In this document: positions 1 to 64,000 of the stretch, in pieces
How the letters are laid out: the number at the start of each line of letters is the position of its first letter
Position numbering within the stretch: the first letter of the stretch is position 1
From: a virus
Virus record (IMG/VR): IMGVR_UViG_3300047357_000359
Coordinates: 1 to 64,000 of that record
Strand: one strand, 5' to 3'
DNA length: 64,000 nt
Notes under the pieces: generated by a model
The model's database searches: none
Told to the model about the DNA's origin: nothing
Seen by the model: only the letters and a program-made list of their open reading frames with translations
Made by a program: the position numbers and the translations under genes

Positions 1-515
1 ACCCCTCGGGGCCAGCTAAGTCATTGATATCATTGGAGAATTTCAGGCCGACACCATTAGAACTCTAAAGCCAGATCTGACCGACCAGATCACCCCTGAC
101 CACCACCGGTCACCTCGAGGCCATGAGATATCCAATCACAAAGAAGATGAGATTCTATATAGTGAGAACCGTAGTGACCAACGTAGTGAAGAGTCTAGTG
201 ATGCTTATAGTAGTGAGCCTTATATAGCTATAGTGAGGGGTAGTGACTATAGTAGTGTAGTGAGCTCTTATAGTAGTATAGAGAGGGGTCAAGGTCCATA
301 CAGTATAGTAGAGTCAGAGTGAGGCCACGGAGTGGCCATTGTGGAATGTGGTTTAAATGGTTATGGCTGAGGCATTTCTGACTGCTCCCGAGGCCACCAT
401 AGGCACCATGGGTGTACGGTTTTGGCTCGATTTTACACGGTATTTCTAATTTTGCAAGAGTAGAATAATTTGATTGACTGAGGTGGCGACAGGCATAGTT
501 TGAATACTCTGACCT
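1..515. other. Non-coding left end of the window
   Basis: I see no convincing gene here. It holds the TAGTGA repeat array (160-263), a short hairpin GGCCA-cggag-TGGCC near 323-337, and three copies of GAGGCCA (about 115, 321 and 390). Positions 1-120 are more GC-rich than the rest. A plus-strand frame open from base 3 to a stop near 68 could be the tail of a gene cut by the window edge, but it is too short to call. The region lies beyond the end of the leftward early genes and could be an origin or regulatory region. That role is inference only. Confidence 0.5.
160..263. repeat. Array of eight TAGTGA hexamers
   Basis: Exact copies of TAGTGA start at 160, 172, 184, 196, 211, 231, 241 and 258. 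The first four are spaced exactly 12 bp apart. By chance this hexamer is expected about once per 4 kb per strand. Nine more copies lie between 9946 and 10677, inside genes. Regularly spaced copies in non-coding DNA suggest a protein-binding array such as replication iterons or a regulator site, but no binding partner can be named from the sequence. Confidence 0.8.
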
Positions 516-677
516 CTAATGGACAGTCATACCACTTCCATGCTTGTTCAGTGCCTCTACTATACGCTCAGCACGGTCTCTGTTGACTATAGACCCTATA
601 GCATAGTCTAGCATGGTGTCCCATATGTAGAGTAGGTCTGTGTCACTCTCAAAAATTGTGAATCTAGTCTGTTTCAT
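516..677 (-). CDS. Small hypothetical protein, 53 aa
   Basis: Open frame from ATG at 677 to TAG at 516, starting MKQTRFTIFE and ending GSGMTVH. It is acidic and soluble, with no membrane segment or recognised motif. No Shine-Dalgarno sequence is obvious before the ATG, so the start is uncertain. It is the most distal leftward gene, and a copy of the 13-mer TACAGCGGGGCCT (696-708) lies just upstream. Function unknown. Confidence 0.5.
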   Translation of the reverse strand: MKQTRFTIFESDTDLLYIWDTMLDYAIGSIVNRDRAERIVEALNKHGSGMTVH

Positions 678-828
678 TGTGCTAACCAATCTGCTTACAG
701 CGGGGCCTAAGCCCTTCTTAGCTATATTTAGACGCTTATAACAGAGTCAGACGCTAGTTTGACTCTTCTACTATGTAATGGTTGACTCTACTATACCTTT
801 ATCACTATATGGATTATGGGTGTAAATG

Positions 829-984
829 CTATTTTTCCTCGCTTGTGATAGAAGCTATGGCTGTTAAGGGTTTGATGTATTGAAGCCAATGACTAACATC
901 ATCACATGGATCGTCAACTCTGTATAGTGTAAAGAAGTCTAGATCTTTGTGATAGTCATCAATTATCGTTGTCGGGGAAGCCAT
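829..984 (-). CDS. Small hypothetical protein, about 51 aa
   Basis: I place the start at the ATG at 984 (MASPTTIIDDYHKDLDFF). It overlaps the end of the preceding gene by 26 bases, as many neighbours here do. A longer frame from 1032 is possible but overlaps more. The product is acidic and soluble with no recognised domain. Function unknown. Confidence 0.5.
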   Translation of the reverse strand: MASPTTIIDDYHKDLDFFTLYRVDDPCDDVSHWLQYIKPLTAIASITSEEK

Positions 985-1282
985 CTGTGTCGTTGTCAAT
1001 AACCAGCTTAGGGCGAAAGTGTCCACGGTCATCCGCTTCTCTTTGCTCCTTTATGGTAAGGGTAAGGTTTCCGTCCCCATCCTCTGACTCTTCTATGTTT
1101 ATGGTGTGATACTCTATGCCGAAGCGTTCTCCTAGTTCACGATTGAGGAGTCGTATATCATCCGCTGAATCGGCGTCCCACTGACAGTCGGCCAGTGTTT
1201 CACTGTTGTTTAAGACTGCTTCGATGAGTTGGCGTGTATCATCGTCTATGGTATAGCGAATGGGATCGTCTTTATCTCGCAT
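959..1282 (-). CDS. Hypothetical acidic protein, 107 aa
   Basis: The frame is open from 1402, but the ATG at 1282 is preceded by a strong AAGGAGG site, so the protein should begin MRDKDDPIRY. It is rich in Asp and Glu (TIDDDTRQ, ESEDGDG, DNDTDGFPDNDN at the end) and has no membrane segment. It heads a short overlapping pair with the gene ending at 829. I do not recognise a family. Confidence 0.65.
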   Translation of the reverse strand: MRDKDDPIRYTIDDDTRQLIEAVLNNSETLADCQWDADSADDIRLLNRELGERFGIEYHTINIEESEDGDGNLTLTIKEQREADDRGHFRPKLVIDNDTDGFPDNDN

Positions 1283-1482
1283 GGTAGGTCCTCCTTGGGG
1301 CACCGGAATCAATAACGTGGTAATATGGTTCTGCATAGATGGGTCTGGCGACTTTTGGTGTAGAGAGCCTGCTCTCGGAACAAAAATCGCGACCGCTACC
1401 ACTTCGTGGCTCTAGCTTGTATGACCCTGTCGAAAAATTTGGCTTTCCGACCGTGGGCTCTAAATGGCTTTGTTGGGTGATC

Positions 1483-1974
1483 TTATAAACCTCTTATCTT
1501 GTCTAAATCGGGGGTAATCTTCTTTTTATTCTTAACAAAAGCATCTGGCTGATATCGTTCTGGCCATACGTCTTGTTCTGTTAGTTCTCTAAGACCAAAC
1601 TGAGTTTCAATCACAACAGGTACCACAGAGCTGGGATCTGGCTTAGGATTGTATCCTGTTCTTACTGCTAGACCATCATCTGCTTCACGTCTTAGGTCCA
1701 CAGTCTTTGCAATGTGTCTACCGTATTCGAGTGCTTCATCCATTGTGCTGAAGTGCTTGATTGTGACATCTGTACCTTTGGGTAGGTCTGGATTGTCCCA
1801 TTTAACTGTATAAGCATTGGTAGGTGCTTTGAGTCCGGTCTTTTGACCAAGGACCTGTGTTCTTCTAACTGCCATCTTTTCTTTCCACAGATGACTCAGC
1901 TTGGGTGTTTCCTTTTGAGTTCGTTTGTCTACTAGATTTCGTAGCTCTGGGTCAATTTGAGATAACTTCGCCAT
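1483..1974 (-). CDS. Hypothetical protein, 163 aa
   Basis: Starts MAKLSQIDPELRNLVDKR from an ATG at 1974 preceded by AAGGAGACTAT. It is a basic N-terminal, soluble protein. The stretch IKHFSTMDEALEYGRHIAKT may be a helix of a small alpha/beta domain. No catalytic motif or membrane segment is visible. It lies in the leftward early block. Function unknown. Confidence 0.7.
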   Translation of the reverse strand: MAKLSQIDPELRNLVDKRTQKETPKLSHLWKEKMAVRRTQVLGQKTGLKAPTNAYTVKWDNPDLPKGTDVTIKHFSTMDEALEYGRHIAKTVDLRREADDGLAVRTGYNPKPDPSSVVPVVIETQFGLRELTEQDVWPERYQPDAFVKNKKKITPDLDKIRGL

Positions 1975-2000
1975 AATATAGTCTCCTTGTTCTACTATAT

Positions 2001-2180
2001 TTATGACAGTTTGAGTCGCTCTACAGTTTCTTCTGGTAGGTATGCCCTTAGGTGTTTCTGCTCTATGTTTTTAAGCATCTCATCTATGGCTGTGAAATCG
2101 CCCTGTGCCACATCAACTTTGATCTGATCTATCACAGTATCTATGAGCCTTTGGTTAATCAATCCTAGTTTCATCGTCAT
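2001..2180 (-). CDS. Small conserved-type phage protein, 59 aa
   Basis: Begins MTMKLGLINQRLIDTVIDQ and ends VERLKLS. A good AAGGGAG ribosome site lies before the ATG at 2180, and an internal ATG at 2174 (MKLGLI) is an alternative. Predicted all-helical. From memory, proteins of this type occur among small early genes of T4-like marine phages, but I cannot run a search. It overlaps the upstream 34-aa gene by 26 bases. Confidence 0.7.
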   Translation of the reverse strand: MTMKLGLINQRLIDTVIDQIKVDVAQGDFTAIDEMLKNIEQKHLRAYLPEETVERLKLS

Positions 2181-2259
2181 GCTCCCTTACACGAATTAAG
2201 ACATACATGACCAAGACTGATACAGGTATGCCCAAAAAGAAAAGACCTAGTAATTCCAT
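2155..2259 (-). CDS. Tiny single-pass membrane protein, 34 aa
   Basis: MELLGLFFLGIPVSVLVMYV is a clear transmembrane segment, followed by a charged tail (RVREHDDETRID). Its ATG overlaps the stop of the upstream gene as TAATG, and its end overlaps the next gene, so it is likely translated by coupling. Function unknown; small membrane proteins of this kind are common among phage early genes. Confidence 0.6.
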   Translation of the reverse strand: MELLGLFFLGIPVSVLVMYVLIRVREHDDETRID

Positions 2260-2828
2260 TAGGCCATTTCCTCTTCTTCTTGATCCATTTCATCAAACCA
2301 TTCTTCAAGTCCGAAGTCGCCCACTAGTTCATATAGGACCTTGTCTTCATTCCAGGTAGGATCTTTTCTAACTGTTTCTGATACATCATCATAATAAGCA
2401 TCGCCACCTTCTGAATCCCATACGCCGATAAAGTCCATACCTGATTCCCAATACTTGAGCTCTACATATAAACCGTCCATGTCGTCTGCGAGAGTTTGAA
2501 AAGCATTGATGGGTGGTGCCCAGGCAGAGTCTGCCCAACCTGTGATCTCACTAGTTCCGTCACCATTGTCCTTGTATTCTAATCCTTCGACATCCATGTC
2601 CCATTTAGTACCCCAGTTGTCTACTCTCCAGGCATACCAATTGTCATGTCCGTCTACGAGTGGTTGTGGTACACCTTCTTTGGGTGTAGGTGAAGTAGTG
2701 CCATCTAGTTCTTTTGGCATCGGTTTCATCGCTTGAAGAAAACCTACTTCATTTGCGTCATCCCACAGAGTCTTTACAGTTTCTGTTGAACCTTTGATAG
2801 TAATTGTATTATTGCACCAATTTGGCAT
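2259..2828 (-). CDS. Api92-like ferredoxin-fold protein (DUF1281 type)
   Basis: The N-terminus MPNWCNNTITIKG and the tryptophan-rich body (NWYAWRVDNWGTKWD, WADSAWAPP) match the phage Api92/DUF1281-type family, which has a ferredoxin-like fold and is common in phages and plasmids. No enzymatic role is established for it. At 189 aa it is a typical length. The C-terminus is very acidic (EEWFDEMDQEEEEM). It is first in a short run (2828 to 2001) downstream of the promoter at 2868-2896. Confidence 0.75.
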   Translation of the reverse strand: MPNWCNNTITIKGSTETVKTLWDDANEVGFLQAMKPMPKELDGTTSPTPKEGVPQPLVDGHDNWYAWRVDNWGTKWDMDVEGLEYKDNGDGTSEITGWADSAWAPPINAFQTLADDMDGLYVELKYWESGMDFIGVWDSEGGDAYYDDVSETVRKDPTWNEDKVLYELVGDFGLEEWFDEMDQEEEEMA

Positions 2829-2867
2829 TTTGCCCTCCTAATTGTTCGTTGCCCTTATTGTTCTTAT

Positions 2868-2896
2868 AGTATATGATCATTCGTGCTAGAAGTCAA
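2868..2896 (-). promoter_or_regulatory. Sigma-70-type early promoter
   Basis: On the minus strand, TTGACT (2896-2891) and TATACT (2873-2868) are separated by exactly 17 nt and preceded by GGGG. It would drive the leftward genes from 2828. Confidence 0.85.
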
Positions 2897-2902
2897 CCCC
2901 TA

Positions 2903-3508
2903 TTAAAGCTCTACTTTCTCCAATCTTGCATGACATTCTGCTCTTGATTCTTCACTCAATTCATTGAAGTAATCCATTAAGATATTGTATCCCACTTCAT
3001 GCTTATTCTCGCTCTTGAAGCCTGTTTCAGAATCAACATTCCAAAGCCTAGCTCTTTTGACCACAGTCATTGCATCGACATTGTCGTAGTCTGTAGTATC
3101 AAACTCGACCTCGTCCTGCCAACGGTTCATGATTTGAAATAGGTATTCGTTGATATGATCGTAATCGTCACCAATCCAATCATACTCATTGTCCTCTATA
3201 TATTTTCTAAGATCTTCATCACTCATTCTCATAAGTTCTGCAAGTCTATGCTCGTCATTGATTTGGTATTCACCTTTGACGTCACTGAACTCTATGCAAT
3301 TATAGAATCTGTTTGACTCTTGGCCAAGTTCTAGTTGCTTTGGATTAGATGAATATGAATCACCTGGATCCATTTCAATAGTTGCTAAGATGTATCTGAT
3401 TCTCTGTTCATCTTGCTGATACCAGTCTTGATTGTTATAAGCATATTCGTCAATGTCTTCAACCTTGCTAACGAATGCCTTTTTAATTTGTTCTCTTGAT
3501 ATATTCAT
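2903..3508 (-). CDS. Hypothetical acidic protein, 201 aa
   Basis: Starts MNISREQIKKAFVSKVEDID and is rich in Asp, Glu, Tyr and Trp (NNQDWYQQDEQR, DYDHINEYLFQ). No known motif or membrane segment. It has its own promoter at 3542-3570 and is followed by the next promoter, so it is probably a single-gene unit. The strongly acidic composition would allow it to be a DNA mimic or inhibitor, but that is speculation. Confidence 0.75.
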   Translation of the reverse strand: MNISREQIKKAFVSKVEDIDEYAYNNQDWYQQDEQRIRYILATIEMDPGDSYSSNPKQLELGQESNRFYNCIEFSDVKGEYQINDEHRLAELMRMSDEDLRKYIEDNEYDWIGDDYDHINEYLFQIMNRWQDEVEFDTTDYDNVDAMTVVKRARLWNVDSETGFKSENKHEVGYNILMDYFNELSEESRAECHARLEKVEL

Positions 3509-3541
3509 ATTGCCCTCTATGTTTTTATTGTTATTATATAC

Positions 3542-3570
3542 AGTATAGCCTCAGACTGCCTCAAAGTCAA
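3542..3570 (-). promoter_or_regulatory. Sigma-70-type early promoter
   Basis: Minus strand: TTGACT (3570-3565), 17-nt spacer, TATACT (3547-3542), then GTATATAA. Same cassette as at 4618 and 9742. Confidence 0.85.
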
Positions 3571-3579
3571 GCCTATGTC

Positions 3580-3900
3580 TTACCGAAAGTCCATCTCAGG
3601 TTGGCCAAAGATCTCAACAAAATCTAAGTTGATTTGGTGAATCTTCTTGATAATTTCTGTGATCTTATCAGCTGTCTGATAATGGATAACATCGTCACTA
3701 CCTTCTTCGCCGTAGTTAGGATGAACGCCAGGTAGTTGCACGAAATTACCATTTGCAAAGATCGCCACTTCATACAAGGGACCATTGCCTTTCATGTCTA
3801 CCACAGACAGTTCAAACTTACCTAATTCAAGTTGAGCTTGAACTCCTCCTTCTGCAACCGAGTGTGGTTCAAATTTCAAATCAGCAAATGAAGTTGCCAT
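3580..3900 (-). CDS. Hypothetical protein, 106 aa
   Basis: MATSFADLKFEPHSVAEGGV start, then a beta-rich middle (AQLELGKFELSVVDMKGNGPLYEVAIF) and a helical C-terminal part. No membrane segment. It lies 2 nt downstream of the LPD29-like gene and is presumably translated with it. Function unknown. Confidence 0.75.
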   Translation of the reverse strand: MATSFADLKFEPHSVAEGGVQAQLELGKFELSVVDMKGNGPLYEVAIFANGNFVQLPGVHPNYGEEGSDDVIHYQTADKITEIIKKIHQINLDFVEIFGQPEMDFR

Positions 3901-3902
3901 TG

Positions 3903-4571
3903 TTATTCTCCTTCGTGTTCTAATAGACTATAACCTAGTTTGGTCATCAATGTGTCTGCCAAGTTAGGGTAGCGACTTACAATGTCCTCTACGAACTTGT
4001 CTTGTTCTTTTGCTGTCATGCGAGCCACTTGTTCACTTGTTTCACTTATTGAACTCGCATCACTTATCGTTGAGTTGGTTGGCAATGTGATACTACCTAC
4101 AGAACCGTCAATAACTTCCGGTGTCCAACCGTTAAACGCCCTTGAGTTTTTAGACGCCTTTACGACCTTCTTAGAGACCTTCTTAGCGGCCTTTTGCATG
4201 AAGTAGGGCTTGTTCCACTTGCCTATGTTGATATCTGTATAATGTGATCTGTGAAAATAGTCTGTCATCGCATCATCATCACAGAAATAGTTAGGACCTT
4301 TCATTGCGGCCAATAGTTCTGTAAGGAACTTCTCTGCCTTACCACTATAATGATTTTCGATGTGATATGTATTAACTTGAATATAACCATCATCACTTCC
4401 GCCTTGACCCCACGTACCAAACTCTTTGAAGTCAATTGCTCCGCTTTGAATTGTCACTACCAATGTTGAATGATGACGGATTGAAATAGAACCTTTCATA
4501 CCGTATTTAGAAAGCACCTTCTTAATCTCTGGTGCTAGTTTTTTCTTATCTTCTTGTGAAACGTATGCCAT
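3903..4571 (-). CDS. LPD29-like domain protein, 222 aa
   Basis: The N-terminal 100 residues (LAPEIKKVLSKYGMKGSISI, then RHHSTLVVTIQSG) resemble the large polyvalent protein-associated domain 29 seen in many phage and plasmid proteins, whose biochemical role is not known. A Lys-rich linker (KKVSKKVVKASK) near residue 130 joins it to a Ser/Thr-rich and helical C-terminal part. It is led by the strong promoter at 4618-4646. The family assignment is from memory of the motif. Confidence 0.65.
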   Translation of the reverse strand: MAYVSQEDKKKLAPEIKKVLSKYGMKGSISIRHHSTLVVTIQSGAIDFKEFGTWGQGGSDDGYIQVNTYHIENHYSGKAEKFLTELLAAMKGPNYFCDDDAMTDYFHRSHYTDINIGKWNKPYFMQKAAKKVSKKVVKASKNSRAFNGWTPEVIDGSVGSITLPTNSTISDASSISETSEQVARMTAKEQDKFVEDIVSRYPNLADTLMTKLGYSLLEHEGE

Positions 4572-4617
4572 TTTGTGCCTCTCTGTTTAATTGCCTAATT
4601 GCCTAACTGTTATATAC

Positions 4618-4646
4618 AGTATAAGGTCATAGGGTCAGAAAGTCAA
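4618..4646 (-). promoter_or_regulatory. Sigma-70-type early promoter with repeated leader
   Basis: Minus strand: TTGACT (4646-4641), 17-nt spacer, TATACT (4623-4618), followed by GTATATAACAGTTAGGCA. The promoters at 8254 and 9742 share the same leader, so this is a duplicated promoter-leader cassette. Confidence 0.85.
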
Positions 4647-4791
4647 CCTTTTTCTTGCCGAAATATACCTTAGGGGAGTTGGCGCAAACGCCACCAACTC
4701 CTTGCTATTGAGCAACCTGACTCATTCCGTCCTTCACCTTCCTGTCGGTGTGGTTGCCGGTCAGCTATGCCGATAAATTACGGTAATGATA
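4647..4791 (-). other. Structured stretch downstream of tRNA-Ser
   Basis: On the minus strand this follows tRNA-Ser. It contains an 8-bp hairpin GGAGTTGG/CCAACTCC (about 4675-4701) with no U-tract, plus a smaller palindrome near 4770-4785. A 10-codon frame (GTG AAG GAC...) with an AGGA site is possible but not convincing. It could be tRNA 3' processing sequence or an unrecognised small RNA. Confidence 0.35.
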
Positions 4792-4881
4792 TGGCGGAAG
4801 TGGTAGGATTCGAACCCACGGTAGAGTCACCCCTACGACGGTTTAGTAAACCGCTCCTTTAAACCACTCAGGCACACTTCC
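4792..4881 (-). tRNA. tRNA-Ser, anticodon ACT, CCA encoded
   Basis: Cloverleaf on the minus strand: acceptor GGAAGTG/CACTTCC, discriminator G, encoded CCA, D-arm CCTGAGTGG, long variable arm and T-loop TTCGAAT. The anticodon stem GCGGT/ACCGT encloses loop TTACTAA, giving anticodon ACT for the Ser codon AGU. The long variable arm and G73 fit serine. The usual bacterial anticodon for this box is GCT, so A at position 34 is odd. It lies between early genes. Confidence 0.9.
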
Positions 4882-4889
4882 TTATCATA

Positions 4890-5060
4890 TCAGTGAATGG
4901 TATCACCCACTGTTGGACAAGAGTATTCCATTACGGATACAATGTCCTTAATCTTTATAGAAGGATCTTGTTCTTCTAGGGTAAGACAAGCGTCTCTGAA
5001 ATCCATTGCATTGACTTCAATTTCTTCAGTCTCTGTTTCAAAGACAAATAATTTTACCAT
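4890..5060 (-). CDS. Small hypothetical acidic protein, 56 aa
   Basis: Reads MVKLFVFETETEEIEVNAMD to the stop at 4890. The start ATG at 5060 follows AAGGATAGAAT. Soluble, acidic, predicted alpha/beta. It sits between the 65-aa gene and tRNA-Ser in the transcript started at 5330. Function unknown. Confidence 0.65.
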   Translation of the reverse strand: MVKLFVFETETEEIEVNAMDFRDACLTLEEQDPSIKIKDIVSVMEYSCPTVGDTIH

Positions 5061-5071
5061 GTATTCTATCC

Positions 5072-5269
5072 TTATCTTACTTTGTGAGGTTTCTTCTTAT
5101 TCTTGTTCTTATTGAGCTTGATACCATTTTCTTCTCTATACATTTCACCTGTCATGCCTTCTGGTATCTTTTCGATCTTTCCGCCCTTGTCTAAGAACTC
5201 CTTCATTTTTTTGTTTAGGTATTCCTGTTTATCTAGTTGTTCCTGTGTTGGACTTGGTCCTAATGACAT
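5072..5269 (-). CDS. Small basic hypothetical protein, 65 aa
   Basis: MSLGPSPTQEQLDKQEYLNK start, ending in a Lys/Asn-rich tail (KLNKNKNKKKPHKVR) that could bind nucleic acid. A site AGAAAGGC precedes the ATG. It is the first gene after the promoter at 5304-5330. No recognised family. Confidence 0.65.
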   Translation of the reverse strand: MSLGPSPTQEQLDKQEYLNKKMKEFLDKGGKIEKIPEGMTGEMYREENGIKLNKNKNKKKPHKVR

Positions 5270-5303
5270 ATATGCCTTTCTGTTTGTTTAATGTAGCCTA
5301 TAC

Positions 5304-5330
5304 AGTATAGCCTAAACATCAGAAAGTCAA
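5304..5330 (-). promoter_or_regulatory. Early promoter, short spacer
   Basis: Minus strand: TTGACT (5330-5325) and TATACT (5309-5304) are only 15 nt apart, followed by GTATAGG. It matches the other early promoters apart from spacing. Confidence 0.65.
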
Positions 5331-5331
5331 G

Positions 5332-5598
5332 TTATTCTTTTACCAATTCTGCTTCGTCAATATCCCAACATTGATCCCAAGGAACAATCATTTTTCTGTT
5401 TGATTCCTGATCGATAATTTCGAACAATCTCTTTTCAGAATCTCTAGTTTGGATAAGGCCAAATCCTTCGTACCAACCTGGTCCTTTTAATGGTACATCT
5501 GATAGCCCTGGTGGGCGACCGTGAATGTCTAACATCATCTCTGCCTTAAAATGACAGGCATATGATTGACCTGCTTTAATATCTTCTGGCTTAATCAT
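5332..5598 (-). CDS. Hypothetical protein, 88 aa
   Basis: MIKPEDIKAGQSYACHFKAE start. Beta-rich, compact and soluble, with one short Gly-rich turn (LKGPGWYEGFG); it could be a small SH3-like barrel. It overlaps the 61-aa gene by 8 bases and belongs to the run 6211 to 5332. Function unknown. Confidence 0.7.
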   Translation of the reverse strand: MIKPEDIKAGQSYACHFKAEMMLDIHGRPPGLSDVPLKGPGWYEGFGLIQTRDSEKRLFEIIDQESNRKMIVPWDQCWDIDEAELVKE

Positions 5599-5776
5599 TC
5601 TTCATATCTCCTATGATTTTATTTATGATCCTCTCAGCATCAGGATAGGTAGACATGGACTCAACAATTCTATCAATAGCATCTAACTCTAGTGAATTAT
5701 AAATCTCACGACAGTTCATGCCCTGATACGGTTGAGTCCATGAATAGCTCATAGACCATTCAGCTTTCTTACTCAT
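5591..5776 (-). CDS. Hypothetical protein, 61 aa
   Basis: MSKKAEWSMSYSWTQPYQGM start, helical C-terminal half (DRIVESMSTYPDAERIINK). Its stop overlaps the next start, and its ATG directly follows the HAD phosphatase stop, so it is probably co-translated. No known motif. Confidence 0.65.
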   Translation of the reverse strand: MSKKAEWSMSYSWTQPYQGMNCREIYNSLELDAIDRIVESMSTYPDAERIINKIIGDMKND

Positions 5777-6211
5777 TTAGAAATCTCCTGGTGCGACTTG
5801 GACTGCTCTCAAGCCTCTACTTCTCCACATATCAACGACACTTGTTCTGTCATCAAATACCAATGTGGGGTTGTATCCTGCTTCAAGCATTGTATCAAGC
5901 ATTCCACTCTTAAGCTCGTAGTCAGGTCTGTAGTCGTTGTCGCTTCTAAGATAAAGCTCATTGAATACTAAACCTTGACCCATTAATTGTTTGAGAGTGA
6001 TTGCTCTTTGTGATTTGTTTCTTCCTGACGCAACCAAAATTCTGTTGCCGGCCTTTTGTAATGCAATGGCTACCGCAAAGACATCTAAGTTCGGAGTGTC
6101 TTCAGAAGTCAAATCACGGAACGAATTCCAATCCTTTGGTTTCTGTTCAACGAACTTTTTTCTATGCTCGATGTCCATTAAAGTGCCATCGATGTCAAAG
6201 ATGATATCCAT
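5777..6211 (-). CDS. HAD-family phosphatase (polynucleotide 3'-phosphatase type)
   Basis: A complete small HAD fold. Motif I DIDGTLMD (residues 6-13) supplies the nucleophile Asp, motif II is VASGRNKS, and the C-terminal FDDRTSVVDMWRSRGL resembles the phosphatase domain of T4 polynucleotide kinase. At 144 aa it lacks the kinase half. In T4 this domain removes 3' phosphates from cut tRNA before ligation. The same job here would fit with the ligase-like gene at 32193, but the link is inferred. Confidence 0.8.
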   Translation of the reverse strand: MDIIFDIDGTLMDIEHRKKFVEQKPKDWNSFRDLTSEDTPNLDVFAVAIALQKAGNRILVASGRNKSQRAITLKQLMGQGLVFNELYLRSDNDYRPDYELKSGMLDTMLEAGYNPTLVFDDRTSVVDMWRSRGLRAVQVAPGDF

Positions 6212-6221
6212 ACTCTTGCCT

Positions 6222-6368
6222 CTATTTTTCTGTTAGTTCTTGCACCACGGTTGCACCCTTGTTGACGCCTTCTTTGAGCATCTCAGTTGCACCATCTATG
6301 TCACCTGGGTTCATATAAAGATATGCACCTACGGCTCCAATTGCTATAAACATAATAGCCTTGAACAT
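6222..6368 (-). CDS. Small membrane-anchored protein, 48 aa
   Basis: MFKAIMFIAIGAVGAYLYMN is a signal-anchor segment, followed by an amphipathic helical tail (EMLKEGVNKGATVVQELTEK). An AGGAGGCAA site precedes the ATG at 6368, and the promoter at 6406-6434 is upstream. Function unknown. Confidence 0.7.
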   Translation of the reverse strand: MFKAIMFIAIGAVGAYLYMNPGDIDGATEMLKEGVNKGATVVQELTEK

Positions 6369-6405
6369 ATTTGCCTCCTAATTAAGTTTGCCTCATTACT
6401 CTTAC

Positions 6406-6434
6406 AGTATAAGGCCAGACGTATCAAAAGTCAA
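6406..6434 (-). promoter_or_regulatory. Sigma-70-type early promoter
   Basis: Minus strand: TTGACT (6434-6429), 17-nt spacer, TATACT (6411-6406), then GTAAGAGTAATGAGGCA. The leader resembles that at 7254. Confidence 0.85.
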
Positions 6435-6435
6435 C

Positions 6436-6726
6436 CTATTTTGGTGAAGTTTTCTTGGCAGGGACCTTCTTCTTTTTAGGTCTACGACCCCAGGTATAGA
6501 AATTGATATTCTCTGGGTCTGTTCTTTGACATGGTGGGCAGACGGTGACCTCGTTCTTTTTAAGCCATTCGTCCATTAGTTGTCGATCGCTATCGGTTGT
6601 GGTATCTCTACTCAAATCTGTTTCTCCTTCCGAGTATTTTAAGTCTACAGCCTTTGCGATTCCATGTGACCCAAGTGGTGGGTAGAAATCTATATAAGAT
6701 TGGCCATGGCCGGCTAATTCCGTCAC
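6436..6726 (-). CDS. Downstream part of a probable frameshifted gene, 96 aa
   Basis: This frame opens at a GTG (6726) inside the gene above and reads TELAGHGQSYIDFYPPLGSH, with CPPCQR (a possible half zinc site) and a Lys-rich end. A TAG stop lies shortly upstream in this frame. The sequence looks like the natural continuation of the 6841 frame after about residue 38, needing a +1 shift. It may instead be an independent overlapping gene. Confidence 0.5.
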   Translation of the reverse strand: MTELAGHGQSYIDFYPPLGSHGIAKAVDLKYSEGETDLSRDTTTDSDRQLMDEWLKKNEVTVCPPCQRTDPENINFYTWGRRPKKKKVPAKKTSPK

Positions 6727-6841
6727 TCCATACCGTAGTTCGGTGTTTACCTTTTCCTATCCATGAAAGTCCTACACAGGCCGGATAATTCCAAGTCAAT
6801 TGAATCTCCAGATCAGGTATTCCGTTCCTTTCATTAGGCAT
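6608..6841 (-). CDS. Upstream part of a probable frameshifted gene, 77-aa frame
   Basis: Starts MPNERNGIPDLEIQLTWNYP from an ATG with AGAAAG upstream. The sequence is protein-like to about TTVW (residue 38), then becomes unlike a real protein, while the +1 frame (6726-6436) becomes good. That suggests either a programmed frameshift or a one-base error in assembly. No slippery heptamer is apparent. Confidence 0.5.
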   Translation of the reverse strand: MPNERNGIPDLEIQLTWNYPACVGLSWIGKGKHRTTVWSDGISRPWPILYRFLPTTWVTWNRKGCRLKILGRRNRFE

Positions 6842-6847
6842 AGATAT

Positions 6848-6946
6848 TTACTTCTTTCTATCTGGTGGGTCTTCGTTGTCCCACATCAGCATCATTCCAA
6901 TAGGCAGAAGCAAAATGCCTATGACTATAAGAATACTACCGAGCAT
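6848..6946 (-). CDS. Tiny membrane protein, 32 aa
   Basis: MLGSILIVIGILLLPIGMML forms a transmembrane segment, then an acidic-basic tail (WDNEDPPDRKK). The start (6946, or 6949) overlaps the end of the preceding gene, suggesting coupled translation. Function unknown. Confidence 0.6.
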   Translation of the reverse strand: MLGSILIVIGILLLPIGMMLMWDNEDPPDRKK

Positions 6947-7223
6947 CATATATCCTATGATTCTTGATGAACCATTTTTCTAAGACAGGCAAACCAAATT
7001 CATCTTCGTCTACCACAATCGTTGCGACTGTCTTGATCACATTAGCAAAACGCCAACCTGTCATACCGCAGACATCTTTGCCACCTACCCATACCTTGTG
7101 AGGAAAGTCTTCGCCTAGGTGATTGTTCAAAGGCTCATCGTTGAGGCTATATTCAAAAACATTGCCTACTGACTTTTCAGTGAATGCTCCTATTGGATCT
7201 TTGGTATAGGTATAGTATGCCAT
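6936..7223 (-). CDS. Hypothetical protein, 95 aa
   Basis: I choose the ATG at 7223 (MAYYTYTKDPIGAF) because AAGGAGAGGCAA lies directly before it; the frame is open 7 codons further. Soluble, mixed alpha/beta, with a Gly/Trp stretch (HKVWVGGKDVCGMTGWRF). Heads the run driven by the promoter at 7254-7282. No family recognised. Confidence 0.7.
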   Translation of the reverse strand: MAYYTYTKDPIGAFTEKSVGNVFEYSLNDEPLNNHLGEDFPHKVWVGGKDVCGMTGWRFANVIKTVATIVVDEDEFGLPVLEKWFIKNHRIYDAR

Positions 7224-7253
7224 TTGCCTCTCCTTGTGCCTCATTATTCTCTT

Positions 7254-7282
7254 AGTATAAGGTCAGACCTTGAGTATGTCAA
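7254..7282 (-). promoter_or_regulatory. Sigma-70-type early promoter
   Basis: Minus strand: TTGACA (7282-7277), 17-nt spacer, TATACT (7259-7254), then AAGAGAATAATGAGGCA. Close to consensus. Confidence 0.88.
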
Positions 7283-7297
7283 CCTTTAATTTATTTC

Positions 7298-7729
7298 TTA
7301 CGCCGCGAACGCTTCGAAGAGCTCTTTGACGTGTCGGCAATTGCCACGAAATTGATGGCCTGGACAAGAGCAGGATGATCTCCCACTCCTTTCGACTTCA
7401 ACTTCATATAGTGTTCCTGTCGAACCTTTAACAGTTCTTTTAAGGACTTCACCGTCACTTCCGGCTTGAAGCGATTGCTCTGACGATTTGGATCTTTCCA
7501 CCCCATCTATCTCTACAATCCTTTCTAGTTGAACGACCCGCATTGGAAAATGGGGTTGATCAGTTGTTAGGCCCACCTCATTAGGTTTGAACCACTTCTC
7601 GTATCGAACTTCGCCTTCATAGAAATTGAACTCGTTTGATACAGAACTGACTCCGGGGGCATACCTATCACGGTAAGGATACATACCATTCTTAACTTTA
7701 ATCCTTACCCATTGACCATGCTTCAGCAT
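7298..7729 (-). CDS. SWIM zinc-finger protein, 143 aa
   Basis: The C-terminus carries a SWIM-type zinc site: C-S-C-P-G-H-Q-F-R-G-N-C-R-H (about residues 120-133), the CxCxnCxH pattern that binds DNA or protein. The N-terminal two-thirds is beta-rich (MLKHGQWVRIKVKNGMYPYR). An overlapping frame at 7291-7506 is a shadow. Its start overlaps the end of the 68-aa gene by 7 bases. Probably a nucleic-acid-binding early protein; its target is not evident. Confidence 0.75.
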   Translation of the reverse strand: MLKHGQWVRIKVKNGMYPYRDRYAPGVSSVSNEFNFYEGEVRYEKWFKPNEVGLTTDQPHFPMRVVQLERIVEIDGVERSKSSEQSLQAGSDGEVLKRTVKGSTGTLYEVEVERSGRSSCSCPGHQFRGNCRHVKELFEAFAA

Positions 7730-7929
7730 AGAAAATTCACCGGTTGTCTTTTAATATTTGAAAAAATTGCTTTGACTCTTGCATTGTACCTTTCTTCAGT
7801 CATTGCTAAATTACGAGCCTTCTGTTCCCACATTGCTCGAGTAAGCTCGTCGAGTTGTGGATTAGTATCGAGCAACCTCTTAATGGAGGCCGCCCTTTGA
7901 TACTGTTTCTCTTCGGAGTAAGGTCCCAT
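7723..7929 (-). CDS. Helical hypothetical protein, 68 aa
   Basis: Start chosen at the ATG overlapping the upstream stop (TAATG at 7929-7931), giving MGPYSEEKQYQRAASIKRLL. Strongly helical and basic. The open frame extends upstream to 7977, but that part overlaps the conserved gene at 7929-8219. Function unknown. Confidence 0.65.
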   Translation of the reverse strand: MGPYSEEKQYQRAASIKRLLDTNPQLDELTRAMWEQKARNLAMTEERYNARVKAIFSNIKRQPVNFLC

Positions 7930-8219
7930 TAAGCACCTATTCCTAATTTTGTAAGATGGTTTCCTGGTACTCTCCATTGCCCTTTAGCACCACAATCAAC
8001 TGTGACATATTTCTGAGCAATTTTCTTAACCTTGCCTGAAACATCAACACCACGTTTACCTGTGAAAGAAACAATGTCGCCAACCATAAATGATCGGACC
8101 GCCTGTTTGGTAAGGTGTGTTCTTTTGAGTTTGATTGCTTCGATAACTTCATTCAATTGATCGTTATCCATTTGGTAGATTAATTCACTTGCCTTGGTTA
8201 CTAGATTTGCCATTTTCAT
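7929..8219 (-). CDS. Conserved-type small phage protein with SH3/KOW-like half
   Basis: MKMANLVTKASELIYQMDND start, then helices (VIEAIKLKRTHLTKQ) and a beta-barrel-like half (FMVGDIVSFTGKRGVDVSGK). The second half resembles KOW/SH3 folds. From memory, similar proteins are widespread small genes of T4-like cyanophages. Translation may begin at 8213 (MANLV). Driven by the promoter at 8254-8282. Confidence 0.75.
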   Translation of the reverse strand: MKMANLVTKASELIYQMDNDQLNEVIEAIKLKRTHLTKQAVRSFMVGDIVSFTGKRGVDVSGKVKKIAQKYVTVDCGAKGQWRVPGNHLTKLGIGA

Positions 8220-8253
8220 TTTTCCCTCTGGTTATTGCCTAATTGTTATATAC

Positions 8254-8282
8254 AGTATAAGGTCAAAAGACCTAAAAGTCAA
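8254..8282 (-). promoter_or_regulatory. Sigma-70-type early promoter with repeated leader
   Basis: Minus strand: TTGACT (8282-8277), 17-nt spacer, TATACT (8259-8254), then GTATATAACAATTAGGCA, the same cassette as at 4618 and 9742. Confidence 0.85.
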
Positions 8283-8285
8283 CCC

Positions 8286-8516
8286 CTAATTTTTGATAGC
8301 GGTTTCCTTGTTTTCCAATTCTATTTCAAAAGATTGGAGTTTTTCAAACATTTTGAAGAAGTTCAATACCATTGTTTCTTGTTGAGTTTCACCAGCCGGT
8401 ATACACATGGCGGTTTCATCTTGCTTCTTTACTTCGACCAATGCCAAATTACATATAGCTTCGTTGTCGTAGGTAATTGGGCTATTCAACATCAATGTGA
8501 TTAAAATATATTTCAT
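8286..8516 (-). CDS. Small probably exported protein, 76 aa
   Basis: A short hydrophobic N-terminus (MKYILITLMLNSPITYDNEA) precedes a soluble part with two cysteines (ICNLAL, AMCIPAG) that could form a disulphide in the periplasm, and a helical tail. The signal is short, so export is uncertain. Its start abuts the stop of the 62-aa membrane gene. Function unknown. Confidence 0.65.
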   Translation of the reverse strand: MKYILITLMLNSPITYDNEAICNLALVEVKKQDETAMCIPAGETQQETMVLNFFKMFEKLQSFEIELENKETAIKN

Positions 8517-8704
8517 TATTCCTCTCCGTGTTTTAGAATTTCCTCATCTCCATTTGGTAAACGTCTTGAACGAAGATATCCATTCTTGATTAAATTATCA
8601 ATGGTTCTTGCAACGACTTTCTTATTGGCCATTTCAAAACCAAAGTAGATACCTACTACCGTTCCTAGGCAGTAGGTTCCAAATATCCAAACTTCTATCA
8701 TCAT
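8516..8704 (-). CDS. Small single-pass membrane protein, 62 aa
   Basis: Residues 3-23 (IEVWIFGTYCLGTVVGIYFG) form a transmembrane segment; the rest is basic and cytoplasmic (KKVVARTIDNLIKNGYLRSR). The ATG overlaps the stop of the 121-aa gene (ATGATG at 8704-8699). Function unknown. Confidence 0.7.
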   Translation of the reverse strand: MMIEVWIFGTYCLGTVVGIYFGFEMANKKVVARTIDNLIKNGYLRSRRLPNGDEEILKHGEE

Positions 8705-9066
8705 GAACCTGTCTGCAATCTTAGTTCGCCTGCAGGTCCTTGTTTGAACCCTTCAATATAAATGTGATGTAAATCTTCTGAACGAACGATTGCTTTATTG
8801 GCCGCAACCCAAACATCACCCCATGTCTTACCTTTGATCTCTACGAGCTCATTGTAAGGTCCAAAGACATCACATTTATGTCTAATGACAGCATTGTCAC
8901 CGAATGGGTGTGGATTGCCAAACTTGATCTCACCATACTCATCATCGTTATAGATCGACCATACTGTTTCTGCACCAAATGTCTTACCGAATGTTGAATG
9001 GTAATCCATCTCAGCGAAAAACTTTTGGTCTTCTGCACTCATTTGAACTGTTTCTTGATTTGACAT
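8701..9066 (-). CDS. Hypothetical protein, 121 aa
   Basis: MSNQETVQMSAEDQKFFAEM start; beta-rich body (TVWSIYNDDEYGEIKFGNP) and a helix with WGDVWVAANKAIVRSEDLHH. Soluble. GGAGGGCTAATAT precedes the ATG, and a consensus promoter (9104-9132) lies upstream. I do not recognise the family. Confidence 0.75.
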   Translation of the reverse strand: MSNQETVQMSAEDQKFFAEMDYHSTFGKTFGAETVWSIYNDDEYGEIKFGNPHPFGDNAVIRHKCDVFGPYNELVEIKGKTWGDVWVAANKAIVRSEDLHHIYIEGFKQGPAGELRLQTGS

Positions 9067-9103
9067 ATATTAGCCCTCCAGCTTTTTAATTGTTAATATG
9101 TAT

Positions 9104-9132
9104 ATTATAGAGTCTTTTTAACCGTTTGTCAA
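9104..9132 (-). promoter_or_regulatory. Consensus sigma-70 promoter
   Basis: Minus strand: TTGACA (9132-9127), 17-nt spacer, TATAAT (9109-9104): a perfect match to the bacterial consensus at both boxes. Confidence 0.92.
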
Positions 9133-9135
9133 CCA

Positions 9136-9336
9136 TTAAATTACCGAAACTTGGTGACCATATGACCAATGACCGTTGTCCATATCAAAGACACATCTGT
9201 CTTTATCTTCTACAAAGATCTTATCCATACCAATACCATACTTGCTACCGTCTTTGGTTAGTTCGATCCCTGTCACTTTGGCCTCTCCGTGTCTTGTTCT
9301 TACCTTAGTTCCGATTTTAATAAATGTTCTTTCCAT
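9136..9336 (-). CDS. Small beta-rich protein, 66 aa
   Basis: The ATG at 9336 follows TGGAG and lies just after the upstream stop, giving MERTFIKIGTKVRTRHGEAK. A longer frame from 9351 overlaps the previous gene. Predicted small beta barrel (SH3-like). Its end lies inside the -35 box region of the next promoter. Function unknown. Confidence 0.65.
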   Translation of the reverse strand: MERTFIKIGTKVRTRHGEAKVTGIELTKDGSKYGIGMDKIFVEDKDRCVFDMDNGHWSYGHQVSVI

Positions 9337-9338
9337 AA

Positions 9339-9698
9339 TTACATACTCCAATAAGTTTCTGACCGTGGGCTCATATAGCCTGGGGTGTTAATTGGTTCAA
9401 CAAACCATTCCTTGCTCATCAAGTTCTTTGCCTTGCGAGTTGCTTCAATATTCTTGTGGAAGTATTCAACTTCTGCAATACCAAAACGGAACTGTGGATC
9501 ATTCTCCTCTGGTTCCTGTTGAGCATAATCTGGAATGCCTCTGCGAAACATATCAAACCATTTCTTTGACATCTTGGTTTGTGCCGCCTTAGCCGACGCC
9601 ATAGTCTTATAGTATTGTTTATGATCTGGACGGACCAAACCCTCTTTGTCCATCTTGCCCATTATATATGTAGAACTTTTTTCGTAAATATAAAACAT
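9339..9698 (-). CDS. Hypothetical protein, 119 aa
   Basis: MFYIYEKSSTYIMGKMDKEG start; basic helical middle (KTMASAKAAQTKMSKKWFDM) repeated in looser form later (ATRKAKNLMSKEWFV), so it may hold two related halves. Soluble. First gene after the promoter at 9742-9770. No recognised family. Confidence 0.7.
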   Translation of the reverse strand: MFYIYEKSSTYIMGKMDKEGLVRPDHKQYYKTMASAKAAQTKMSKKWFDMFRRGIPDYAQQEPEENDPQFRFGIAEVEYFHKNIEATRKAKNLMSKEWFVEPINTPGYMSPRSETYWSM

Positions 9699-9741
9699 AA
9701 TTTTCCCTCTGTGGTTGCCTAATTGCCTAACTGTTATATAC

Positions 9742-9770
9742 AGTATAAGGTCAGAAGGTTAGAAAGTCAA
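9742..9770 (-). promoter_or_regulatory. Sigma-70-type early promoter with repeated leader
   Basis: Minus strand: TTGACT (9770-9765), 17-nt spacer, TATACT (9747-9742), then GTATATAACAGTTAGGCA. Upstream is ACCAAAACCGG, a block also seen before the promoters at 6406 and 10329. Confidence 0.87.
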
Positions 9771-9797
9771 CCGGTTTTGGTAAATTAAATTGAAAGA

Positions 9798-10064
9798 TTA
9801 ATAATGAAGCACGACCCTATCGGGTGAAGTATCATTCCAATCAAATCCTTCTCTTTTGGCCTGTGCCTGGGCTCCCAATACTTCGTTAGGAATGAAAGTG
9901 AAATTCTCACCACATGATATGCAGACATCGCCATGAGTATCACCGTAGTGAGGACTCTCTGTAGTGAGCCATTCTAATCGTTTTGACTCCATTGTAGAGT
10001 GTAGTGACGAACAGCCTGTAGTGACGAGGCCTATTAGTAAAATTAAACTTGCTTTTTTAATCAT
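9798..10064 (-). CDS. Lipoprotein, 88 aa
   Basis: A type II signal peptide, MIKKASLILLIGLVTTGCSS, with lipobox VTTGC and Cys18 as the lipidated residue. The mature part has a CxxC pair (DVCISCGEN). Likely anchored in a host membrane. Early expression of a lipoprotein could mean superinfection exclusion or envelope remodelling, but no family is recognised. Several TAGTGA hexamers fall inside it. Confidence 0.75.
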   Translation of the reverse strand: MIKKASLILLIGLVTTGCSSLHSTMESKRLEWLTTESPHYGDTHGDVCISCGENFTFIPNEVLGAQAQAKREGFDWNDTSPDRVVLHY

Positions 10065-10093
10065 ATGTCTTAGGCCTCCATCCGCCTATTTAA

Positions 10094-10321
10094 TTACTGA
10101 GCCTGTTTATTGAATAAAGATTTAATTGAATTCCAAGTTCTACCTAGTTGTTCTTTACTGTCAGCCCAACTTTCTTTTTGGTATGCAATCGTTTTCTCTT
10201 TTTCATTAGTTGCCCAAGTGTTTACCTTGTCAGCGATAGTATCGTGTGCCATAGCCTTAGTCGTTATCACAACCAAAAACACTATACAAGCGATCCATAT
10301 CATTGTAGTTTTTGTTATCAT
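10094..10321 (-). CDS. Small exported or membrane protein, about 75 aa
   Basis: MITKTTMIWIACIVFLVVIT is a signal or anchor segment with AMA just after it, followed by a helical tail (WATNEKEKTIAYQKESWADS). The open frame starts further up, but a promoter overlaps there; its start point falls almost on the ATG at 10321, so the message may be leaderless, or translation may start at 10303. Function unknown. Confidence 0.6.
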   Translation of the reverse strand: MITKTTMIWIACIVFLVVITTKAMAHDTIADKVNTWATNEKEKTIAYQKESWADSKEQLGRTWNSIKSLFNKQAQ

Positions 10322-10328
10322 ACTATAT

Positions 10329-10357
10329 AATATATACTCACTTGCCGTCATTGTCAA
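10329..10357 (-). promoter_or_regulatory. Sigma-70-type early promoter
   Basis: Minus strand: TTGACA (10357-10352), 17-nt spacer, TATATT (10334-10329). The expected start point is within a few bases of the ATG at 10321. Confidence 0.85.
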
Positions 10358-10453
10358 CTGTTTTGGTTAAATTAAATCGACAGGCAGAGAAAGACTTCTA
10401 GAATACAACCTAAGATAGTTTTGGTAGTTGTGATACGAGAATTGGGCTAGATG

Positions 10454-11050
10454 CTACAGCGGGGCCTTGGGTAATTCTTTGCCCGGATAGAACTCTGTAG
10501 TGGTCTTCCATTTTTCAACAGTAGGTTCTGCTGATGCCACATGGTGTAAATGGATATTGGCCATGTCGTGTTTCTCTAGTTCTTCTAAGACTAGTGAGCT
10601 GTAGACAAATAGGTTAGTGATGTCTTTTGCTGTAGTGATGACTTTATATAGTGAGGTGTTATTAGCACTCGTAGTGAAGGTCTGTATAGCAGTGACGCCA
10701 TCAAACTTACTAAAGTCTTTGCTGTATCTATTACCATGTAACCAAGTAATCTTATCAGGTATGCTGTTACTGTTCATTTTAATATCTTCTGCAACAAGTC
10801 CATGCATACTAACGTCTTTAAAGCCTGCTTCTATTAGTCTATCATATGTTATAGAGCCAATACAATGCACCTTTTGATCTAACAAAGGTTTAATATCGTG
10901 TTGATAGTGCCTAACGCAATCAATATGCGTGACAAGTAATGGTTGTATTGGTGCTACTATTTGGTCTGCTGTAGGTTCTGTTATTAAACATGGAAACCAT
11001 TTACTATTGGCATCTAAACTAGGCTTGTTTAGCTGTGTGTAAACATTCAT
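10454..11050 (-). CDS. Possible uroporphyrinogen-III synthase (HemD)-like protein
   Basis: About 198 aa from the ATG at 11050 (MNVYTQLNKPSL); a GTG at 11065 is possible. The order of segments recalls HemD: an N-terminal half-domain, a linker VHCIGSITYDRLIEAGF (compare the HemD pattern of Gly then a T/aL..GF segment), a LHGNRYSKD turn, and a last segment FVYSSLVLEELE. HemD closes the tetrapyrrole ring. The similarity is weak by eye; the ALA synthase at 18152 and heme oxygenase at 62484 make it attractive. The identity needs a profile or structure search. Confidence 0.4.
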   Translation of the reverse strand: MNVYTQLNKPSLDANSKWFPCLITEPTADQIVAPIQPLLVTHIDCVRHYQHDIKPLLDQKVHCIGSITYDRLIEAGFKDVSMHGLVAEDIKMNSNSIPDKITWLHGNRYSKDFSKFDGVTAIQTFTTSANNTSLYKVITTAKDITNLFVYSSLVLEELEKHDMANIHLHHVASAEPTVEKWKTTTEFYPGKELPKAPL

Positions 11051-11131
11051 ATAGGTATTTACCACAAATTTGTAATATTATTAGTCATTATGATTGATGC
11101 AGAACAATCAAAATAGGCCCTTTCCAAACCG

Positions 11132-11144
11132 TACAGCGGGGCCT
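11132..11144 (+). repeat. 13-mer TACAGCGGGGCCT, one of three copies
   Basis: Identical copies occur at 696-708, 10455-10467 (overlapping the end of the HemD-like gene) and here, 3 nt before a late promoter. All lie in the same orientation. Three exact 13-mers in an AT-rich phage sequence are unlikely by chance. Role unknown. Confidence 0.6.
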
Positions 11145-11147
11145 ATA

Positions 11148-11154
11148 ATAAATA
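11148..11154 (+). promoter_or_regulatory. T4-type late promoter
   Basis: TAATAAATAC, matching the T4 late core TATAAATA, 43 nt before the first rightward gene. It marks the switch from leftward early to rightward late genes. Confidence 0.75.
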
Positions 11155-11196
11155 CTATTACAAGCTGTTGTTCAACAGCACAAGAAGGAGAATCCC

Positions 11197-11421
11197 ATGT
11201 CAAACTTAAGAAACTTAAACATCAACCTAGAGGTTGGTCAACAGATCCTAGTGGGTCAAAACAACGAGCATGCCAAGATAACAAAGATTGAATACTTCGA
11301 CAAGACTGGAGAGATTAGTATTAATACTACTCGAGGTCCACGCAAAGCTCTAACATTTAAGTTATGTGATAACTCTGACAGTCAATCTTATTCTAGGAAC
11401 CCTGCAGACAAATATAGATAA
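11197..11421 (+). CDS. Small hypothetical protein, 74 aa
   Basis: MSNLRNLNINLEVGQQILVG start after a strong AGAAGGAGAATCCC site. Beta-rich N-terminal half (a likely small barrel) and a polar tail. First gene of a late run that includes the 79-aa and YqgE-like genes. No recognised family. Confidence 0.75.
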   Translation: MSNLRNLNINLEVGQQILVGQNNEHAKITKIEYFDKTGEISINTTRGPRKALTFKLCDNSDSQSYSRNPADKYR

Positions 11422-11429
11422 ATATTTGT

Positions 11430-11669
11430 ATGAAGATATACGAAATAGACATTGAAGCTCTTGAAGAAGCGGCGGCAAGTGCAAAACTTTGTAAAAGCAA
11501 TCGTTCAAACGATTCTTTAGGAGCAAGTGCTTTGGCCTCATGTAAGAGTCAAGGTTACCGAAGACGTGAAGGTGGTAAGTCACACAAGATAGGTGATAAC
11601 CGCAAGAAGGTTGGAGGTAAGAAAATTAAAGGGAAAAAATATGGCGGGCCACTACCAGACTGGAGTTAA
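11430..11669 (+). CDS. Small basic protein with possible capsid-targeting N-terminus, 79 aa
   Basis: MKIYEIDIEALEEAAASAK start, then a Ser/Lys/Arg/Gly-rich basic body (CKSQGYRRREGGKSHKIG). The acidic N-terminus contains IYE and related (L/I)xE sites, like T4 internal proteins that are trimmed by the prohead protease. The basic body could bind DNA. Proteins of this look are known to me from T4-like marine phages. It ends 1 nt before the YqgE-like start. Confidence 0.7.
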   Translation: MKIYEIDIEALEEAAASAKLCKSNRSNDSLGASALASCKSQGYRRREGGKSHKIGDNRKKVGGKKIKGKKYGGPLPDWS

Positions 11670-11670
11670 G

Positions 11671-12213
11671 ATGGAAGACCTAAAAGGAAAACTTTTAGTT
11701 GCAACACCGGCGTTGGACAATGACGTTGTATTTCACCATAGTGTTGTTTACGTGTACGAGCATAGGAAAGACGGAGAACATGTAGGTGTTATCCTAAACA
11801 AACCTAGCGAGTTTCGTTGCACAAGCCTTGGAGCCCTTAAAGGAGTTGACTTTGCTCCTGCATTAGAAGATCAAGTTATCCACAAAGGTGGACCTGTTTC
11901 GGATACTTCAATTTTATTACTACACACAAGTGAGTGGACCAGTACAAACACTATGACTGCAACAGAGGAAGTATGCATGACTAGTGATGCTTTAATGCTA
12001 GAAAAATTAGCAATGGGCAACGAGCCTAAGGGCTGGAGAATGTTTGCTGGTATGAGCGTATGGCAACGTGGGCAGTTAGAAGATGAGATCGCAAAAGGCG
12101 GTTGGTTAGTTGCAGAGCCTAGCAATCATAGTATATTTGATTATGCTACTGAAGAACAATATGTTAAGGCAATTGATCTAGCGGCAAGTAAGACATTCTC
12201 TAACTACCTGTAG
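11671..12213 (+). CDS. YqgE/AlgH (UPF0301, DUF179) family protein
   Basis: The ATG at 11671 (MEDLKGKLLVATPALDNDVV) follows GGAGTTAAG. The family pattern is clear: LLVATPAL, FHHSVVYVYEH, GVILNKPS, HKGGPVS, LHTSEW and a final GGWLVAE. At about 180 aa it is full-length. UPF0301 proteins are widespread in proteobacteria, with poorly defined function linked to alginate regulation and stress. A phage copy is unusual and may be host-derived. Confidence 0.85.
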   Translation: MEDLKGKLLVATPALDNDVVFHHSVVYVYEHRKDGEHVGVILNKPSEFRCTSLGALKGVDFAPALEDQVIHKGGPVSDTSILLLHTSEWTSTNTMTATEEVCMTSDALMLEKLAMGNEPKGWRMFAGMSVWQRGQLEDEIAKGGWLVAEPSNHSIFDYATEEQYVKAIDLAASKTFSNYL

Positions 12214-12226
12214 GAAGGACTAAGCT

Positions 12227-12628
12227 ATGAAGAAGTTATTAAAAACATTTTCCACACTCGTCATTGCTTGTCTATTGTCTGGTGCGATGCTTACTCAATT
12301 GACTGCACAGGAACAAGACCAGCAACCACAAGACCCAAATCAATACAAAATGCCAGGTATGATGAAACTACCTACATTTATAGACTGTGGACCATACGAT
12401 GCTATACTAGGAATAGTACAAGGACAGTACGGTGAACAACCATTTGCAATATTTGAGTCATTCATTCAAATACCTAATGGGCAGATTATTACAGGGCCAT
12501 CAGCACTATATGTTAATCAGCAAACAGGTACTTGGTCAGTTGTAGTTGAAATACAATCCGCAGGATTATGTATTGTTCAAATGGGTAAGAACTTTGGCCC
12601 TGCTAAAGCACCCGGCGTATCATTATAA
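12227..12628 (+). CDS. Exported protein, 133 aa
   Basis: MKKLLKTFSTLVIACLLSGA is a classical signal peptide, with cleavage likely near AMLTQLTA-Q. The mature part is Gln/Pro-rich at first, then beta-rich with two cysteines (FIDCGPYDA, AGLCIVQMG) that may form a disulphide. A periplasmic or virion-associated role is possible. AGGAAGGACTAAGCT precedes the ATG. No family recognised. Confidence 0.75.
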   Translation: MKKLLKTFSTLVIACLLSGAMLTQLTAQEQDQQPQDPNQYKMPGMMKLPTFIDCGPYDAILGIVQGQYGEQPFAIFESFIQIPNGQIITGPSALYVNQQTGTWSVVVEIQSAGLCIVQMGKNFGPAKAPGVSL

Positions 12629-12637
12629 GCTAATATA

Positions 12638-12701
12638 ATAAATACTCTTGTAGTAGAAATGTTGTTTAAATGCAACAATGCTACACATGGAAGGGTCTCT
12701 T
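12638..12701 (+). promoter_or_regulatory. Late promoter and leader hairpin
   Basis: ATAAATA at 12638-12644 is a late promoter core. The leader then folds as TGTTG-tttaaatg-CAACA extended by flanking TGTAG/GCTACA, ending just before the AAGGG site of the small gene at 12702. It may stabilise the message or shape ribosome entry. Confidence 0.6.
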
Positions 12702-12845
12702 ATGAGATTGCACAAGAGTTACGTGGAACATGAAACTCAGCCAAAGAAAACAAGTATAGGGAATAACCATTCAAGAACAAAGTTTTCTTCGATGAATAAA
12801 AGTAAGAAGCGTAGTTATAAAAAATATAGAGGACAAGGAAAATAA
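12702..12845 (+). CDS. Small basic protein, 47 aa
   Basis: MRLHKSYVEHETQPKKTSIG start, ending KKRSYKKYRGQGK. Very basic, with an AAGGGTCTCTT site upstream. It sits 4 nt before the nuclease gene and is likely co-expressed. It may bind nucleic acid. Function unknown. Confidence 0.6.
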   Translation: MRLHKSYVEHETQPKKTSIGNNHSRTKFSSMNKSKKRSYKKYRGQGK

Positions 12846-12849
12846 GAAC

Positions 12850-13290
12850 ATGTACACTTATAGAGCAGAGATAGTAAGAGTAGTAGACGGTGATACAGTT
12901 GATATTAATATTGACTTAGGGTTTGGCGTTTGGTTGAACGATGAACGTGTTAGACTTGCAGGCGTTGATACTCCAGAGTCTCGTACAAGTGATAAGGTTG
13001 AAAAGTTATTTGGTAAAGCCGCAGGTAGGTATGTTGAAGAACGTTTACCTGTTGGAAGTATGCAAGTACTTGTTACTAAGAAGTATGATAGTAAAGGTAA
13101 GTTTGGACGTATACTAGGTGACTTTGCACTAGGAGAATCAAGTATCTGTAAACAGTTAATTGAGTCTGGTAATGCAGTTCCTTACAATGCACAAAACAAA
13201 GCTATGGTGCAAGAACAGCACATGGCTAATAGACAACGTCTTATCAATGAGGGTGTTGTTACACAAGATCAAATCAACGAAGTTAGTTGA
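12850..13290 (+). CDS. Staphylococcal-nuclease (thermonuclease) homologue
   Basis: SNase fold: EIVRVVDGDTVDINID (catalytic Asp region), VRLAGVDTPESR (catalytic Arg and Glu), and GKFGRILGDF (second catalytic Arg). At 146 aa it is one whole domain. No signal peptide, so it acts in the cytoplasm. The reaction is Ca-dependent cleavage of DNA or RNA; T4-like cyanophages carry similar genes. Followed by a bidirectional terminator. Confidence 0.9.
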   Translation: MYTYRAEIVRVVDGDTVDINIDLGFGVWLNDERVRLAGVDTPESRTSDKVEKLFGKAAGRYVEERLPVGSMQVLVTKKYDSKGKFGRILGDFALGESSICKQLIESGNAVPYNAQNKAMVQEQHMANRQRLINEGVVTQDQINEVS

Positions 13291-13300
13291 AAAGAAATGT

Positions 13301-13340
13301 ATAACTCCAGCCGTTATAGTTAAGCTGGAGTTATATTATT
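13301..13340 (+). terminator. Bidirectional rho-independent terminator
   Basis: Perfect 11-bp stem ATAACTCCAGC / GCTGGAGTTAT with a 12-nt loop and A/T tracts on both sides, between the convergent nuclease gene and the leftward coiled-coil gene. Confidence 0.85.
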
Positions 13341-13811
13341 TTATTTAGATGTAGCCATATTACTCAAAGGATTTTCTAAAGCAAGTTTAATTTGCTTTTC
13401 AATCTTTTCCTCTAAGGCTCTCATATCTTCTTTGATAGATTTAACAGCATCATTAATATCTCTATTAAGTTCACGACTGTCTTCTTTAACTTTAGACTCT
13501 GTATCTTCTACAATAGTTTCAATGCGTCTAACATCTCCACGTAAGTCATTCTTTAGTTCTTTAGCTACTCCTGATACAAGTTCTACTTCTGCTAGTACCA
13601 TGTCTAATTCACTTTGAATAACTTCTAGTCTTTTATCAAATCCACTAAGATCAGGTGCCACGTAAGCATCTATCTTCTTTTCCATCATAAGGTATCTGTT
13701 GTAGAGTTCAAAGCCTCCCCAAAGTCCACCTATAATAGTACCAACTAAAGGCAAAACAAGTAACAATTTACTTCCGCCTATTTTGATACCTTTGTATTCT
13801 ACTTCTGCCAT
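13341..13811 (-). CDS. Membrane-anchored coiled-coil protein, 156 aa
   Basis: One transmembrane segment near residues 14-33 (SKLLLVLPLVGTIIGGLWGG), then a long coiled coil rich in Glu and Lys (residues 60-145). Last gene of a leftward late group with two exported proteins. Its topology would place the coiled coil in the periplasm or the cytoplasm; it could be a spanin-like or assembly factor, but no family is recognised. Confidence 0.75.
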   Translation of the reverse strand: MAEVEYKGIKIGGSKLLLVLPLVGTIIGGLWGGFELYNRYLMMEKKIDAYVAPDLSGFDKRLEVIQSELDMVLAEVELVSGVAKELKNDLRGDVRRIETIVEDTESKVKEDSRELNRDINDAVKSIKEDMRALEEKIEKQIKLALENPLSNMATSK

Positions 13812-13821
13812 TTAGTATCTC

Positions 13822-15924
13822 CTATTGTTGTGTTTCGTATTGTTGCATGATCATCTCGTCCATGATTTTATCTTGCGCCATATCATACAGTATGCCTGCT
13901 GGGTCTAATAGCTGTGGCATGTCCGCATAAATCTGTTCGCTTGTATACCAATCTAATGGTAAAGCGTTTTGTTTGTCTAAGTATGCCTTAAAGTTTTCTT
14001 GATCTGTTAAACTAGACATTAGTGCTATCTTAGTAGCTTCGTTTATAGCACTATAAGTATCTGCCATTGCGGCTAAGATTCTAGTTGCAATCTTTTGTTT
14101 AGCCTTATCTACTGCCTCTTTGATGCGTTTTGCTTTTTGTTCTTTAGACTCAGTTCGTTTGGAAGCATTTCCTTTTTTAGCATCTCCGGATTTTCCTTTA
14201 TCGTCGGCTTTGGATTCGGTTTTTGCTTCTTTGGTATCTCCTCCAGCATCAGACTCTCCACTATCTGACCCTTCACTTTCCTCTCCACTTTTATCCACTG
14301 ACTGTTCCACATCACTACTGGACTCTTGGTCGGTCTCAGTTGTGTTCTCATCCGTCTCGGTTTCGGTTGATTCGCTTCCCTCACTTGTTTCCTCAGTTGA
14401 TGTTTCCGTTTCTGCCGTAGTAGACTCTTCGCTACTTGCTTCACTTGTATTTACTTCTACTTCAGTAGTAGGTTCAGTTGTTTCTGTTGTAGTTGTTTCT
14501 ACTTCAGCTGGTGCTGTCTCTACTTCTGCTACTGTAGTCTCTGGCATGTCTAATTCTGGTAGTTCTATTTCAGCTATAGCATCTGCAACAGCAACGTCAA
14601 CTTGAGCACCAACATCTGCTTCAATTGATTCTACACTAGGCATATCAACAGTTGTACTGCCAGAGTCAAAGCTATCAAGACTTGCTACTAGTGTTACTTC
14701 TGCTATTTGTTCTACTTGTACAACACCTGTTTCTAAGTTTGTTGAACTCATTTCTACAGTTGCTACATTGGCTGTTTCGTCTACTTCAACTGTAAATTCT
14801 AATTCAACGCCACCGCCATTACTGTCTACTATTTCTATTTCAAATGACTCTACTTCTGCGTAGTTAATAGGTTCAATAACAGTATCAGCTACAGGATCGC
14901 CTATGTAAACACTTGTGAGTATTGACTCTTCTGAATTAAAAACTGTTTCTTGATTGCTTAAAATTATGTTTGTGATTGTTTCAGTGACTGACGTAATAGC
15001 ATCATACGTTAATTTTATATAAGGATCAGAGAATATTGGTCCAAACATCTGTTGATGGTATCCTGCGTCAACTCCCCATAGATTCATCTTAGCCCAAACT
15101 GATTCGTATTGGTTCTGTGGTATTGTATAGTTATAAGCGTAGGTTTGTGTTCCTGAATAAGTTAAAGTTTCGCGGTGGGTTAATGAAGCAACTCGAGTTC
15201 CGCCTTGTCCGCCAGGTGCTCCTGAGAACATGTAAATAGATACTTTAATTAGATCTTTACAGTCTCCACTAGTACTAGAACAAACCGGCACAGTTGCGTT
15301 TGATTTGTGTGACTCAACAGTAACACCATAATTTACATCAAAGCCTGCTTGTATCTCAGCTTCTGTCAACAGTTGGGTTATCTCAACATACTCAGAGCCA
15401 ACTTGTCCACCACCTAGTGAATTAGATCCATTAGGTTGCCAATTGATATCAGAGCTGGCATTTGAATTTGGAACATTTGCTTGTGGACCCATGCAGGCTT
15501 CACCTGTTTGTAATGTTCCACTATAGCTACAAGTACCACTGCCAACACTAACAGTACCTTGTGTACTCCAACCATTACTTGTGTCGATGGCTCCTAATTG
15601 ATTAGCTGTGGTTGTTTCTACAGCAGTTGTAGTTGTAACTGTTTGTTGTTCTGATGTTGATATTTGTTCTATTACAGTTTCAGTGAATAGTGTAGTTGTA
15701 GTTGTTTCTTCGAAGCCACCATTTAGACCAACTTCAGTGCCTGTAACAACAGATGTTACATCAACAGATGTTACAGTACCACCATTAGGTCCTGTGTCAC
15801 CTACATTATACTGTTGGTCGTATGCTAAACTAGAGTAAGAATAACAACATAGCAAGACTACCAAGGCCCACGCCCCAAGTCGTTGCTTTGTTCTTCCATT
15901 CTTTTTCGTATGCTTCAAGATCAT
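13822..15924 (-). CDS. Large exported Thr/Glu-rich protein, 700 aa
   Basis: The N-terminus has a basic stretch and a hydrophobic core (LGAWALVVLLCCYSYSSLAY), a signal peptide. A Thr-rich beta region follows (GFEETTTTTLFTETVIEQIS), with cysteines in short pairs, then Val/Glu-rich repeats, a long acidic Ser/Thr/Glu low-complexity region (about 440-560), a Lys-rich segment and a helical C-terminus. It overlaps the upstream exported gene by 95 bases. Possibly a surface adhesin or virion fibre; exact role unknown. Confidence 0.75.
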   Translation of the reverse strand: MILKHTKKNGRTKQRLGAWALVVLLCCYSYSSLAYDQQYNVGDTGPNGGTVTSVDVTSVVTGTEVGLNGGFEETTTTTLFTETVIEQISTSEQQTVTTTTAVETTTANQLGAIDTSNGWSTQGTVSVGSGTCSYSGTLQTGEACMGPQANVPNSNASSDINWQPNGSNSLGGGQVGSEYVEITQLLTEAEIQAGFDVNYGVTVESHKSNATVPVCSSTSGDCKDLIKVSIYMFSGAPGGQGGTRVASLTHRETLTYSGTQTYAYNYTIPQNQYESVWAKMNLWGVDAGYHQQMFGPIFSDPYIKLTYDAITSVTETITNIILSNQETVFNSEESILTSVYIGDPVADTVIEPINYAEVESFEIEIVDSNGGGVELEFTVEVDETANVATVEMSSTNLETGVVQVEQIAEVTLVASLDSFDSGSTTVDMPSVESIEADVGAQVDVAVADAIAEIELPELDMPETTVAEVETAPAEVETTTTETTEPTTEVEVNTSEASSEESTTAETETSTEETSEGSESTETETDENTTETDQESSSDVEQSVDKSGEESEGSDSGESDAGGDTKEAKTESKADDKGKSGDAKKGNASKRTESKEQKAKRIKEAVDKAKQKIATRILAAMADTYSAINEATKIALMSSLTDQENFKAYLDKQNALPLDWYTSEQIYADMPQLLDPAGILYDMAQDKIMDEMIMQQYETQQ

Positions 15925-16390
15925 TTTCCTTTAACCATTTCTCGTAATCGGGACGTTTCTCTGGATTCTCAGCCCATGCTTTCGCGGCTTCAATACCAAT
16001 CTTCCCTTTGTACGGGCAAGGTGTTCCTGCCATCTCCATAGCGTTAAAGACTCTTGCATCTTGACATAATAAACTTACTGCCGCGACCTTCATACCCATA
16101 CCATAAAGTGATCTAGATAGTTTTAGTCTTTCACAGTTTAAATCTCTGATTGTAGTACCACCGGCAATACCAAACACCTGTGTTTGTACTGCGGCACTAG
16201 TTCCTGTAGAACATACGTCTTGATTATTAATCATCACGTTAGGAGCACTTGCTGTAGGCGGTGTTTTATCAACTGTAGTTGTACCAGTAACTGTTGATGT
16301 TACTGTATTAGTCTCAGCACTAACTGTCGTAGCTAGTGAAACAAACAAGCCAATCATCATGGCAGTTGTCAGTGTTACAATCTTATTCAT
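15830..16390 (-). CDS. Exported protein with C-terminal membrane anchor, 186 aa
   Basis: Signal peptide MNKIVTLTTAMMIGLFVSLA with a VSA-E cleavage site. The middle has four cysteines (QDVCSTG, LNCERL, LLCQDA, TPCPYKG). The C-terminus WGVGLGSLAMLLFLL is a membrane anchor. First gene of the leftward late group and overlaps the 700-aa gene, so the two products probably work together at the envelope or on the virion. Confidence 0.75.
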   Translation of the reverse strand: MNKIVTLTTAMMIGLFVSLATTVSAETNTVTSTVTGTTTVDKTPPTASAPNVMINNQDVCSTGTSAAVQTQVFGIAGGTTIRDLNCERLKLSRSLYGMGMKVAAVSLLCQDARVFNAMEMAGTPCPYKGKIGIEAAKAWAENPEKRPDYEKWLKENDLEAYEKEWKNKATTWGVGLGSLAMLLFLL

Positions 16391-16423
16391 AAATTTAAAA
16401 ACCCTATATTAGTAGCCCATACA

Positions 16424-16430
16424 TATTTAT
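16424..16430 (-). promoter_or_regulatory. T4-type late promoter, leftward
   Basis: Minus strand GATAAATATG, 34 nt upstream of the exported gene at 16390. This places the three leftward envelope genes in the late class. Confidence 0.65.
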
Positions 16431-16437
16431 CATTTAG

Positions 16438-16455
16438 GTGTAAATATATTTACAC
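16438..16455. promoter_or_regulatory. Perfect 18-bp palindrome, putative operator
   Basis: GTGTAAATATATTTACAC is a perfect palindrome and occurs again, unchanged, at 25822-25839. Here it lies between divergent late promoters (16424 leftward, 16487 rightward), flanked by an outer inverted repeat AAACCCTA/TAGGGTTT. Likely a dimeric regulator site; the Fis-like protein at 16519 is one candidate, though this is inference. Confidence 0.7.
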
Positions 16456-16486
16456 TTCAGCATTAAACACTAGGGTTTATCCAAGA

Positions 16487-16493
16487 ATAAATA
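16487..16493 (+). promoter_or_regulatory. T4-type late promoter
   Basis: GAATAAATACAC, 26 nt before the Fis-like gene. Confidence 0.7.
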
Positions 16494-16518
16494 CACTTAC
16501 AGCCAGAGGATTAGTGAT

Positions 16519-16785
16519 ATGGAACAAACTTATAAGGAAATTAAACAATATACACCACAACAAGAACAAGATATGCTTTGGAGTATGTTTGATGATCTTT
16601 GGCCGGAACATGAGATTGAAGTAGAGCGAACTCTATCAGCAGAATTAGCAGATGTAGAACGTAAAGCAATAGTGTTAGCCTTAGAAACTAACTGCGGAAA
16701 TCAATCAAAAGCGGCAAGACAATTAGGAATGGGACGTACTTTATTAATACATAAGATTAAAAAATACGAATTAAATTCTATCTAA
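16519..16785 (+). CDS. Fis-type helix-turn-helix protein, 88 aa
   Basis: The C-terminal 45 residues form a Fis/NtrC-type HTH: ERKAIVLALETNCGNQSKAA, then RQLGMGRTLLIHKIKKY. The N-terminal part is acidic and specific to this protein. Fis-type proteins bend DNA and regulate transcription or recombination. It sits next to the 18-bp palindrome and may bind it. Late expression suggests a role in late regulation or packaging rather than takeover. Confidence 0.8.
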   Translation: MEQTYKEIKQYTPQQEQDMLWSMFDDLWPEHEIEVERTLSAELADVERKAIVLALETNCGNQSKAARQLGMGRTLLIHKIKKYELNSI

Positions 16786-16867
16786 ATTGAACCCCAACCG
16801 GGTTTACAAAACTAAATAATTGTGTTACATTAGTGACACTACACACATACACACAAAGGAGAACATA

Positions 16868-17167
16868 ATGAGCGTAGATACAAAATACGGTGAAGCCATC
16901 TTTAAACAGACCCAAGAGGTTGCAGAAATGTTTAAATCGGCAATGCCAAAAATTACAACAAACAAGAACGGTTACGAAATTCGAGCTGAAGTATTAAAAC
17001 TTGCTAGTGTTTCAGTCTGGAAGGACTATTATGCTAAGTGGGACGGATATACTTTTTCTAAGGAAGGTGACACAGTTAAAGTTCAAATTGATGCACCTGT
17101 AGTACCTGGTACTGAAGAAGTCTTAGAAGCGGCTGAGAAGTTCTATGCTTTCATAAATCAAAAGTGA
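16868..17167 (+). CDS. Hypothetical protein, 99 aa
   Basis: Start at the ATG at 16868 (MSVDTKYGEAIFKQTQEVAE) after AAAGGAGAACATA; the frame opens 16 codons earlier without a site. Helical N-terminal half, then a WDGYTFSKEGDTVKVQIDAP beta segment. Soluble. From memory, similar proteins occur in T4-like marine phages. Function unknown. Confidence 0.75.
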   Translation: MSVDTKYGEAIFKQTQEVAEMFKSAMPKITTNKNGYEIRAEVLKLASVSVWKDYYAKWDGYTFSKEGDTVKVQIDAPVVPGTEEVLEAAEKFYAFINQK

Positions 17168-17248
17168 AAGTAGTATAAGCCGAATTATAAGTAGGATATA
17201 CAAAATGGTAGTGCATAGCACGGTACAAAACATATAGAGAGTAGCGAG

Positions 17249-17310
17249 GTCCTGTTAACACAAACGCATAGAGATTCATTGTTTACATGTCAACATGCAG
17301 TTAACAGGAC
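17249..17310 (+). repeat. Long-range inverted repeat before the methyltransferase
   Basis: GTCCTGTTAAC (17249-17259) is exactly complementary to GTTAACAGGAC (17300-17310), 11 bp with a 40-nt loop. It covers the first possible start codon (17295) of the methyltransferase. In RNA it would hide that start; in DNA it could be a binding site. Confidence 0.55.
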
Positions 17311-18122
17311 TAAACCCTATTATGAATGAATTAACACAAAAAGAATTAGATGAAGTATTTGCAAGGCTTGGCGCACAAGCTGAAGATAATATACGAGAAT
17401 CTAAAGTTAAGCCAATGAACCCTGTGCTTAACTTATCACACCCAGACTTCTTTGAACAGTATGTAAAGAACATAGACTGGAAGCCCTTACAGAATCACGG
17501 CCTAGAACAATTACACAATAAATTTAATTTAGAAACTATTGATCAAGACTGGCCAGGACAAATCAATGCGTACTTGGATTTGTTAACAGACATTAATTTA
17601 GATGGAGCCAAGATACTTGATGTTGGTTGTGGATGGGGTCGCGGAATTGATGTCCTTAGAAGATATTATAACATAAAGGTTCACGGCATAGACAATAACA
17701 AAGAGTTTATAGAGTATGCTAGAACTAATTACCCTAACAACATTTACTTTACTAGTGGTAATACAGAGTTGAAAGACTATAACGTGCTATTGTTTTTAGA
17801 TAGTATGCATGTGATGTTTGAGCAAAAACTGTTTCATAGTGTTGCTCCGGATACACTATTAGTTGTATCAGACTTCTTTACAACAGACACATACGAGCAA
17901 TTTAAGAACATGATTGAGATTGAAAAGTTTACTTGTTTGCTCGAAAAAGACCAAACAGAAGAAGTAATGAAAGCTATGACTAGAGACATAGACACACTTA
18001 AAACAAGGTTTAATAGCATAGAGCCACATATCGTTAATACATTTAAGCATATACAACTCAACCAATTACACCAGTTTGAGATAGGTCATACCAAACAATA
18101 CAAGTTCGTTATCCAGACTTAG
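17295..18122 (+). CDS. SAM-dependent methyltransferase (class I)
   Basis: The SAM site is clear: AKILDVGCGWGRGIDVLRRY (motif I, GxGxG-like, near residue 100), then VHGIDNNKEFIEYAR (acidic ribose-binding region) and a later YNVLLFLDSMHVMF. 275 aa from the first ATG; the ATG at 17322 (MNELTQKELDEV) is a likely alternative, since the first start lies in the inverted repeat. Substrate unknown: it could be nucleic acid, lipid or small molecule. It lies directly before the ALA synthase. Confidence 0.8.
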   Translation: MQLTGLNPIMNELTQKELDEVFARLGAQAEDNIRESKVKPMNPVLNLSHPDFFEQYVKNIDWKPLQNHGLEQLHNKFNLETIDQDWPGQINAYLDLLTDINLDGAKILDVGCGWGRGIDVLRRYYNIKVHGIDNNKEFIEYARTNYPNNIYFTSGNTELKDYNVLLFLDSMHVMFEQKLFHSVAPDTLLVVSDFFTTDTYEQFKNMIEIEKFTCLLEKDQTEEVMKAMTRDIDTLKTRFNSIEPHIVNTFKHIQLNQLHQFEIGHTKQYKFVIQT

Positions 18123-18136
18123 TATAAAATACGCAC

Positions 18137-18143
18137 ATAAATA
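18137..18143 (+). promoter_or_regulatory. T4-type late promoter close to the ALA synthase start
   Basis: ACATAAATAGC. The core ends 8 nt before the ATG at 18152, and there is no ribosome-binding site, so a message from here would be nearly leaderless. Confidence 0.65.
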
Positions 18144-18151
18144 GCTGTGCA

Positions 18152-19330
18152 ATGATTGACAAAACCCCATTTGAAAACACAGTTGATGATTTGAAAAAGT
18201 CAGGTAACTATCGAGTCTTTAACGACATCTTACGTGAAAGAGGAGAGTTTCCTAATGCCATCTGGTATGGGAAGTATGCTATAAAAAATATAGTAAACTG
18301 GTGTTCAAATGATTACCTAGGAATGGGTCAGCATAAGGTGGTTCTAGACGCAATGCATACTGCACTTGATCAAACAGGAGCAGGATCAGGCGGGACTAGA
18401 AATATTGCGGGTACAAGTCATTATCACGTTGCCCTAGAGAACGAACTCGCCCAACTGCATAGCAAAGGAGCGGCTTTACTCTATACATCAGCATATGTAG
18501 CAAATGAATGGACTCTAATTGCGTTAAAACGTATCATTCCCGACATTGTTTTTATTAGTGATAGCAAGAATCACGCTTCCCTCATTCAAGGAATACGAAA
18601 CAGTGGTGCAGAAAAGAAAATATTTAGGCACAATGATCTTGAGCATTTAGAAGAACTACTGCGAGACGTCAAAGGCACACCTTGTATTGTCTTTGAGTCC
18701 GTGTATAGCATGGATGGATACGTCAGTGACATACCAGGCATTGTTGCTCTTGCTGAGAAGTACGGTGCTATTACATATCTCGATGAAGTCCACGCCGTTG
18801 GCCTGTATGGTGAAACAGGTGCAGGATATTCTGCAGAGCAAGGATCACAGGACAAAATCGATATACTGAATGGCACCTTAGGGAAAGCCTACGGAGTGCA
18901 GGGAGGATACATTGCAAGTGATAGTATTATCATTGATGCTATTCGCTCTGTTGCTTCGGGGTTTATTTTTACTACTTCAATGAGTCCTGTTATTTGTGCA
19001 GGAGCATTAGCTAGTGTAAAATATTTGAGAGACCATAACGAACTACGAGAACAACACCAGGAACGAGCCAAAAGACTTAAGAAACTTCTTACCAACAGGG
19101 ACATCCCTATCTTCGAAAATGTGACCCACATCGTTCCTATTAAGATCGGAGATGCTAAGAAGTGTAAAGCTATAAGTGACGAACTTATAAATGAGTATGG
19201 AATTTACTGTCAAGCAATCAACTATCCAACAGTTGAAGTAGGTACGGAGCGCCTACGACTTGCGCCGACACCTTTCCATTCGAATGCAATGATGCATCAA
19301 TTAATTGAAGCTCTACAGAAAGTACTATAA
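18152..19330 (+). CDS. hemA: 5-aminolevulinate synthase (ALAS, C4 route)
   Basis: Condenses succinyl-CoA and glycine to 5-aminolevulinate, the first step of tetrapyrrole synthesis in alphaproteobacteria. 392 aa, full-length. PLP-dependent family hallmarks: WCSNDYLGMGQH, GAGSGGTRNIAGTSHYH, FESVYSMDGY, YLDEVHAVGLYG, and the Schiff-base Lys (K245) in NGTLGKAYGVQGGY. These match ALAS rather than KBL or BioF (GTRNI and the HAVGLYG context). Codon use is more GC-rich than its neighbours, suggesting recent transfer from a host. Followed closely by a DUF454 gene; a late promoter sits just upstream. Confidence 0.92.
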   Translation: MIDKTPFENTVDDLKKSGNYRVFNDILRERGEFPNAIWYGKYAIKNIVNWCSNDYLGMGQHKVVLDAMHTALDQTGAGSGGTRNIAGTSHYHVALENELAQLHSKGAALLYTSAYVANEWTLIALKRIIPDIVFISDSKNHASLIQGIRNSGAEKKIFRHNDLEHLEELLRDVKGTPCIVFESVYSMDGYVSDIPGIVALAEKYGAITYLDEVHAVGLYGETGAGYSAEQGSQDKIDILNGTLGKAYGVQGGYIASDSIIIDAIRSVASGFIFTTSMSPVICAGALASVKYLRDHNELREQHQERAKRLKKLLTNRDIPIFENVTHIVPIKIGDAKKCKAISDELINEYGIYCQAINYPTVEVGTERLRLAPTPFHSNAMMHQLIEALQKVL

Positions 19331-19332
19331 CA

Positions 19333-19761
19333 ATGATGAAAAACTTTAATATAAAGAAAGCGTTTTGGTTTACGCTAGGATGTCTACTATTAGGTGTAGC
19401 GTTTGTAGGAATCTACCTACCAGGCTTACCTTGGAGTACACCCGCAGTTGGTGCCGCATATTGTTTTGCGAAGTCAAGTGATAGAATGCACAACTGGATT
19501 ATGAACCATAAACTATTTGGTCCGTTTCTACGTGGCTGGAGCGAGAAGAGAGTATTTCCAACTAAAGGAAAATATTTAATGATCGTAACAATGTGTTCAA
19601 GTTTAGTTATTATGTGGTTTACTACAGGTAACTTAAAAGCAATAGCATGGACTGGCGGCTTCATGGTCCTTGTTGCTATTTGGGCGTGGAGATATCCAGG
19701 TTCACATAAAGAACATGCTCTTAGAAAAGCAGAAGGCCGAAAGATAGCATGGCTGAAGTAG
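19333..19761 (+). CDS. DUF454 (YbaN-like) inner-membrane protein
   Basis: Family pattern: FWFTLGCLLLGVAFVGIYLP (first membrane segment with LPGLP), then AAYCFAKSSDRMHNWIMNH, FGPFLRGW and two further membrane segments. 142 aa, full-length. The function of YbaN-type proteins is not settled. It starts 2 nt after the ALA synthase stop, so the two are likely one operon, and I infer a shared role near heme or the membrane. Confidence 0.82.
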   Translation: MMKNFNIKKAFWFTLGCLLLGVAFVGIYLPGLPWSTPAVGAAYCFAKSSDRMHNWIMNHKLFGPFLRGWSEKRVFPTKGKYLMIVTMCSSLVIMWFTTGNLKAIAWTGGFMVLVAIWAWRYPGSHKEHALRKAEGRKIAWLK

Positions 19762-19931
19762 ACTTTAATCAAATGAACGGCTTGGAGGTATTAGTGTATC
19801 TCCTTGCCAACGAACCAGCACTATGGGGAATAATTGGACTTGGTGTTATTGCATTTATAGGTAGTATGATATTTGATAAATGGAATGACAGAGAGCAAGT
19901 AAATCAAGATAACTACCCACATATGCATTAA
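19749..19931 (+). CDS. Small membrane protein, 60 aa
   Basis: MAEVDFNQMNGLEVLVYLLA start, then a transmembrane segment WGIIGLGVIAFIGSMIFD and a polar tail ending HMH. Its start overlaps the DUF454 gene by 13 bases. Function unknown. Confidence 0.65.
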   Translation: MAEVDFNQMNGLEVLVYLLANEPALWGIIGLGVIAFIGSMIFDKWNDREQVNQDNYPHMH

Positions 19932-20056
19932 TAGTTGGTAACCCACCTAGCTTTAACATACCTTAGACCATTTATGCTAGTTTAACTTATAAACTTCCTT
20001 CTTTAAATAATTGACTGAGTCGACGTTGACTTAGTATTTTAGAAAGGAGATCTTAT

Positions 20057-20290
20057 ATGGAAATCTTAAATAAAGTAAAAACTTGGGCAAGTGCCATTAC
20101 TGAGGTAGGTGTATCACTTATCGCTTTAGGTATCGTGCTTGAAGTTTTATTCAACGGGCAGAACATTCCGTTCTGGCCAAACATCAGCGTAGTAGACAAC
20201 ATCACTGGAATGATAACAGCGTTATCTGCACAGGGCTTAGTTGGTCTAGTTGCTGTATGGGTGTTATATTCAATTTACAATCGCAAGTAA
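20057..20290 (+). CDS. Two-segment membrane protein, 77 aa
   Basis: MEILNKVKTWASAITEVGVS start; hydrophobic segments at about 17-36 (GVSLIALGIVLEVLFN) and 53-74 (LSAQGLVGLVAVWVLYSIYN). AGAAAGGAGATCTTAT precedes the ATG. Size and topology would fit a small holin, but there is no sequence proof. Upstream lies an interrupted inverted repeat ACTGAGTC/GACTTAGT. Followed by a terminator. Confidence 0.7.
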   Translation: MEILNKVKTWASAITEVGVSLIALGIVLEVLFNGQNIPFWPNISVVDNITGMITALSAQGLVGLVAVWVLYSIYNRK

Positions 20291-20314
20291 GAAAGCATAA
20301 CACTTTTAAGTTAT

Positions 20315-20350
20315 GGCAGAGCCGTCTTGGCGGACAGCTCTGTCATTTTT
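20315..20350 (+). terminator. Rho-independent terminator
   Basis: GGCAGAGC / GCTCTGTC stem (8 bp, one G-T pair) followed by ATTTTT, after the 77-aa membrane gene. Confidence 0.8.
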
Positions 20351-20400
20351 AATTTATCTTCCTGATACCCAGTCTTGTTCGTCTTCAGTGTAAGGCCACA

Positions 20401-20505
20401 TTAGTGAAAATACCCTCCCCAGAACAATCCGTTAACAAGCATTACGCCTACTAGGATTGACATCATAATACTAAATGGAATTAGTGCAGATATAACATTA
20501 CGCAT
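20401..20505 (-). CDS. Tiny membrane protein, 34 aa
   Basis: MRNVISALIPFSIMMSILVG plus VMLVNGLFWGGYFH: nearly all transmembrane. Overlaps the end of the first DUF1127 gene by 8 bases and is last in the leftward operon. Function unknown. Confidence 0.6.
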   Translation of the reverse strand: MRNVISALIPFSIMMSILVGVMLVNGLFWGGYFH

Positions 20506-20740
20506 GAGCTTTACCTTTCCAAGTTGCTACAGGTTTCCCTCGCATATAATGGTCGCCAGCTTCATATTTGTCCTTGGCTTCCATATCACGAATTGGTTCA
20601 TCAGCAATATAATCTATATCACCACGTTTGATTCCTATATCTCTCAAGTCATGATCAGTTAGGCTATGTAATACTGCTCTAGTATTTCTAGCACGAGTGT
20701 GGGCTTTTGAAATTTTAAATAATCTAGCGAAGAATGACAT
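20498..20740 (-). CDS. DUF1127-domain protein, 80 aa
   Basis: The DUF1127 signature RAVLHSLTDHDLRDIGIKRG, then DIDYIA, lies at residues 20-48, after a basic N-terminus. DUF1127 (YjiS-like) proteins are abundant in alphaproteobacteria and have been linked to regulation and RNA turnover. A second, related copy lies three genes upstream (20946). Likely captured from a host. Confidence 0.85.
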   Translation of the reverse strand: MSFFARLFKISKAHTRARNTRAVLHSLTDHDLRDIGIKRGDIDYIADEPIRDMEAKDKYEAGDHYMRGKPVATWKGKAHA

Positions 20741-20946
20741 TACTTAATCCTCCCTTGATCAACCATTAAGTTACGTGCTTGTTCGTGATAGCCTTGACGT
20801 GATAGTTCAGCGGCCGCTCTAGCTCTGCCTGCTGATTCACCAAACGCAATCAGTCCAATCCACATACCTAATAGTACGTTTCTAATTACTACACACGTTT
20901 TGCATGTAAAGTCCCAAGTTGTTTCTCTTAATTCTATAGCAGTCAT
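20740..20946 (-). CDS. Small host-like protein, 68 aa
   Basis: From the ATG at 20946 (MTAIELRETTWDFTCKTC); a start 3 codons earlier is possible. A partly hydrophobic helix (VVIRNVLLGMWIGLIAFG) is followed by GRARAAAELSRQGYHEQA, then RNLMVD, a pattern I associate with small alphaproteobacterial proteins. Overlaps or abuts the DUF1127 genes on both sides. Function unknown. Confidence 0.7.
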   Translation of the reverse strand: MTAIELRETTWDFTCKTCVVIRNVLLGMWIGLIAFGESAGRARAAAELSRQGYHEQARNLMVDQGRIK

Positions 20947-21209
20947 TATACCCATCCTCTTAAATTTTTGTTAGTTGTAGCGTTGCTCATTCTTTTATCA
21001 TGAAAATTGCCTAAAGCAATTGATGTAATATCAGAACGTCCAATGCCTAAATCACGTAGTTCGTGATCTGTTAGTTGGGATAATTCCTTGTGTGTTCTAC
21101 GAATCGCGGCTTTGTTAGCTCTGTTTCGTTTCCATTCCTTTACTAAATCCATCAAGCCAGCTATAGCGTCTTGAATCACAGTTGATACTGTCATAATTGC
21201 TTGTGTCAT
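20946..21209 (-). CDS. DUF1127-domain protein, 87 aa
   Basis: A second DUF1127 signature, THKELSQLTDHELRDLGIGR, then SDITSIA, follows a basic helix (KEWKRNRANKAAIRR). The N-terminus MTQAIMTVSTVIQDAIAGL is helical. It is a paralogue of the 20498 gene and in the same operon. The Leu-rich helix-turn pattern is typical of the family. Probable regulator; target unknown. Confidence 0.85.
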   Translation of the reverse strand: MTQAIMTVSTVIQDAIAGLMDLVKEWKRNRANKAAIRRTHKELSQLTDHELRDLGIGRSDITSIALGNFHDKRMSNATTNKNLRGWV

Positions 21210-21388
21210 TAGTTATGTACTCCCATCTTAGGACCTTTGCCCTGGTGGGTTAACATATAGTGAAAGGCATATTGCCAATCTTTTCCGTACTCTGTTTTGG
21301 CGTAAGTGAGCATCTCTTTTTCGAAAGCCTTGGACGGGCTTGGGTTTCCAAGTAAACTCACAAGGCCGTTGAATAGCATAGTAGCCAT
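21209..21388 (-). CDS. Small protein heading the DUF1127 operon, 59 aa
   Basis: The ATG at 21388 (MATMLFNGLVSLLGNPSPSK) follows ATAAGGAGAAGTAAA, so the 40 extra codons upstream are leader, not protein. A short hydrophobic N-terminus, then a Tyr-rich polar region (AKTEYGKDWQYAFHYML). Unknown function. Confidence 0.7.
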   Translation of the reverse strand: MATMLFNGLVSLLGNPSPSKAFEKEMLTYAKTEYGKDWQYAFHYMLTHQGKGPKMGVHN

Positions 21389-21571
21389 TTTACTTCTCCT
21401 TATATAAGTTTTGTGGATGCTTGAGGAAAGCAATACCCCGGAACTTCCCCGGCGGTGCGTGAACCTTTGGTCCCCGTCAATCACTTGTAACGGATGGATA
21501 ATCCGCATTGTCTATCCAATGTGTCTGTGTGTGGAAGCTTCAAAATCATTGCAACTTTTCTACTTCACCTG
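21389..21571 (-). promoter_or_regulatory. Long structured leader of the DUF1127 operon
   Basis: About 180 nt of leader between the late promoter (21572-21578) and the first start. On the minus strand it contains a GCGGAT/ATCCGT hairpin and a CCGG-GGAAGTT-CCGG hairpin in a stretch much richer in G and C than its surroundings. No known riboswitch class was recognised. It may be a new cis-regulator, or part of it may be an independent RNA. Confidence 0.5.
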
Positions 21572-21578
21572 TATTTAT
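21572..21578 (-). promoter_or_regulatory. T4-type late promoter, leftward
   Basis: Minus strand TTAATAAATACAGG within the palindrome GTATTTAATAAATAC; drives the DUF1127 operon. Confidence 0.65.
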
Positions 21579-21736
21579 TAAATACGCACAAAAGTCGGGC
21601 CTTAAAAGAGTGTGATTTCCATGTTTTTTTTGTAAAGGCTGTTATGCTCTTAGTGCATGGATAAGTTGTTGCTAATATTAGCATGTTCTTATAAGAACCG
21701 TGTTTTTGCTTTGGTAGTATAAGTATTAATATGCAC

Positions 21737-21767
21737 TTGACTTTTTAAGTTATTGTGTTACTATAAT
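21737..21767 (+). promoter_or_regulatory. Sigma-70-type promoter for the AlkB gene
   Basis: TTGACT (21737-21742) followed by TACTAT/TATAAT between 21759 and 21767 (spacing 16-19 nt depending on the hexamer chosen). No late core lies near, so this rightward gene is probably transcribed by host polymerase early. Confidence 0.65.
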
Positions 21768-21811
21768 AAACATTGTGATTAACTATCAGGTGAAAGCCGG
21801 GAGACAACACA

Positions 21812-22876
21812 ATGAATAAACTTTTCGTAAACATAAGGTACTTCATTGCACCATTGTTAATACTTGTAACACTCGCAGGAGTGTTGGCAGGTGGAGCATG
21901 GGCATGGACAGGTGTAGGCTTATTGGGAGTAGGCATTATACTTGACACACTTATCACTAAACACACTCGTGGAGCAGTTGATGAGAATGGAGAGACCTTA
22001 GGTATCCCCTGGTTACAGAATACAGTAATGTATTTGATGTTACCAGTCTTTGTAGCATTACAGTTAGCTCTTGCTTACCAAATATTTAATGGTATGGCAG
22101 GTGCAGAACTATTAGGTGCTACACTATCAACAGGTATATTTGCAGGCATAGGTATAATCTATGGGCATGAACTATCGCACACCAAAGGCATTGCATTTGT
22201 AATAAGCCGCTGGATGATGGGACTATCAGGTTCAGCACATTTCTGTTATGCTCATGTGTACAATCATCATTTGGAATTAGCAAGTGAAGATGATCCTGCA
22301 ACTGCACCAAGAGGACGTGATATCTATTCACACTATATCAAATCACACTTAGGACAATCTAAGTTCTTGTTTGAAATGGAAAGAGGTAGATTGAAACGTT
22401 TAGGTAAACCTTTCTTGTCCGTAAGTAACAGATGGATAAGAGGTTACATGATGAGTGTACCTACACTTGCATTGTTCTTCTTTGCAGGTGGTTGGTTAGG
22501 TGTCGCATGTATCGGACTTGTTTGGTTAATATCAAACTTCGAACTTGAAGCACTTAACTATCTAGAACACTATGGTTTGATTCGTGTTAAAAGCGAACCA
22601 ATAGACTATAGACACTCATGGGATAACTCAACATTATTCACAAGCTGGTTCTTCATAGAGATTGGTCGCCAGGCTGATCATCATGACAGAGGTGAAACAC
22701 ACTTCTGGGAACTTGACGAAGTAGGTGCACCTAACACAGGTGTAGGTTACTTCACACTCTTTGCATTAGCATTAGTACCACCAGTGTTCAATAGCTTTAT
22801 GAAAAAGCATTTGGACAAATGGGATAAAGAAATGGCTACTGAAGCAGAAAGAGAAATAGGAAAACAGTTCGTTTAA
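21812..22876 (+). CDS. AlkB-type membrane diiron monooxygenase
   Basis: 354 aa with the AlkB arrangement: membrane segments near 10-45, 75-120 and 215-240, and His clusters HELSH (119-123), HVYNHH (148-153), NYLEHYGL (249-256) and RQADHH (286-291) that bind two iron atoms. Family members hydroxylate alkanes or related hydrophobic substrates using rubredoxin. All key histidines are present, so it should be active if electrons are supplied; no rubredoxin is visible here. It has its own sigma-70-like promoter and terminator. Exact substrate unknown. Confidence 0.9.
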   Translation: MNKLFVNIRYFIAPLLILVTLAGVLAGGAWAWTGVGLLGVGIILDTLITKHTRGAVDENGETLGIPWLQNTVMYLMLPVFVALQLALAYQIFNGMAGAELLGATLSTGIFAGIGIIYGHELSHTKGIAFVISRWMMGLSGSAHFCYAHVYNHHLELASEDDPATAPRGRDIYSHYIKSHLGQSKFLFEMERGRLKRLGKPFLSVSNRWIRGYMMSVPTLALFFFAGGWLGVACIGLVWLISNFELEALNYLEHYGLIRVKSEPIDYRHSWDNSTLFTSWFFIEIGRQADHHDRGETHFWELDEVGAPNTGVGYFTLFALALVPPVFNSFMKKHLDKWDKEMATEAEREIGKQFV

Positions 22877-22884
22877 CCCTGTTG

Positions 22885-22915
22885 GGGTGCAATCACAAGT
22901 TGCACCCTTTCTTTC
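22885..22915 (+). terminator. Rho-independent terminator
   Basis: GGGTGCAA / TTGCACCC stem and TTTCTTTCT tract, 9 nt after the AlkB gene stop. Confidence 0.85.
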
Positions 22916-22925
22916 TAATTGCTGG

Positions 22926-22932
22926 ATAAATA
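22926..22932 (+). promoter_or_regulatory. T4-type late promoter
   Basis: GGATAAATACAT, placed just before the glutamine riboswitch so that the riboswitch starts the transcript. Confidence 0.7.
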
Positions 22933-22937
22933 CATAT

Positions 22938-22993
22938 ACAACGTTCAGCCGATATAGGCCGGAAGTAAGCAACTATGCTGAAGGAACGCACTT
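22938..22993 (+). promoter_or_regulatory. Glutamine riboswitch (glnA RNA motif)
   Basis: Contains the motif order of the glutamine-I class: CGTTCA at the 5' side, then GGAAGTAAGC, a short hairpin, GCTGAAGGAACGCACT at the 3' side. CGTTC pairs with GAACG to close the three-way structure. This class binds glutamine and is known upstream of nitrogen genes in cyanobacteria and in marine phages. It controls the small gene at 23015. Confidence 0.82.
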
Positions 22994-23014
22994 AACTGTA
23001 AAAAGGAGAGTGTA

Positions 23015-23206
23015 ATGAACAGATACGATTACCTACTTAAATCATACCGTGAGCAAAAAATGAGAGAACGCAAGGAGAAAATCCTTATGAAAACTCGTAG
23101 TGAAGTAAACGTGTATGGAAATGGTACGACTGGATATACTGTTACTGCTGGAGAAAATTCTGGTAAAGTTTTAAAACATATATCTATTAACCACGACAAC
23201 AAATAA
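23015..23206 (+). CDS. Small protein under glutamine riboswitch, 63 aa
   Basis: MNRYDYLLKSYREQKMRERK start, basic helical first half, then VNVYGNGTTGYTVTAGENSG. A strong AAAAAGGAGAGTGTA site precedes the ATG. The riboswitch implies a link to nitrogen status, as in small peptides under the same control in marine phages. No family recognised. Followed by a terminator. Confidence 0.75.
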   Translation: MNRYDYLLKSYREQKMRERKEKILMKTRSEVNVYGNGTTGYTVTAGENSGKVLKHISINHDNK

Positions 23207-23211
23207 ATTGG

Positions 23212-23243
23212 ATAGGCGAGTTAACTCAGCTCGCCTATTTTAT
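23212..23243 (+). terminator. Rho-independent terminator
   Basis: ATAGGCGAG / CTCGCCTAT stem followed by TTTATCTT. Confidence 0.85.
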
Positions 23244-23244
23244 C

Positions 23245-23273
23245 TTGACATAATAGATAATTAAGTATATACT
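23245..23273 (+). promoter_or_regulatory. Sigma-70 promoter
   Basis: TTGACA, 17-nt spacer, TATACT. Drives the dehydrogenase and PRPP synthetase genes. Confidence 0.88.
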
Positions 23274-23298
23274 AGTAGCACATTACGAGGATTGCTTA

Positions 23299-24054
23299 AT
23301 GAAACTAATCATTGCAGGGTATGGGTATGTTGGTAAGGCATACCATGCTATACTTAAAGAGTCTTGGGACGTTGAAATTCATGACCCGCGGCTTGGGTAT
23401 GTCGCTGATTTTGATAAAGTTTGCCAAGGAATCATTTGTTGTGTGTCAACGCCGTCTAACGCAGACGGATCATGTGATGGCAGTAGTGTCATTGACGTTG
23501 TTAATCAAGCAAGACAGTTAGATAATATTCCTGTGCTTGTTAAAAGTACTATTGATCTTCAAGTCTGGGATCAAATCAAAGAGTTCAACACAACCTTTAG
23601 TCCAGAGTTCCTACGTGCTGAAACAGCCGTAAAGGATCTGTGCAATGCAGAAACACACTATCTTGCTAAAGGCGATACAAACTTTTGGGCAACTATATTA
23701 ATAGAAGCTCTTGGTAAGATTAACGTGAATACTAAAAACTCCCCTGAAGAACTTATACTAATAAAGTATCTAAGAAATAGTTTCTTAGCGACTAAGGTAA
23801 GTTTCTTCAATCAAGTGTATGACTTATGTGAAGCAAGTGGTGTTAACTATACTTCAGTTGCTAATGGTGTAAGTGTAGACAAACGTATTGGTGAAAGCCA
23901 TACAAGTATAACGACAGAGCGTGGCTTTGGAGGACATTGTTTTCCTAAAGACACACTAGCTCTAACAAAGTTGGCAGAACAACATGGTGTTGATCTGTCG
24001 TTAATTGAATGTGCTATTAAGTACAATTACCAAGTAAGGAAGGACAACGTTTGA
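23299..24054 (+). CDS. UDP-glucose/GDP-mannose dehydrogenase family, short form
   Basis: Rossmann start [16 protein letters not shown] (GxGxxG), middle [12 protein letters not shown], and catalytic Cys in [10 protein letters not shown] near the end. At 251 aa it lacks the C-terminal sugar-nucleotide-binding domain of cellular enzymes (about 390-440 aa), as do some phage versions. These enzymes oxidise a sugar nucleotide to the uronic acid, a step in making surface polysaccharide. Whether the short form is active is uncertain. Its stop nearly touches the PRPP synthetase start. Confidence 0.85.
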
Positions 24055-24056
24055 AA

Positions 24057-25010
24057 ATGAAAATTATCACAGGAAATGCTAATCCAGATTTAGCACAACA
24101 GATTGCAGAACATTGTTTTGCAACACTAGTACCGGCTAACGTATCGACGTTTGCTGATGGAGAAAGTAGCGTAGAGTTTTTAGAAAATGTACGTGGCGAA
24201 GATGTGTTTATTATACAGAGTACCTGTACACCTGTTAATGATAGTGTTATGGAACTTATGATTATGATTGATGCGGCACGTAGATCAAGTGCAAGTAGAA
24301 TTACAGCAGTCATTCCTTACTTTGGTTACGCAAGACAAGATCGTAAGAGTGCTTCACGTACTCCTATCACAGCAAAACTTGTTAGTAACTTATTAACAAC
24401 AGCAGGTGCAGATAGAATCTTAACAATGGATTTACATGCAGGACAGATACAAGGCTTCTTTGATATTCCTGTGGACGATTTAACAAGCCGTGTAGTCTTT
24501 GCAAAAGATATCAAACGTTCAATTGGTTGGAGAGATGATCCAGAAGTACAACAACAAGGAACAGTATTTGTATCACCAGACGCAGGTGGTGTTGTTCGTG
24601 CTAGGAAGTTTGCTGATATGTTTGGTGGCGACATTGCTATAGTAGACAAACGTAGACCAGAAGCAGGTAAGAGCGAAGTAATGAATCTAATTGGCGATGT
24701 ACAAGGCAAACATGCTATCCTAGTAGATGACATTGTAGACTCAGGCGGGACATTATGCAATGCGGCCAAAGCAATTATGGATGCAGGTGCTAGTAGTGTT
24801 CGTGCTTATATTACACACGGAGTATTAAGTAACGAAGCATGTCAAAAGGTTGAGAAGTCAGTACTAGATGAATTAGTAGTTACTGATACTATTCCTAATC
24901 GTTGTCCTAAGAACTGTAAGAAAACTAGACAAGTAAGTGTTAGTAACCTATTTGGCGAAGCAATACGCAGAGTTACTAATGAAGAATCAGTAAGTAGTCT
25001 GTTTGTATAA
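24057..25010 (+). CDS. prs: Ribose-phosphate pyrophosphokinase (PRPP synthetase)
   Basis: 317 aa, full-length, from the ATG at 24057. Motifs: [12 protein letters not shown] (ATP loop), [13 protein letters not shown], and the PRPP loop [13 protein letters not shown]. It makes PRPP from ribose 5-phosphate and ATP for nucleotide synthesis. It fits with GMP reductase (59899) and ribonucleotide reductase (43840) in a nucleotide supply set. A TTG two codons earlier is a less likely start. Confidence 0.93.
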
Positions 25011-25234
25011 TGAATTGGGAAGTACAAGATTTTAGACCAAAGAAACCAGTACCAAGTTGGGCTGAATGGATTTGGCCAAGAGACATGGCTATGTTTATCC
25101 TATGGCGATTATTCTTTTGGACTGTAATAATTCCTTTTGTTTTATTTGGTGCAGTACTAACTCCATTAGGACTCTTAATACAAATTCTCGTAATAGATTA
25201 CTTTACATATCTTCAGTGGAAGAACCAACAGTAA
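25010..25234 (+). CDS. Small membrane protein, 74 aa
   Basis: [20 protein letters not shown] start, then two close hydrophobic segments (FILWRLFFWTVIIPFVLFGA and TPLGLLIQILVIDYF). The ATG overlaps the PRPP synthetase stop (TAATG). Unknown function. Confidence 0.7.
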   Translation: MNWEVQDFRPKKPVPSWAEWIWPRDMAMFILWRLFFWTVIIPFVLFGAVLTPLGLLIQILVIDYFTYLQWKNQQ

Positions 25235-25240
25235 TAAATA
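25234..25240 (+). promoter_or_regulatory. T4-type late promoter
   Basis: TAATAAATACAT, 30 nt before the HNH nuclease start. Confidence 0.65.
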
Positions 25241-25270
25241 CATACACAGCATAGCAAAGGAGACAATGAT

Positions 25271-25780
25271 TTGTCTGACGTACTTGTACTTAATGCAGAC
25301 GCACAACCATTATCATATCTACCCCTATCAGCAATTCAATGGAAAGAAGCAATAACCTATCTGTGGATGGATAAGGTTACAGTATTAGATTGGTATGATG
25401 ATTGGATTGTAAGTTCTCCTACTTGGGAAACTCGTGTACCGGCTGTGATCATGCTAAAGCAACAACAACGTAAACGGCGGAAGCCTCGCTTCTCTAAAGT
25501 AAACTTATACATTCGTGACTTATACACTTGCCAATACTGCGACATACAATTAATTAAAAAAGAACTTACCCTTGATCATGTTATACCTTTGAGTAAAGGT
25601 GGACGTACATCTTGGGAAAACATTGTGGCGGCTTGTATGCCTTGTAACACTCGTAAGGGTAACAAAACTGCAATGAAACCTAAACGTGAACCATATGCTC
25701 CAGACTATTACGATCTAGTTAACAAGCGTAAACAAATGGATCTAAAGATCAAACACCCTTCCTGGACCAACTACATATAA
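25271..25780 (+). CDS. HNH endonuclease, 169 aa
   Basis: The start is a TTG at 25271 placed 8 nt after AAAGGAG; the ATG at 25266 is out of frame. The C-terminal half has a classic HNH with zinc cysteines: CQYCDIQL, LTLDHVIPLSKGG, ENIVAACMPCNTRKG. The N-terminal 80 residues (VLVLNADAQPLSYLPLSAIQ) are typical of phage HNH proteins not linked to introns. It cuts DNA; the role could be packaging, recombination or host DNA degradation. Confidence 0.9.
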   Translation: MSDVLVLNADAQPLSYLPLSAIQWKEAITYLWMDKVTVLDWYDDWIVSSPTWETRVPAVIMLKQQQRKRRKPRFSKVNLYIRDLYTCQYCDIQLIKKELTLDHVIPLSKGGRTSWENIVAACMPCNTRKGNKTAMKPKREPYAPDYYDLVNKRKQMDLKIKHPSWTNYI

Positions 25781-25821
25781 TAGTAGTATTTAATTATACA
25801 ACTTAAAGCCATTAAATAAGA

Positions 25822-25839
25822 GTGTAAATATATTTACAC
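25822..25839. promoter_or_regulatory. Second copy of the 18-bp palindrome
   Basis: GTGTAAATATATTTACAC, identical to 16438-16455. It lies 21 nt before a 47-aa membrane gene and may control it. Confidence 0.7.
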
Positions 25840-25860
25840 CTAACATGAGAGGGCTCTAGG

Positions 25861-26004
25861 ATGGATTTTCGTTTTACATTGATACTTCTATTTGCTCTTG
25901 CCATGTTAGCATTATTTGTCAAGCCAGGACATGTCCCCCAAGAAAAAATTTATGATCCAGACGAAAAGGCTTGGAACGAAGTTGACGAAATAATAAACAA
26001 ATAA
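25861..26004 (+). CDS. Small membrane-anchored protein, 47 aa
   Basis: MDFRFTLILLFALAMLALFV is a membrane segment; the remainder is short and acidic (DEKAWNEVDEIINK). GAGGGCTCTAGG precedes the ATG. It sits alone between the palindrome and a strong terminator, so it is probably a separately regulated unit. Function unknown. Confidence 0.65.
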   Translation: MDFRFTLILLFALAMLALFVKPGHVPQEKIYDPDEKAWNEVDEIINK

Positions 26005-26014
26005 GAATGCCCCC

Positions 26015-26071
26015 GAACACTTCCGAGTGTTCAGAAAACCCTCTATAATGATGTAGAGGGTTTTCTTTTTG
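26015..26071 (+). terminator. Double hairpin terminator
   Basis: GAACACT/AGTGTTC followed by AAAACCCTCTA/TAGAGGGTTTT and a CTTTTTG tract. Confidence 0.88.
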
Positions 26072-26079
26072 TTTCACTC

Positions 26080-26110
26080 TTGACTTTTGCTAAAACCTGT
26101 GCTATAAATA
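26080..26110 (+). promoter_or_regulatory. Overlapping sigma-70 and T4 late promoter
   Basis: TTGACT (26080-26085), 17-nt spacer, then TATAAATA (26103-26110), which serves as a -10 box and as a late core at once. The arrangement repeats at the tmRNA (53011-53041). Confidence 0.75.
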
Positions 26111-26229
26111 AAACTGTTTGTATAATTGTTCGAATTATGCAAAGCATGGAAGTTGGGCAACGTTGAGCCCAATCTCTTTTAACTTGTGAGCGATGTGGTA
26201 AAAGCATCAAGCAGATAGGAGAAATAATA
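26111..26229 (+). promoter_or_regulatory. Structured leader before the PiT-like gene
   Basis: About 119 nt with three hairpins: ATGC/GCAT, TTGGGC/GCCCAA and GATG/CATC, then a TAGGAG ribosome site. The CATGGAAGTTGGGCAAC part looks a little like glutamine riboswitch sequence but the GAAGGAACG half is missing. It may be an unclassified regulatory RNA. Confidence 0.45.
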
Positions 26230-27189
26230 ATGGACGCACTCACCCTATGGATGGCAATCGGATTTCTTTTCGCGGCCTATTCAGTAATAGCAAATGATTC
26301 AGTACAAACACTAGGTACATGGATCGCAAGTAATAACGATAAATTCAATTGGAAAATTATGTGGGGGTGTGCAAGTGCAGTTCTCCTTTATACATTGTGG
26401 TACGGTTGGACAGTAAATGGTGGAGACATCAGTTACGGTAGACTTAACAAGATACCGTTCCAAGAAATACAATGGTACCATGCGGCGGCACCAGGACTAC
26501 TATTAATACTAACAAGAATTGGCGTACCAGTGAGTACGTCATTTTTAGTTTTAAGTGCCTTTGCAAGTACATTTGTATTAGAGAAGATGCTCGTAAAGAG
26601 TATGATGGGATATGCAGTCGCGGCTGTGGCGGCATATTGTATTTGGATAGTGGTTACTAAACTACTAGATGAAGCAAAGCCTGTTAAAGAAGAACATAAG
26701 AAAGCATGGCGTGTAGCACAATGGGTAACAACAGGCTTCCTGTGGTTTACTTGGCTCAGTCATGACATGGCAAACATTGCCGTGTTCCTACCTAGAGAGA
26801 TACCTTGGGACTTAATGGTTATTATCTCACTTGTATTTGTAGGCGGACTTGCTTATATGTTTAAAGAAGGCGGAGGTAAGATACAAAAGATTGTTATTGA
26901 AAAGCACAATACAAGATATGTTCGTAGTGCTACTATCATTGACGGTGTGTATTGGTTGATCCTTTGGTTCTTCAAAGAGTATAACGATATACCTATGTCG
27001 ACAACTTGGGTGTTCGTTGGACTATTATGTGGACGTGAACTTGCTATGGCAACTATGACAGGCAAGGAAAAGTTCAAGACAGTATTTCCACTTGTAACTA
27101 AAGACTTCATTAAGATGATGATTGGCTTGGGTGCTTCTGTGGGAGTAGTGTTAATGATACACTATGTTATCGTACCAAACGGATATTAA
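26230..27189 (+). CDS. PiT-like (phosphate transporter family) membrane protein
   Basis: 319 aa with about eight hydrophobic segments. Two short motifs match PiT-type inorganic phosphate transporters: SVIANDSVQTLGTW (residues 18-31, compare the family GANDVAN) and GVPVSTSFLVLSAF (about 97-110, compare PVSTTH). The two halves of PiT usually repeat these motifs; the second half here is diverged. Likely cation-coupled anion uptake, probably phosphate, in the inner membrane. Controlled by an early/late promoter and structured leader. Confidence 0.6.
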   Translation: MDALTLWMAIGFLFAAYSVIANDSVQTLGTWIASNNDKFNWKIMWGCASAVLLYTLWYGWTVNGGDISYGRLNKIPFQEIQWYHAAAPGLLLILTRIGVPVSTSFLVLSAFASTFVLEKMLVKSMMGYAVAAVAAYCIWIVVTKLLDEAKPVKEEHKKAWRVAQWVTTGFLWFTWLSHDMANIAVFLPREIPWDLMVIISLVFVGGLAYMFKEGGGKIQKIVIEKHNTRYVRSATIIDGVYWLILWFFKEYNDIPMSTTWVFVGLLCGRELAMATMTGKEKFKTVFPLVTKDFIKMMIGLGASVGVVLMIHYVIVPNGY

Positions 27190-27557
27190 AGTTTAATTTC
27201 TGTTAAACCATTTTCCCTATCAAGGTATTTAAAATCTATCTTGGTAGGGTTATATTTTTGCAACCAATCAAATACTATATTAGGATCAAATACTCCGCAA
27301 GTATATACATCAAGTTGTATCATAGCAGGATCTGTTTCATCCCATGTGTGTATTATAACATGACTAGTTTCTATAATAGTAGCAACAGTCAACCCTCTAT
27401 TACCTTTCATATTACAATATTTGGCATATGGTCCCATTAGGATCTTCATACCTATTGCTTCTATCAAGGCTTTTACATCATTACTTGTAAGGGTTTCATC
27501 TGTTGGCGGATTAGTAACTTCCGCTCGAATTATCACATGTTTGTGAACTAACTGCAT
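27186..27557 (-). CDS. speD: S-adenosylmethionine decarboxylase (SpeD type)
   Basis: 123 aa, typical for the short prokaryotic proenzyme. The self-cleavage site IIETSHVIIHTW (Ser65 becomes the pyruvoyl group), His70 and the catalytic Cys in LDVYTCG (Cys87) are in place. It makes decarboxylated SAM for spermidine synthesis. SpeD is known in cyanophages. It is convergent with the PiT-like gene, overlapping by 4 bases, and has its own leftward late promoter. Confidence 0.88.
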   Translation of the reverse strand: MQLVHKHVIIRAEVTNPPTDETLTSNDVKALIEAIGMKILMGPYAKYCNMKGNRGLTVATIIETSHVIIHTWDETDPAMIQLDVYTCGVFDPNIVFDWLQKYNPTKIDFKYLDRENGLTEIKL

Positions 27558-27569
27558 TTATGTCAGAGT

Positions 27570-27595
27570 TATTTATAACAAAGTTCTAATAAATA
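27570..27595. promoter_or_regulatory. Divergent late promoter pair
   Basis: Minus strand TTATAAATAAC (27576-27570) reads towards SpeD; plus strand TAATAAATACTC (27589-27595) reads towards the lipase. They are back to back within 26 bp. Confidence 0.7.
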
Positions 27596-27619
27596 CTCAT
27601 ATTACTGAGAGGGAAAACG

Positions 27620-28414
27620 ATGATACCAGAACAAGGGATTATGACTATGAACTTCAAGCAAAGAAGTTTATTGTTTGCAAAAATAAGCCAAATTGCTTAC
27701 TTAAATAAAGCCAATGCTACAAAGCAGGCTAAAAAAATAGGTTTTACAACTGTAGAGTACTACGATGTAAAAGGAGCTCAATCTTACCGTTTTATGAATA
27801 AACGTGATTTAGTTATAGCTTGTAGGGGAACAGAGCCAACACAATATGCTGATATTAAAGCTGATGCCAATGCATTGCCAGTTATAGCAGAAACAGTTAG
27901 TAGAGTACACAAAGGATTCAAAGGGCAAGTAGACGAGCTATGGCCAGCTATTAGAGAAGACTTAACTCGTACACAAAATAAAAATAAAGATGTGTGGTTT
28001 ACAGGACACAGTTTAGGAGCGGCAATGGCAACTATTATGGCTAGTCGTTGTATGTTCTTTGAGCTAGTACCTAACCCAGAAGAACTTTACACATACGGAT
28101 CACCAAGAGTAGGTTGGAAAGGTTACGTTGATAGTTTAGGCATTACCCATCATCGTTGGAAGAACAATAACGATATAGTAACAACTGTTCCTCTTGCAAT
28201 TATGGGTTTCAAACATCACGGAACTATGCACTACCTAAACAGTTATGGAAATGTACGTAGACCTACTGGTTGGCAAATGATTAAAGATAGATTACGTGGC
28301 ATGTGGACAGGAATCAAAAAAGGAAAAATAGATAACTTTTCAGATCATTTGATTCATAACTACATTGAACATTTACAAAACTACAAAGACGGAAAAGAAA
28401 ACCCACAAAAATAA
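27620..28414 (+). CDS. Class 3 lipase-like alpha/beta hydrolase
   Basis: 264 aa. The nucleophile elbow is WFTGHSLGAAMATI (Ser in GHSLG), with ELYTYGSPRVG, NNNDIVTTVP (acid) and a His in FKHHGTMHY. These match the lipase_3 family, which hydrolyses acylglycerols or phospholipids. No signal peptide, so it acts in the cytoplasm or on the inner face of the membrane, perhaps in lysis or lipid remodelling. GAGAGGGAAAACG precedes the ATG. Confidence 0.88.
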   Translation: MIPEQGIMTMNFKQRSLLFAKISQIAYLNKANATKQAKKIGFTTVEYYDVKGAQSYRFMNKRDLVIACRGTEPTQYADIKADANALPVIAETVSRVHKGFKGQVDELWPAIREDLTRTQNKNKDVWFTGHSLGAAMATIMASRCMFFELVPNPEELYTYGSPRVGWKGYVDSLGITHHRWKNNNDIVTTVPLAIMGFKHHGTMHYLNSYGNVRRPTGWQMIKDRLRGMWTGIKKGKIDNFSDHLIHNYIEHLQNYKDGKENPQK

Positions 28415-28417
28415 AAT

Positions 28418-28606
28418 ATGACTCGTAAAACAAATACCATGTTGATAGGCCTACTTGGTACTATACTTCTAGGCTTAGCTTCATGGACATTGATTACATT
28501 GATGGAGTTACAGATACTAGTTAGTATGATTGAACAAGACCTAATAAGTATTGACAAACAGTTTGGTCGTGTGTACAACTTTATAGATAGTATTAGACAA
28601 CGTTAA
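28418..28606 (+). CDS. Small membrane protein, 62 aa
   Basis: MTRKTNTMLIGLLGTILLGL start with one transmembrane segment (to about residue 28) and a polar helical tail. It starts 3 nt after the lipase stop, so the two may act together at the membrane. Function unknown. Confidence 0.65.
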   Translation: MTRKTNTMLIGLLGTILLGLASWTLITLMELQILVSMIEQDLISIDKQFGRVYNFIDSIRQR

Positions 28607-28608
28607 GT

Positions 28609-28682
28609 TGGCATAGGTGGAGGGAATCGAACCCCCATTAACTGGTTTGGAATCAGTTGTGTTACCATTACACCACACCCAT
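28609..28682 (-). tRNA. tRNA-Trp-like, anticodon CCA, CCA end encoded
   Basis: Minus strand cloverleaf: acceptor ATGGGTG/CACCTAT, discriminator G, encoded CCA, T-loop TTCGATT. The anticodon loop TTCCAAA gives CCA (Trp), and the loop and G73 agree with bacterial tRNA-Trp. The pair closing the loop (31-39) is A-C, a mismatch, so folding or identity is slightly uncertain. It lies just after the terminator of the candidate small RNA. Confidence 0.82.
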
Positions 28683-28719
28683 AAAAAAAGCCCCTAATAA
28701 AATTAATTACTAGGGGCTT
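28683..28719 (-). terminator. Rho-independent terminator, leftward
   Basis: Minus strand stem AAGCCCCTA / TAGGGGCTT followed by seven T, placed between the candidate small RNA and tRNA-Trp. Confidence 0.87.
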
Positions 28720-28831
28720 CGCAATATAACTTTTTTTAGAAAGTCACATCAAGACATACCCCTCAAGGGCCAACATAATTGTGTTCTGATAGTCTTTGAC
28801 ATGTTTGAAATTTTCCTGTGTTCTTAGTTAT
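28690..28831 (-). ncRNA. Candidate phage small RNA, about 140 nt
   Basis: A sigma-70 promoter (28838-28866) fires leftward into about 140 nt that ends in a strong terminator, with no gene of normal length inside. One 17-codon frame (MSKTIRTQLCWPLRGMS) with a weak AGGA site exists and could be a leader peptide. The middle contains CCCTTGAGGGG, a small hairpin. The arrangement is that of an independent small RNA; its target is unknown. Confidence 0.55.
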
Positions 28832-28837
28832 ACATAT

Positions 28838-28866
28838 AATATAACATCTGTATTTAGTGTTGTCAA
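28838..28866 (-). promoter_or_regulatory. Sigma-70 promoter for the candidate small RNA
   Basis: Minus strand: TTGACA (28866-28861), 17-nt spacer, TATATT (28843-28838). The -35 box overlaps the end of the IscU-like gene. Confidence 0.85.
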
Positions 28867-29243
28867 CCTTTTATTTTAGATTTATAATCTTTTATTGCAG
28901 ATTTAATTGCATCTTCGGCTAGAACTGAACAATGTATTTTAACTGGCGGTAATGCAAGTTCTTCTACAATGTCCATATTCTTTACTGCTGATGCTTCGTC
29001 TAGTGTCATACCTTTAACCATCTCAGTTACTAAACTTGAACTTGCTATTGCACTACCGCAACCATAAGTTTTAAATTTAGCATCTGTTATTATACCTTCT
29101 TCAACTTCTATCTGTAGACGCATAACATCACCACATGCTGGTGCACCTACCATTCCTGTTCCTATATTATCTTTCTTTGGATCAAATGTTCCGACGTTGC
29201 GTGGGTTTTCGTAATGGTCAAGTACCTTTTCAGAGTATGCCAT
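28863..29243 (-). CDS. iscU: Iron-sulfur cluster scaffold (IscU/NifU type)
   Basis: 126 aa, full-length IscU. The three cluster cysteines and Asp are present: PACGD (Cys37, Asp39), YGCGSAIASSS (Cys62) and KIHCSVLAEDA (His104, Cys105). The segment LPPVKIHC is the usual site for HscA binding (LPPVK). It assembles [2Fe-2S] clusters for transfer to apoproteins. No IscS or IscA is in the window, so it must rely on host partners. A late promoter (29271-29278) lies upstream. Confidence 0.93.
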   Translation of the reverse strand: MAYSEKVLDHYENPRNVGTFDPKKDNIGTGMVGAPACGDVMRLQIEVEEGIITDAKFKTYGCGSAIASSSLVTEMVKGMTLDEASAVKNMDIVEELALPPVKIHCSVLAEDAIKSAIKDYKSKIKG

Positions 29244-29270
29244 ATTAGCCTCGTGTAGTTATACTACATC

Positions 29271-29278
29271 TATTTATA
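29271..29278 (-). promoter_or_regulatory. T4-type late promoter, leftward
   Basis: Minus strand TATAAATA, an exact match to the T4 late consensus, 28 nt before the IscU start. Confidence 0.75.
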
Positions 29279-29286
29279 ACTTATAT

Positions 29287-29386
29287 TGGCTCTGGGGGAA
29301 GGACTCGAACCTCCACGATAAATAATTTGCCGTCATTTACCACACGAGAAACAATCGTGCGTGTCTACCAATTTCACCACCCCAGA
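29287..29386 (-). tRNA. Unusual tRNA, anticodon GTT (Asn) with a long variable arm
   Basis: Minus strand: acceptor TCTGGGG/CCCCAGA (7 bp), G73, encoded CCA, T-arm GGAGG/CCTTC with loop TTCGAGT. The anticodon stem CACGA/TCGTG holds loop TTGTTTC, giving GTT (Asn); U37 is unusual. The variable region is about 28 nt with a 7-bp stem GGTAAAT/ATTTATC, as in Leu or Ser tRNAs, and the D-arm (TTGGTAGACAC) looks Leu-like. T1-A72 and G73 fit Asn, not Leu. It lies 6 nt after an AsnRS-like gene. The identity is therefore open. Confidence 0.75.
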
Positions 29387-29392
29387 TTATTC

Positions 29393-30223
29393 TTATACTT
29401 TGTTAATCTTTTCTAGTGCAGGAATCATACGTGTTATACCTATGCCTCCGCCTACTCTTTGAAAGAAGTCAAACTCTAAGAACTTTTCTAGTTCCGCTTC
29501 AACTCTTTCCTTACCGAATAGTTTGAATAGTAACTCTGAATAAGCACCGTCTGTAATACTATGGAATGTATCACGCATCATATCAACATCACATGAACGT
29601 TCTGCTGATCCAATAGTTTCCATACCACCTAGTATAACGTCCATCTTCTTTGCAGTATTTCCGTCATCGTTTCTAGCCATGTTCCAGAAAGGTGATGTTA
29701 GTTCAGGGAAGTTTGTAATAAGTGTTTGACCAAACTCTTTTTCCATTGCAAGTTCGTGTTCTGCTTCCATTTCTGTATCAGCACTTAGTCCAAAGTGTTG
29801 TTGCCATTCAGCATAAGTCTTTTCTGTAATGTTGCCAAAGCCTAAGTATTCACATAGTTCATACTCCATTGCTTTTAGATCATCTACATTACCTGGCATT
29901 TCAAATTCAAACATTGGAAATATTATATCATGTCTGCCTGGTATTGCGTTTGGTTCCTGTCTATAGGAAGTGGAGACACAAAAAAACCCCTTACTATCGG
30001 GGCTACTTAATAATTCATGTTCTAACCACATCTGGCCTGTTTGCGGCAATGGCCAAACCTGGCCTGCGTAATTGTATGTTGCTACATTGAATGGATCTTC
30101 ACATGCGGCAAGTATGCTTAGTCTGTTTTGGGTATGGACTTCTAAAAATCCTTTATCCAAAAAAAATGACCTTAAAAGGCCAACTGTCTTCGTAAATTTA
30201 TTTGGGGATATCAACTGCGTCAT
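29393..30223 (-). CDS. AsnRS-like class II synthetase core (AsnRS or asparagine synthetase type)
   Basis: 276 aa from the ATG at 30223, preceded by AAAGGAAAAAAAG. It holds only the class IIb catalytic core. Motif 1: LLRSFFLDKGFLEVHTQNRL. Then VWPLPQTGQMWLEHEL. Motif 2: SYRQEPNAIPGRHDIIFP. A middle part with ITNFPELTSPFWNM and GGMETIGSAERS. Motif 3: RVGGGIGITRMIPALE. There is no OB-fold anticodon domain. This resembles AsnRS/AspRS and the archaeal AsnRS-derived asparagine synthetase (about 290 aa). It is upstream of the odd GTT tRNA. Confidence 0.75.
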   Translation of the reverse strand: MTQLISPNKFTKTVGLLRSFFLDKGFLEVHTQNRLSILAACEDPFNVATYNYAGQVWPLPQTGQMWLEHELLSSPDSKGFFCVSTSYRQEPNAIPGRHDIIFPMFEFEMPGNVDDLKAMEYELCEYLGFGNITEKTYAEWQQHFGLSADTEMEAEHELAMEKEFGQTLITNFPELTSPFWNMARNDDGNTAKKMDVILGGMETIGSAERSCDVDMMRDTFHSITDGAYSELLFKLFGKERVEAELEKFLEFDFFQRVGGGIGITRMIPALEKINKV

Positions 30224-30277
30224 TTTCTTTTTTTCCTTTTCATTAGTCAAAAAAAATTTGCTCAACAAGTGCCGAGC

Positions 30278-30448
30278 TTAATTTTCCTTCTCATTATTTA
30301 TCCTCGCGCCTCCTGTTTTGCCGCAATGCGGACAATGGAAAGTGTAACGTTCAATACGTAACTTTTCTTCCATTGTCGCATAGGTGAACCAGTTAGAACA
30401 ACTAGTGCAAGTTAAATGCCATATGATCTCTTTAACAGCATTAAACAT
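30278..30448 (-). CDS. Zinc-ribbon protein, 56 aa
   Basis: Two Cys pairs, LTCTSCSNW and FHCPHCGKT, form a zinc ribbon. MFNAVKEIIWHLTCTSCSNW start. Similar small proteins are familiar from T4-like marine phages. Its stop is 1 nt from the region of the upstream AsnRS-like leader, and its coding end contains the leftward late promoter for that gene. Confidence 0.75.
   Translation of the reverse strand: MFNAVKEIIWHLTCTSCSNWFTYATMEEKLRIERYTFHCPHCGKTGGARINNEKEN
30295..30301 (-). promoter_or_regulatory. T4-type late promoter, leftward
   Basis: Minus strand GGATAAATAATG inside the end of the zinc-ribbon gene, about 72 nt before the AsnRS-like start. Confidence 0.6.
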
Positions 30449-30610
30449 CTAATCTTGTAATCCTATACAAGGAATAAGAATAGATTGCTTACAGTTATCT
30501 GGATAAGCAATAGCTGAACCAAGTATAGGCATACCTACCATACCAATAATGATAATCAAGAACGCCCATCCTAGTCCTTTTAGTGTGCAATAATTAGTTT
30601 GCTCACTCAT
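30449..30610 (-). CDS. Small membrane protein, 53 aa
   Basis: MSEQTNYCTLKGLGWAFLII start from 30610 (ATG overlapping the upstream stop), with a membrane segment to about residue 31 and a second weakly hydrophobic stretch containing two cysteines. It is adjacent to the zinc-ribbon gene. Function unknown. Confidence 0.65.
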   Translation of the reverse strand: MSEQTNYCTLKGLGWAFLIIIIGMVGMPILGSAIAYPDNCKQSILIPCIGLQD

Positions 30611-30896
30611 GTTCGCCACCTGCTCCGCGACCAAAGCCGCCAAAGTACTCTGGCTTACGTTTTGCAGTTTCAAATGTTGCAACAGTGACCGCTATGGCAC
30701 CAAGTAATAATGTGTGTAGTACCATACTGAACACACCCATGTACATGCTACCTACAATGATACCAAATACTGTACACCACATCCATGCAAGAACTTGCAT
30801 AATCATATGTCGTGTACTAAAGTCTGGAATAACACTTAACGGATTCTTTTCATGATCCATTACTACATTCCAACTGTCGTATACCCATTTCCTCAT
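30603..30896 (-). CDS. Membrane protein, 97 aa
   Basis: Start at 30896 (MRKWVYDSWNVVMDHEKNPL) after AAAGGAGACTCTT; the extra 21 codons upstream overlap a promoter. Two membrane segments (MQVLAWMWCTVFGIIVGSMY and VFSMVLHTLLLGAIAVTVAT), then a Gly-rich tail (FGGFGRGAGGEHE). Head of a three-gene run to 30278. Function unknown. Confidence 0.75.
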   Translation of the reverse strand: MRKWVYDSWNVVMDHEKNPLSVIPDFSTRHMIMQVLAWMWCTVFGIIVGSMYMGVFSMVLHTLLLGAIAVTVATFETAKRKPEYFGGFGRGAGGEHE

Positions 30897-30930
30897 AAGA
30901 GTCTCCTTTTGCTTGTCTATACGTACGACT

Positions 30931-30959
30931 AATGTAACATAGGAATTGACGGTTGTCAA
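30931..30959 (-). promoter_or_regulatory. Sigma-70 promoter
   Basis: Minus strand: TTGACA (30959-30954), 17-nt spacer, TACATT (30936-30931). Drives the run from 30896. Confidence 0.85.
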
Positions 30960-30967
30960 CCTAAAAG

Positions 30968-31043
30968 TGGTGCCGGCACACGGACTCGAACCGCGGACCT
31001 ACTGATTACAAATCAGTTGCTCTACCAACTGAGCTATGCCGGC
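30968..31043 (-). tRNA. tRNA-Thr, anticodon TGT, CCA encoded
   Basis: Minus strand: acceptor GCCGGCA/TGCCGGC, discriminator A, encoded CCA, D-arm GCTCAGTTGGTAGAGC, anticodon stem ACTGA/TCAGT with loop TTTGTAA, T-loop TTCGAGT. A fully regular tRNA. Confidence 0.95.
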
Positions 31044-31045
31044 CT

Positions 31046-31119
31046 TGGAGCGGGTGAGGAGAATCGAACTCCTATCATTAGCTTGGAAGGCTAAGGTCTT
31101 ACCATTACACAACACCCGC
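31046..31119 (-). tRNA. tRNA-Gly, anticodon TCC, CCA encoded
   Basis: Minus strand: acceptor GCGGGTG/CACCCGC, discriminator T, encoded CCA, anticodon stem TTAGC/GCTAA with loop CTTCCAA, T-loop TTCGATT. It lies next to tRNA-Thr in the same orientation. Confidence 0.95.
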
Positions 31120-31226
31120 TCATGTGTTTAATATACATACTATATAGCATGTGTTCGGCTTAGTCAATCTCTTTATGAACAAGTTTGTTTATTTCTTTAC
31201 TAAATACAACATAGGAACTGGATAAT

Positions 31227-31502
31227 ATGAGAAAACGTACAAGATCAATACTAGAAGAACTTAGTAGCTTTAGACAAACTACAGACAATGAAGCACTCGT
31301 ACAAACTACGGGTAATAACCTTATTGAAAGTTCTATTAACTTACTTAATCGCATTGCAGAACAATACGATGCTGAAACTGCTTCGGACTTAGAAAGACGA
31401 TTCATTAACAGTATACGTAGTGGCGACCCTCGCAAGTTCAAACGTGGTGTAGATAAAATTGTTGAATCACGCAACAAAAAGGATACAAACAATGATTCTT
31501 AA
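31227..31502 (+). CDS. Small helical protein, 91 aa
   Basis: MRKRTRSILEELSSFRQTTD start; helical throughout and polar. The N-terminus holds the (L/I)xE site ILE (residues 8-10), a candidate prohead-protease site (see findings). It overlaps the next gene by 11 bases and opens a long late operon. Function unknown. Confidence 0.7.
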   Translation: MRKRTRSILEELSSFRQTTDNEALVQTTGNNLIESSINLLNRIAEQYDAETASDLERRFINSIRSGDPRKFKRGVDKIVESRNKKDTNNDS

Positions 31503-32196
31503 TGAAGGCGGAAACATATTCAAAGATCCAGAGACTAAAGAACCTGTAACACAGCGTATCAATCAAGCTGACGTTGATCCTACACTTGCATGGTTAGAAA
31601 AGATTACAGGACTACCACATAAAGATTTTAAATTAGGTAGCACAGGAATTAGAAGTACAAGTGGCGATATGGATATTGCTGTTAACCAAGATGAAGTTAC
31701 CAAAGATGAAATGGTTGCTAAACTTGCGGCATGGGTACAAAAGAATCACCCAGGAGACGATCTTAAAAAATGGATTAGAAAAAGTGGCATCAACGTACAC
31801 TTCCTAACTCCAATCAATGGCAACCCTGAAGAAGGCTATGTACAAACAGATTTAATGTTTGGTGAGCCTGAGTTCATGAAGTTCGCACTCAAAGGCAGTG
31901 GCGACAACACACCATACAAAGGACAACATAGAATGATCCTTATTAGCAGTATTGCTAAAGCACAAGGATACAAGTTTAGTAGTGGAGCAGGATTAGTAGA
32001 TAGAATTACAAATCAAACTATATCTAAAAACCCAGATGAGATTGCAAAAACATTAATGGGCGATACTGCTACAGCAAAAGATATGGATAGTGTTGAAACA
32101 ATCATTGCAAAAATTAAAACAGACCCTAACTACGAAAACTTAGTTAAAGACGCTAGAGACAACTTCGAAAAGAACGGACTAGAGTTACCCAAATGA
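31492..32196 (+). CDS. Nucleotidyltransferase-like protein, 234 aa
   Basis: Start at the ATG at 31492 (MILNEGGNIFKDPETKEP) after AAAAAGGATACAAACA. The motif LGSTGIRSTSGDMDIAV has the GS...DxD pattern of the polymerase-beta nucleotidyltransferase superfamily, and VQTDLMFG supplies a third acidic residue. Helical C-terminal half. Its substrate is unknown. The N-terminal LNE is a possible protease site. The next gene (a ligase-like protein) overlaps its stop by 4 bases. Confidence 0.7.
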   Translation: MILNEGGNIFKDPETKEPVTQRINQADVDPTLAWLEKITGLPHKDFKLGSTGIRSTSGDMDIAVNQDEVTKDEMVAKLAAWVQKNHPGDDLKKWIRKSGINVHFLTPINGNPEEGYVQTDLMFGEPEFMKFALKGSGDNTPYKGQHRMILISSIAKAQGYKFSSGAGLVDRITNQTISKNPDEIAKTLMGDTATAKDMDSVETIIAKIKTDPNYENLVKDARDNFEKNGLELPK

Positions 32197-33335
32197 GATT
32201 TAACGAAATAATAAACGAAGCAGAAGCTCGAATACAACATGCTGAAGACTTAATCTTCTTCCATGGTAGTGCAGGTGCCAAACGTGCATTGGATTCAATT
32301 GCCAGCATGGGTACAGGAGGACATACTAATGCAACAATTAAATGGGATGGATCTCCCGCAGTCATTTTTGGCCGCGATGAAAATGGAGAGTTCATACTTA
32401 CAGACAAGTCAGGCTTTGGTGCAAAAGGATACGACGGCAAATCAAAAAGTGCTGATGACCTTGAGCAAATGTTCCTCAACCGTAGTGGTGGAAAGAACAG
32501 AGATAAACCAGGCTATGTAGCATTCGCAGGTAGAATGAAAGCTCTGTTTCCTATTGCAGAAAAAGCTGTTCCAATTGAACACAGAGGATTCTTTAAAGGC
32601 GACATGCTTTACTTTGATACACCAACTAACAACAAAGGCGTATTACAGTTTACTCCTAACACAGTAACTTACACAGTACAAGCAGACAGCGATGTAGGTA
32701 AGAAGATACTAGCAAGTCAAGCTGGTGTAGTTATTCACAGAGTAGTAGATGCGGCAGGTGCTGAAAGTCCTTTAAAAGATTACGACATGTTCCAAGGATC
32801 AAAACTATTAGTGTTACCTCCAGTAGTTGCACAAACGGCTCCAGAGGTTGACCTAACTAAACTAAAAAGTTTACAAGGTGTTGTTGCTAAGAATGGTCCT
32901 GCTATTGATAGTCTGTTAGACACAGCTACATTACAGCAAATGCAAGTTAGTGACTTTGCACAAATACTTTATGCTTATACAAATAGTAAAGTAGACTCAG
33001 GATTAGCCAACTTAGGTAAAGACTTTGTACAATGGTTAACAACTAGCAAAGTATCTAAGAAGAAACAAGCAAAAATTATTGAGTATATTAAAACGCACAT
33101 GAAGGCGTTTCAGGCAATGTGGCAAACTGTTTCAGGGATAATGGAAGTCAAGGACGACATTATTACACAAATGGAAAGCAAACAAACAGACATTAAGGCA
33201 TCTATCGCAGGGAAGCCAGGTGGCGAGGGCTATGTATTAGCCAACCCAGGCGGCGATATTAAATTAGTAAACCGCTCTGAATTTAGTAAAGCTAACAGAG
33301 CAATTAAACGGGAGAGTAAACATGAAAGCATCTGA
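32193..33335 (+). CDS. Ligase-like covalent nucleotidyltransferase (DUF6267 type), 380 aa
   Basis: Ligase-type motifs in order: TIKWDGSPAVIFGRD (motif I KxDG with the active Lys near residue 50), HRGFFKGDMLYF, GGEGYVLANPGG (motif IV, ExxV-like) and IKLVNRSEFSKANR (motif V). The N-terminus MRFNEIINEAEARIQHAEDL looks like a capsid-targeting peptide with INE at 7-9. Such proteins join or cap nucleic acids. DUF6267 assignment is from memory. If packaged, it would reach the host with the DNA. Confidence 0.7.
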   Translation: MRFNEIINEAEARIQHAEDLIFFHGSAGAKRALDSIASMGTGGHTNATIKWDGSPAVIFGRDENGEFILTDKSGFGAKGYDGKSKSADDLEQMFLNRSGGKNRDKPGYVAFAGRMKALFPIAEKAVPIEHRGFFKGDMLYFDTPTNNKGVLQFTPNTVTYTVQADSDVGKKILASQAGVVIHRVVDAAGAESPLKDYDMFQGSKLLVLPPVVAQTAPEVDLTKLKSLQGVVAKNGPAIDSLLDTATLQQMQVSDFAQILYAYTNSKVDSGLANLGKDFVQWLTTSKVSKKKQAKIIEYIKTHMKAFQAMWQTVSGIMEVKDDIITQMESKQTDIKASIAGKPGGEGYVLANPGGDIKLVNRSEFSKANRAIKRESKHESI

Positions 33336-33729
33336 TTTTGATAGCGACTTCGCCGACATGAAAAAAGGGTTTGACCCAGCGGACGATGATAATGCAGATA
33401 TGGATAAAGAATTTAAGCAAATGCCAATGATTACACAGATTGGTAAGATTTTAGATTCAAGAGGTAACCCTAATCCAGTTACACATTTAACAAGTGAAAC
33501 TGGCAAGAAATACAAAGCTAGTGTTACACATGCACAAACACTTAAAATGATGTTAACAACTGATGCAGTTAAGCCTGCAATCAAACGTGAGTTTACATTA
33601 GACATTGCACAAGACGAACTGTTAGGTAAAATGTTAAGTGCTAAGAGTCAAGAAGAAATGGTCAACATCTTTAAAGACAAGTATATGAAAGATGGTGGCA
33701 ACACAGAACGCAGAAGTAATTACGCATAA
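33322..33729 (+). CDS. Conserved-type virion-region protein, 135 aa
   Basis: MKASDFDSDFADMKKGFDPA start, acidic N-terminal part, a middle with VTHLTSETGKKYKASVTHAQ and a helical C-terminus. It overlaps both neighbours. Known to me as a type seen in T4-like marine phages. Function unknown. Confidence 0.75.
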   Translation: MKASDFDSDFADMKKGFDPADDDNADMDKEFKQMPMITQIGKILDSRGNPNPVTHLTSETGKKYKASVTHAQTLKMMLTTDAVKPAIKREFTLDIAQDELLGKMLSAKSQEEMVNIFKDKYMKDGGNTERRSNYA

Positions 33730-34601
33730 TGGAACTTAACTTTTTAACAGAACTACACGAAGCGAGGATGACTCGCAACACGTCTGATAACTCTAAATTA
33801 AGTTATACAGATTGTTGTGAGCGTCTTTACTTGATGACATTAGTGTTAGAACTGTTAAGAAAGTTTTCAGAGTTCAATGGTACCGTAGCAGGATACGCAA
33901 CAAAGACTACACAGAATCAAAACTATAGACAGTTTAGGATGCATGGCACTGATCTCTATAACTTAATATATTTTGTTAGTGGAGACGATGATGCAATGAT
34001 GAAACTCAAAGACTTTGAAAGTGCAAAGAAAGTTAGAGCTAGTACATTTTTACCTGTAATGGGATTAAACAGATGGCTAATAACTTTAAAAGGTACAAGC
34101 AAAACATCAGGCAGTGAAATGCTTATGTCAATTGAACGTGCTTGTAAAATTACTAATACTGATTACAAAACAATTAGACGAGCAGTAACTAATTGGGATA
34201 GGCTTAGTGGCGCAGATAAAAAGAAATGGGTAACTAAACTATTACTTGCTTCAAGAGCTAAACTTCGTAACAGTGATATTATTATGTACCTTGAAGAACT
34301 AGCAAGAAAAGCTAACCTTGAAGATACTAAAGTAAAAGACAACGAACCTACAGTAAGTAAGCCAGACATGGTTCCAACTACTGCACAAGACCTAGCACTA
34401 TACAGATACATTGTTGGTGCAAAGAACGTAATGGGAACTAAAAAGTTTTTAGATGCGGCAAAGAAAGGTCAAAGTATGTCACCTGCATTCGTTAAAGCAT
34501 ATCTACCAGCAGTAGAATTAATAGACGATATCGTAAAAGCAGGCCCAGGATACATACAAATGCTACGAGCATTGCAAAAAAGAGCTAAAAACAGCCGATA
34601 A
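33729..34601 (+). CDS. Hypothetical protein with capsid-targeting-like N-terminus, 290 aa
   Basis: MELNFLTELHEARMTRNTSD start: LTE (6-8) and LHE (9-11) followed by AR resemble T4 internal-protein N-termini. The remainder is basic and mostly helical (TKLLLASRAKLRNSDIIMYL). No enzymatic motif. It ends the operon before the late promoter at 34624. Confidence 0.7.
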   Translation: MELNFLTELHEARMTRNTSDNSKLSYTDCCERLYLMTLVLELLRKFSEFNGTVAGYATKTTQNQNYRQFRMHGTDLYNLIYFVSGDDDAMMKLKDFESAKKVRASTFLPVMGLNRWLITLKGTSKTSGSEMLMSIERACKITNTDYKTIRRAVTNWDRLSGADKKKWVTKLLLASRAKLRNSDIIMYLEELARKANLEDTKVKDNEPTVSKPDMVPTTAQDLALYRYIVGAKNVMGTKKFLDAAKKGQSMSPAFVKAYLPAVELIDDIVKAGPGYIQMLRALQKRAKNSR

Positions 34602-34623
34602 TCCACCCATTTTCCTAAAACGG

Positions 34624-34630
34624 ATAAATA
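34624..34630 (+). promoter_or_regulatory. T4-type late promoter
   Basis: GGATAAATAAAAG, followed by an 80-nt leader to the gene at 34711. Confidence 0.7.
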
Positions 34631-34710
34631 AAAGTAACCACAATACACGAGAAAAAGTGTGTGGCCATTAGAGCCGAGGGAAACCTCATTTATAACATAG
34701 GAGAAATAAA

Positions 34711-35049
34711 ATGGCTGGAGTAGCAAGAACAACTGGACTAGGACATGCACACGCAACGTTATATAGTACAGCAAATTTAGGATTTTACGTAGTTGACGCA
34801 GGAGCTTCATTAGCGGCTGAAGGCGGAATTGGTAAAGCATTAGAACTAATTGCACAAGCAATTAACCCAATCGCAATGAACAGTGAAGGTACTGCTGGAT
34901 TGTTAAACATTGTAGTTGACGACACACAGTGGGACGCGGCTTCTTTACAAGCGGCAATCAGACACTTAGGTGCGGCGGCTGGATCAGGCGACTATGACGC
35001 GACTGGTGCAACTGTAACTGCAGGTGGACAATTCATCGTAAGTGCATAA
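34711..35049 (+). CDS. Small Ala/Gly-rich probable virion protein, 112 aa
   Basis: MAGVARTTGLGHAHATLYST start; compact, Ala/Gly-rich and beta-prone (NLGFYVVDAGASLAAEGG), ending QFIVSA. It has its own late promoter, a strong ATAGGAGAAATAAA site and its own terminator, which is the pattern of a highly expressed structural gene. It could be a decoration or minor capsid protein; I recognise no family. Confidence 0.7.
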   Translation: MAGVARTTGLGHAHATLYSTANLGFYVVDAGASLAAEGGIGKALELIAQAINPIAMNSEGTAGLLNIVVDDTQWDAASLQAAIRHLGAAAGSGDYDATGATVTAGGQFIVSA

Positions 35050-35075
35050 TAGTACTAACGTAAATTAAAACTTAG

Positions 35076-35107
35076 AAAGGGCTCAGTTTTTACTGGGCCC
35101 TTTTTTT
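35076..35107 (+). terminator. Rho-independent terminator
   Basis: AAGGGCTCAG-tttt-CTGGGCCCTT stem (about 10 bp with a mismatch) followed by seven T. Confidence 0.88.
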
Positions 35108-35113
35108 ATGGCC

Positions 35114-35120
35114 ATAAATA
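35114..35120 (+). promoter_or_regulatory. T4-type late promoter next to a start codon
   Basis: CCATAAATAGATG: the core ends 5 nt before the ATG at 35126. There is room for almost no leader. Confidence 0.65.
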
Positions 35121-35125
35121 GATGC

Positions 35126-35530
35126 ATGGACACATTCATCATTGAAACACTCGTAGACATAACCAATACTGGATTGAACAAGTTCAAAACTGAAGATCGT
35201 CATTTGATTAATCAACAGTCTAACTGGAATACAGCACAGCAAGTTATGAGTATGAGAGCAAACATATACTTTGATACAAAGCCCACAGTTGAAAAAAGAG
35301 ATATTAAAGACTTTGGTACAGCGTTTAAGGGCAAACATAATGTATGGTCGTTTCGTTTTGATGTTGAACAAGAAGGTGCCCTAAGTGTTGATGCACTAAA
35401 AGATGACTTTGATTTAATACCAGTTATACCTGGTTTAGATAGCACAATTACTATAAATAATAGTGCGTTCAGAACAAAAGATTCAGAGCGTATTAATATT
35501 ATTTTTAAAGTAGTAGATAAAGACGTATAA
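35126..35530 (+). CDS. Conserved-type phage protein, 134 aa
   Basis: Start at 35126 (MDTFIIETLVDITNTGLNKF); the upstream ATG at 35108 lies in the promoter. Alpha/beta protein with DAKDDF-like acid region and a C-terminal beta part (STITINNSAFRTKDSERINI). A family with this beginning occurs in T4-like cyanophages, from memory. No ribosome site, so possibly leaderless. Confidence 0.7.
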   Translation: MDTFIIETLVDITNTGLNKFKTEDRHLINQQSNWNTAQQVMSMRANIYFDTKPTVEKRDIKDFGTAFKGKHNVWSFRFDVEQEGALSVDALKDDFDLIPVIPGLDSTITINNSAFRTKDSERINIIFKVVDKDV

Positions 35531-35647
35531 ACTGCTAATAAATACTATAGTAAAAAGGCACATATAACATCTCGCATATAAACACATTAGGCTAACAGAA
35601 AAGTTTACTAATCACCATTTGAGCAATGGGTTTAAAGGATAAAATAT

Positions 35648-35881
35648 ATGGCAACGCCGTTAGAAAAAAAGAACTTAGAAGCACACGTTGATTTGTGCGA
35701 ACAACGATATATACGTTTAGAGTCACGTTTAGCCAGCGTTGAGGACAAGCTAGAGCATGTCCATAATGATATTACACATGGCAACAAAGCTATGTTTAAA
35801 GTTTTAATTGGTGCAACAGGAACCATTGTTGCAGGACTACTTAGTACTATTGTAGTCATACTAATGAACTTTACCAACTAA
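35648..35881 (+). CDS. Coiled-coil plus membrane protein, 77 aa
   Basis: A coiled coil (residues 5-45, LEKKNLEAHVDLCEQRYIRL) precedes a C-terminal transmembrane segment (VLIGATGTIVAGLLSTIVVI). A late core at 35538-35544 lies upstream. The layout resembles small phage holin-like or tail-length proteins, but there is no proof. Function unknown. Confidence 0.7.
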   Translation: MATPLEKKNLEAHVDLCEQRYIRLESRLASVEDKLEHVHNDITHGNKAMFKVLIGATGTIVAGLLSTIVVILMNFTN

Positions 35882-35903
35882 TTACACTTCCCTACTTACA
35901 TAG

Positions 35904-35910
35904 ATAAATA
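35904..35910 (+). promoter_or_regulatory. T4-type late promoter next to a start codon
   Basis: AGATAAATACACG; the core ends 5 nt before the ATG at 35916. Confidence 0.65.
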
Positions 35911-35915
35911 CACGT

Positions 35916-36200
35916 ATGCTGATACGTGAAGTCACATCAATAGACGAAAAACAAATTTGGGCACGTTCTGGAAAGAAAGTAGTCCGCAAGTACCGTTGTA
36001 CCCAAGGTCCTCGTAAAGGACGTATAGTGAAGAAGATGTCGCAATGTTTTGCGGCACCTAATATTAAAGCAAGAATTAACATGAAACGCTTACGAGCTAA
36101 GATAGGCGGCAAGATGATGCGTAAGGCTCGCAGAACTAAACGTGTTAATCCTGTTTCACGCAGAGTACAAGCGTTAAATAAAGCTGGACGCAGAAGATGA
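35916..36200 (+). CDS. Very basic protein, paralogue A, 94 aa
   Basis: MLIREVTSIDEKQIWARSGK start with IRE at 3-5. The body is highly basic: VVRKYRCTQGPRKGRIVKKM and runs of Arg/Lys to the end. It shares the RKYRCT-G-RKGRIV-K-C core with the next gene, so they are tandem duplicates. Probably binds phage DNA inside the capsid; inference. Confidence 0.75.
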   Translation: MLIREVTSIDEKQIWARSGKKVVRKYRCTQGPRKGRIVKKMSQCFAAPNIKARINMKRLRAKIGGKMMRKARRTKRVNPVSRRVQALNKAGRRR

Positions 36201-36526
36201 AGATAGCAGAGATTAAAGAAGGCGTTATCGGCATATGGGGCAAGACAAAAGGCAAGTTAGTACGTAAATACAGATGTACAAGCGGAACACGTAAAGGGCG
36301 TATTGTTGCTAAGCCGGCAACATGTAACGCAACTAAAAGAGTTGGAAGTGCGTTAAATATTAAACGTGCTAAGGCTAAAAGAGGTAGTACAATGCAAGTC
36401 AGATCCTCTCGTACTAAACGTGCAAGTGGATTAAGTAAGAGAGTTGCTGGGGCAAATAAGCCACAGTCACAAGCAAGGTATAAAAAGCCTACAAGAAAAA
36501 AGAGTTTTAAAAAGAGATCTAAATAA
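36197..36526 (+). CDS. Very basic protein, paralogue B, 109 aa
   Basis: MKIAEIKEGVIGIWGKTKGK start with IAE (3-5) and IKE (6-8). Core LVRKYRCTSGTRKGRIVAKP matches paralogue A; C-terminus is Lys/Arg-rich (ARYKKPTRKKSFKKRSK). A cytosine-rich pair of cysteines in the core could bind a metal. Overlaps both neighbours by 1-4 bases. Confidence 0.75.
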   Translation: MKIAEIKEGVIGIWGKTKGKLVRKYRCTSGTRKGRIVAKPATCNATKRVGSALNIKRAKAKRGSTMQVRSSRTKRASGLSKRVAGANKPQSQARYKKPTRKKSFKKRSK

Positions 36527-36984
36527 TGAGAGCAGACGAGTTTACAAAACCAAAACAAGAACAACAGGTTGTTGAAGTAGTTCCGGCTATTGCGGCGGCA
36601 GTTGGTAGAGTCGGTGCTCAAATGGGTACAGCGGCCGCGAAGGCCGGTATGAAAGTTGCTACTGCTGGAATGAAAGCAGGTGCTAAAGCTGGAGCCAATC
36701 TAGCTAAAGGTGCAGGTAAAGCGGCAATGAAATCAATTGGCAAGGCACAGGCTAACATAACAAAGAGCATACTTAAAAAAGGTGCCAAGTTAGCAATGCC
36801 AACAGCAGGGCCAGGTGGCAAAGAACAAGAATTTGATATAGATGACGTCCAAGGCGATCAAGTCATCTTAAAGAATCCAAAACCAAAAGCAGGTGAACCA
36901 CAGTCGTTTGTCTATAACAAAAAAGACTTAGACGATGTAGTAAAACAAAAAGCTGATGCAATAGCACAAATGGGTAAAAGTTAA
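36526..36984 (+). CDS. Ala/Lys/Gly-rich protein, 152 aa
   Basis: MRADEFTKPKQEQQVVEVVP start, then Ala/Gly/Lys-rich helices (AAKAGMKVATAGMKAGAKAG) of histone H1-like look, and an acidic C-terminal domain (EFDIDDVQGDQVILKNPKPK). Fits DNA binding or scaffolding within the head, though not shown. In operon with the basic paralogues. Confidence 0.72.
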   Translation: MRADEFTKPKQEQQVVEVVPAIAAAVGRVGAQMGTAAAKAGMKVATAGMKAGAKAGANLAKGAGKAAMKSIGKAQANITKSILKKGAKLAMPTAGPGGKEQEFDIDDVQGDQVILKNPKPKAGEPQSFVYNKKDLDDVVKQKADAIAQMGKS

Positions 36985-37199
36985 TGAAACTAAAACAAGT
37001 GCTAGAGGGATTTACAATACAAGTAAGCAATGAGGAACAGGAAATTCTAGATAGAATGACTCATATTACTCCTCTCAATGCTTTTCCTCAGAGGGAACAA
37101 TTTATTATTGAGAATTTGATTAGAAAAGCGTTGGTAACAAAAGTTGCTAACAAAGGTATGACAATGGTGATCGCAAATGAACTCGAAACGTATAATTGA
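36984..37199 (+). CDS. Small helical protein, 71 aa
   Basis: MKLKQVLEGFTIQVSNEEQE start; VLE at 6-8 is similar to prohead-protease sites. Helical, soluble. ATG overlaps the upstream stop (TAATG) and the end overlaps the next gene by 23 bases. Function unknown. Confidence 0.68.
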   Translation: MKLKQVLEGFTIQVSNEEQEILDRMTHITPLNAFPQREQFIIENLIRKALVTKVANKGMTMVIANELETYN

Positions 37200-37605
37200 A
37201 GATTTAGATAGTATTATGGAAGAAGGCCTTAATAGGGTACATGTTCCATATGCAAAGGGTAAGAGTGTTCGTATAAAGAACACCGTGATTAGACAGACGA
37301 AACAAGGATTTTTAGTGTTTGACGTAAAGACACATACAAGAATAGCAGAAACATTTAGTAAGCGTGGAGCCATTGCTTATGCAAAAGCTCGTGCTAAAGG
37401 ATATGATGCAAAGTGTAGTGAAATACTAGATTTAGATGCAGGATTAAGCAAACATTACATGGATAGCTTGTTCCATAAGCATAGCATTGAACAAACGAAC
37501 GACGAAATGCGTAAAATGGCGTTAGAAACTAGGTTTGAGATAGCAAAAGACCGTACTTTTCAATATATGGACCAAATCGACAGGTTCATCTTTAACGAAG
37601 AATGA
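37177..37605 (+). CDS. Hypothetical protein, 142 aa
   Basis: MNSKRIIEDLDSIMEEGLNR start holding IIE (6-8) and IME (13-15). Basic N-terminal half with beta strands (VIRQTKQGFLVFDVKTHTRI), helical C-terminus (MRKMALETRFEIAKDRTFQY). Last before the late promoter core at 37605. Function unknown. Confidence 0.7.
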   Translation: MNSKRIIEDLDSIMEEGLNRVHVPYAKGKSVRIKNTVIRQTKQGFLVFDVKTHTRIAETFSKRGAIAYAKARAKGYDAKCSEILDLDAGLSKHYMDSLFHKHSIEQTNDEMRKMALETRFEIAKDRTFQYMDQIDRFIFNEE

Positions 37606-37635
37606 TAAATAATATTAATGTAAGGAACAACTGAT

Positions 37636-38577
37636 ATGAAACTTAACGATTTGAAAAAACCTTTAACAGCTAATGCTTTAAATGAAAGCCTAGCTAAAAC
37701 TTTTGGAACAAGAATTGCTCTTGATAAATTTACTGTGGAGCAACTAGAAGATGCACGTAATAAATTACGTACACAGCTAAGCCAAGTTGAAACAAGCGAA
37801 CAGTTTGAAAGCGTACATTCAAGTGATACATATCAGAAAGCTAAAATGTTCCTAGACGTTATCAATCAAGAGATGCTTGAAAGAGAAACTGCTAACGAAG
37901 CGAAACCAGACTTTTTAGATTTAGACAAAGACGGCGACAAGAAAGAGCCAATGAAGAAAGCCGCAAAAGAAAAAGGCGATTCAAAAGATTCAGACTCAAA
38001 AGGCTTATCAGCAAAACAAAAGAAACTTCCAGCAGGTTTGCAAAAAGCTATTGCAGGCAAAAAGAAAACTAATGAAGGCGCAGAAGAAGCGGCCACTTTA
38101 GTTATGGCGGCCAAAGACATGGTAGACCGTGTTACAGGTTGGATGGAAGACACAGCAGAAATGCAAACAGAAAGTATGCTAGAACTAGGCGACAAAATTA
38201 GAGATGAGATGGGTTCAGAAGCATCTGAAACATTTATTGGAACTGTAAAACCAGCACTAGAAAATCTTTACACAGTATTTGAAACAACCAGAGAAGCATT
38301 AACAGGTGGCGTAGCTATCGTAACAGGCGAAGGCGCTCCAGAGACTATGGGAACAGACGTTGAGGCTCCTGCAGAGGACCCAGCTATGGAACCAACAGTT
38401 GACCAAGACGCCGATGCTGAAGCACCAGTAGATGATGAATTTGGAGCAAGTGAACCTGCAACAGGCGGAGAAGAAATTGCGGACAGAGGTAAACGAGAAA
38501 GTGTTTTACGCTCACGCAGACTAGCTCAGTTATTAACTGATTCAAAAAAAAAGGTAGTACCTCAAGCAAAAAAGTAG
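37636..38577 (+). CDS. Acidic/helical head-region protein, zero-frame product, 313 aa
   Basis: MKLNDLKKPLTANALNESLA start (LNE at 15-17). Helical N-terminal part, an EF-hand-like loop PDFLDLDKDGDKKEPMKK (about 90-107), then a helical middle and a long acidic Ala/Pro/Asp/Glu region. Proteins with this DLDKDGDKK motif are common in T4-like marine phages. Near the 3' end is a slippery site (38544-38553) that should let some ribosomes move into the -1 frame and make a 425-aa product. Late core at 37605-37611. Confidence 0.78.
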   Translation: MKLNDLKKPLTANALNESLAKTFGTRIALDKFTVEQLEDARNKLRTQLSQVETSEQFESVHSSDTYQKAKMFLDVINQEMLERETANEAKPDFLDLDKDGDKKEPMKKAAKEKGDSKDSDSKGLSAKQKKLPAGLQKAIAGKKKTNEGAEEAATLVMAAKDMVDRVTGWMEDTAEMQTESMLELGDKIRDEMGSEASETFIGTVKPALENLYTVFETTREALTGGVAIVTGEGAPETMGTDVEAPAEDPAMEPTVDQDADAEAPVDDEFGASEPATGGEEIADRGKRESVLRSRRLAQLLTDSKKKVVPQAKK

Positions 38578-38583
38578 CTGAGG
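38544..38583 (+). promoter_or_regulatory. Programmed -1 frameshift signal
   Basis: Nine A then G (38544-38553) gives the classic heptamer A-AAA-AAG in the correct phase. Seven nt downstream a hairpin CCTCA(A)GC / GCTGAGG (38560-38583) with one bulge encloses the zero-frame TAG in its loop. The -1 frame is open from here to 38912. The alternative is an indel in the A-tract. Confidence 0.7.
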
Positions 38584-38912
38584 CTTCCGATTCAGACACC
38601 AAGTCTTCCTTAATAAACGTATTTAGAAATGTGATAGGTAGTGCCGATACTCAAAATCAGCCTGCCTATCTTTCATTTGATGCAATGAACACTATCATGA
38701 AGAACTTAAAAAAGCCACAGTTTGATTACGATGGCTTCAAAAGAATTTATGATGAGAATCCAGAGATACAACCATTAGTTAAAAACTTTGATTCAAAAGG
38801 TATTACTCTTTACACAAAGAAAGAAGCACCTAGCGATGCACCAAAAGGTCAAAAGACTGACGGCGAAGTAGATAAAATGGCTCAACGTGCAACATCAAAA
38901 GCAACTGCATAA
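38553..38912 (+). CDS. C-terminal extension reached by -1 frameshift (about 119 codons)
   Basis: This frame has no ATG or ribosome site at its head; the first possible start is a GTG at 38631. Read through from the slippery site it continues GSTSSKKVAEASDSDTKSSL, then a structured part FDAMNTIMKNLKKPQFDYDG, and FKRIYDENPEIQPLVKNF. This fits as the natural C-terminus of the 37636 protein. Total fusion about 425 aa. Confidence 0.65.
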   Translation, partial: GSTSSKKVAEASDSDTKSSLINVFRNVIGSADTQNQPAYLSFDAMNTIMKNLKKPQFDYDGFKRIYDENPEIQPLVKNFDSKGITLYTKKEAPSDAPKGQKTDGEVDKMAQRATSKATA

Positions 38913-38921
38913 CAAAACCAC

Positions 38922-38950
38922 TTGACAACGTAGAACACTTCCTGTATACT
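38922..38950 (+). promoter_or_regulatory. Sigma-70 promoter
   Basis: TTGACA, 17-nt spacer, TATACT. Drives the oxygenase group from 38973, which may therefore be expressed early. Confidence 0.88.
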
Positions 38951-38972
38951 ATATAATGTATAGGAGGAAACT

Positions 38973-39566
38973 ATGAATGAAGTATCTATTGTACCTAATC
39001 TAGTTTGGAAATATAATTATAGTCCAGGCTTTGATGTACAAGCATTTAAAGACTACCAATCCACAGAAGCACAGTTACATCAAACAGAAGCTGATGGTGG
39101 CAAGAGTACGGCAGGTCATGCTAACCCTCCTCACGAATGGGAATGTAATAGAGATTTTATGATTTGGTTACGTCCAAAGATTGAAATAGCTCTAGCTGAA
39201 TGGGATATACAGTACACAGATATTATTGCTACAGGTAGTTGGACTAATTTACACAAACGAGATGCACATACATTACCACATGATCATGGTAGTGCAAACG
39301 TAGTAGTGTCTGCATACGTACAAGTTCCACCACAAAGTGGTAACATAGAGTTTGAACAGTTACTAAGAACTAACTGGTCAGGTTATTCACGTATTCCTAC
39401 TAACACAATACACGATTACTGGAAAGAAGTAAGTGTACAAACTAATGACGTTGTAATATTTCCGGGTTGGCTAACACACAAGACTCAAGCAAGTAACAGC
39501 GATGAAGATAGAATTACATTTACTATTAATACCAACGGCAGAGATAGGAACGATATACCACTATGA
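38973..39566 (+). CDS. 2OG-Fe(II) oxygenase-like protein, 197 aa
   Basis: Jelly-roll pattern of phage 2OG-Fe(II) oxygenases: TLPHDHGSANVVVSAYVQVP (iron His and acid region) and VVIFPGWLTHKTQAS followed by RITFTIN (third His and the 2OG-binding Arg). AGGAGGAAACT precedes the ATG. Substrate unknown; phage members are thought to act on proteins or nucleic acids. It overlaps the next oxygenase-like gene by 4 bases. Confidence 0.72.
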   Translation: MNEVSIVPNLVWKYNYSPGFDVQAFKDYQSTEAQLHQTEADGGKSTAGHANPPHEWECNRDFMIWLRPKIEIALAEWDIQYTDIIATGSWTNLHKRDAHTLPHDHGSANVVVSAYVQVPPQSGNIEFEQLLRTNWSGYSRIPTNTIHDYWKEVSVQTNDVVIFPGWLTHKTQASNSDEDRITFTINTNGRDRNDIPL

Positions 39567-40324
39567 CACAACGTATGGACCTAGGCACATTAATGAGTGC
39601 AAGTAATCAATGGATAGTAGATATTAGATGTCCTTTCCATGAACAGTTTTTACAGCTATTTGAAAATGACAAGTTTAGGGGTGAAGACCAAAGCAAAGTT
39701 AAAACAACATTCAATGGTTACCAATATGATATTACTCCTCCTAACTTACCTGCATGGGGTGGCAAAGTTGTAAGGTCAGATAAGATGAATCCTGACACAC
39801 CTGAACAACAAGGCTTTCCAAGCAGTAAACTTCTTAAAGAAACAAGATTTGAACCATCAGTACAGTCAAACTTTCCTCCTATAGACAAAGAAAAGTTTGA
39901 TAACATTGATTGGAAACAACTAATGGAATGGGTAATGAAAGTTGTTAGACGCAACGGCATTCCTGTTAAAACTATTAAAGTAAGTAAGACTTGGTGTGTT
40001 GACTATAGTGATGGCGGATACCAAGCAATACACAATCACGGAAGTGCATGTATTAGTATGGTAATGGCTATGGATGAAACTCCTGTTAACGACAGTGACC
40101 ATAAAACTATGTCACCTGACAACGGTATGCTTTACACACTAATGCCTAATCCAGATGGTACACAAGAATACAATCAATTTGCACCATATCCAGGTAGAAC
40201 AGTTATTATGGATGGTAGAGTGTGGCACGGAGTTTATCCTTGTAAAGCACCAAGGCGTACATGGGTAGTTGACTTTGACTTTGATTACTTTGCACCAGAC
40301 GAGGAGTTTGATCCTAATGAGTGA
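39563..40324 (+). CDS. 2OG-Fe(II) oxygenase-like protein, 253 aa
   Basis: YQAIHNHGSACISMVMAMDE, then GRTVIMDGRVWHGVYPCKAP with RRTWVVDFDFD: the H-x-H...H...R layout of a double-stranded beta helix. The N-terminal 90 residues are extra compared with the other copies. Related to the 40484 gene (HNHTG, NHGTYPY). Metal-dependent oxygenase is the best guess; substrate unknown. Confidence 0.65.
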   Translation: MTQRMDLGTLMSASNQWIVDIRCPFHEQFLQLFENDKFRGEDQSKVKTTFNGYQYDITPPNLPAWGGKVVRSDKMNPDTPEQQGFPSSKLLKETRFEPSVQSNFPPIDKEKFDNIDWKQLMEWVMKVVRRNGIPVKTIKVSKTWCVDYSDGGYQAIHNHGSACISMVMAMDETPVNDSDHKTMSPDNGMLYTLMPNPDGTQEYNQFAPYPGRTVIMDGRVWHGVYPCKAPRRTWVVDFDFDYFAPDEEFDPNE

Positions 40325-40484
40325 AACATGTGAAACATGTCGTATTGCAATCAGCGAGGACGGCATTGAAATAGATTCAAGTCAAGGTGATATTATATTA
40401 GAAGCAACAGTACTTGGTGGTATTGTAATTGTTATAGCATTATTATATGTAGGCAAGAAGTGGATAGACAGGAAATTTAAGTAA
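40317..40484 (+). CDS. Small membrane protein, 55 aa
   Basis: Starts MSETCETCRIAISEDGIEID from the ATG overlapping the upstream stop (ATGAGTGA). A CETC pair at the N-terminus, then a transmembrane segment (ATVLGGIVIVIALLYVGKKW). Lies between two oxygenase-like genes and overlaps both. Function unknown. Confidence 0.65.
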   Translation: MSETCETCRIAISEDGIEIDSSQGDIILEATVLGGIVIVIALLYVGKKWIDRKFK

Positions 40485-41026
40485 TGGATAAAGTATACAC
40501 AGGATACAATCAAGCTGTAATTGAAACACACTATGACGGATGGTCTGTTGTACATCAACAAGCAAACAATCACGTTACAGAAGTTAAAGACTATCCTAGA
40601 CGAATACAAAGTACTATTGATCCTAACTGTTTTGTAGGTATGGAAAACTGGGTTAGAGATAAAATGAATGAACATAACATACCCGTAAAGAAAGTAACAG
40701 TAGACGAAAGCTGGTTGCACAACTACAAACCACACGAGTATCAGAGTGTACATAATCATACAGGCAAACCTAATCTAATTAGTTTAGTAATGTATGCACA
40801 AGATTTAGAATTAGATCTACCAAACGATAATTCGGGTTCGTTATACACGATTATTGCAGAAAGAGATCTTACCCTTAGTATTAATGAAGTAGTACCTACA
40901 CCAGGTAAGACAGTACTAATGACAGGCAACGTTAATCATGGAACGTACCCTTACCACAACGTAAGGAGTGCATTGGTTATCAATTTTGTAACAGAATGGC
41001 TAGAGCCAGAGGAAGAAATTAAATGA
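40484..41026 (+). CDS. 2OG-Fe(II) oxygenase-like protein, 180 aa
   Basis: EYQSVHNHTGKPNLISLVMY and GKTVLMTGNVNHGTYPYHNV with RSALVINF give the iron and 2OG pattern, parallel to the 39563 gene; the two look like duplicates. No signal or membrane segment. It overlaps the exonuclease gene by 4 bases. Confidence 0.65.
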   Translation: MDKVYTGYNQAVIETHYDGWSVVHQQANNHVTEVKDYPRRIQSTIDPNCFVGMENWVRDKMNEHNIPVKKVTVDESWLHNYKPHEYQSVHNHTGKPNLISLVMYAQDLELDLPNDNSGSLYTIIAERDLTLSINEVVPTPGKTVLMTGNVNHGTYPYHNVRSALVINFVTEWLEPEEEIK

Positions 41027-41703
41027 GTTTAATAACCGAACAGTATGATTATAAAGAGCTAAAAAGAGAAAGCGTAAACGGCAAGCGTTTGTACGCTTGT
41101 CCAGATGGTAACCATGTAGCAAGTGTTACAACAATCCTTAGTAAAACGAAGGATATGACGCATTTAAACGCATGGCGTAAGCGTGTTGGAGAAAAGAAAG
41201 CACAAGAGATTGTAACAGAAGCCGCTAGTGTTGGAACACGTATGCACAAGTTCTTAGAGGATTACATACTAGAAGGCGAATGGCCACAACCAGGCAGTAA
41301 CCCTTACAGTCAACAAGCAAACAAGATGGGTGAACAAATCCGTGATAATGCTATGGTTGACGTAGATGCTATATGGGGTACAGAAGTGATGCTTTATCAC
41401 CCTCAAATCTACGCAGGAACGACTGATCTTGTAGGAACATACAAAGGCCAGCCTTGTATTATGGACTTTAAACAATCTAACAAGCCTAAGAAGAAAGAAT
41501 GGATTGAAGATTACTATTTGCAGTTAACAGCCTATGCCTTAGCACATAACGAAATATACGGCACAGACATTAAAGAAGGGCATGTATTTGTATGCTGTCG
41601 CGACTTAACGTATCAGCAGTTTGATCTATGGCCAGACGAATTTAAGGAGTGGGAATCTAAGTGGTGGGACCGTGTATATCAATATTATGACTCCATGAAG
41701 TGA
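41023..41703 (+). CDS. PD-(D/E)XK exonuclease (RecB/Cas4-like), 226 aa
   Basis: The nuclease core is IYAGTTDLVGTYKGQPCIMD, then FKQSNKPKKKEWIEDYYLQL and TAYALAHNE (QxxxY). His and Glu upstream (GTRMHKFLEDYILEGEW) complete the active site. T4-like cyanophages carry the same type, usually called exonuclease. Likely role: processing DNA ends or degrading host DNA. Confidence 0.85.
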   Translation: MSLITEQYDYKELKRESVNGKRLYACPDGNHVASVTTILSKTKDMTHLNAWRKRVGEKKAQEIVTEAASVGTRMHKFLEDYILEGEWPQPGSNPYSQQANKMGEQIRDNAMVDVDAIWGTEVMLYHPQIYAGTTDLVGTYKGQPCIMDFKQSNKPKKKEWIEDYYLQLTAYALAHNEIYGTDIKEGHVFVCCRDLTYQQFDLWPDEFKEWESKWWDRVYQYYDSMK

Positions 41704-41709
41704 TAAATA
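41703..41709 (+). promoter_or_regulatory. T4-type late promoter
   Basis: TGATAAATACTAA, 26 nt before the tail fibre start. Confidence 0.7.
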
Positions 41710-41734
41710 CTAATAGCAAATTAGGAGAAATATA

Positions 41735-43363
41735 GTGGCGATTGTACAAATTTCACGTATACAGGTTAGACGCGGACAAAAGAATGCAGGTACTGGCATA
41801 CCGCAATTAGCTGGCGGTGAGTTTGGCTGGGCTGTAGATGCTAGAGAACTTTACATTGGTAACGGTTCAGTATCAGAAGGTGCACCAGCAGTTGGTAATA
41901 CAAAGATTATTACACAACATGATAACTTGTTTACGTTTGCAGACACATACAAGTACAAAGCAACGGATGAAACAATCCAAACAGGTGCTACTGCTACAAC
42001 TCCAGTTACTAGAACATTACAAGAAAGACTAGACGAAACAGTAAATGTATTGTCGTTTGGTGCATTAGGTGATGGTTCAGATCAAACAACAGTTTTACAA
42101 AGAGCTATTGATCAACTATACCTAAACAATGCATCAAAAGGAAGTGTTACAAGTAGAGTAAAATTATATTTTCCAGCAGGTAATTACACATTATCAAACA
42201 GTTTAAAAGTTCCGCCACATGCTACACTAGTTGGTGAAGGCAGTGAAAGAACAATCATTACACAGACTGGTGCGTTTCCAATTATAGAAACTGTTAATAG
42301 CACAAGTACTCCAGGTACATATGCCAGTGATGCAACTAGCTCATTTATTAATCAAGCACAAGATATTAAAGTGTCAGGCTTTACACTAGTACAACAAACT
42401 GTTAATACAGGACTAGCATTGACTAGTTGTAGAAACAGTACGTTTGAAGATATTACTATTAAAGGCACTTGGTCAACAGGTACAGTAGTAACAGCAACAC
42501 AAGTTGGTGTACTATTAAACAGTTTATCAACAGCAGTAAGTTCAAACAATAATACGTTTACTAACTGTACTATCGAAGGACACTCATATGGTGTGTTTAG
42601 TGATTTTGATATTAAAGAAAATACGTTTAGTAATACAACATTTAAAACTTTAGACAGAGGTGTTGTATTTGGACAAGGAACTACTATTGGTGCTCAAGGA
42701 CAATTAACAGGTCCACAGAAAAATACAATTACTAGTAGTACATTTACAGACATTGACGAATACGGTATATTTGTTAACAAGGGTAACTATAATAGAAGCA
42801 CACATAACACATTTACTAGTGTTGGTAACAATGGTGGAGCAAACTCAAATGCTTCATTTGCTATTATTAAGTTTACAGACGGTACTGCATTAACTAATAG
42901 CAGTGACGGTGACTTCTTTGACAGAACAGCAGATTTGTCATATAACCAAACATTGATTTCAGGCTACAAATATGTACCAGAAGTTGAAGGGCCAGGATTA
43001 TTTAAAAATGAGTTTTCATATAGAATTCCTGTAGCACAACAGAATACATTTGTAAGAGTATTAAAGTGTAGTGGCGAAGTTAGTAAAAACGTACAAATTG
43101 CGTATGTATACAAATCAACAGCCGTTAACGCAATTAGAGAAGGTGTACTAAACATCTTTGTTAACCTTGCAGACGGAACTACGCAAACAACAGACGAGTT
43201 TACATTTTTAGGAACTGACGCATACAGACCTAATTTAGAATTTCAAACAGCATTAGCTGATGAGGATGGAGATGCAACTAACGAAACAATAGTTGTGCAG
43301 ATGAAGAATACAACAACTAGTGATACAGGGTCAATATCCTTTAACGTTACATATAAGACTTAA
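41735..43363 (+). CDS. Tail fibre or spike with beta-helix domain, 542 aa
   Basis: GTG start after TTAGGAGAAATATA. The N-terminus RIQVRRGQKNAGTGIPQLAG, then GEFGWAVDARELYIGNGS is a common phage fibre module. From about residue 100, VNVLSFGALGDGSDQTTVLQ begins a pectate-lyase-like beta helix with Asn/Thr-rich rungs (STFTDIDEYGIFVNKGNYNR). The C-terminal 100 residues form a separate beta domain. Such proteins bind or degrade surface glycans of the host. Confidence 0.85.
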   Translation: MAIVQISRIQVRRGQKNAGTGIPQLAGGEFGWAVDARELYIGNGSVSEGAPAVGNTKIITQHDNLFTFADTYKYKATDETIQTGATATTPVTRTLQERLDETVNVLSFGALGDGSDQTTVLQRAIDQLYLNNASKGSVTSRVKLYFPAGNYTLSNSLKVPPHATLVGEGSERTIITQTGAFPIIETVNSTSTPGTYASDATSSFINQAQDIKVSGFTLVQQTVNTGLALTSCRNSTFEDITIKGTWSTGTVVTATQVGVLLNSLSTAVSSNNNTFTNCTIEGHSYGVFSDFDIKENTFSNTTFKTLDRGVVFGQGTTIGAQGQLTGPQKNTITSSTFTDIDEYGIFVNKGNYNRSTHNTFTSVGNNGGANSNASFAIIKFTDGTALTNSSDGDFFDRTADLSYNQTLISGYKYVPEVEGPGLFKNEFSYRIPVAQQNTFVRVLKCSGEVSKNVQIAYVYKSTAVNAIREGVLNIFVNLADGTTQTTDEFTFLGTDAYRPNLEFQTALADEDGDATNETIVVQMKNTTTSDTGSISFNVTYKT

Positions 43364-43788
43364 TGCAAGAATTAAATTTTGAGAGCAGGCTCTTTGACTG
43401 GTCTAGATTTAGAAAGAAACTAGAAACAAGTAATAAGCCCTTCCAGGACGCAATCTCCTACTATGATAGACACGAACGCTGTAAATTAAGCATTGATCCT
43501 TGGGATCGTGCAACATGGCCTAGTCCGTGGGAGATATTACTCCAAAATAAAATTTGTGACTTGACACATAGCCTAGCTGTGTGTTATACTTTACAATTAA
43601 CTGATAGGTTTTCCCAAAGTGATTTTGAGATACATATCAGTACAGATAAGACAAGTGAGGTATTTTTTTATCCTGTATTCGTAGATAACCATGTATTGTG
43701 TTATGAATTTGACGAGGTTTGCCAAAGAGCAGATTTACCAACAGAATTTATATCACAACGCATATATCGAATGCCCCGGCTTCAATAA
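43363..43788 (+). CDS. Hypothetical protein, 141 aa
   Basis: MQELNFESRLFDWSRFRKKL start; a central motif SIDPWDRATWPSPWEILLQN is distinctive and, from memory, recurs in marine T4-like phages. Soluble, mixed alpha/beta. Its start overlaps the fibre stop (TAATG), suggesting a fibre chaperone or assembly role, not shown. Confidence 0.72.
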   Translation: MQELNFESRLFDWSRFRKKLETSNKPFQDAISYYDRHERCKLSIDPWDRATWPSPWEILLQNKICDLTHSLAVCYTLQLTDRFSQSDFEIHISTDKTSEVFFYPVFVDNHVLCYEFDEVCQRADLPTEFISQRIYRMPRLQ

Positions 43789-43791
43789 ATA
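43785..43791 (+). promoter_or_regulatory. T4-type late promoter
   Basis: CAATAAATACAC, 48 nt before nrdA. The leader has a tandem repeat of AAGATTA. Confidence 0.65.
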
Positions 43792-43839
43792 CACTTACAT
43801 TAATATTAAAGATTAAGATTAAAGATTAGGAGATAGAGA

Positions 43840-46194
43840 ATGACAAACGGCTTGGGAATCCAAATCCAAAAAAGAGATGGGTCAAGTGTACCACTAGACA
43901 TCAATAAAATTCACTTTGTTGTAGAAGAAGCGTGTGAAGGACTAGCAGGAGTTAGTAGTAGTCAAATTGAAATGAATGCAAACATTCAATTCTATGACGA
44001 CATGAGTACAGCAGAGATTCAAGAAATCCTAGTTAAAAGTGCAAACGATTTAATTACATTAGAAAATCCTAACTATCAGTTTGTTGCGGCACGTTTATTA
44101 TTATACCCTATCTACAAAGAGTCATTTGGCCAATACAATCCTATTCCTTTAATTGATGTAATCAAACGTAACATTGACCGTGGTGTATACGATCCAGCTA
44201 TCTTAGAAAAGTATACCGAAGACGAACTTTCAACATTAAACAAATACATTAAGCATAAACGTGATGAGAACTTTACGTATGCAGGACTTCGTCAAGTAGT
44301 TGACAAGTACCTTGTACAAGATAGAAGCAGTGGTGACATTTATGAATCTCCACAAATGATGTACATGATGATCGCGGCAACATTGTTCGCAGAATATCCA
44401 GCACAATCACGTATGCAATATGTAAGGAGATACTACGATGCGACCTCCCTTTTTAAAATCAATATCCCGACGCCCGTTATGGCCGGCGTCCGCACACCTC
44501 TTAGACAATTTGCTTCTTGCGTACTTGTTGATAGCGATGATACCCTTAATTCCATTTTTAGTTCTGATATGGCTATTGGGCGTTATACCGCACAAAGAGC
44601 AGGAATAGGAATTAACGCAGGACGTATTAGAGCAGTAAACAGTAAAATTAGAGGTGGTGAAGTAGCACACACAGGTGTTGTCCCATTCCTAAAGAAGTTT
44701 GAAGCAACAGTACGTTGTTGTACACAAAATGGTGTACGTGGTGGTAGTGCAACTACACACTTCCCAATATGGCATTACGAAATTGAAGACATCCTTGTGC
44801 TAAAGAATAACAAAGGTACAGAGGATAACAGAGTACGTAAGTTAGATTATTCAATTCAGCTTAATAAAACTATGTATGAAAGATTATTATCCGGCGGCGA
44901 TATAACTTTGTTCTCGCCACATGAAGTGCCAGACTTATACGAAGCATTTTATTCAGACCAAGATAAGTTTGCAGAGTTGTATGCAAAATATGAACGTAGC
45001 AAAACATTACGTACAAAAACTATTTCAGCAATGGACTTGTTTAGTGCATTAATTAAAGAACGTGCAGAAACAGGACGTATCTATATTATGAATGTTGATC
45101 ATGCTAATACACACAGTTCATTTAAGGACACAGTTTACATGAGTAACTTGTGTCAAGAGATTACATTACCAACTAAGCCACTACAACACATTGACGATCC
45201 AGAAGGTGAAATTGCATTGTGTATTCTTAGTGCTATTAACGTAGGTAAAATTAACAATCTAGATGAACTAGAAGACTTGTGTGATATGGCAGTAAGAGCA
45301 TTAGATGAAATTATTGACTATCAGAAGTATCCAATTTTAGCCGCAGAAAAAAGTACTAAAGCAAGACGTAGCTTAGGTGTAGGTTACATTGGACTAGCAC
45401 ATTACCTAGCTAAGAATCAAGTTAAGTATAGCGACAAAAAAGCATTAACAAAAGTACACGAGCTAACAGAAGCATTTCAATATTATCTGTTACAAGCGTC
45501 AAACAATCTAGCTAAAGAAAAAGGCAAGTGTGAATATTTTGACCGTACTAAATATAGCGATGGAGTACTACCCATTGACACATATAAAAAGGACTTGGAT
45601 GACGTATGCAAGATTACACTAAAATATGATTGGGAGACTCTTAGATCTTCAATTGTTAAGGACGGACTTAGGCACTCAACGTTGTCCGCACAGATGCCAT
45701 CGGAAAGCAGTTCCATTGTGTCGAATGCCACAAACGGTATTGAGCCACCTAGAGGATTCTTGTCCATTAAGAAAAGCAAAAAAGGGCCTCTTAAGCAGAT
45801 TGTTCCACAGTATCAGTCATTAAAGAACTATTACACATTGCTATGGGATATGCCTAGCAACGAAGGCTATATTAACATAGTAGCAGTAATGCAAAAGTTC
45901 TTTGATCAAGCAATTTCAGGTAACTGGAGTTACAACCCAACACACTTTGAAAACAATGAAGTTCCAATGAGTGTAATGCTACAAGATATGTTAACTACAT
46001 ATAAGCTAGGTTGGAAAACTTCATACTACCAAAACACCTATGACTTCAAGTCTGATCCTAACGATTTAGAAGATGAACAAGAAGAAGTTAAGTTAGAAAG
46101 CCCTATTAACGGCTTTGAACCACAGATTGGACGTGCGGAGTTTAACGGCACAGACGATGAGTACGAAGAATATTGCGACAGTTGTGCAATTTAG
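43840..46194 (+). CDS. nrdA: Ribonucleoside-diphosphate reductase, large subunit
   Basis: 784 aa, full-length class Ia R1. An N-terminal ATP-cone-like region (IQKRDGSSVPLDINKIHFVV), the redox Cys in FASCVLVDSDD, the radical path and active-site region LSAQMPSESSSIVSNATNGI, and a C-terminal Cys pair (EYCDSCAI) for reduction. It turns NDPs into dNDPs. Two stretches (44430-44570 and 45640-45790) covering the active site use unusual GC-rich codons. The partner nrdB and a glutaredoxin follow. Confidence 0.97.
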   Translation: MTNGLGIQIQKRDGSSVPLDINKIHFVVEEACEGLAGVSSSQIEMNANIQFYDDMSTAEIQEILVKSANDLITLENPNYQFVAARLLLYPIYKESFGQYNPIPLIDVIKRNIDRGVYDPAILEKYTEDELSTLNKYIKHKRDENFTYAGLRQVVDKYLVQDRSSGDIYESPQMMYMMIAATLFAEYPAQSRMQYVRRYYDATSLFKINIPTPVMAGVRTPLRQFASCVLVDSDDTLNSIFSSDMAIGRYTAQRAGIGINAGRIRAVNSKIRGGEVAHTGVVPFLKKFEATVRCCTQNGVRGGSATTHFPIWHYEIEDILVLKNNKGTEDNRVRKLDYSIQLNKTMYERLLSGGDITLFSPHEVPDLYEAFYSDQDKFAELYAKYERSKTLRTKTISAMDLFSALIKERAETGRIYIMNVDHANTHSSFKDTVYMSNLCQEITLPTKPLQHIDDPEGEIALCILSAINVGKINNLDELEDLCDMAVRALDEIIDYQKYPILAAEKSTKARRSLGVGYIGLAHYLAKNQVKYSDKKALTKVHELTEAFQYYLLQASNNLAKEKGKCEYFDRTKYSDGVLPIDTYKKDLDDVCKITLKYDWETLRSSIVKDGLRHSTLSAQMPSESSSIVSNATNGIEPPRGFLSIKKSKKGPLKQIVPQYQSLKNYYTLLWDMPSNEGYINIVAVMQKFFDQAISGNWSYNPTHFENNEVPMSVMLQDMLTTYKLGWKTSYYQNTYDFKSDPNDLEDEQEEVKLESPINGFEPQIGRAEFNGTDDEYEEYCDSCAI

Positions 46195-46197
46195 TAC

Positions 46198-46234
46198 TTG
46201 ACAAATACATAAGACTAGTGTATATTAATAAATA
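46198..46234 (+). promoter_or_regulatory. Tandem sigma-70 and T4 late promoter for nrdB
   Basis: TTGACA (46198-46203), 17-nt spacer, TATATT (46221-46226), then AATAAATAC with the late core at 46228-46234. Confidence 0.8.
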
Positions 46235-46260
46235 CGCTATTAGAGAAAAAAGAGAGAGAC

Positions 46261-47364
46261 ATGGCAAAGACAGTATTTAATCGTGAAGCTGTAGACTTCA
46301 CAAAGCAACATATGTTCTTCGGAGCAGATCAAAACACACAGAGATACGATACATTTCGTTTCCCTGTATTTGACAAACTTAACCAAACAATGCTTGGTTA
46401 CTTTTGGCGTCCTGAGGAAGTATCGTTACAAAAAGATAGAGCTGACTTCCAAAACTTTCGTCCAGAAGAAAAACACATTTTTACAAGTAACCTAAAGTAT
46501 CAAACACTACTAGATAGTGTACAAGGAAGAGGACCATGTCTTGCTTTCTTGCCTCATGTATCTTTACCAGAACTAGAAGGTTGTATTGTTACTTGGGACT
46601 TCTTTGAAACTATTCACTCACGTAGTTATACACACATTATGAAGAATGTATATCCTAATCCAAGTGAAGTATTAGATCATATTTTAAATGACGATGAAAT
46701 TATTAAACGTGCAGTTAGTGTAACTAAAAACTATGATGCATTTACAGGTGCGGCAGACGCATTCATTCATCGTAAAGAAGGAACCATGCGTGACGTTAAG
46801 AAAAAAATGTTCCTTGCTATGATGAACGTAAACATCTTAGAAGGATTACGTTTTTATGTTTCGTTTGCATGTACATTTGCATTTGGTGAGCTAAAGAAAA
46901 TGGAAGGCTCAGCAAAGATTATTAGTCTTATTGCTCGTGATGAAAGTCAACACCTTGCATTAAGTTCACACGTTCTTAAGAATTGGATGCGTGGCGATGA
47001 CGATCCAGAGATGGCTAAGATTGCAAAAGAATGTGAAGCAGAAGTTTATGAAATGTGGAAGGCATGTGTTAACGAAGAAAAAGCATGGGCTAAACATTTA
47101 ATGAAAGACGGATCAATTATTGGTCTGAACGAAAGACTGTTAGGCGATTACGTAGAGTACATTGCCAACCGTAGGCTTAAAGCATTAGGATACTCAACTA
47201 TCTTTGATGCATCATCAACCCAAAACCCGCTACCGTGGACACAACATTGGCTATCTAGCTCAGGCTTGCAAGTTGCACCTCAAGAGACAGAAGTTGAAAG
47301 TTATATCATCGGTGGGATTAAACAAGACGTGTCAACAGACAGTCTAAAAGGATTTAAACTATAA
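46261..47364 (+). CDS. nrdB: Ribonucleoside-diphosphate reductase, small subunit
   Basis: 367 aa class Ia R2. Iron ligands occur in PELEGCIVTWDFFETIHSRS (Glu and His), NVNILEGLRFYVSF and IARDESQHLALS (ExxH). The tyrosyl radical Tyr is expected in the helix with the first His, and I see HSRSYTHIM. The end SLKGFKL is the peptide that docks to NrdA. It has its own dual promoter, so it may be made at both times. Confidence 0.96.
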   Translation: MAKTVFNREAVDFTKQHMFFGADQNTQRYDTFRFPVFDKLNQTMLGYFWRPEEVSLQKDRADFQNFRPEEKHIFTSNLKYQTLLDSVQGRGPCLAFLPHVSLPELEGCIVTWDFFETIHSRSYTHIMKNVYPNPSEVLDHILNDDEIIKRAVSVTKNYDAFTGAADAFIHRKEGTMRDVKKKMFLAMMNVNILEGLRFYVSFACTFAFGELKKMEGSAKIISLIARDESQHLALSSHVLKNWMRGDDDPEMAKIAKECEAEVYEMWKACVNEEKAWAKHLMKDGSIIGLNERLLGDYVEYIANRRLKALGYSTIFDASSTQNPLPWTQHWLSSSGLQVAPQETEVESYIIGGIKQDVSTDSLKGFKL

Positions 47365-47627
47365 TGCAAAAGGCAGACAACAACACCACAGTAGTATATT
47401 CAAAACCAAATTGTAGCTATTGTGTAAAAGCAAAACATCTATTAAAAAGTAAAGGCGTAGACTTTATCGAAATGATTATTGGTAAAGACATTCCAGTTGA
47501 ACAGTTGATGGAAGAATTCAAAGTTAATAATCTTCCAATGCCACGAACTGCTCCGCAAATTATTTTCAAGGGTAAGTATATGGGTGGTTATCACGAATTA
47601 GAAAAACACTTAGAAACTGGAGAATAA
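47364..47627 (+). CDS. Glutaredoxin
   Basis: 87 aa thioredoxin fold with the active site KPNCSYCVKAK (CSYC) and the cis-Pro region TAPQIIFKGKYMGGY (the TxPxIF pattern). It likely reduces the phage ribonucleotide reductase; its start overlaps the nrdB stop, consistent with one operon. Confidence 0.92.
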   Translation: MQKADNNTTVVYSKPNCSYCVKAKHLLKSKGVDFIEMIIGKDIPVEQLMEEFKVNNLPMPRTAPQIIFKGKYMGGYHELEKHLETGE

Positions 47628-47630
47628 TAT

Positions 47631-47948
47631 ATGTTAATTGAAGCACCTTACAAAAAAGGCGATATTGTTACTATTAAACTTATGTCAGGCGAAGAGCTTG
47701 TAGGTAGGTTTGAAAAAGAAGATGATAAACAAATCCAACTTCATTATCCACTAACACTAGTTGCTAGTGAAAAAGGTATTGGCTTACAACAGTTCTTGTT
47801 TACAGCAGAAGTAAACAGAAGCTATACTGTTAAGCATACTGCTATTTCTTTATGTGTACCTACTGCAAAACAGTTTGCTGAAGCATACGAAAAACAAACA
47901 TCACCAATCATCAAAGCACCTGCAGGATTAGCTGACATCATTAAATAG
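47631..47948 (+). CDS. LSm/Sm-like domain protein, 105 aa
   Basis: The N-terminal 60 residues have an Sm-like pattern: KKGDIVTIKLMSGEELVGRF, then EKEDDKQIQLHYPLTL. A C-terminal extension has helices. Sm/LSm proteins bind RNA in rings. T4-like cyanophages encode similar small proteins in the nrd region, from memory. The assignment is by eye and needs a profile search. Confidence 0.55.
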   Translation: MLIEAPYKKGDIVTIKLMSGEELVGRFEKEDDKQIQLHYPLTLVASEKGIGLQQFLFTAEVNRSYTVKHTAISLCVPTAKQFAEAYEKQTSPIIKAPAGLADIIK

Positions 47949-47951
47949 CAG

Positions 47952-47958
47952 ATAAATA
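47952..47958 (+). promoter_or_regulatory. T4-type late promoter
   Basis: AGATAAATACTT, 22 nt before the spike-cluster genes, with GAGGAG close to the ATG. Confidence 0.7.
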
Positions 47959-47979
47959 CTTTGTAAGAGGAGTATTAAT

Positions 47980-48945
47980 ATGCCAGAAATGATTTATAGA
48001 CGTATTCAAGACAATGGTAGTATTGTTAACTTTAATGTTGAAAAAGAAGGTACACCATTTATTATTGTTACATATTTAGGAAAAGAAACAAGGGTACATG
48101 GCCCACAAGCCGCTCTTGATAAAAAGTTTGCAGGTGGAACACCTAAGTATGTTGATGATACTGTAGATGCTAAAGCAGTTAAACTTGAAACTGCCTGTGA
48201 TGCTACAATGGCAACTGCAACAGATGCCTGTGCAGTTATGGGTAGTATTGGTTCATTAGCACCTGATGTTGAAACAGCTATATCAGCCTCCGAAACAGAA
48301 GAAAAAATTAACGAGTTACTAACAGAGTCTATGGACGTGGCAGGTGAGGCAACTGAAAAGATTTCTGAAATCAATACTAACATTACAGATGCAACAGCTA
48401 AGACAGAAGAAGTTAATGCTCTTATCGAACGTTTAGAAGCAATAGAACTTGACGATGATACTCCGGATCCGCAACTGTACACAGTAGCAAGAGAAGAATT
48501 AGAAACTGCCTTAGACAATTATATTAATGGTGTGTCTGAGACAATGAACGACTTAAATGAAGTACTAGGTGATGAAGCACCAGACGTTGGACAAGAGATT
48601 AACGATGCGTGTGCAGTAGTGTCAGAAAACATTGGTGCATGTCAAGGTGAACTAAGTGCAATGGTTGCCGCAGTTAAAACAGGTAACTGTAAAGGAATAA
48701 CAACTGCACTACAAAATACAAAGTTTACACCTAGTGGACAAGCAGGTGAGATTAAAGAGAAAATGAAAAGCGATGTTCCGGCACAAACAAGAACTATACA
48801 ATCAAATGGTAGTATTGTTAACTGGAATATTGACAAGAAGAAACCTTTCAGAGATGTTATGCACCAAGGTAAGCTAACAAGAGTATATGCTACAACAGAA
48901 CAACTAGACAAAGCATTTCCTGAATCAATATTGGTAGCAGTATAA
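47980..48945 (+). CDS. Spike-cluster protein with a repeated terminal module, 321 aa
   Basis: A module of about 40 residues occurs at both ends: RIQDNGSIVNFNVEKEGTPF, then VTYLGKETRVHG and AALDKKF (N-term) and IQSNGSIVNWNIDKKKPFRD, then TRVYATTEQLDKAFP (C-term). The middle is a long acidic helical region with three scattered Cys-Ala pairs. The neighbours are another module protein and a PAAR spike, so it is probably a virion tip or adaptor. Confidence 0.7.
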   Translation: MPEMIYRRIQDNGSIVNFNVEKEGTPFIIVTYLGKETRVHGPQAALDKKFAGGTPKYVDDTVDAKAVKLETACDATMATATDACAVMGSIGSLAPDVETAISASETEEKINELLTESMDVAGEATEKISEINTNITDATAKTEEVNALIERLEAIELDDDTPDPQLYTVAREELETALDNYINGVSETMNDLNEVLGDEAPDVGQEINDACAVVSENIGACQGELSAMVAAVKTGNCKGITTALQNTKFTPSGQAGEIKEKMKSDVPAQTRTIQSNGSIVNWNIDKKKPFRDVMHQGKLTRVYATTEQLDKAFPESILVAV

Positions 48946-49592
48946 TGAGTGCTATACCTAAAGTTCAATTAAAAGCTAACAGTCAACTTGTTAACTTTAA
49001 TGTTAATACTAAGTTGAATAGTGAAATCAAAGTTATAAATGGTGTAGAAACAGAAGTGTTTGGTGATCCTTCAATGATTGCTGAACGATTTCCTGACCTA
49101 CCAGAAGCATCGTTACCCGACTTTGGCATTCCTGATCCTGCGGCAGACTTACCTGTAATACCATCTGATCTAGGTGGACTTATACCAGATTCAATTAAAA
49201 ATGCTACAGCTAACAAATTAGAACTAGCTAAACAATCAACAGCAAGTGCAAGTTCTAAGATAGGTAATTTGTTTACTAGCTTTGCTGGTTTAGATACAAG
49301 AAAGATATCTGAACTTGCATCATTAGGAGAACTAGAAGCAAAGATTCATAACGCTAAAGTATTACTTGGTGATGTTCCTGCATCAGCAGAACCTAAGTCA
49401 GCTGAACCAAGTAACAAGCCTGCGAAGTCATTACAGATACAAAGCGGTGGTGGCATTGTTAACTTTAATGTTAATAAGAAACTTCCGTACAAAGATGTTA
49501 TGTATGATTACATGAGCGAAGGTTTAAAACTGTACAGAATATACGGTACACAAGCACAACTAGATTCACAATTTCCAACAGGGTCAGCATAG
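48945..49592 (+). CDS. Spike-cluster protein with the same module, 215 aa
   Basis: The module is again at both ends: QLVNFNVNTKLNSEIKVING, then EVFGDPSMIAERFP and GGGIVNFNVNKKLPYKDVMY, then YRIYGTQAQLDSQFP. The middle is Pro/Ser-rich and helical. Its ATG overlaps the previous stop, and its stop abuts the PAAR gene. Likely forms part of the same tip structure. Confidence 0.7.
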   Translation: MSAIPKVQLKANSQLVNFNVNTKLNSEIKVINGVETEVFGDPSMIAERFPDLPEASLPDFGIPDPAADLPVIPSDLGGLIPDSIKNATANKLELAKQSTASASSKIGNLFTSFAGLDTRKISELASLGELEAKIHNAKVLLGDVPASAEPKSAEPSNKPAKSLQIQSGGGIVNFNVNKKLPYKDVMYDYMSEGLKLYRIYGTQAQLDSQFPTGSA

Positions 49593-50642
49593 ATGGGACA
49601 ACCAATAGCAAGAATTGGCGACAGGACACAAGGTACTTGTTATCATCCTAGTCATCCACCTTTAGACATTGGTGGTACTATTATAACAGGTAGTCCGAAC
49701 GTGTTTACTAACAACATTCCTACAGCAAGACTAGGAGACCTAGTTGAAACTGACTGTGGGCATATAGGTAAAATTATAACAGGATCAACAATAGACATTA
49801 CTAATGAGTTACTTACAGCAAGGATTGGTGATGTAATTGATACAGACGCTCCTTACAAGGCAGTTATTGTTACAGGTAGTACAGACGTAGCAGGTGATCC
49901 ACAAGCAACAGCAGAAGAACAAGCGAACGCAATAGGTAACGTAGTTGCACAAGCAATGGGCTTTGAAAAGGTTACACTTGATCCAGTAGAAGCCGCAGAC
50001 ATTATTATTGGTCGTAAGATTGAAAGAGATAACGGAGTTGATCCAGATACAACAGAAGCAGTAGAATATGGCGATGGTGGTATTCCAACTGCTAGACGTG
50101 GTAATGAAAGTCCTGTACTTACAGGTGGAGAATCCGGAGTAACAAATACAGCAGGACCACAACCGGCTCCAGCAAGTTCATCGTCAGATGGAGAGTTAGT
50201 TGAAGAAGTTCCAAGTAAACAACCATCAAATGCAGATGGACAATTTATTAAATGGTTACCACACGTTGACAGTAGAGTGAAACCACAAGTTGTAACAGGC
50301 TTAGAAAGAATATCTAGAGAGATGGGTTTCCAATTAGTTTGTACTAGTGGATATAGAAGTCCAGAATACAATTCAAGAGTTGGTGGATCTAAGAAAAGTC
50401 AACACATGTTAGGAAATGCTGTCGACATTGTTCAGACAGGACTAACAACAGCACAACGTCAAAAGTTCATTCAAGCGGCTATTGACGCAGGGTTTACTGC
50501 AATTGGCATATACAATACATTTACGCACATTGATATTAGAGGTGCAAAAGTGGCTTGGGGTTCCAATGGAAGTAGAACTGGCCTACCAAAATATCCATGG
50601 GCACAACAGACCTTAAAAGCTAATGGATATGCTACTAGTTAA
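49593..50642 (+). CDS. PAAR spike-tip protein with D-Ala-D-Ala carboxypeptidase domain
   Basis: Residues 1-110 are PAAR repeats (PIARIGDRTQGTCYHPSHPP, TARLGDLVETDCGH) which make a sharp tip for puncturing the outer membrane. A linker leads to an M15-type peptidase (residues 210-345): CTSGYRSPEYNSRVGGSKKS, QHMLGNAVDIV (zinc His and Asp) and FTHIDIRGAK (zinc His). The peptidase should cut peptidoglycan peptide during DNA entry. A single protein thus carries tip and lytic activity. Confidence 0.9.
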   Translation: MGQPIARIGDRTQGTCYHPSHPPLDIGGTIITGSPNVFTNNIPTARLGDLVETDCGHIGKIITGSTIDITNELLTARIGDVIDTDAPYKAVIVTGSTDVAGDPQATAEEQANAIGNVVAQAMGFEKVTLDPVEAADIIIGRKIERDNGVDPDTTEAVEYGDGGIPTARRGNESPVLTGGESGVTNTAGPQPAPASSSSDGELVEEVPSKQPSNADGQFIKWLPHVDSRVKPQVVTGLERISREMGFQLVCTSGYRSPEYNSRVGGSKKSQHMLGNAVDIVQTGLTTAQRQKFIQAAIDAGFTAIGIYNTFTHIDIRGAKVAWGSNGSRTGLPKYPWAQQTLKANGYATS

Positions 50643-50688
50643 ACCACTTTAAAGATAAATGCACTCAAAGATAGCATAAATAAGCTCG

Positions 50689-50710
50689 AAGACTCTCCCG
50701 GAGTCTTTTT
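50689..50710 (+). terminator. Rho-independent terminator
   Basis: AAGACTC-tcccg-GAGTCTT stem with a T tract, between the spike and porin genes. A late-like ATAAATA sits at 50676-50682, and TATAAT at about 50715-50720 could be a -10 box for the porin. Confidence 0.75.
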
Positions 50711-50745
50711 ATGTTATAATATAGATAAGGATATAATAAAATAAA

Positions 50746-51819
50746 ATGAAAAAAGTAACGATGGTGTTAGCCGTCTTGTTCGCAACTCTTGCGACAGGAA
50801 CCTTGGCTGACGATGCAGGTCTCGAAAGTAGAGTACAGGCCCTTGAAAGTAGTATGCCAAATTTACCAGCTGGACTTTATGTCAATGGTGAAATTGAGGG
50901 TATATATGACGATAAAACTTATGACTCTGGTTGGGACTCACGTGCTGAATTGCAAGTTGGTATTAGCCAAGACTTAGATATTGACAAGAACATGCTTAAC
51001 CTTAACTGGGTTGGTGCAACTATGACGTATGATAGTGATTATGCATTAGATAGTACTCTTGACAATACTATTGTTGAAAAGCAATTAGGTTTTGGTAATG
51101 ACTTCGCAACAATCTATGTTGGTGAAACTGATGCACAACGCATTGGCTTTGCAAAAACATCAAAGATTGGAGCACCAATTATCATTACTGAATCAAGTAG
51201 TAGGTTGGATCACAATGAAAAGACTGTTTTAGTATTAGGCGGATTTGAAAAAGAAACTGAATTCGAATTTGATGCGTACAGACTTAAAAGAGAAAAGCCA
51301 TGGGGTGTAGTTGTTGGTTACGATAACAACGAAGACTCATTGTATGCAAGTGCAACAGTTAGCTTATTAGGTTTAGCTGATGTATCATACATGATCATTG
51401 ACACAACTGCGGCAGGTTCAGCAAGTTACACAACAGACACTCGTCAAGAAGGATACGCTATTGGCGGAACACTTCGTAGATGGGATATCCCAATGCAATG
51501 GGGTGTTGAGTTGTGGGACGACAAAGACACAGGTCTTGCAAGTGATGACAGAATTGATATGGGTGTAATGTATAATGTTACTCCAGCAACTTATGTTACT
51601 GCTCATAGAACTATGAATGATGACTTAGGTTACGATGGTAACTATTACGGTGTTGTTCATAACGTGTATGCTAACTATGACGCTGGCAAACGTGCTGATA
51701 AGCAAGATGGATTAGAGATTGGTTTATATCTACACGATAAGAGTGGAACATCAACTATCACTGGTGCAGATTATGCTGATACAACATCAATCCTGGGATC
51801 TGTGAAATATAAATTCTAA
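50746..51819 (+). CDS. Outer-membrane porin
   Basis: A signal peptide MKKVTMVLAVLFATLATGTL with TLA-D cleavage, a short coiled coil (LESRVQALESSMP), then alternating beta strands throughout (GLYVNGEIEGIYDDKTYDSG) and the C-terminal phenylalanine (GSVKYKF) recognised by BAM. 357 aa, a typical general porin of marine alphaproteobacteria or gammaproteobacteria. A phage-made porin could change nutrient uptake or alter the receptor to block other phages. AAGGATATAATAAAATAAA precedes the ATG. Confidence 0.85.
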   Translation: MKKVTMVLAVLFATLATGTLADDAGLESRVQALESSMPNLPAGLYVNGEIEGIYDDKTYDSGWDSRAELQVGISQDLDIDKNMLNLNWVGATMTYDSDYALDSTLDNTIVEKQLGFGNDFATIYVGETDAQRIGFAKTSKIGAPIIITESSSRLDHNEKTVLVLGGFEKETEFEFDAYRLKREKPWGVVVGYDNNEDSLYASATVSLLGLADVSYMIIDTTAAGSASYTTDTRQEGYAIGGTLRRWDIPMQWGVELWDDKDTGLASDDRIDMGVMYNVTPATYVTAHRTMNDDLGYDGNYYGVVHNVYANYDAGKRADKQDGLEIGLYLHDKSGTSTITGADYADTTSILGSVKYKF

Positions 51820-51888
51820 ACCACATTTAACACGCCTTAAATGCTATGATAGTAAATAAAAGCGTGTTAAACACAATAGGAGATAATT

Positions 51889-52068
51889 ATGTCACAACAT
51901 CACGAAGCGATTAAAGCGGCAATGGAATCATACTTAGCTGAAAGCGAGTCTTTCGAAACTAAGGGTGTTAAAGCGGCCGCGGCAAGAGCAAGAAAAGCAC
52001 TAGGTGAACTTGGTAAACTTACTAAGGCAAGACGTGCTGAAATTCAGGAAAAAAAGAACTCAATGTAG
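51889..52068 (+). CDS. Small helical basic protein, 59 aa
   Basis: MSQHHEAIKAAMESYLAESE start, Ala/Lys/Arg-rich helix after it (KGVKAAAARARKALGELGKL). AGGAGATAATT precedes the ATG. Histone-like composition; probably binds nucleic acid. A strong terminator follows. Proteins of this type occur in T4-like marine phages from memory. Confidence 0.7.
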   Translation: MSQHHEAIKAAMESYLAESESFETKGVKAAAARARKALGELGKLTKARRAEIQEKKNSM

Positions 52069-52078
52069 TTTATAATAT

Positions 52079-52112
52079 AGCACGGCCCCTCAAAAGGCCG
52101 TGCTATTTTTTT
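52079..52112 (+). terminator. Rho-independent terminator
   Basis: AGCACGGCC / GGCCGTGCT stem (9 bp) followed by ATTTTTTT. Confidence 0.9.
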
Positions 52113-52121
52113 GGCTTAATT

Positions 52122-52150
52122 TTGACATAAAGCTATAAATACACTATACA
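52122..52150 (+). promoter_or_regulatory. Overlapping sigma-70 and T4 late promoter
   Basis: TTGACA (52122-52127), 17-nt spacer, TATACA (52145-52150). An exact late core TATAAATA (52134-52141) lies between the two boxes. Drives the cold-shock gene. Confidence 0.75.
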
Positions 52151-52196
52151 ACAGTAGCAATAATTAACATTGTTATATTAAGGAAATAATAAACTT

Positions 52197-52424
52197 ATGA
52201 GCGATAGAATACATGGCATTCTAAAGTGGTTTGATGCGAAAAAAGGTTACGGATTTATTACTCCGTCATCCGGTGGACAAGATGTGTTTGTACATGTCAG
52301 TGCTTTTAACGCCGCACAGATTACAAATATCCAAAACAAGATGCAACTTGAATTTGAAATGGTTGATAACCGTGGACGAATGATAGCTGGTAACTTGGCA
52401 ATACCCGACAGTTTTAATAGGTAA
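52197..52424 (+). CDS. Cold-shock domain protein
   Basis: 75 aa OB-fold of the CspA family: RNP1 KKGYGFITP and RNP2 DVFVHVSAF, start MSDRIHGILKWFDAKKGYGF. Binds single-stranded RNA or DNA and melts structures. The dual promoter suggests it is made both early and late. AAGGAAATAATAAACTT precedes the ATG. Confidence 0.93.
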   Translation: MSDRIHGILKWFDAKKGYGFITPSSGGQDVFVHVSAFNAAQITNIQNKMQLEFEMVDNRGRMIAGNLAIPDSFNR

Positions 52425-52427
52425 CAA

Positions 52428-52682
52428 TTAACGTAAGGCTTGTTTAGCCTTTAATGCCGCTCTCTTCTTCTCAGCTTCAATTGATTGTCTTACTTTTCTA
52501 CCCCAAGGTAATTTAATTGTTTCTGCAATTTCTTTACCTTTCTTACTGATATACTCAACACCAATAAACATATCTTTGAAGTCACTTTGCACAGCCTTAA
52601 CTGCTCTTGTTAAACTTAATTGCTCTGTATCTTTTTCATCACCTGCTTCATTCCAAAAATGGAACTTTCTCATTTTAGCCAT
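52428..52682 (-). CDS. Hypothetical basic protein, 84 aa
   Basis: MAKMRKFHFWNEAGDEKDTE start; alpha/beta with a Lys/Arg/Ala-rich helical tail (EAEKKRAALKAKQALR). Only 3 nt separate its end from the convergent cold-shock gene. AAAGGTCGTT precedes the start. Function unknown. Confidence 0.68.
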   Translation of the reverse strand: MAKMRKFHFWNEAGDEKDTEQLSLTRAVKAVQSDFKDMFIGVEYISKKGKEIAETIKLPWGRKVRQSIEAEKKRAALKAKQALR

Positions 52683-52721
52683 AACGACCTTTCTTTTAGT
52701 TTCTACTTATTAAATATAGAC

Positions 52722-53027
52722 ATGAAGTGTACTAAAGGCGACTTAGCCCAAATCATATATTCAGTACGTCCTGAGAATATTGGACGAATTGTCAAATGCG
52801 TAGATTATATTGGTAAATTCAAACAAGGAGAACAGTTTGAGTTTAGAGGTATGCCCTGCCAATGCCCTGTTACAGATCACTATTGGTGGATTGAAGCAGA
52901 AGACTTATCAAGCCTGTTTGGACCTAGCCCAAGAGCATACATTGCCGACAGTTGGTTAGAGCCTTTAAAGAATCCAAATTCCAAAACAAAAGAAAAAGTA
53001 GAAAAAGAACTTGACATAGCCGCATAA
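52722..53027 (+). CDS. SH3-like hypothetical protein, 101 aa
   Basis: Start at 52722 (MKCTKGDLAQIIYSVRPENI); the frame opens 34 codons earlier but overlaps the leftward gene. Beta-rich with Cys-Gln-Cys and DHYWWIEAEDLSSLF. TTAAATATAG just upstream is a possible weak late core, leaving almost no leader. From memory, similar proteins are in T4-like phages. Function unknown. Confidence 0.68.
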   Translation: MKCTKGDLAQIIYSVRPENIGRIVKCVDYIGKFKQGEQFEFRGMPCQCPVTDHYWWIEAEDLSSLFGPSPRAYIADSWLEPLKNPNSKTKEKVEKELDIAA

Positions 53028-53041
53028 TGAGTGTATAAATA
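53011..53041 (+). promoter_or_regulatory. Overlapping sigma-70 and T4 late promoter for tmRNA
   Basis: TTGACA (53011-53016), 17-nt spacer, TATAAATA (53034-53041): a near-consensus -10 (TATAAA) that is also a perfect T4 late core. It lies at the end of the 52722 gene. Confidence 0.82.
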
Positions 53042-53044
53042 TAC

Positions 53045-53318
53045 TCATAACGTTGAAGCAATTCAAACGCTATACAGGACTCGGGGGCAGTACCCGACGC
53101 CTCCACCATAAACACATTAAGCACAGGAGTGTGCTTATGATGGGGGCGAACTAGGATCGACTGGTAGTTAATAGAGTTAGTGGAGTTATCCGGATCTAAG
53201 CACGGTTATCGCGAAGAAAACTACAGACGCAAACGAAAACTTTGCTCTTGCGGCCTAGTAATTAACTAGGTTACGGGGTTGGCAACTTACCTGGCAACAG
53301 AAAAGTTGCGTTTTTACT
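53045..53318 (+). ncRNA. ssrA: Circularly permuted (two-piece) tmRNA
   Basis: The acceptor piece comes first: T-arm TCGGG/CCCGA and 3' end CGCCTCC-A-CCA (to 53108). A 33-nt spacer with hairpin TAAGCAC/GTGCTTA follows, then the 5' end GGGGGCG (53142), which pairs with CGCCTCC (7 bp, one G-T). The resume codon GCG (53211) after TTATC begins the tag AKKTTDANENFALAA, ending at TAG 53256-53258. A GCAACT/AGTTGC hairpin with GTTTTT closes it. Permuted tmRNA is typical of alphaproteobacteria. It rescues stalled ribosomes and tags proteins for Clp proteases. Confidence 0.92.
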
Positions 53319-53330
53319 ATTGGGGGCAAT

Positions 53331-53519
53331 GTGAAAGAACCTGGGCAAACAACACAAGATGCTATTAAAGATCTAAAGATGGTTATAATGTCTTTAGGAA
53401 TAACATTTTCAGTACTAATGTTCTTTGAGCCAGAAGACCCAGAGACAGTAGGTTTCTTAGTTGGCCTTCCTAGCTACATAATACTTCGTTGGTTACAGTT
53501 AGAAAATATTGGCTTATAG
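53331..53519 (+). CDS. Small membrane protein, 62 aa
   Basis: GTG start just after the tmRNA (MKEPGQTTQDAIKDLKMVIM). Two hydrophobic segments (MVIMSLGITFSVLMFF and VGFLVGLPSYIILRWLQL). No clear ribosome site. Function unknown. Confidence 0.6.
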   Translation: MKEPGQTTQDAIKDLKMVIMSLGITFSVLMFFEPEDPETVGFLVGLPSYIILRWLQLENIGL

Positions 53520-53586
53520 ACACAGCCTATTAGACTTAGGCATTTTTCTGTGTTATAATAATTTAAATATAGCATAAGGAGAAAAC

Positions 53587-54642
53587 ATGCCACCACGTAA
53601 TCATAAGAGTTGGTTAGCACAACCAAACGTAGAATCAATCAGCAGTTCAGCATATAACGATCCAGAAATATTTGCACAAGAGCAAGAACGTATCTTTAGT
53701 AAAGTATGGGTACCTATGTGCCACATCTCTGAGATGTATAACAAACTAGACTACCGAACAACACAGATAGCAGGTGTTAATGTTATTGCATACAACACAG
53801 GCGATGGTGTTCGAGCATATCGTAACTATGGCAGTTGGGCACCTAGTGGTACTCTTGGAGCACCTATTGTAACTGTTGAACCACAGTTGCATTGTGAAGT
53901 AAAGCACGGAGGCATGGTATGGGTAACACTTGATCCTAATCCAACGCAGAGTGTTGAGGAATGGACAGCAGGTGCATTTGATTGTATTGCTGATGCTATT
54001 GACACAGAAGAAATGGAAGTGTTTCATTATCACAAAGCAATTATAAATACCAATTATAAGTTATGGCATGATACCAATAGTGAATTCTATCACGACTTCA
54101 TGCACTACTTCAATAGAGTAAGTGGGTTCAATGATGAGTACTTCGCACGTAAGAATATACCTTTTGATAATGGGCATGTTAATGTGTCTAGTTTTACTGT
54201 CAACTATGAGGAGTACGAAGGCTTTGAAGATAGAGGAGAATTATCATTCCCAAACTTGCCACCCAATCAATGGTACATGGTTGATCTGTTCCCTGGATTC
54301 AACTTCAACCTTCGAGGCTCCGCCTACCGTAGTGATTCAGTTACTCCCCTAAGTTGTAACAAAGTTCTTATTGAGTTTAGAGGTTATGGACTGCGTAAGG
54401 ATACACCTGAAGAAAGACTAACACGTATCAAACATCACAACAGCATATGGGGACCGTTTGGACGTAACCTACATGAAGACCTAATTGGTGTAGCAGGACA
54501 AGGTACTACAATGCGTGAAGGTACAGAAGCACGTAACATATTACATGGTAGACATGAAAATGGAACTATACATGATGAAGTAGGTATGCGTCATTACTAT
54601 TCAGAATGGGGCAAGTATTTGGATGTTGACCCGTATCAGTAA
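53587..54642 (+). CDS. Rieske-type ring-hydroxylating oxygenase alpha subunit without Rieske cysteines
   Basis: 351 aa. Order and sequence match the alpha subunit: FAQEQERIFSKVWVPMCHIS start, IAGVNVIAYNTGDGVRAYRN (Rieske domain), and catalytic domain with NYKLWHDTNSEFYHDFMHYF (the iron His pair at about 168 and 172) and NLHEDLIGV (acid ligand). The normal CxH and CxxH Rieske ligands, expected at about residues 65-90 (after NYGSWAP), are missing; that part is shortened. So it has an iron site but no cluster, and its activity or partner is open. Late or extended -10 promoter region upstream. Confidence 0.78.
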   Translation: MPPRNHKSWLAQPNVESISSSAYNDPEIFAQEQERIFSKVWVPMCHISEMYNKLDYRTTQIAGVNVIAYNTGDGVRAYRNYGSWAPSGTLGAPIVTVEPQLHCEVKHGGMVWVTLDPNPTQSVEEWTAGAFDCIADAIDTEEMEVFHYHKAIINTNYKLWHDTNSEFYHDFMHYFNRVSGFNDEYFARKNIPFDNGHVNVSSFTVNYEEYEGFEDRGELSFPNLPPNQWYMVDLFPGFNFNLRGSAYRSDSVTPLSCNKVLIEFRGYGLRKDTPEERLTRIKHHNSIWGPFGRNLHEDLIGVAGQGTTMREGTEARNILHGRHENGTIHDEVGMRHYYSEWGKYLDVDPYQ

Positions 54643-54658
54643 ATTGGTAAACTAACTC

Positions 54659-54687
54659 TTGACATAATGTTAACTCTGCGTTACAAT
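54659..54687 (+). promoter_or_regulatory. Sigma-70 promoter
   Basis: TTGACA, 17-nt spacer, TACAAT. Drives the gene at 54722. Confidence 0.87.
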
Positions 54688-54721
54688 AATAGTATTAAAG
54701 TAAAGTAGAGGTAACATTATT

Positions 54722-55174
54722 ATGACTATGAGTTTGGTACGTGGAATGACTTCCCTTAATACTAAGAAACGTAAAGCTACCAAGATGACTAAAGGCAGAC
54801 TCGAACGTCTTGTCAAAGAGCATCGTGAACATAATAAGTCTATGAAACGTATTCATGCACACAGTAATATAATGACATTTGATGAATATGTTGAATACGT
54901 AAGTGGTAACTTTAAACCCAAAACAAAAACATCTACTAAGGCATGGACTTGGGAAGGTCCAAAAGTACGTGAAACAGAATACATTCCTAGTCGTGTTACT
55001 AAGGATAGTTTCGCTCCAGCAACCAAAAAAGAATCTATGCAATACACAGGTGAACGTAAACTTGTAGGTATTGCTATGATGCATAAAAGTAACTTGGTTC
55101 CTGTGTTTGCAGACGACGATGACAAAACAGGATCAAAACAAGCAACTGAAATCGCACAGATGAGGAGAAATTAA
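54722..55174 (+). CDS. Conserved-type phage protein, 150 aa
   Basis: MTMSLVRGMTSLNTKKRKAT start; basic N-terminus, a helical region (RLERLVKEHREHNKSMKRIH) and a C-terminal part with TWEGPKVRETEYIPSRVTKD. Widely seen in marine T4-like phages, from memory. Soluble. Early promoter directly upstream. Function unknown. Confidence 0.75.
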   Translation: MTMSLVRGMTSLNTKKRKATKMTKGRLERLVKEHREHNKSMKRIHAHSNIMTFDEYVEYVSGNFKPKTKTSTKAWTWEGPKVRETEYIPSRVTKDSFAPATKKESMQYTGERKLVGIAMMHKSNLVPVFADDDDKTGSKQATEIAQMRRN

Positions 55175-55175
55175 A

Positions 55176-55262
55176 ATGGTTGAATTTATTGGTTTTGCAC
55201 TTGTAGTTCGATTATTGAACGCACAAGATTTACTAATGATTTGTGTGGCAAATTGTGGTTAA
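55176..55262 (+). CDS. Tiny hydrophobic peptide, 28 aa
   Basis: MVEFIGFALVVRLLNAQDLL is hydrophobic; ends MICVANCG. Strong AGGAGAAATTAAA site before the ATG, directly after the gene above. Function unknown. Confidence 0.55.
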   Translation: MVEFIGFALVVRLLNAQDLLMICVANCG

Positions 55263-55282
55263 ACATTTTGGTAAACAAAAGG

Positions 55283-55311
55283 TTGACCATTTGAATTAAT
55301 GGTGCTATAGT
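55283..55311 (+). promoter_or_regulatory. Sigma-70-type promoter
   Basis: TTGACC (55283-55288), 17-nt spacer, TATAGT (55306-55311), then ATATAC. The upstream TTTTGGTAAAC block matches those before leftward early promoters. Confidence 0.8.
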
Positions 55312-55352
55312 ATATACATAATTAACAAATAGGCAAAAATAGGAGGCTTATA

Positions 55353-55832
55353 ATGAAGGCAATAATGAAACTAGCAATGGCAGGTACCCTAGTATCTATG
55401 TTGGGTGCTTGTTCAAGTATGACTACCATTGCTGAAAGAGACACGTATGCACAACCTAAGTGGTATGCATCATGTGCCCAAGCAGGAACCGAAGGTTGGT
55501 TCTGGTGGAAAGAAGAGTATGCATATGCATGTGGGGCAGGAGAAAGTATTTTCCAACAAGCCGCAGAAGAGCAAATGTATGCTATTGCAATGAATAACTT
55601 TGCAAAACGTATTAATGGTAGAGTGAATAGTGAAACAACTATGAATTTTACAAATGATACTAAAGATACAAACACGTTTATTTCGTACAAGGTAAATGAT
55701 ACGGCAATTACACAACACCTTGAAGAAGAACGTTCAACGTTTGTATATGCAGGTAAACAGTATACCTTTGTCAAACTAAGAATGCCAAAGGCAGTATTCG
55801 ATTCACTCGTAGCACAATCAAAGAGTCAGTAA
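55353..55832 (+). CDS. Lipoprotein, 159 aa
   Basis: Type II signal MKAIMKLAMAGTLVSMLGAC, lipobox LGAC, lipidated Cys20. The mature part has two further cysteines and aromatic-rich sequence (WYASCAQAGTEGWFWWKEEY), then a helical region (AAEEQMYAIAMNNFAKRING). A gap-free lipoprotein trio starts here. Possible envelope role in early infection. Confidence 0.78.
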   Translation: MKAIMKLAMAGTLVSMLGACSSMTTIAERDTYAQPKWYASCAQAGTEGWFWWKEEYAYACGAGESIFQQAAEEQMYAIAMNNFAKRINGRVNSETTMNFTNDTKDTNTFISYKVNDTAITQHLEEERSTFVYAGKQYTFVKLRMPKAVFDSLVAQSKSQ

Positions 55833-55833
55833 C

Positions 55834-56169
55834 ATGAGGATACTCCTGTTACTTGGACTAATCCTCGGAGTGTCGGCTTGTAGCACGACACCTCCTTTGG
55901 GTAAAACTCAGATGCAGTATTGTGAAACAGATCAAATCATTAAAAAATCTAATGATAAAACTGTTAGCAGTGAAACGACACTTACCTGTTCAGACAGCCC
56001 AGTAAAGAAGTTGATTCCTCCTAAAATGGGATTAGGATCTAACTGTAGAGAACACTGGTATTCCGTTAATATTAATGGCAAGATGGTTGAAAGAAAAGGC
56101 TATGCTTGTTTATTCAAAGGAAAAGATTATGAGAGCTCTCGTTGGTATATTGTTGATAGCCCTTACTAG
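55834..56169 (+). CDS. Lipoprotein, 111 aa
   Basis: MRILLLLGLILGVSACSTTP: lipobox VSAC, lipidated Cys16. The mature part has four cysteines (QYCETDQ, LTCSDS, NCREHW, YACLFK) likely paired in the periplasm. Starts 1 nt after the previous gene. Function unknown. Confidence 0.78.
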   Translation: MRILLLLGLILGVSACSTTPPLGKTQMQYCETDQIIKKSNDKTVSSETTLTCSDSPVKKLIPPKMGLGSNCREHWYSVNINGKMVERKGYACLFKGKDYESSRWYIVDSPY

Positions 56170-56557
56170 TGCATGTAGCACAACTGGGTCTGACGTAACA
56201 ACTTCTCAAACTACTAATGCAAGTGTACAGTCAACATATCAGCCTAATAATGGATATGTTAATATATTAGTAAACGTTACTAAATGGCATTGGTATAGAC
56301 TTCCAACTGAAGACCGTATGAAACAAGAACGAGCATTGTTCTTTGCACTAGATAACTCTGAAAACGGACAAACAACTAGTTGGTATAATAATACTACAGG
56401 AACAAATGGTGTAGTACAAATATTATCTACATTCCCACAAGGGTCAGGTTATTGTAGAACTGTAGTGACACGTTTACACTACAAAAGTAAAGAACGAATC
56501 TTCAAAGAAATTGCTTGTAAAGAATCAGGACACCCAGGTTGGCGGTTTCAAACTTAA
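56129..56557 (+). CDS. Lipoprotein, 142 aa
   Basis: I take the ATG at 56129 (MRALVGILLIALTSACSTTG) after AAAGGAAAAGATT; lipobox TSAC. The frame opens earlier but that part overlaps the previous gene. The body is polar and beta-rich (VNILVNVTKWHWYRLPTEDR), with two cysteines. Third of a trio. Function unknown. Confidence 0.72.
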   Translation: MRALVGILLIALTSACSTTGSDVTTSQTTNASVQSTYQPNNGYVNILVNVTKWHWYRLPTEDRMKQERALFFALDNSENGQTTSWYNNTTGTNGVVQILSTFPQGSGYCRTVVTRLHYKSKERIFKEIACKESGHPGWRFQT

Positions 56558-56615
56558 ATAGTAACTTAATTAACAATAAAAAGGCAGGTAAATAGTGTAT
56601 ACAAAAGGAAACCAT

Positions 56616-58580
56616 ATGTTAATAGGAATACTAACTTTTTTATCTGCTATATCTATATCAGCAGTAGCAATATATTACTCCATAGCAGGACTAGTGGCTA
56701 TCTTTGCCGCGGCGGCTATACCTATTATGATTATGGGTGGTGTACTTGAAGTTGGTAAACTTGTTACCGCAGTATGGCTACACAGGTATTGGAGTCAAGC
56801 AACATGGTGGCTTAAAACTTATTTAAGTATAGCTGTCGTAGTACTCATGTTTATTACAAGTATGGGTATTTTTGGTTTCTTAAGTAAAGCTCACATCGAA
56901 CAAACAAGTGCAGGCGAAGAAAGCATTGCAAAAGTAGAACAAATTGAAAATGAGATTGTAAGACTTAATGCAGTTATTGATAGAGCTGATGATAAAATTG
57001 AAGCATTAGAAACTAGTGGTTCAGGTAGTGACGCTAACATACAATCACAGATTGATAAAGAACAAGATCGTATTGACAAAGCATTTGAACGTATCAAACC
57101 TGCTATTGAACAACAGAACAAAATTATTGAAGACGCTAGAGAAACTGACTCAGCACGTACTAAACCTTATGAAGAACAACTTGCAACTATTAGTGCAGAA
57201 GTCCTTCGTTTAGAAGCTAGTGCAAGAGAGTACGAAGATAAGATTGCATCACTAGAACAAGATACAAGTGCAGTACAACCATTATTAGATAGTATTGATA
57301 CTATTGAAGCAGAGATTATTCGTGTTACTAATCAACTACAATCAACAGAACAAAGCGAAGTAAGAGCAGGCCAGGCTATCATTGGTGTAAGTAGTGATGG
57401 ACTATTTGGTGGCAACACTCGTTCAGCTCTTGCTAAATGGGTCAAAGCTCAACGTGATAGAATTACACAAATACAAAATGATGTATCTCAACTACGTGCT
57501 GATGCTAAGAAAACTGTTGACATGGAACGTTTCCGTTTAGGCAACGTAATTAAAGATATTAGAGAAAAACAAATACCTGCACTCAAAGAACGTGAACTTG
57601 TAATGCTAGGTAAGATTGACGAAGTACGTCAAACAGAATCTCCTGTTATACAGACAGCAAGAGATGAAATTAATAGACTACGTCAAAGTGCTGAAGATTC
57701 AGTTAAGAACAGTCAAGAACTAATTGAAAGACTACGTTCTCAATTAGCTGACACAAGTAATGCAGATGATATTGATGCACAAGTTGAAGAACAACTAGCT
57801 AAGATTAAAAATGCTGAAACAGAACTAGATACTATTATTGAAGAAAAATATAAACTACAAGGTGAGTATCGTCAGTTAGAAGCAGAAGTAGGACCTATCA
57901 AATACATTGCTGAATTTGTTTATGGCGAAACAGCCGATAACAATATGCTTGAAGAAGCAGTACGTTGGGTTATTATAATTATTATATTTGTATTTGATCC
58001 ATTAGCAGTATTAATGCTTATTGCTTCACAGTATACATTCCATTGGGTAAACAGTGGTAGTACAGGTGGAGGCGGCCGCCCAAAGTCAGACGAGGACGAT
58101 CCACAAGACGATCCTGAGTTTGAAGATGTTAGCCCAGAAGAACTAGCAGAAGAAGAACGTAGGGAATACGAACAAGCAAGAGCCCAAGCTATTGCTGACA
58201 ATGTTCCACCAGACTTTGAAAAAGAAGAAGAACCAACTAAGAGTGAACATAGTGATCAATTATTATTGTTCCCAGACATTGACCCAGAACCTGTAGTACC
58301 TACAAAAATTGAAACTCCTGAAGTAGTTGCTGACCCAAATCAATTAGAGCTTGACTTTAATAAAAAACCTAGTCAAGAAGAACTTAATAACGAGATGATT
58401 GAAACGGACGATCTAGATAAATGGAATGACTGGGTAGAGGCCGCTAACAAAGAAGCTGAATTAGAAGTTACCCAACTAGGTGAAGGCGAACAAGGTACTA
58501 GACAAAAGCTACCTCAAAAAAAAACTTCGTACATAACCAAAGTAGAGAACAAACAAGTCAGACTCAAGACTCAAGAATAA
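56616..58580 (+). CDS. Large membrane and coiled-coil protein, 654 aa
   Basis: Start at 56616 (MLIGILTFLSAISISAVAIY) after AAAGGAAACC. Three membrane segments in the first 100 residues, a long coiled coil (about 110-430; EQIENEIVRLNAVIDRADDK), a fourth membrane segment near 455-485 (AVRWVIIIIIFVFDPLAVLM), and a long acidic Pro/Glu-rich tail. It may organise the inner membrane or form a sheath. Known to me only as a conserved large protein of T4-like marine phages. Confidence 0.75.
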   Translation: MLIGILTFLSAISISAVAIYYSIAGLVAIFAAAAIPIMIMGGVLEVGKLVTAVWLHRYWSQATWWLKTYLSIAVVVLMFITSMGIFGFLSKAHIEQTSAGEESIAKVEQIENEIVRLNAVIDRADDKIEALETSGSGSDANIQSQIDKEQDRIDKAFERIKPAIEQQNKIIEDARETDSARTKPYEEQLATISAEVLRLEASAREYEDKIASLEQDTSAVQPLLDSIDTIEAEIIRVTNQLQSTEQSEVRAGQAIIGVSSDGLFGGNTRSALAKWVKAQRDRITQIQNDVSQLRADAKKTVDMERFRLGNVIKDIREKQIPALKERELVMLGKIDEVRQTESPVIQTARDEINRLRQSAEDSVKNSQELIERLRSQLADTSNADDIDAQVEEQLAKIKNAETELDTIIEEKYKLQGEYRQLEAEVGPIKYIAEFVYGETADNNMLEEAVRWVIIIIIFVFDPLAVLMLIASQYTFHWVNSGSTGGGGRPKSDEDDPQDDPEFEDVSPEELAEEERREYEQARAQAIADNVPPDFEKEEEPTKSEHSDQLLLFPDIDPEPVVPTKIETPEVVADPNQLELDFNKKPSQEELNNEMIETDDLDKWNDWVEAANKEAELEVTQLGEGEQGTRQKLPQKKTSYITKVENKQVRLKTQE

Positions 58581-58682
58581 GACCTGACTTTACTGAAGTA
58601 ATAGAACCAAACTATAAACAAAATTCAGAACAGAGCCAGAATAGTGTTTGGCAAACAATCCACAAGAATAAGTAATATTACT

Positions 58683-59114
58683 ATGTCTAAGCCAACAGTA
58701 AATCTAATTACCTCACCTGACAAGTTATTAAACGATAACCTTAGTTTCTTATTGCTTAATCCGTCTGTTACAGTTAAAGAACAATTTAACGATATGTTAA
58801 AAGAACTTTCAGACGCACCTATCAATTTGTATCTTTCGGAAGACGAGAATGACATTGCTTGGGTACTAGACGTTGCTCAAAGTGTTAACTATATTATTAT
58901 TGATATTGATAACACTAAAGAGTCGCAATGGATAATTGGTCATTTGTTAAGTTTTGATAAAACATATTACTTGACAAACCAGGCAGAGATGCAGTATAAT
59001 ATACTTAATATCAATAGAGTTTATGATATTAGACAGATAGCAGAAGGAGAAAACTATTTTGTCAAAGTACAGCAACGACAGGCCAAAGACGGGTCTAAAA
59101 GTAGAAGTGCGTAA
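58683..59114 (+). CDS. Hypothetical protein, 143 aa
   Basis: ATG at 58683 (MSKPTVNLITSPDKLLNDNL), with a GTG at 58644 as alternative. Rossmann-like pattern of strands and helices (LYLSEDENDIAWVLDVAQSV, then NYIIIDIDNTKESQ). Its end overlaps the bS21 gene by 56 bases. Function unknown. Confidence 0.7.
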   Translation: MSKPTVNLITSPDKLLNDNLSFLLLNPSVTVKEQFNDMLKELSDAPINLYLSEDENDIAWVLDVAQSVNYIIIDIDNTKESQWIIGHLLSFDKTYYLTNQAEMQYNILNINRVYDIRQIAEGENYFVKVQQRQAKDGSKSRSA

Positions 59115-59298
59115 TGGTGACTTTGCAGGGGCTTTAAGAAAGTTCAAAAAGAAAGTTGCATTAGAAGGTGTGTTGATCGAATACAAAGAAAAACAACACT
59201 ATGAGAAGCCAAGTTTAAAGCGAAAGAAAGCCAAGGCGGCTGGACGAGCTAGACACTTGAAAGCGATGAGAGAACGTAATAAAGAACTAGGATTTTAA
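59059..59298 (+). CDS. rpsU: Ribosomal protein bS21
   Basis: TTG start at 59059, 9 nt after AGAAGGAG, giving MSKYSNDRPKTGLKVEVRNG. The bS21 pattern is clear: VRNGDFAGALRKFKKKVALE, then GVLIEYKEKQHYEKPSLKRK, basic helices to the end. 79 aa, standard for the protein, which helps 30S ribosomes start translation. bS21 is one of the ribosomal proteins known in marine phages, including a Pelagibacter phage. Confidence 0.93.
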   Translation: MSKYSNDRPKTGLKVEVRNGDFAGALRKFKKKVALEGVLIEYKEKQHYEKPSLKRKKAKAAGRARHLKAMRERNKELGF

Positions 59299-59299
59299 T

Positions 59300-59902
59300 A
59301 TGAGTTTAAAAGCTGACCTTTGGTTTCCATCGATTGTATTTGCAGGTTATGTAGAATCAATTGATAGAGATTCATTAAAACAAATTGCTCTTGCATGGCA
59401 GGCAAAAGAACCTAACCTTGGTGGCAACAGTAATATGAATGGTTGGCATAGTCGCAGTATTGAGAACATTAATTTAGTTGATCCTAACTATGTGTTTGCT
59501 CTTAATACGTTTGTAAAAGAACTAGATGCACAAGTAGACTACTGTCGCAAAACTATGGGACTACCTGAATTAGAATTCCAAAACTTCTGGATTAACATTA
59601 ATGGTCCGGGAGCATATCATACATTACACAACCACCAAGATGCTATGTTGAGTGGTGTATTTTATATAGACGTTCCTGCAGAGAATATGGGTGACTTACA
59701 ATTTTTTAGAGGCGATGATGCACAGTATTATATTCCAGATAACTTTGATTCATATAATACAATAACAAGTACAATGGCAACGTATCCTCCAAAAGACGGA
59801 ATGATAGTAATCTTTCCTAGCTGGGTCAAACATCAAGTTAAATCAAACCAAAGTGATTTGCAACGGATTGCAGTCTCTTTTAATTACGGAGTTAAAAAGT
59901 GA
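59300..59902 (+). CDS. 2OG-Fe(II) oxygenase (PF13759 type), 200 aa
   Basis: The phage family pattern is intact: YHTLHNHQDAMLSGVFYIDV (iron His), a Leu-rich strand, and MIVIFPSWVKHQVKSNQSDL, then QRIAVSFNYG (second His and Arg). Start MSLKADLWFPSIVFAGYVES. AGGATTTTAAT precedes it, directly after bS21. Substrate unknown. Confidence 0.88.
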   Translation: MSLKADLWFPSIVFAGYVESIDRDSLKQIALAWQAKEPNLGGNSNMNGWHSRSIENINLVDPNYVFALNTFVKELDAQVDYCRKTMGLPELEFQNFWININGPGAYHTLHNHQDAMLSGVFYIDVPAENMGDLQFFRGDDAQYYIPDNFDSYNTITSTMATYPPKDGMIVIFPSWVKHQVKSNQSDLQRIAVSFNYGVKK

Positions 59903-61014
59903 GAATTGAACAAGACATTAAGTTAGACTATAAAGACGTACTGTTTAAACCTAAGAGATCAAAATTAGAAAGCAGACGTGATGTGGATCTAACTCGTACA
60001 TTTAGATTTCATCACGGTAATGAATGGACTGGTGTACCTATCATGTCAAGTAACATGGACGGTGTTGGTACATTTGAAATGGCCAAAGTATTACAAGAAC
60101 ACAAAATGCTTACTATTATGAGAAAGCATTACTCCGTTGATGACTGGAAAGAACAGAGTCAAGGTGTTAAGATGAAGTACCTAAGTGTTTGCACAGGTAC
60201 AGGAGTTATTTGGGATAAAGATGCAAAAGACTATGCTACTATGAAAGCAGTCTTAGAAATGTATCCAGACATTAAATTTATTACAGTTGATGTTGCAAAT
60301 GCTTATCATGAAAACTATGCAGACTTTATTGCACGTTTACGTGATGCATATCCAGACAAAACTATTATTGCTGGTAATGTTATTTCAGCAGAGATGACAG
60401 AAGAACTTATTATTAAAGGTGCTGACATTGTTAAGTGTGGTATTGGTCCAGGATCAGTATGTACTACACGACTAATGACAGGTGTTGGTGTGCCACAACT
60501 ATCAGGCATTATTGAATGTGCTGATGCGGCCAACGGTATTGGTGGACACATTATTGCTGATGGCGGTTGTGTGTATCCAGGAGATGTAAGTAAAGCCTTT
60601 GGAGCAGGTGCTCACTTTGTTATGCTTGGCGGTATGTTAGCAGGACACAAAGAAGGTGGCGGTAACATTATTACAAAACATACTGCAACAGGTGGTGCTC
60701 ACAAGTTAGACAACGGAACTTATGTTCCACGTTTTGAAGAACAAAACTTTGTTGAGTTCTACGGTATGAGTTCAGATGCGGCAATGGCAACACATGGTAC
60801 ACGTAAAGATGGATACAGAGGTGCTGAAGGCAAACTTGTTTCTATTCCTTACAAAGGAGAAGTAGAAGGTACACTAACAGAGATACTTGGTGGACTAAGA
60901 TCTACTTGTACTTACATTGGTGCTAAACGTATTAAGGACATGCCAAAGTGTACTACATTCGTAAGATGTACACAACAGGTAAATCAAGTGTTCAATCAGT
61001 TTAATGCAAGTTAA
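59899..61014 (+). CDS. guaC: GMP reductase (IMPDH/GMPR family)
   Basis: GTG start. 371 aa TIM barrel: IMSSNMDGVGTFEMAK, TVDVANAYHENY, IIAGNVISAEMTEELI, and the catalytic loop VKCGIGPGSVCTTRLMTGVG with Cys in GSVCTT. The absence of CBS domains and the substitution pattern fit GMP reductase over IMP dehydrogenase. It turns GMP into IMP, feeding purine pools with PRPP synthetase. Overlaps both neighbours by a few bases. Confidence 0.9.
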   Translation: MRIEQDIKLDYKDVLFKPKRSKLESRRDVDLTRTFRFHHGNEWTGVPIMSSNMDGVGTFEMAKVLQEHKMLTIMRKHYSVDDWKEQSQGVKMKYLSVCTGTGVIWDKDAKDYATMKAVLEMYPDIKFITVDVANAYHENYADFIARLRDAYPDKTIIAGNVISAEMTEELIIKGADIVKCGIGPGSVCTTRLMTGVGVPQLSGIIECADAANGIGGHIIADGGCVYPGDVSKAFGAGAHFVMLGGMLAGHKEGGGNIITKHTATGGAHKLDNGTYVPRFEEQNFVEFYGMSSDAAMATHGTRKDGYRGAEGKLVSIPYKGEVEGTLTEILGGLRSTCTYIGAKRIKDMPKCTTFVRCTQQVNQVFNQFNAS

Positions 61015-61561
61015 ACATTTCAAAGAACCCTTTTATCATACGATTATATACGATTACTTTTCACCAAGTGAACTATCAGAAGTATGGCAAGAAATAGATG
61101 AGTTGCAACAGTATTGCAAGGACACTAGAGATGAAGGTGATCCTAGAGCAATGAATATGACTAGTGTGCATGTGGATAGACACTTTGCTGATAATCGTGG
61201 CAAAAGTAAAATCCTTAAACACAATAGAAAAATATTCAATTTAGAAGAAGAATTAAAAGAAAACATATTTTCACAGTTTATTTGGCAAAGTAATTTTGAT
61301 GTTACTCAGCTGAATATGTACGAAAATGGACTATACCATGGGCATAGAGATAGTGCAGTTATGTCAGCAGTTAGCTTGTTTTATAGGGAACCAAAGCCCT
61401 ATAAAGGCGGAGAACTAGTGTTTACGGAGCATCGTTACACACCTGATATAGTAAACAATAGCATTATGATATTCCCTAGTTTTGAGCTACATGCTGTCAA
61501 TCCTGTACAAGGACCAGGCAGATTTAGCCTAAATCAGTTCTTTTTTGTCAATATCTCGTAA
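61004..61561 (+). CDS. Prolyl-hydroxylase-like 2OG-Fe(II) oxygenase, 185 aa
   Basis: DSBH core: YENGLYHGHRDSAVMSAVSL (iron His and Asp), YKGGELVFTEHRY, SIMIFPSFELHAVNPVQGPG with RFSLNQFFF (last His and Arg). This resembles PKHD-type prolyl 4-hydroxylases. Start at 61004 overlaps the GMP reductase end by 11 bases. Substrate unknown. Confidence 0.82.
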   Translation: MQVKHFKEPFYHTIIYDYFSPSELSEVWQEIDELQQYCKDTRDEGDPRAMNMTSVHVDRHFADNRGKSKILKHNRKIFNLEEELKENIFSQFIWQSNFDVTQLNMYENGLYHGHRDSAVMSAVSLFYREPKPYKGGELVFTEHRYTPDIVNNSIMIFPSFELHAVNPVQGPGRFSLNQFFFVNIS

Positions 61562-61568
61562 ATCCGAG

Positions 61569-61660
61569 ATAAATAAATGTGTACAAAGAGAAGAGCTCAA
61601 TGTACATGATGTGTCCAAAAGGAACATCGTAATATAAATCTTGCTTATTATAAGGAGAAA
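61569..61660 (+). promoter_or_regulatory. Late promoter and hairpin leader of the Hsp20 gene
   Basis: GAGATAAATAAATG: late core at 61569-61575. The leader contains GATGT-gtccaaaagga-ACATC. A thermosensor role is possible for a heat-shock gene but unproven. Confidence 0.6.
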
Positions 61661-61664
61661 CAAA

Positions 61665-62123
61665 ATGACAAGACAAAGACTAACAACTCTAGACCTACCA
61701 CACTTCCACAGAGCAACAATTGGCTTCGACCAAATGTTTACCGAACTTGAAAGACAGTTTGCTAATAGCCCTAACGGAAATGGTTATCCCCCATACAACA
61801 TTGCACAAATCAACGAAGATGAGTATATGATCTCATTAGCAGTTGCAGGATTTGGCATGGACAACTTAGAAATCGAAAAAGATGGAAAGATGTTACGTAT
61901 TGAAGGGACTGCTCCTAAAGGAGATGACGAAGTTAATTACCTACACAAGGGTATTGGCGGACGCAACTTCCGTAGAGAGTTCACACTTGCTGACCACGTT
62001 GAAGTAGAAAGTGCAGGCCTTGAACTAGGTATGCTTAATGTACACTTAAAACGTAATGTACCAGAAGAACTACAACCAAAGAAGATTAAGATTGTAGATA
62101 ATTCAGTTATCGACAGTAAGTAA
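61665..62123 (+). CDS. Hsp20/alpha-crystallin small heat-shock protein
   Basis: Start at 61665 (MTRQRLTTLDLPHFHRATIG) after ATAAGGAGAAACAAA. 152 aa: NIAQINEDEYMISLAVAGFG, then DNLEIEKDGKMLRIEGTAPK, RRFR-like loop NFRREFTLADHVEVESAGLE, and a C-terminal extension. Holds unfolded proteins. T4-like cyanophages and pelagiphages have it. Confidence 0.94.
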   Translation: MTRQRLTTLDLPHFHRATIGFDQMFTELERQFANSPNGNGYPPYNIAQINEDEYMISLAVAGFGMDNLEIEKDGKMLRIEGTAPKGDDEVNYLHKGIGGRNFRREFTLADHVEVESAGLELGMLNVHLKRNVPEELQPKKIKIVDNSVIDSK

Positions 62124-62175
62124 TCAAGTCTAGGGGGAGGGCAACTTCCCCCTAATTACTACCAACGGAGCAAAC

Positions 62176-62487
62176 ATGATGATAAGTAATAGTATGGACG
62201 TAGAAATAGACGAAAAGATCAAGATTAAGGTTACTGAACCAAATATGTATAAAGTAATCTTCCTCAATGATAACGCAACCCCAATGGATTTCGTGATTGA
62301 GATACTTACTGGAATTTTTAGGCATTCGCCAGATACTGCTAGAGATATAACTATGGAGATACACGAGCAAGGCTCGTCTGTAGTTGGTATTTACAACTTT
62401 GAAATAGCAGAACAGAAAGCCGTAGAAGCAACCACTTTGAGTAGAAGTCATGGATTTCCATTACAAATCAAAGTGGAGCAAGAATGA
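62176..62487 (+). CDS. clpS: ClpS-type N-end rule adaptor
   Basis: 103 aa. ClpS pattern: YKVIFLNDNATPMDFVIEIL (the conserved LNDxxTPMxFV), FRHSPDTARDITMEIHEQG and a final segment with VGIYNFEIAEQKAVEATTLS. It delivers N-degron substrates to ClpAP. Phage ClpS next to Hsp20, with tmRNA in the same genome, suggests control of protein turnover. Overlaps heme oxygenase by 4 bases. Confidence 0.92.
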   Translation: MMISNSMDVEIDEKIKIKVTEPNMYKVIFLNDNATPMDFVIEILTGIFRHSPDTARDITMEIHEQGSSVVGIYNFEIAEQKAVEATTLSRSHGFPLQIKVEQE

Positions 62488-63032
62488 GCTTAAAAGACCT
62501 TACTTGGGAACATCATAAGAACGCAGAAAGACAAGAATTTGTAAAAGTCTTAATGGGCGGAGATATTAGCCCTGAGACTTATGCTACATTTTTATTCAAT
62601 CAACACCCGTGTTATAACCTATTAGAAGTAATTGCTATGACACATGGATTGTTCGACGACATTCCTGAAGTGCGTAGAGCACCTCGTATCTTTGCAGACT
62701 ATGAAGAACTATGGGAAGATAAAGATAATACGCCAACGTTATTAAACGTAACAAAAGAATACACCGATCACATTATGTCTATTAAAGACGATAAAGAAAA
62801 AATTATGGCTCACTTGTATGTTAGGCATATGGGCGACCTAAGTGGTGGTCAAATGATTAAGAAGAAAGTTCCTGGTAAAGGAACTATGTACGAGTTCGAT
62901 GGAGAAGTCAACGACCTTAAAACAAAGATTAGAGCAAAGATACACGACGAGTTGGCTGACGAAGCTAAAATATGTTTTGACTTTGCAACTAAGGCATTTA
63001 AGGAAATGATGGAACACGAACGCAATGACTAA
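62484..63032 (+). CDS. ho1: Heme oxygenase
   Basis: 182 aa helical protein. The proximal His is in LTWEHHKNAERQEFVKVLM, and the distal helix YVRHMGDLSGGQMIKKKV is the signature (GDLSGGQ). It breaks heme to biliverdin, CO and free iron using reducing power from ferredoxin. Heme oxygenase genes are known in cyanophages. Together with the ALA synthase it spans both ends of a heme pathway. Overlaps the halogenase-like gene by 8 bases. Confidence 0.93.
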   Translation: MSLKDLTWEHHKNAERQEFVKVLMGGDISPETYATFLFNQHPCYNLLEVIAMTHGLFDDIPEVRRAPRIFADYEELWEDKDNTPTLLNVTKEYTDHIMSIKDDKEKIMAHLYVRHMGDLSGGQMIKKKVPGKGTMYEFDGEVNDLKTKIRAKIHDELADEAKICFDFATKAFKEMMEHERND

Positions 63033-64000
63033 CGTATCAAGTATTTGTATTGTTGGAGGTGGCACAGCAGGTTGGATGACAGCCGCTTATGCTTTATATA
63101 ACTTACCCAACGTAAACGTTACCCTTGTAGAAAGTCCTAACATTCCAACAGTAGGAGTAGGTGAAGCAACTATACTAGGCTTTGACCATTACTTAAAAGA
63201 CTGTGGCATTCCAATGGAGTTATGGACCAAGGCATCAGACGCAACTATTAAATGCGGAACATACTTTCCTAATTGGAAAGGCGACAATACAAATATTTGG
63301 CAACCGTTTTATTTTCCAGTAGGTACTAGTGACGAAGGACACATGGGCGACATTGTAAACTTAGCTCTTGATGCTGGTGCTACACAAACTGATATGGAAA
63401 CGTACATGTCATGGTACAACACTTGTATTACAAACAACGTTGTTCCAGAGAACACAAGTGTTAAAGGCGGCAACGCTCATGTAGGATATCATTTAGATGC
63501 TATCAAACTTGCAAACTTCTTATCAGAATATCTAAACAAAAAGTATACTAAACTAACACACATTAAAAAACATATTAGTAAGCCTGTAATTAATAAATGT
63601 CAAGTTGAAAAAGTTATATTAGAAGATGGACAAGAACTTGTTGCTGACTTCTTTGTTGACTGTACAGGATTTAAGAAACTATTATCAAACGCAATACCAG
63701 GTGCAGACTGGGTTGACAGAAGTCATATGCTGTTTACTAATGCCGCGGTTGCAAGTCAAATTGATTACGAAACAGATGACGAACCACAAGTACCTTATGT
63801 TACTGCACAAGCAACTGACCTAGGTTGGATATGGAAAACTCCTGTTAGAGATAGAATAGGTAGTGGGCTATGTTACAACAGTGACCTAACAACTAAACAA
63901 GAAGCAGAAGATCACTTTGTACAACATTGGGGAGAACATAGACTACGTACAGGTAAGTTTAACCACATACCGTTTGAGCCTAAGTATAATAGAAAGAATT
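63025..64000 (+). CDS. Tryptophan halogenase-like flavoprotein, partial (3' end beyond window)
   Basis: Starts MTNVSSICIVGGGTAGWMTA (FAD GxGxxG). GVGEATILGFDHYL and the halogenase-like motif GWIWKTPVRDRIGSG (WxWxIP-type, here WIWKTP) follow. 325 codons are seen before the window ends; full-length family members are about 500 aa. It would use FADH2 and O2 to halogenate a substrate. T4-like cyanophages and pelagiphages carry such genes, but their substrate is unknown. The frame is open to 64000. Confidence 0.85.
   Translation, partial: MTNVSSICIVGGGTAGWMTAAYALYNLPNVNVTLVESPNIPTVGVGEATILGFDHYLKDCGIPMELWTKASDATIKCGTYFPNWKGDNTNIWQPFYFPVGTSDEGHMGDIVNLALDAGATQTDMETYMSWYNTCITNNVVPENTSVKGGNAHVGYHLDAIKLANFLSEYLNKKYTKLTHIKKHISKPVINKCQVEKVILEDGQELVADFFVDCTGFKKLLSNAIPGADWVDRSHMLFTNAAVASQIDYETDDEPQVPYVTAQATDLGWIWKTPVRDRIGSGLCYNSDLTTKQEAEDHFVQHWGEHRLRTGKFNHIPFEPKYNRKN

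Follow-up and report, generated by a model that had tools for sequence, protein, structure and literature searches.

The window analysed here is a 64,000-bp stretch of viral DNA, bases 1-64000 of a 73,727-bp IMG/VR virus record that is classed as linear, and its base 1 is therefore a contig end. An array of TAGTGA hexamers begins only 159 bp from this left end, upstream of a short block of sequence that is shared with relatives. All records used in the comparisons are fragments, so absences are weak evidence throughout. The left end of the window carries the following features.

17..40, + strand: single copy of the TAAGTCATTGATATCATTGGAGAA element, matched in L284 (two free positions)
160..263, + strand: station 1, eight TAGTGA at spacings of 12, 12, 12, 15, 20, 10 and 17 bp; proposed initiator iterons
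323..337, + strand: hairpin GGCCAC-gga-GTGGCC with a GNA triloop, pairing kept in relatives
492..511, + strand: conserved block GGCATAGTT-NN-AATACTCTG, the invariant anchor of the region
516..689, - strand: small leftward ORF with its stop just right of the block
698..707, + strand: CAGCGGGGCC motif downstream of the block

The TAGTGA array at the left end

The hexamers of station 1 start at 160, 172, 184, 196, 211, 231, 241 and 258, all on the + strand, just as the first-pass annotation had placed them (eight in 104 bp, the first four exactly 12 bp apart). Across the window TAGTGA is ordinary in number (52 copies on both strands versus 47.8 expected); what sets the array apart is clustering. 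Its cluster score is 14.3 (8 copies in 104 bp), whereas in 100 shuffles no 6-mer went above 8.5 (self-overlapping 6-mers were excluded) and TAGTGA itself stayed at 3 or below. At the 110-bp scale, station 1 is the top cluster among all 6-mers of the record. An even spread of the hexamer, which would have counted against a special role, can thus be set aside. An Rfam search of window positions 1-1000 gave no match up to E=1.

The annotation had also called the array region non-coding, and this is very probably correct. An open stretch in frame +2 crosses the array (20 to 319), but it holds no ATG, GTG or TTG before 233, and a search with its 100-residue peptide among viral contigs found no relative. 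When six arrays were compared, no single frame was open in all of them: a stop falls inside the array in every + frame of L128, L127, L052 and L239, the arrays of L128 and L052 have no open frame on either strand, and only the window and L284 have a + strand frame that runs through the array without a stop. The L284 frame belongs to a 91-aa ATG ORF (10193-10468) with Ser-Glu/Ser-Asp pairs, which crosses the array and overlaps a small ORF in a different frame. Given the lack of a shared open frame, the late start and the lack of peptide relatives, the most likely status of the window from position 1 to about 515 is intergenic. A Ser-rich protein tail in frame +2 was considered and rejected, as it has no relatives and four of the six arrays are closed in all + frames.

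The conserved block and its surroundings in relatives

Relatives were sought by array and by block. Scanning for three TAGTGA at a 12-bp phase returned at least 119 stretches, and among the matches listed L052 is the one clear relative of the region. Most of the others listed are apparently unrelated hexanucleotide or Ser-Asp/Glu coding repeats; L094, L059 and L081 match three window ORFs each, and L111, L026 and L057 one each. AGTGAT hexanucleotide runs occur at several places in L047 and L070 (contig 3300006802_010118, 17 kb). L052 matches 14 window ORFs at 34-76% identity (a few of these ORFs being antisense to others) and carries eleven TAGTGA, of which the first nine run at exactly 12-bp intervals without a break, although this array is not an independent finding because the array pattern located L052. 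Comparison of L052 with the window brought out the block GGCATAGTTNNAATACTCTG (window 492-511), and a scan by the block alone returned L128, L127, L129, L125, L126 and again L052.

The left 8.7 kb of the window is mostly collinear with L128, at 29-84% protein identity. Arrays stand at the same place, located without an array query, in L128 (6 copies), L127 (4), L239 (8) and L284 (4). Linkers differ among the arrays while the TAGTGA hexamer stays constant, and in relatives at about 29-84% protein identity the arrays lie some 150-375 bp upstream of the block. The array is thus conserved in divergent relatives, and non-conservation, the other objection foreseen in the annotation, does not hold. 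A polynucleotide kinase-like gene at window 5777-6211 (- strand; PHROG 505, E=2e-34) is 75% identical in L128. Four similar elements in the leftward region of the window (4591-4648, 6387-6448, 8220-8284 and 9701-9772) give cross-matches of 76-95% with relatives and look like sigma-70 promoters by eye.

A relaxed block scan yielded 28 stretches. Eight of them (L283, L285, L286, L287, L288, L295, L296 and L297) were set aside for having neither the CAGCGGGG motif nor a similar flank; L290 was retained on its flank, L282 on the CAGCGGGG motif despite a differing flank, and L284 on its similarity to L128, given that the L284 contig stops at +123. The remaining 20 stretches and the window make 21, from which removal of the near-copies L289, L299 and L125 left 18 non-redundant loci; two pairs among these are related, L293/L294 (75% alike) and L291/L298 (80% alike). 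CAGCGGGG[CT]C occurs in one to four copies downstream of the block in 15 of the 18 loci, a count that is not independent since the CAGCGGGG motif helped to select them. No opposite-strand copies of the CAGCGGGGCC type were found in six sequences compared.

Eleven of the 18 loci hold fewer than three TAGTGA. Lineages that lack TAGTGA can have clustered repeats of another kind at the array's place: L290 has eight copies of CAGAGCC, L291 and L298 have paired ACCGG sites, and L126, with a 90% AT tract in the same region, has five copies of a 16-nt repeat. The small leftward ORF at 516-689 has a homologue in L128 (40% identity over 43 aa) and a counterpart of similar size in L127. Directly before the array, L128 and L284 have a small Lys-rich ORF whose product is a candidate initiator only.

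Three to six perfect DnaA boxes lie within -800 to +200 of the block in 8 of the 18 loci, where shuffles expect about 0.02 or fewer per locus; the proportion is 8/26 with the excluded eight restored and 6/16 with related pairs counted once. Spacing between boxes is 11-12 bp in five of the eight box-bearing loci. The boxes span -731 to -615 in L052, -440 to -352 in L127 and -388 to -320 in L291, and three of the four in L129 lie downstream of the block. Near the block, TTWTNCACA is absent from seven loci (the window, L128, L239, L300, L281, L290 and L126) and occurs once in L284, L292 and L282. The window lacks the region of the L052 boxes because it is cut at -491; the regions of the L127 and L291 boxes do fall within its coverage. 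Its one perfect box lies elsewhere, at 11876.

Pairs of dif-like sites occur about 560-700 bp upstream of the block in L052 and L127, that is, in 2 of the 18 loci. The L052 pair has 0 and 1 mismatches over 22 arm bases, the better site showing all the arm bases of E. coli dif, and the L127 pair has 1 and 4; five shuffles of L052 gave no site with four mismatches or fewer. At up to five mismatches, no dif-like site was found in the window's record, and such sites were found in G001 and G002. GNA hairpins with other stem bases and intact pairing recur at -150 to -190 in L128, L127, L284 and L300, so that the hairpin is present in 5 of 18 loci, the window included, versus 0.12 expected. As for base composition, the maximum AT content in 60 bp near the block is 68% in the window (modest) and 90% in G006. 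GC skew does not clearly mark an origin in G000 or G003; G004 has a local GC-skew minimum close to the block.

A near-palindromic element, TAAGTCATTGNNATCATTGGAGAA, lies at window 17-40. L284 has a copy about 740 bp upstream of its block and L300 has similar sequences, but the viral scan for the TAAGTCATTG element found, besides L284, two contigs without an array (L301 and L302), and the element is therefore not origin-specific. Three short block queries against 50,697 phage records gave no convincing match (best E 0.09); against phage records, window 1-8000 matched at a tRNA only and the L128 region not at all. A peptide search with gene 1483-1974 found no relatives, and the plasmid search a single 37-bp match. 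Sixteen Bacteroidota matches to the block in genome contigs, 15 of them sharing one other flank, were judged unrelated; of the other motifs they show just one, TTATCCACA, as a single copy in 7 of the 16.

The carriers of the region are best read as uncultured T4-like phages. A gp23 capsid gene is present in three of 24 records, G006 (144 kb), G016 (278 kb) and G018 (383 kb), and G006 also has a T4 portal gene; gp23 was not found in the window's record and 20 other fragments. Domain searches of these fragments for replication, partition and recombination proteins were negative: no match over the cut-off to Rep_3 (0/12 records) or RepA_N (0/12, with one weak match in G016), and none to DnaA_C (0/14 distinct records), ParB_N (0/9) or Phage_integrase (0/24, including the contigs of L052 and L127). 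The RepA_N search is a weak test because the RepA_N control exceeded the cut-off in none of 14 genomes.

Several further observations concern these records. In three Pelagibacter phages, a gene matches positions 40001-43000 of G003 (L149:1-3000) with 70-77% DNA identity; the matches cover 3-9% of this query and hint at a host group. The window has a permuted tmRNA gene of alphaproteobacterial type at 53007-53312 (+ strand; Rfam RF01849, 124 bits; RF04321, 103 bits). Its fatty acid desaturase gene (21812-22876) is soon followed by a glutamine riboswitch aptamer at 22940-22992 (+ strand; RF01739, 54.6 bits).

A second station inside two genes

TAGTGA is dense again about 10 kb away, within two leftward genes.

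9946..10024, + strand: station 2a, four TAGTGA inside a lipoprotein-like gene (9798-10064, - strand)
10457..10466, + strand: CAGCGGGGCC at the 203-aa gene's 3' end; G003 and L239 have it at the equivalent position
10592..10695, + strand: station 2b, five TAGTGA plus one CAGTGA within a 203-aa gene (10454-11065, - strand)
11134..11143, + strand: CAGCGGGGCC upstream of both the 203-aa gene and a rightward gene (11197-11421)

The copies lie at 9946, 9962, 10002, 10019, 10592, 10615, 10633, 10649 and 10672, which bears out the annotation's count of nine in 9946-10677, and their density goes beyond chance: nine in 732 bp versus a maximum of four in 200 shuffles. When the record was scanned at the 750-bp scale, station 2 ranked second among 6-mers, after TCTACT at 14108-14849. 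The copies fall in mixed codon phases (2, 1, 0, 1 in the lipoprotein-like gene and 0, 1, 1, 0, 1 in the 203-aa gene).

Relatives extend the pattern. L005 keeps all nine TAGTGA, a weak test alone at 92-95% DNA identity, and a peptide search with the 203-aa protein found three close contigs, none reaching the left end. In G003 and L239 the protein is conserved at about 50% identity, and the equivalent two genes hold six and seven copies of [TC]AGTGA, respectively, a motif widened in this way after the relatives were seen. Synonymous-codon shuffles leave few such copies: 10 were observed versus a mean of 1.9 in the window (0/5000), 6 versus 1.4 in G003 (P=0.0008) and 7 versus 1.2 in L239 (0/5000). 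Thirteen other leftward window genes have one [TC]AGTGA copy altogether. On the array strand of G000 and G003, the three densest 300-bp [TC]AGTGA windows are station 1 and both halves of station 2; one 300-bp window on the other strand of G003 also has three copies. G001 has no match to the 203-aa protein and, near the matching place, only a pair of copies. Station 2 is under DNA-level constraint beyond protein and codon usage, and the annotation's idea of a second station gains accordingly, as the sites recur in G003 and L239 and pass the synonymous-codon test.

The CAGCGGGGCC motif frames the 203-aa gene in a similar manner across relatives. It lies upstream of the gene likewise in G003 and L239, the same motif is present in G001, and G003 keeps CAGCGGGGCC although its 203-aa-type protein ends just before the motif. 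Some copies (window 11134, G003 34760 and L293) are followed after 5-6 bp by a TAAATACTATTAC-like sequence, which we take to resemble a T4 late promoter. The 203-aa protein itself shows a weak likeness to HemD (uroporphyrinogen-III synthase; Pfam HEM4, E=0.14, below the cut-off), and its AlphaFold model, with a mean pLDDT of 60, is too weak to confirm it.

Readings of the locus and known systems

We read 160-263 as station 1 of an iteron origin in a T4-like phage, with station 2 as a remote control or titration station, and give this reading a probability of roughly two in three. Direct repeats combined with DnaA boxes, a conserved block and a mini-hairpin are what an origin for initiator assembly would be expected to contain; the locus shows clustered direct repeats that are conserved in relatives and lie in an intergenic region, a status that is likely for the window's copy. 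A phage-encoded putative initiator would bind the TAGTGA(G) sites, many of them about one helical turn apart, and would act with host DnaA, at least in the relatives that bear DnaA boxes, to open or load the origin beside the block at 492-511. The sites of station 2 may bind the same protein for control or titration, or might instead serve as a second initiation site or for looping/bridging. The host would supply DnaA, and also XerCD where dif-like sites occur. The binding protein, the initiation and the control role are all inferred. The first-pass annotation had offered an origin, a partition site and a regulator's binding site side by side; the DnaA clusters and dif-like sites of relatives strengthen the first of these, and the partition option loses ground.

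The strongest competitor, though an unlikely one, is an operator: the array would gather regulator sites for early transcription and have no part in starting replication. The promoter-like intergenic repeats at 4591-4648, 8220-8284 and 9701-9772, together with gene starts in the L127 and L128 intergenic regions, are compatible with such a role, and the intragenic sites could act as roadblocks. Yet the L128 array lies between the 3' ends of convergent ORFs, a poor place for an operator (L128 being the one locus checked), other lineages keep an array there with other motifs, and an operator leaves the DnaA-box clusters and dif-like sites of relatives unexplained. It is still less probable that the array is a centromere-like partition site, or a DNA-packaging/recombination site, bound by a phage protein. 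Direct repeats with dif-like sites do resemble plasmid stability regions, and paired stations could be bridged, but DnaA boxes point to initiation, ParB_N is missing from all nine records searched, which makes a partition site less likely, and Phage_integrase is missing from all 24, fragments in every case. Finally, we consider it very improbable that the array is the coding end of a Ser-Asp/Glu-repeat gene extending past the contig end, or that it is low complexity arising by chance: for all the open frame +2, the L284 ORF with its Ser-Glu/Ser-Asp pairs and the many unrelated contigs among the matches listed in which the same phased pattern seems to encode Ser-Asp/Glu repeats, shuffles exclude chance, the + frames are closed in four arrays, the 100-residue frame is without detectable relatives, and the station 2 copies fall in mixed codon phases of leftward genes and outnumber those in synonymous shuffles.

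If the iteron-origin reading is right, a conserved modular DnaA-box origin would make the use of the host initiator by T4-like phages testable, and would let firing limits and iteron-type cell sharing among phages be tested. The conserved block could also provide a sequence tag for candidate origins in metagenome phage fragments. More speculatively, and with the balance somewhat against it, an uncultured group of T4-like phages (contigs to 383 kb) may use a modular origin of chromosome or plasmid type plus a remote iteron station for copy control or bridging. The origin would then be built from DnaA boxes, lineage-specific iterons, a mini-hairpin, the block and sometimes a dif pair, through which host XerCD would resolve dimers in some members, while the iterons in two genes about 10 kb away would form the copy-control or bridging station. 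Iteron swapping between lineages would in that case be a phage counterpart of plasmid incompatibility groups.

Our literature search found nothing on point for DnaA boxes in T4-like or jumbo phages, nor for phage dif sites, iterons or origins of this kind; several known systems nevertheless share parts of the arrangement. Filamentous phages carry 28-bp XerC/XerD sites on their genomes, and phage dif-like sites are described as often having a centre that is longer and an XerD arm that is degenerate (PMC3025954). The sites here, unlike those, come as pairs in two contigs, at distances of 106 and 74 bp, with DnaA boxes nearby and 0-4 mismatches in the arms. The origins of PLE satellites, parasites of Vibrio phage ICP1, resemble the present case in being phage-linked iterons that differ between lineages. 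They differ in the iterons themselves, which are reported to be semi-palindromes of about 30 bp bound by RepA_N initiator proteins (PMC7145576, PMC8263062).

T4 is the obvious phage for comparison. Its replication has been reported to begin from R-loops at least at some origins, and its oriE is described as having 12-nt repeats at even spacing, with no settled role (PMC3016281). Within 6 kb around the annotated oriE, we found that the clearest periodic repeats peak at lag 24 (0.73; lag 12 gives 0.30). They are part of gene 5 and code for an octad repeat in its protein; these are presumably the cited oriE iterons. T4 oriE thus has its repeats within gene 5, beside repEA/repEB, whereas the window's array lies outside such a gene, is most likely intergenic, and differs in sequence and in neighbours. 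Because the T4 repeats are inside gene 5 and have their best lag at 24, oriE is analogous at most.

Bacterial replicons offer further parallels. Like oriC-type origins with TTATCCACA DnaA boxes, the region has clusters of perfect boxes near the block (8 of 18 loci); unlike them, the window itself has no boxes near its array, and the phage records are without DnaA_C (0/14, fragments), so that host DnaA would be needed. The V. cholerae ori2 and iteron plasmids come with an RctB/Rep-type gene, for which neither Rep_3 nor RepA_N exceeded the cut-off here, and the remote sites of ori2 differ from ours in that ours fall within coding genes. What these replicons share with the window and its relatives is a set of short head-to-tail sites at near-helical spacing with an adjacent DnaA box (present here in relatives). 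For ori2, with its RctB 12-mers, the likeness in arrangement extends to the remote clusters of sites: on V. cholerae chromosome II, distant sites are reported to titrate the initiator RctB (PMC6090056), the role that station 2 may play here.
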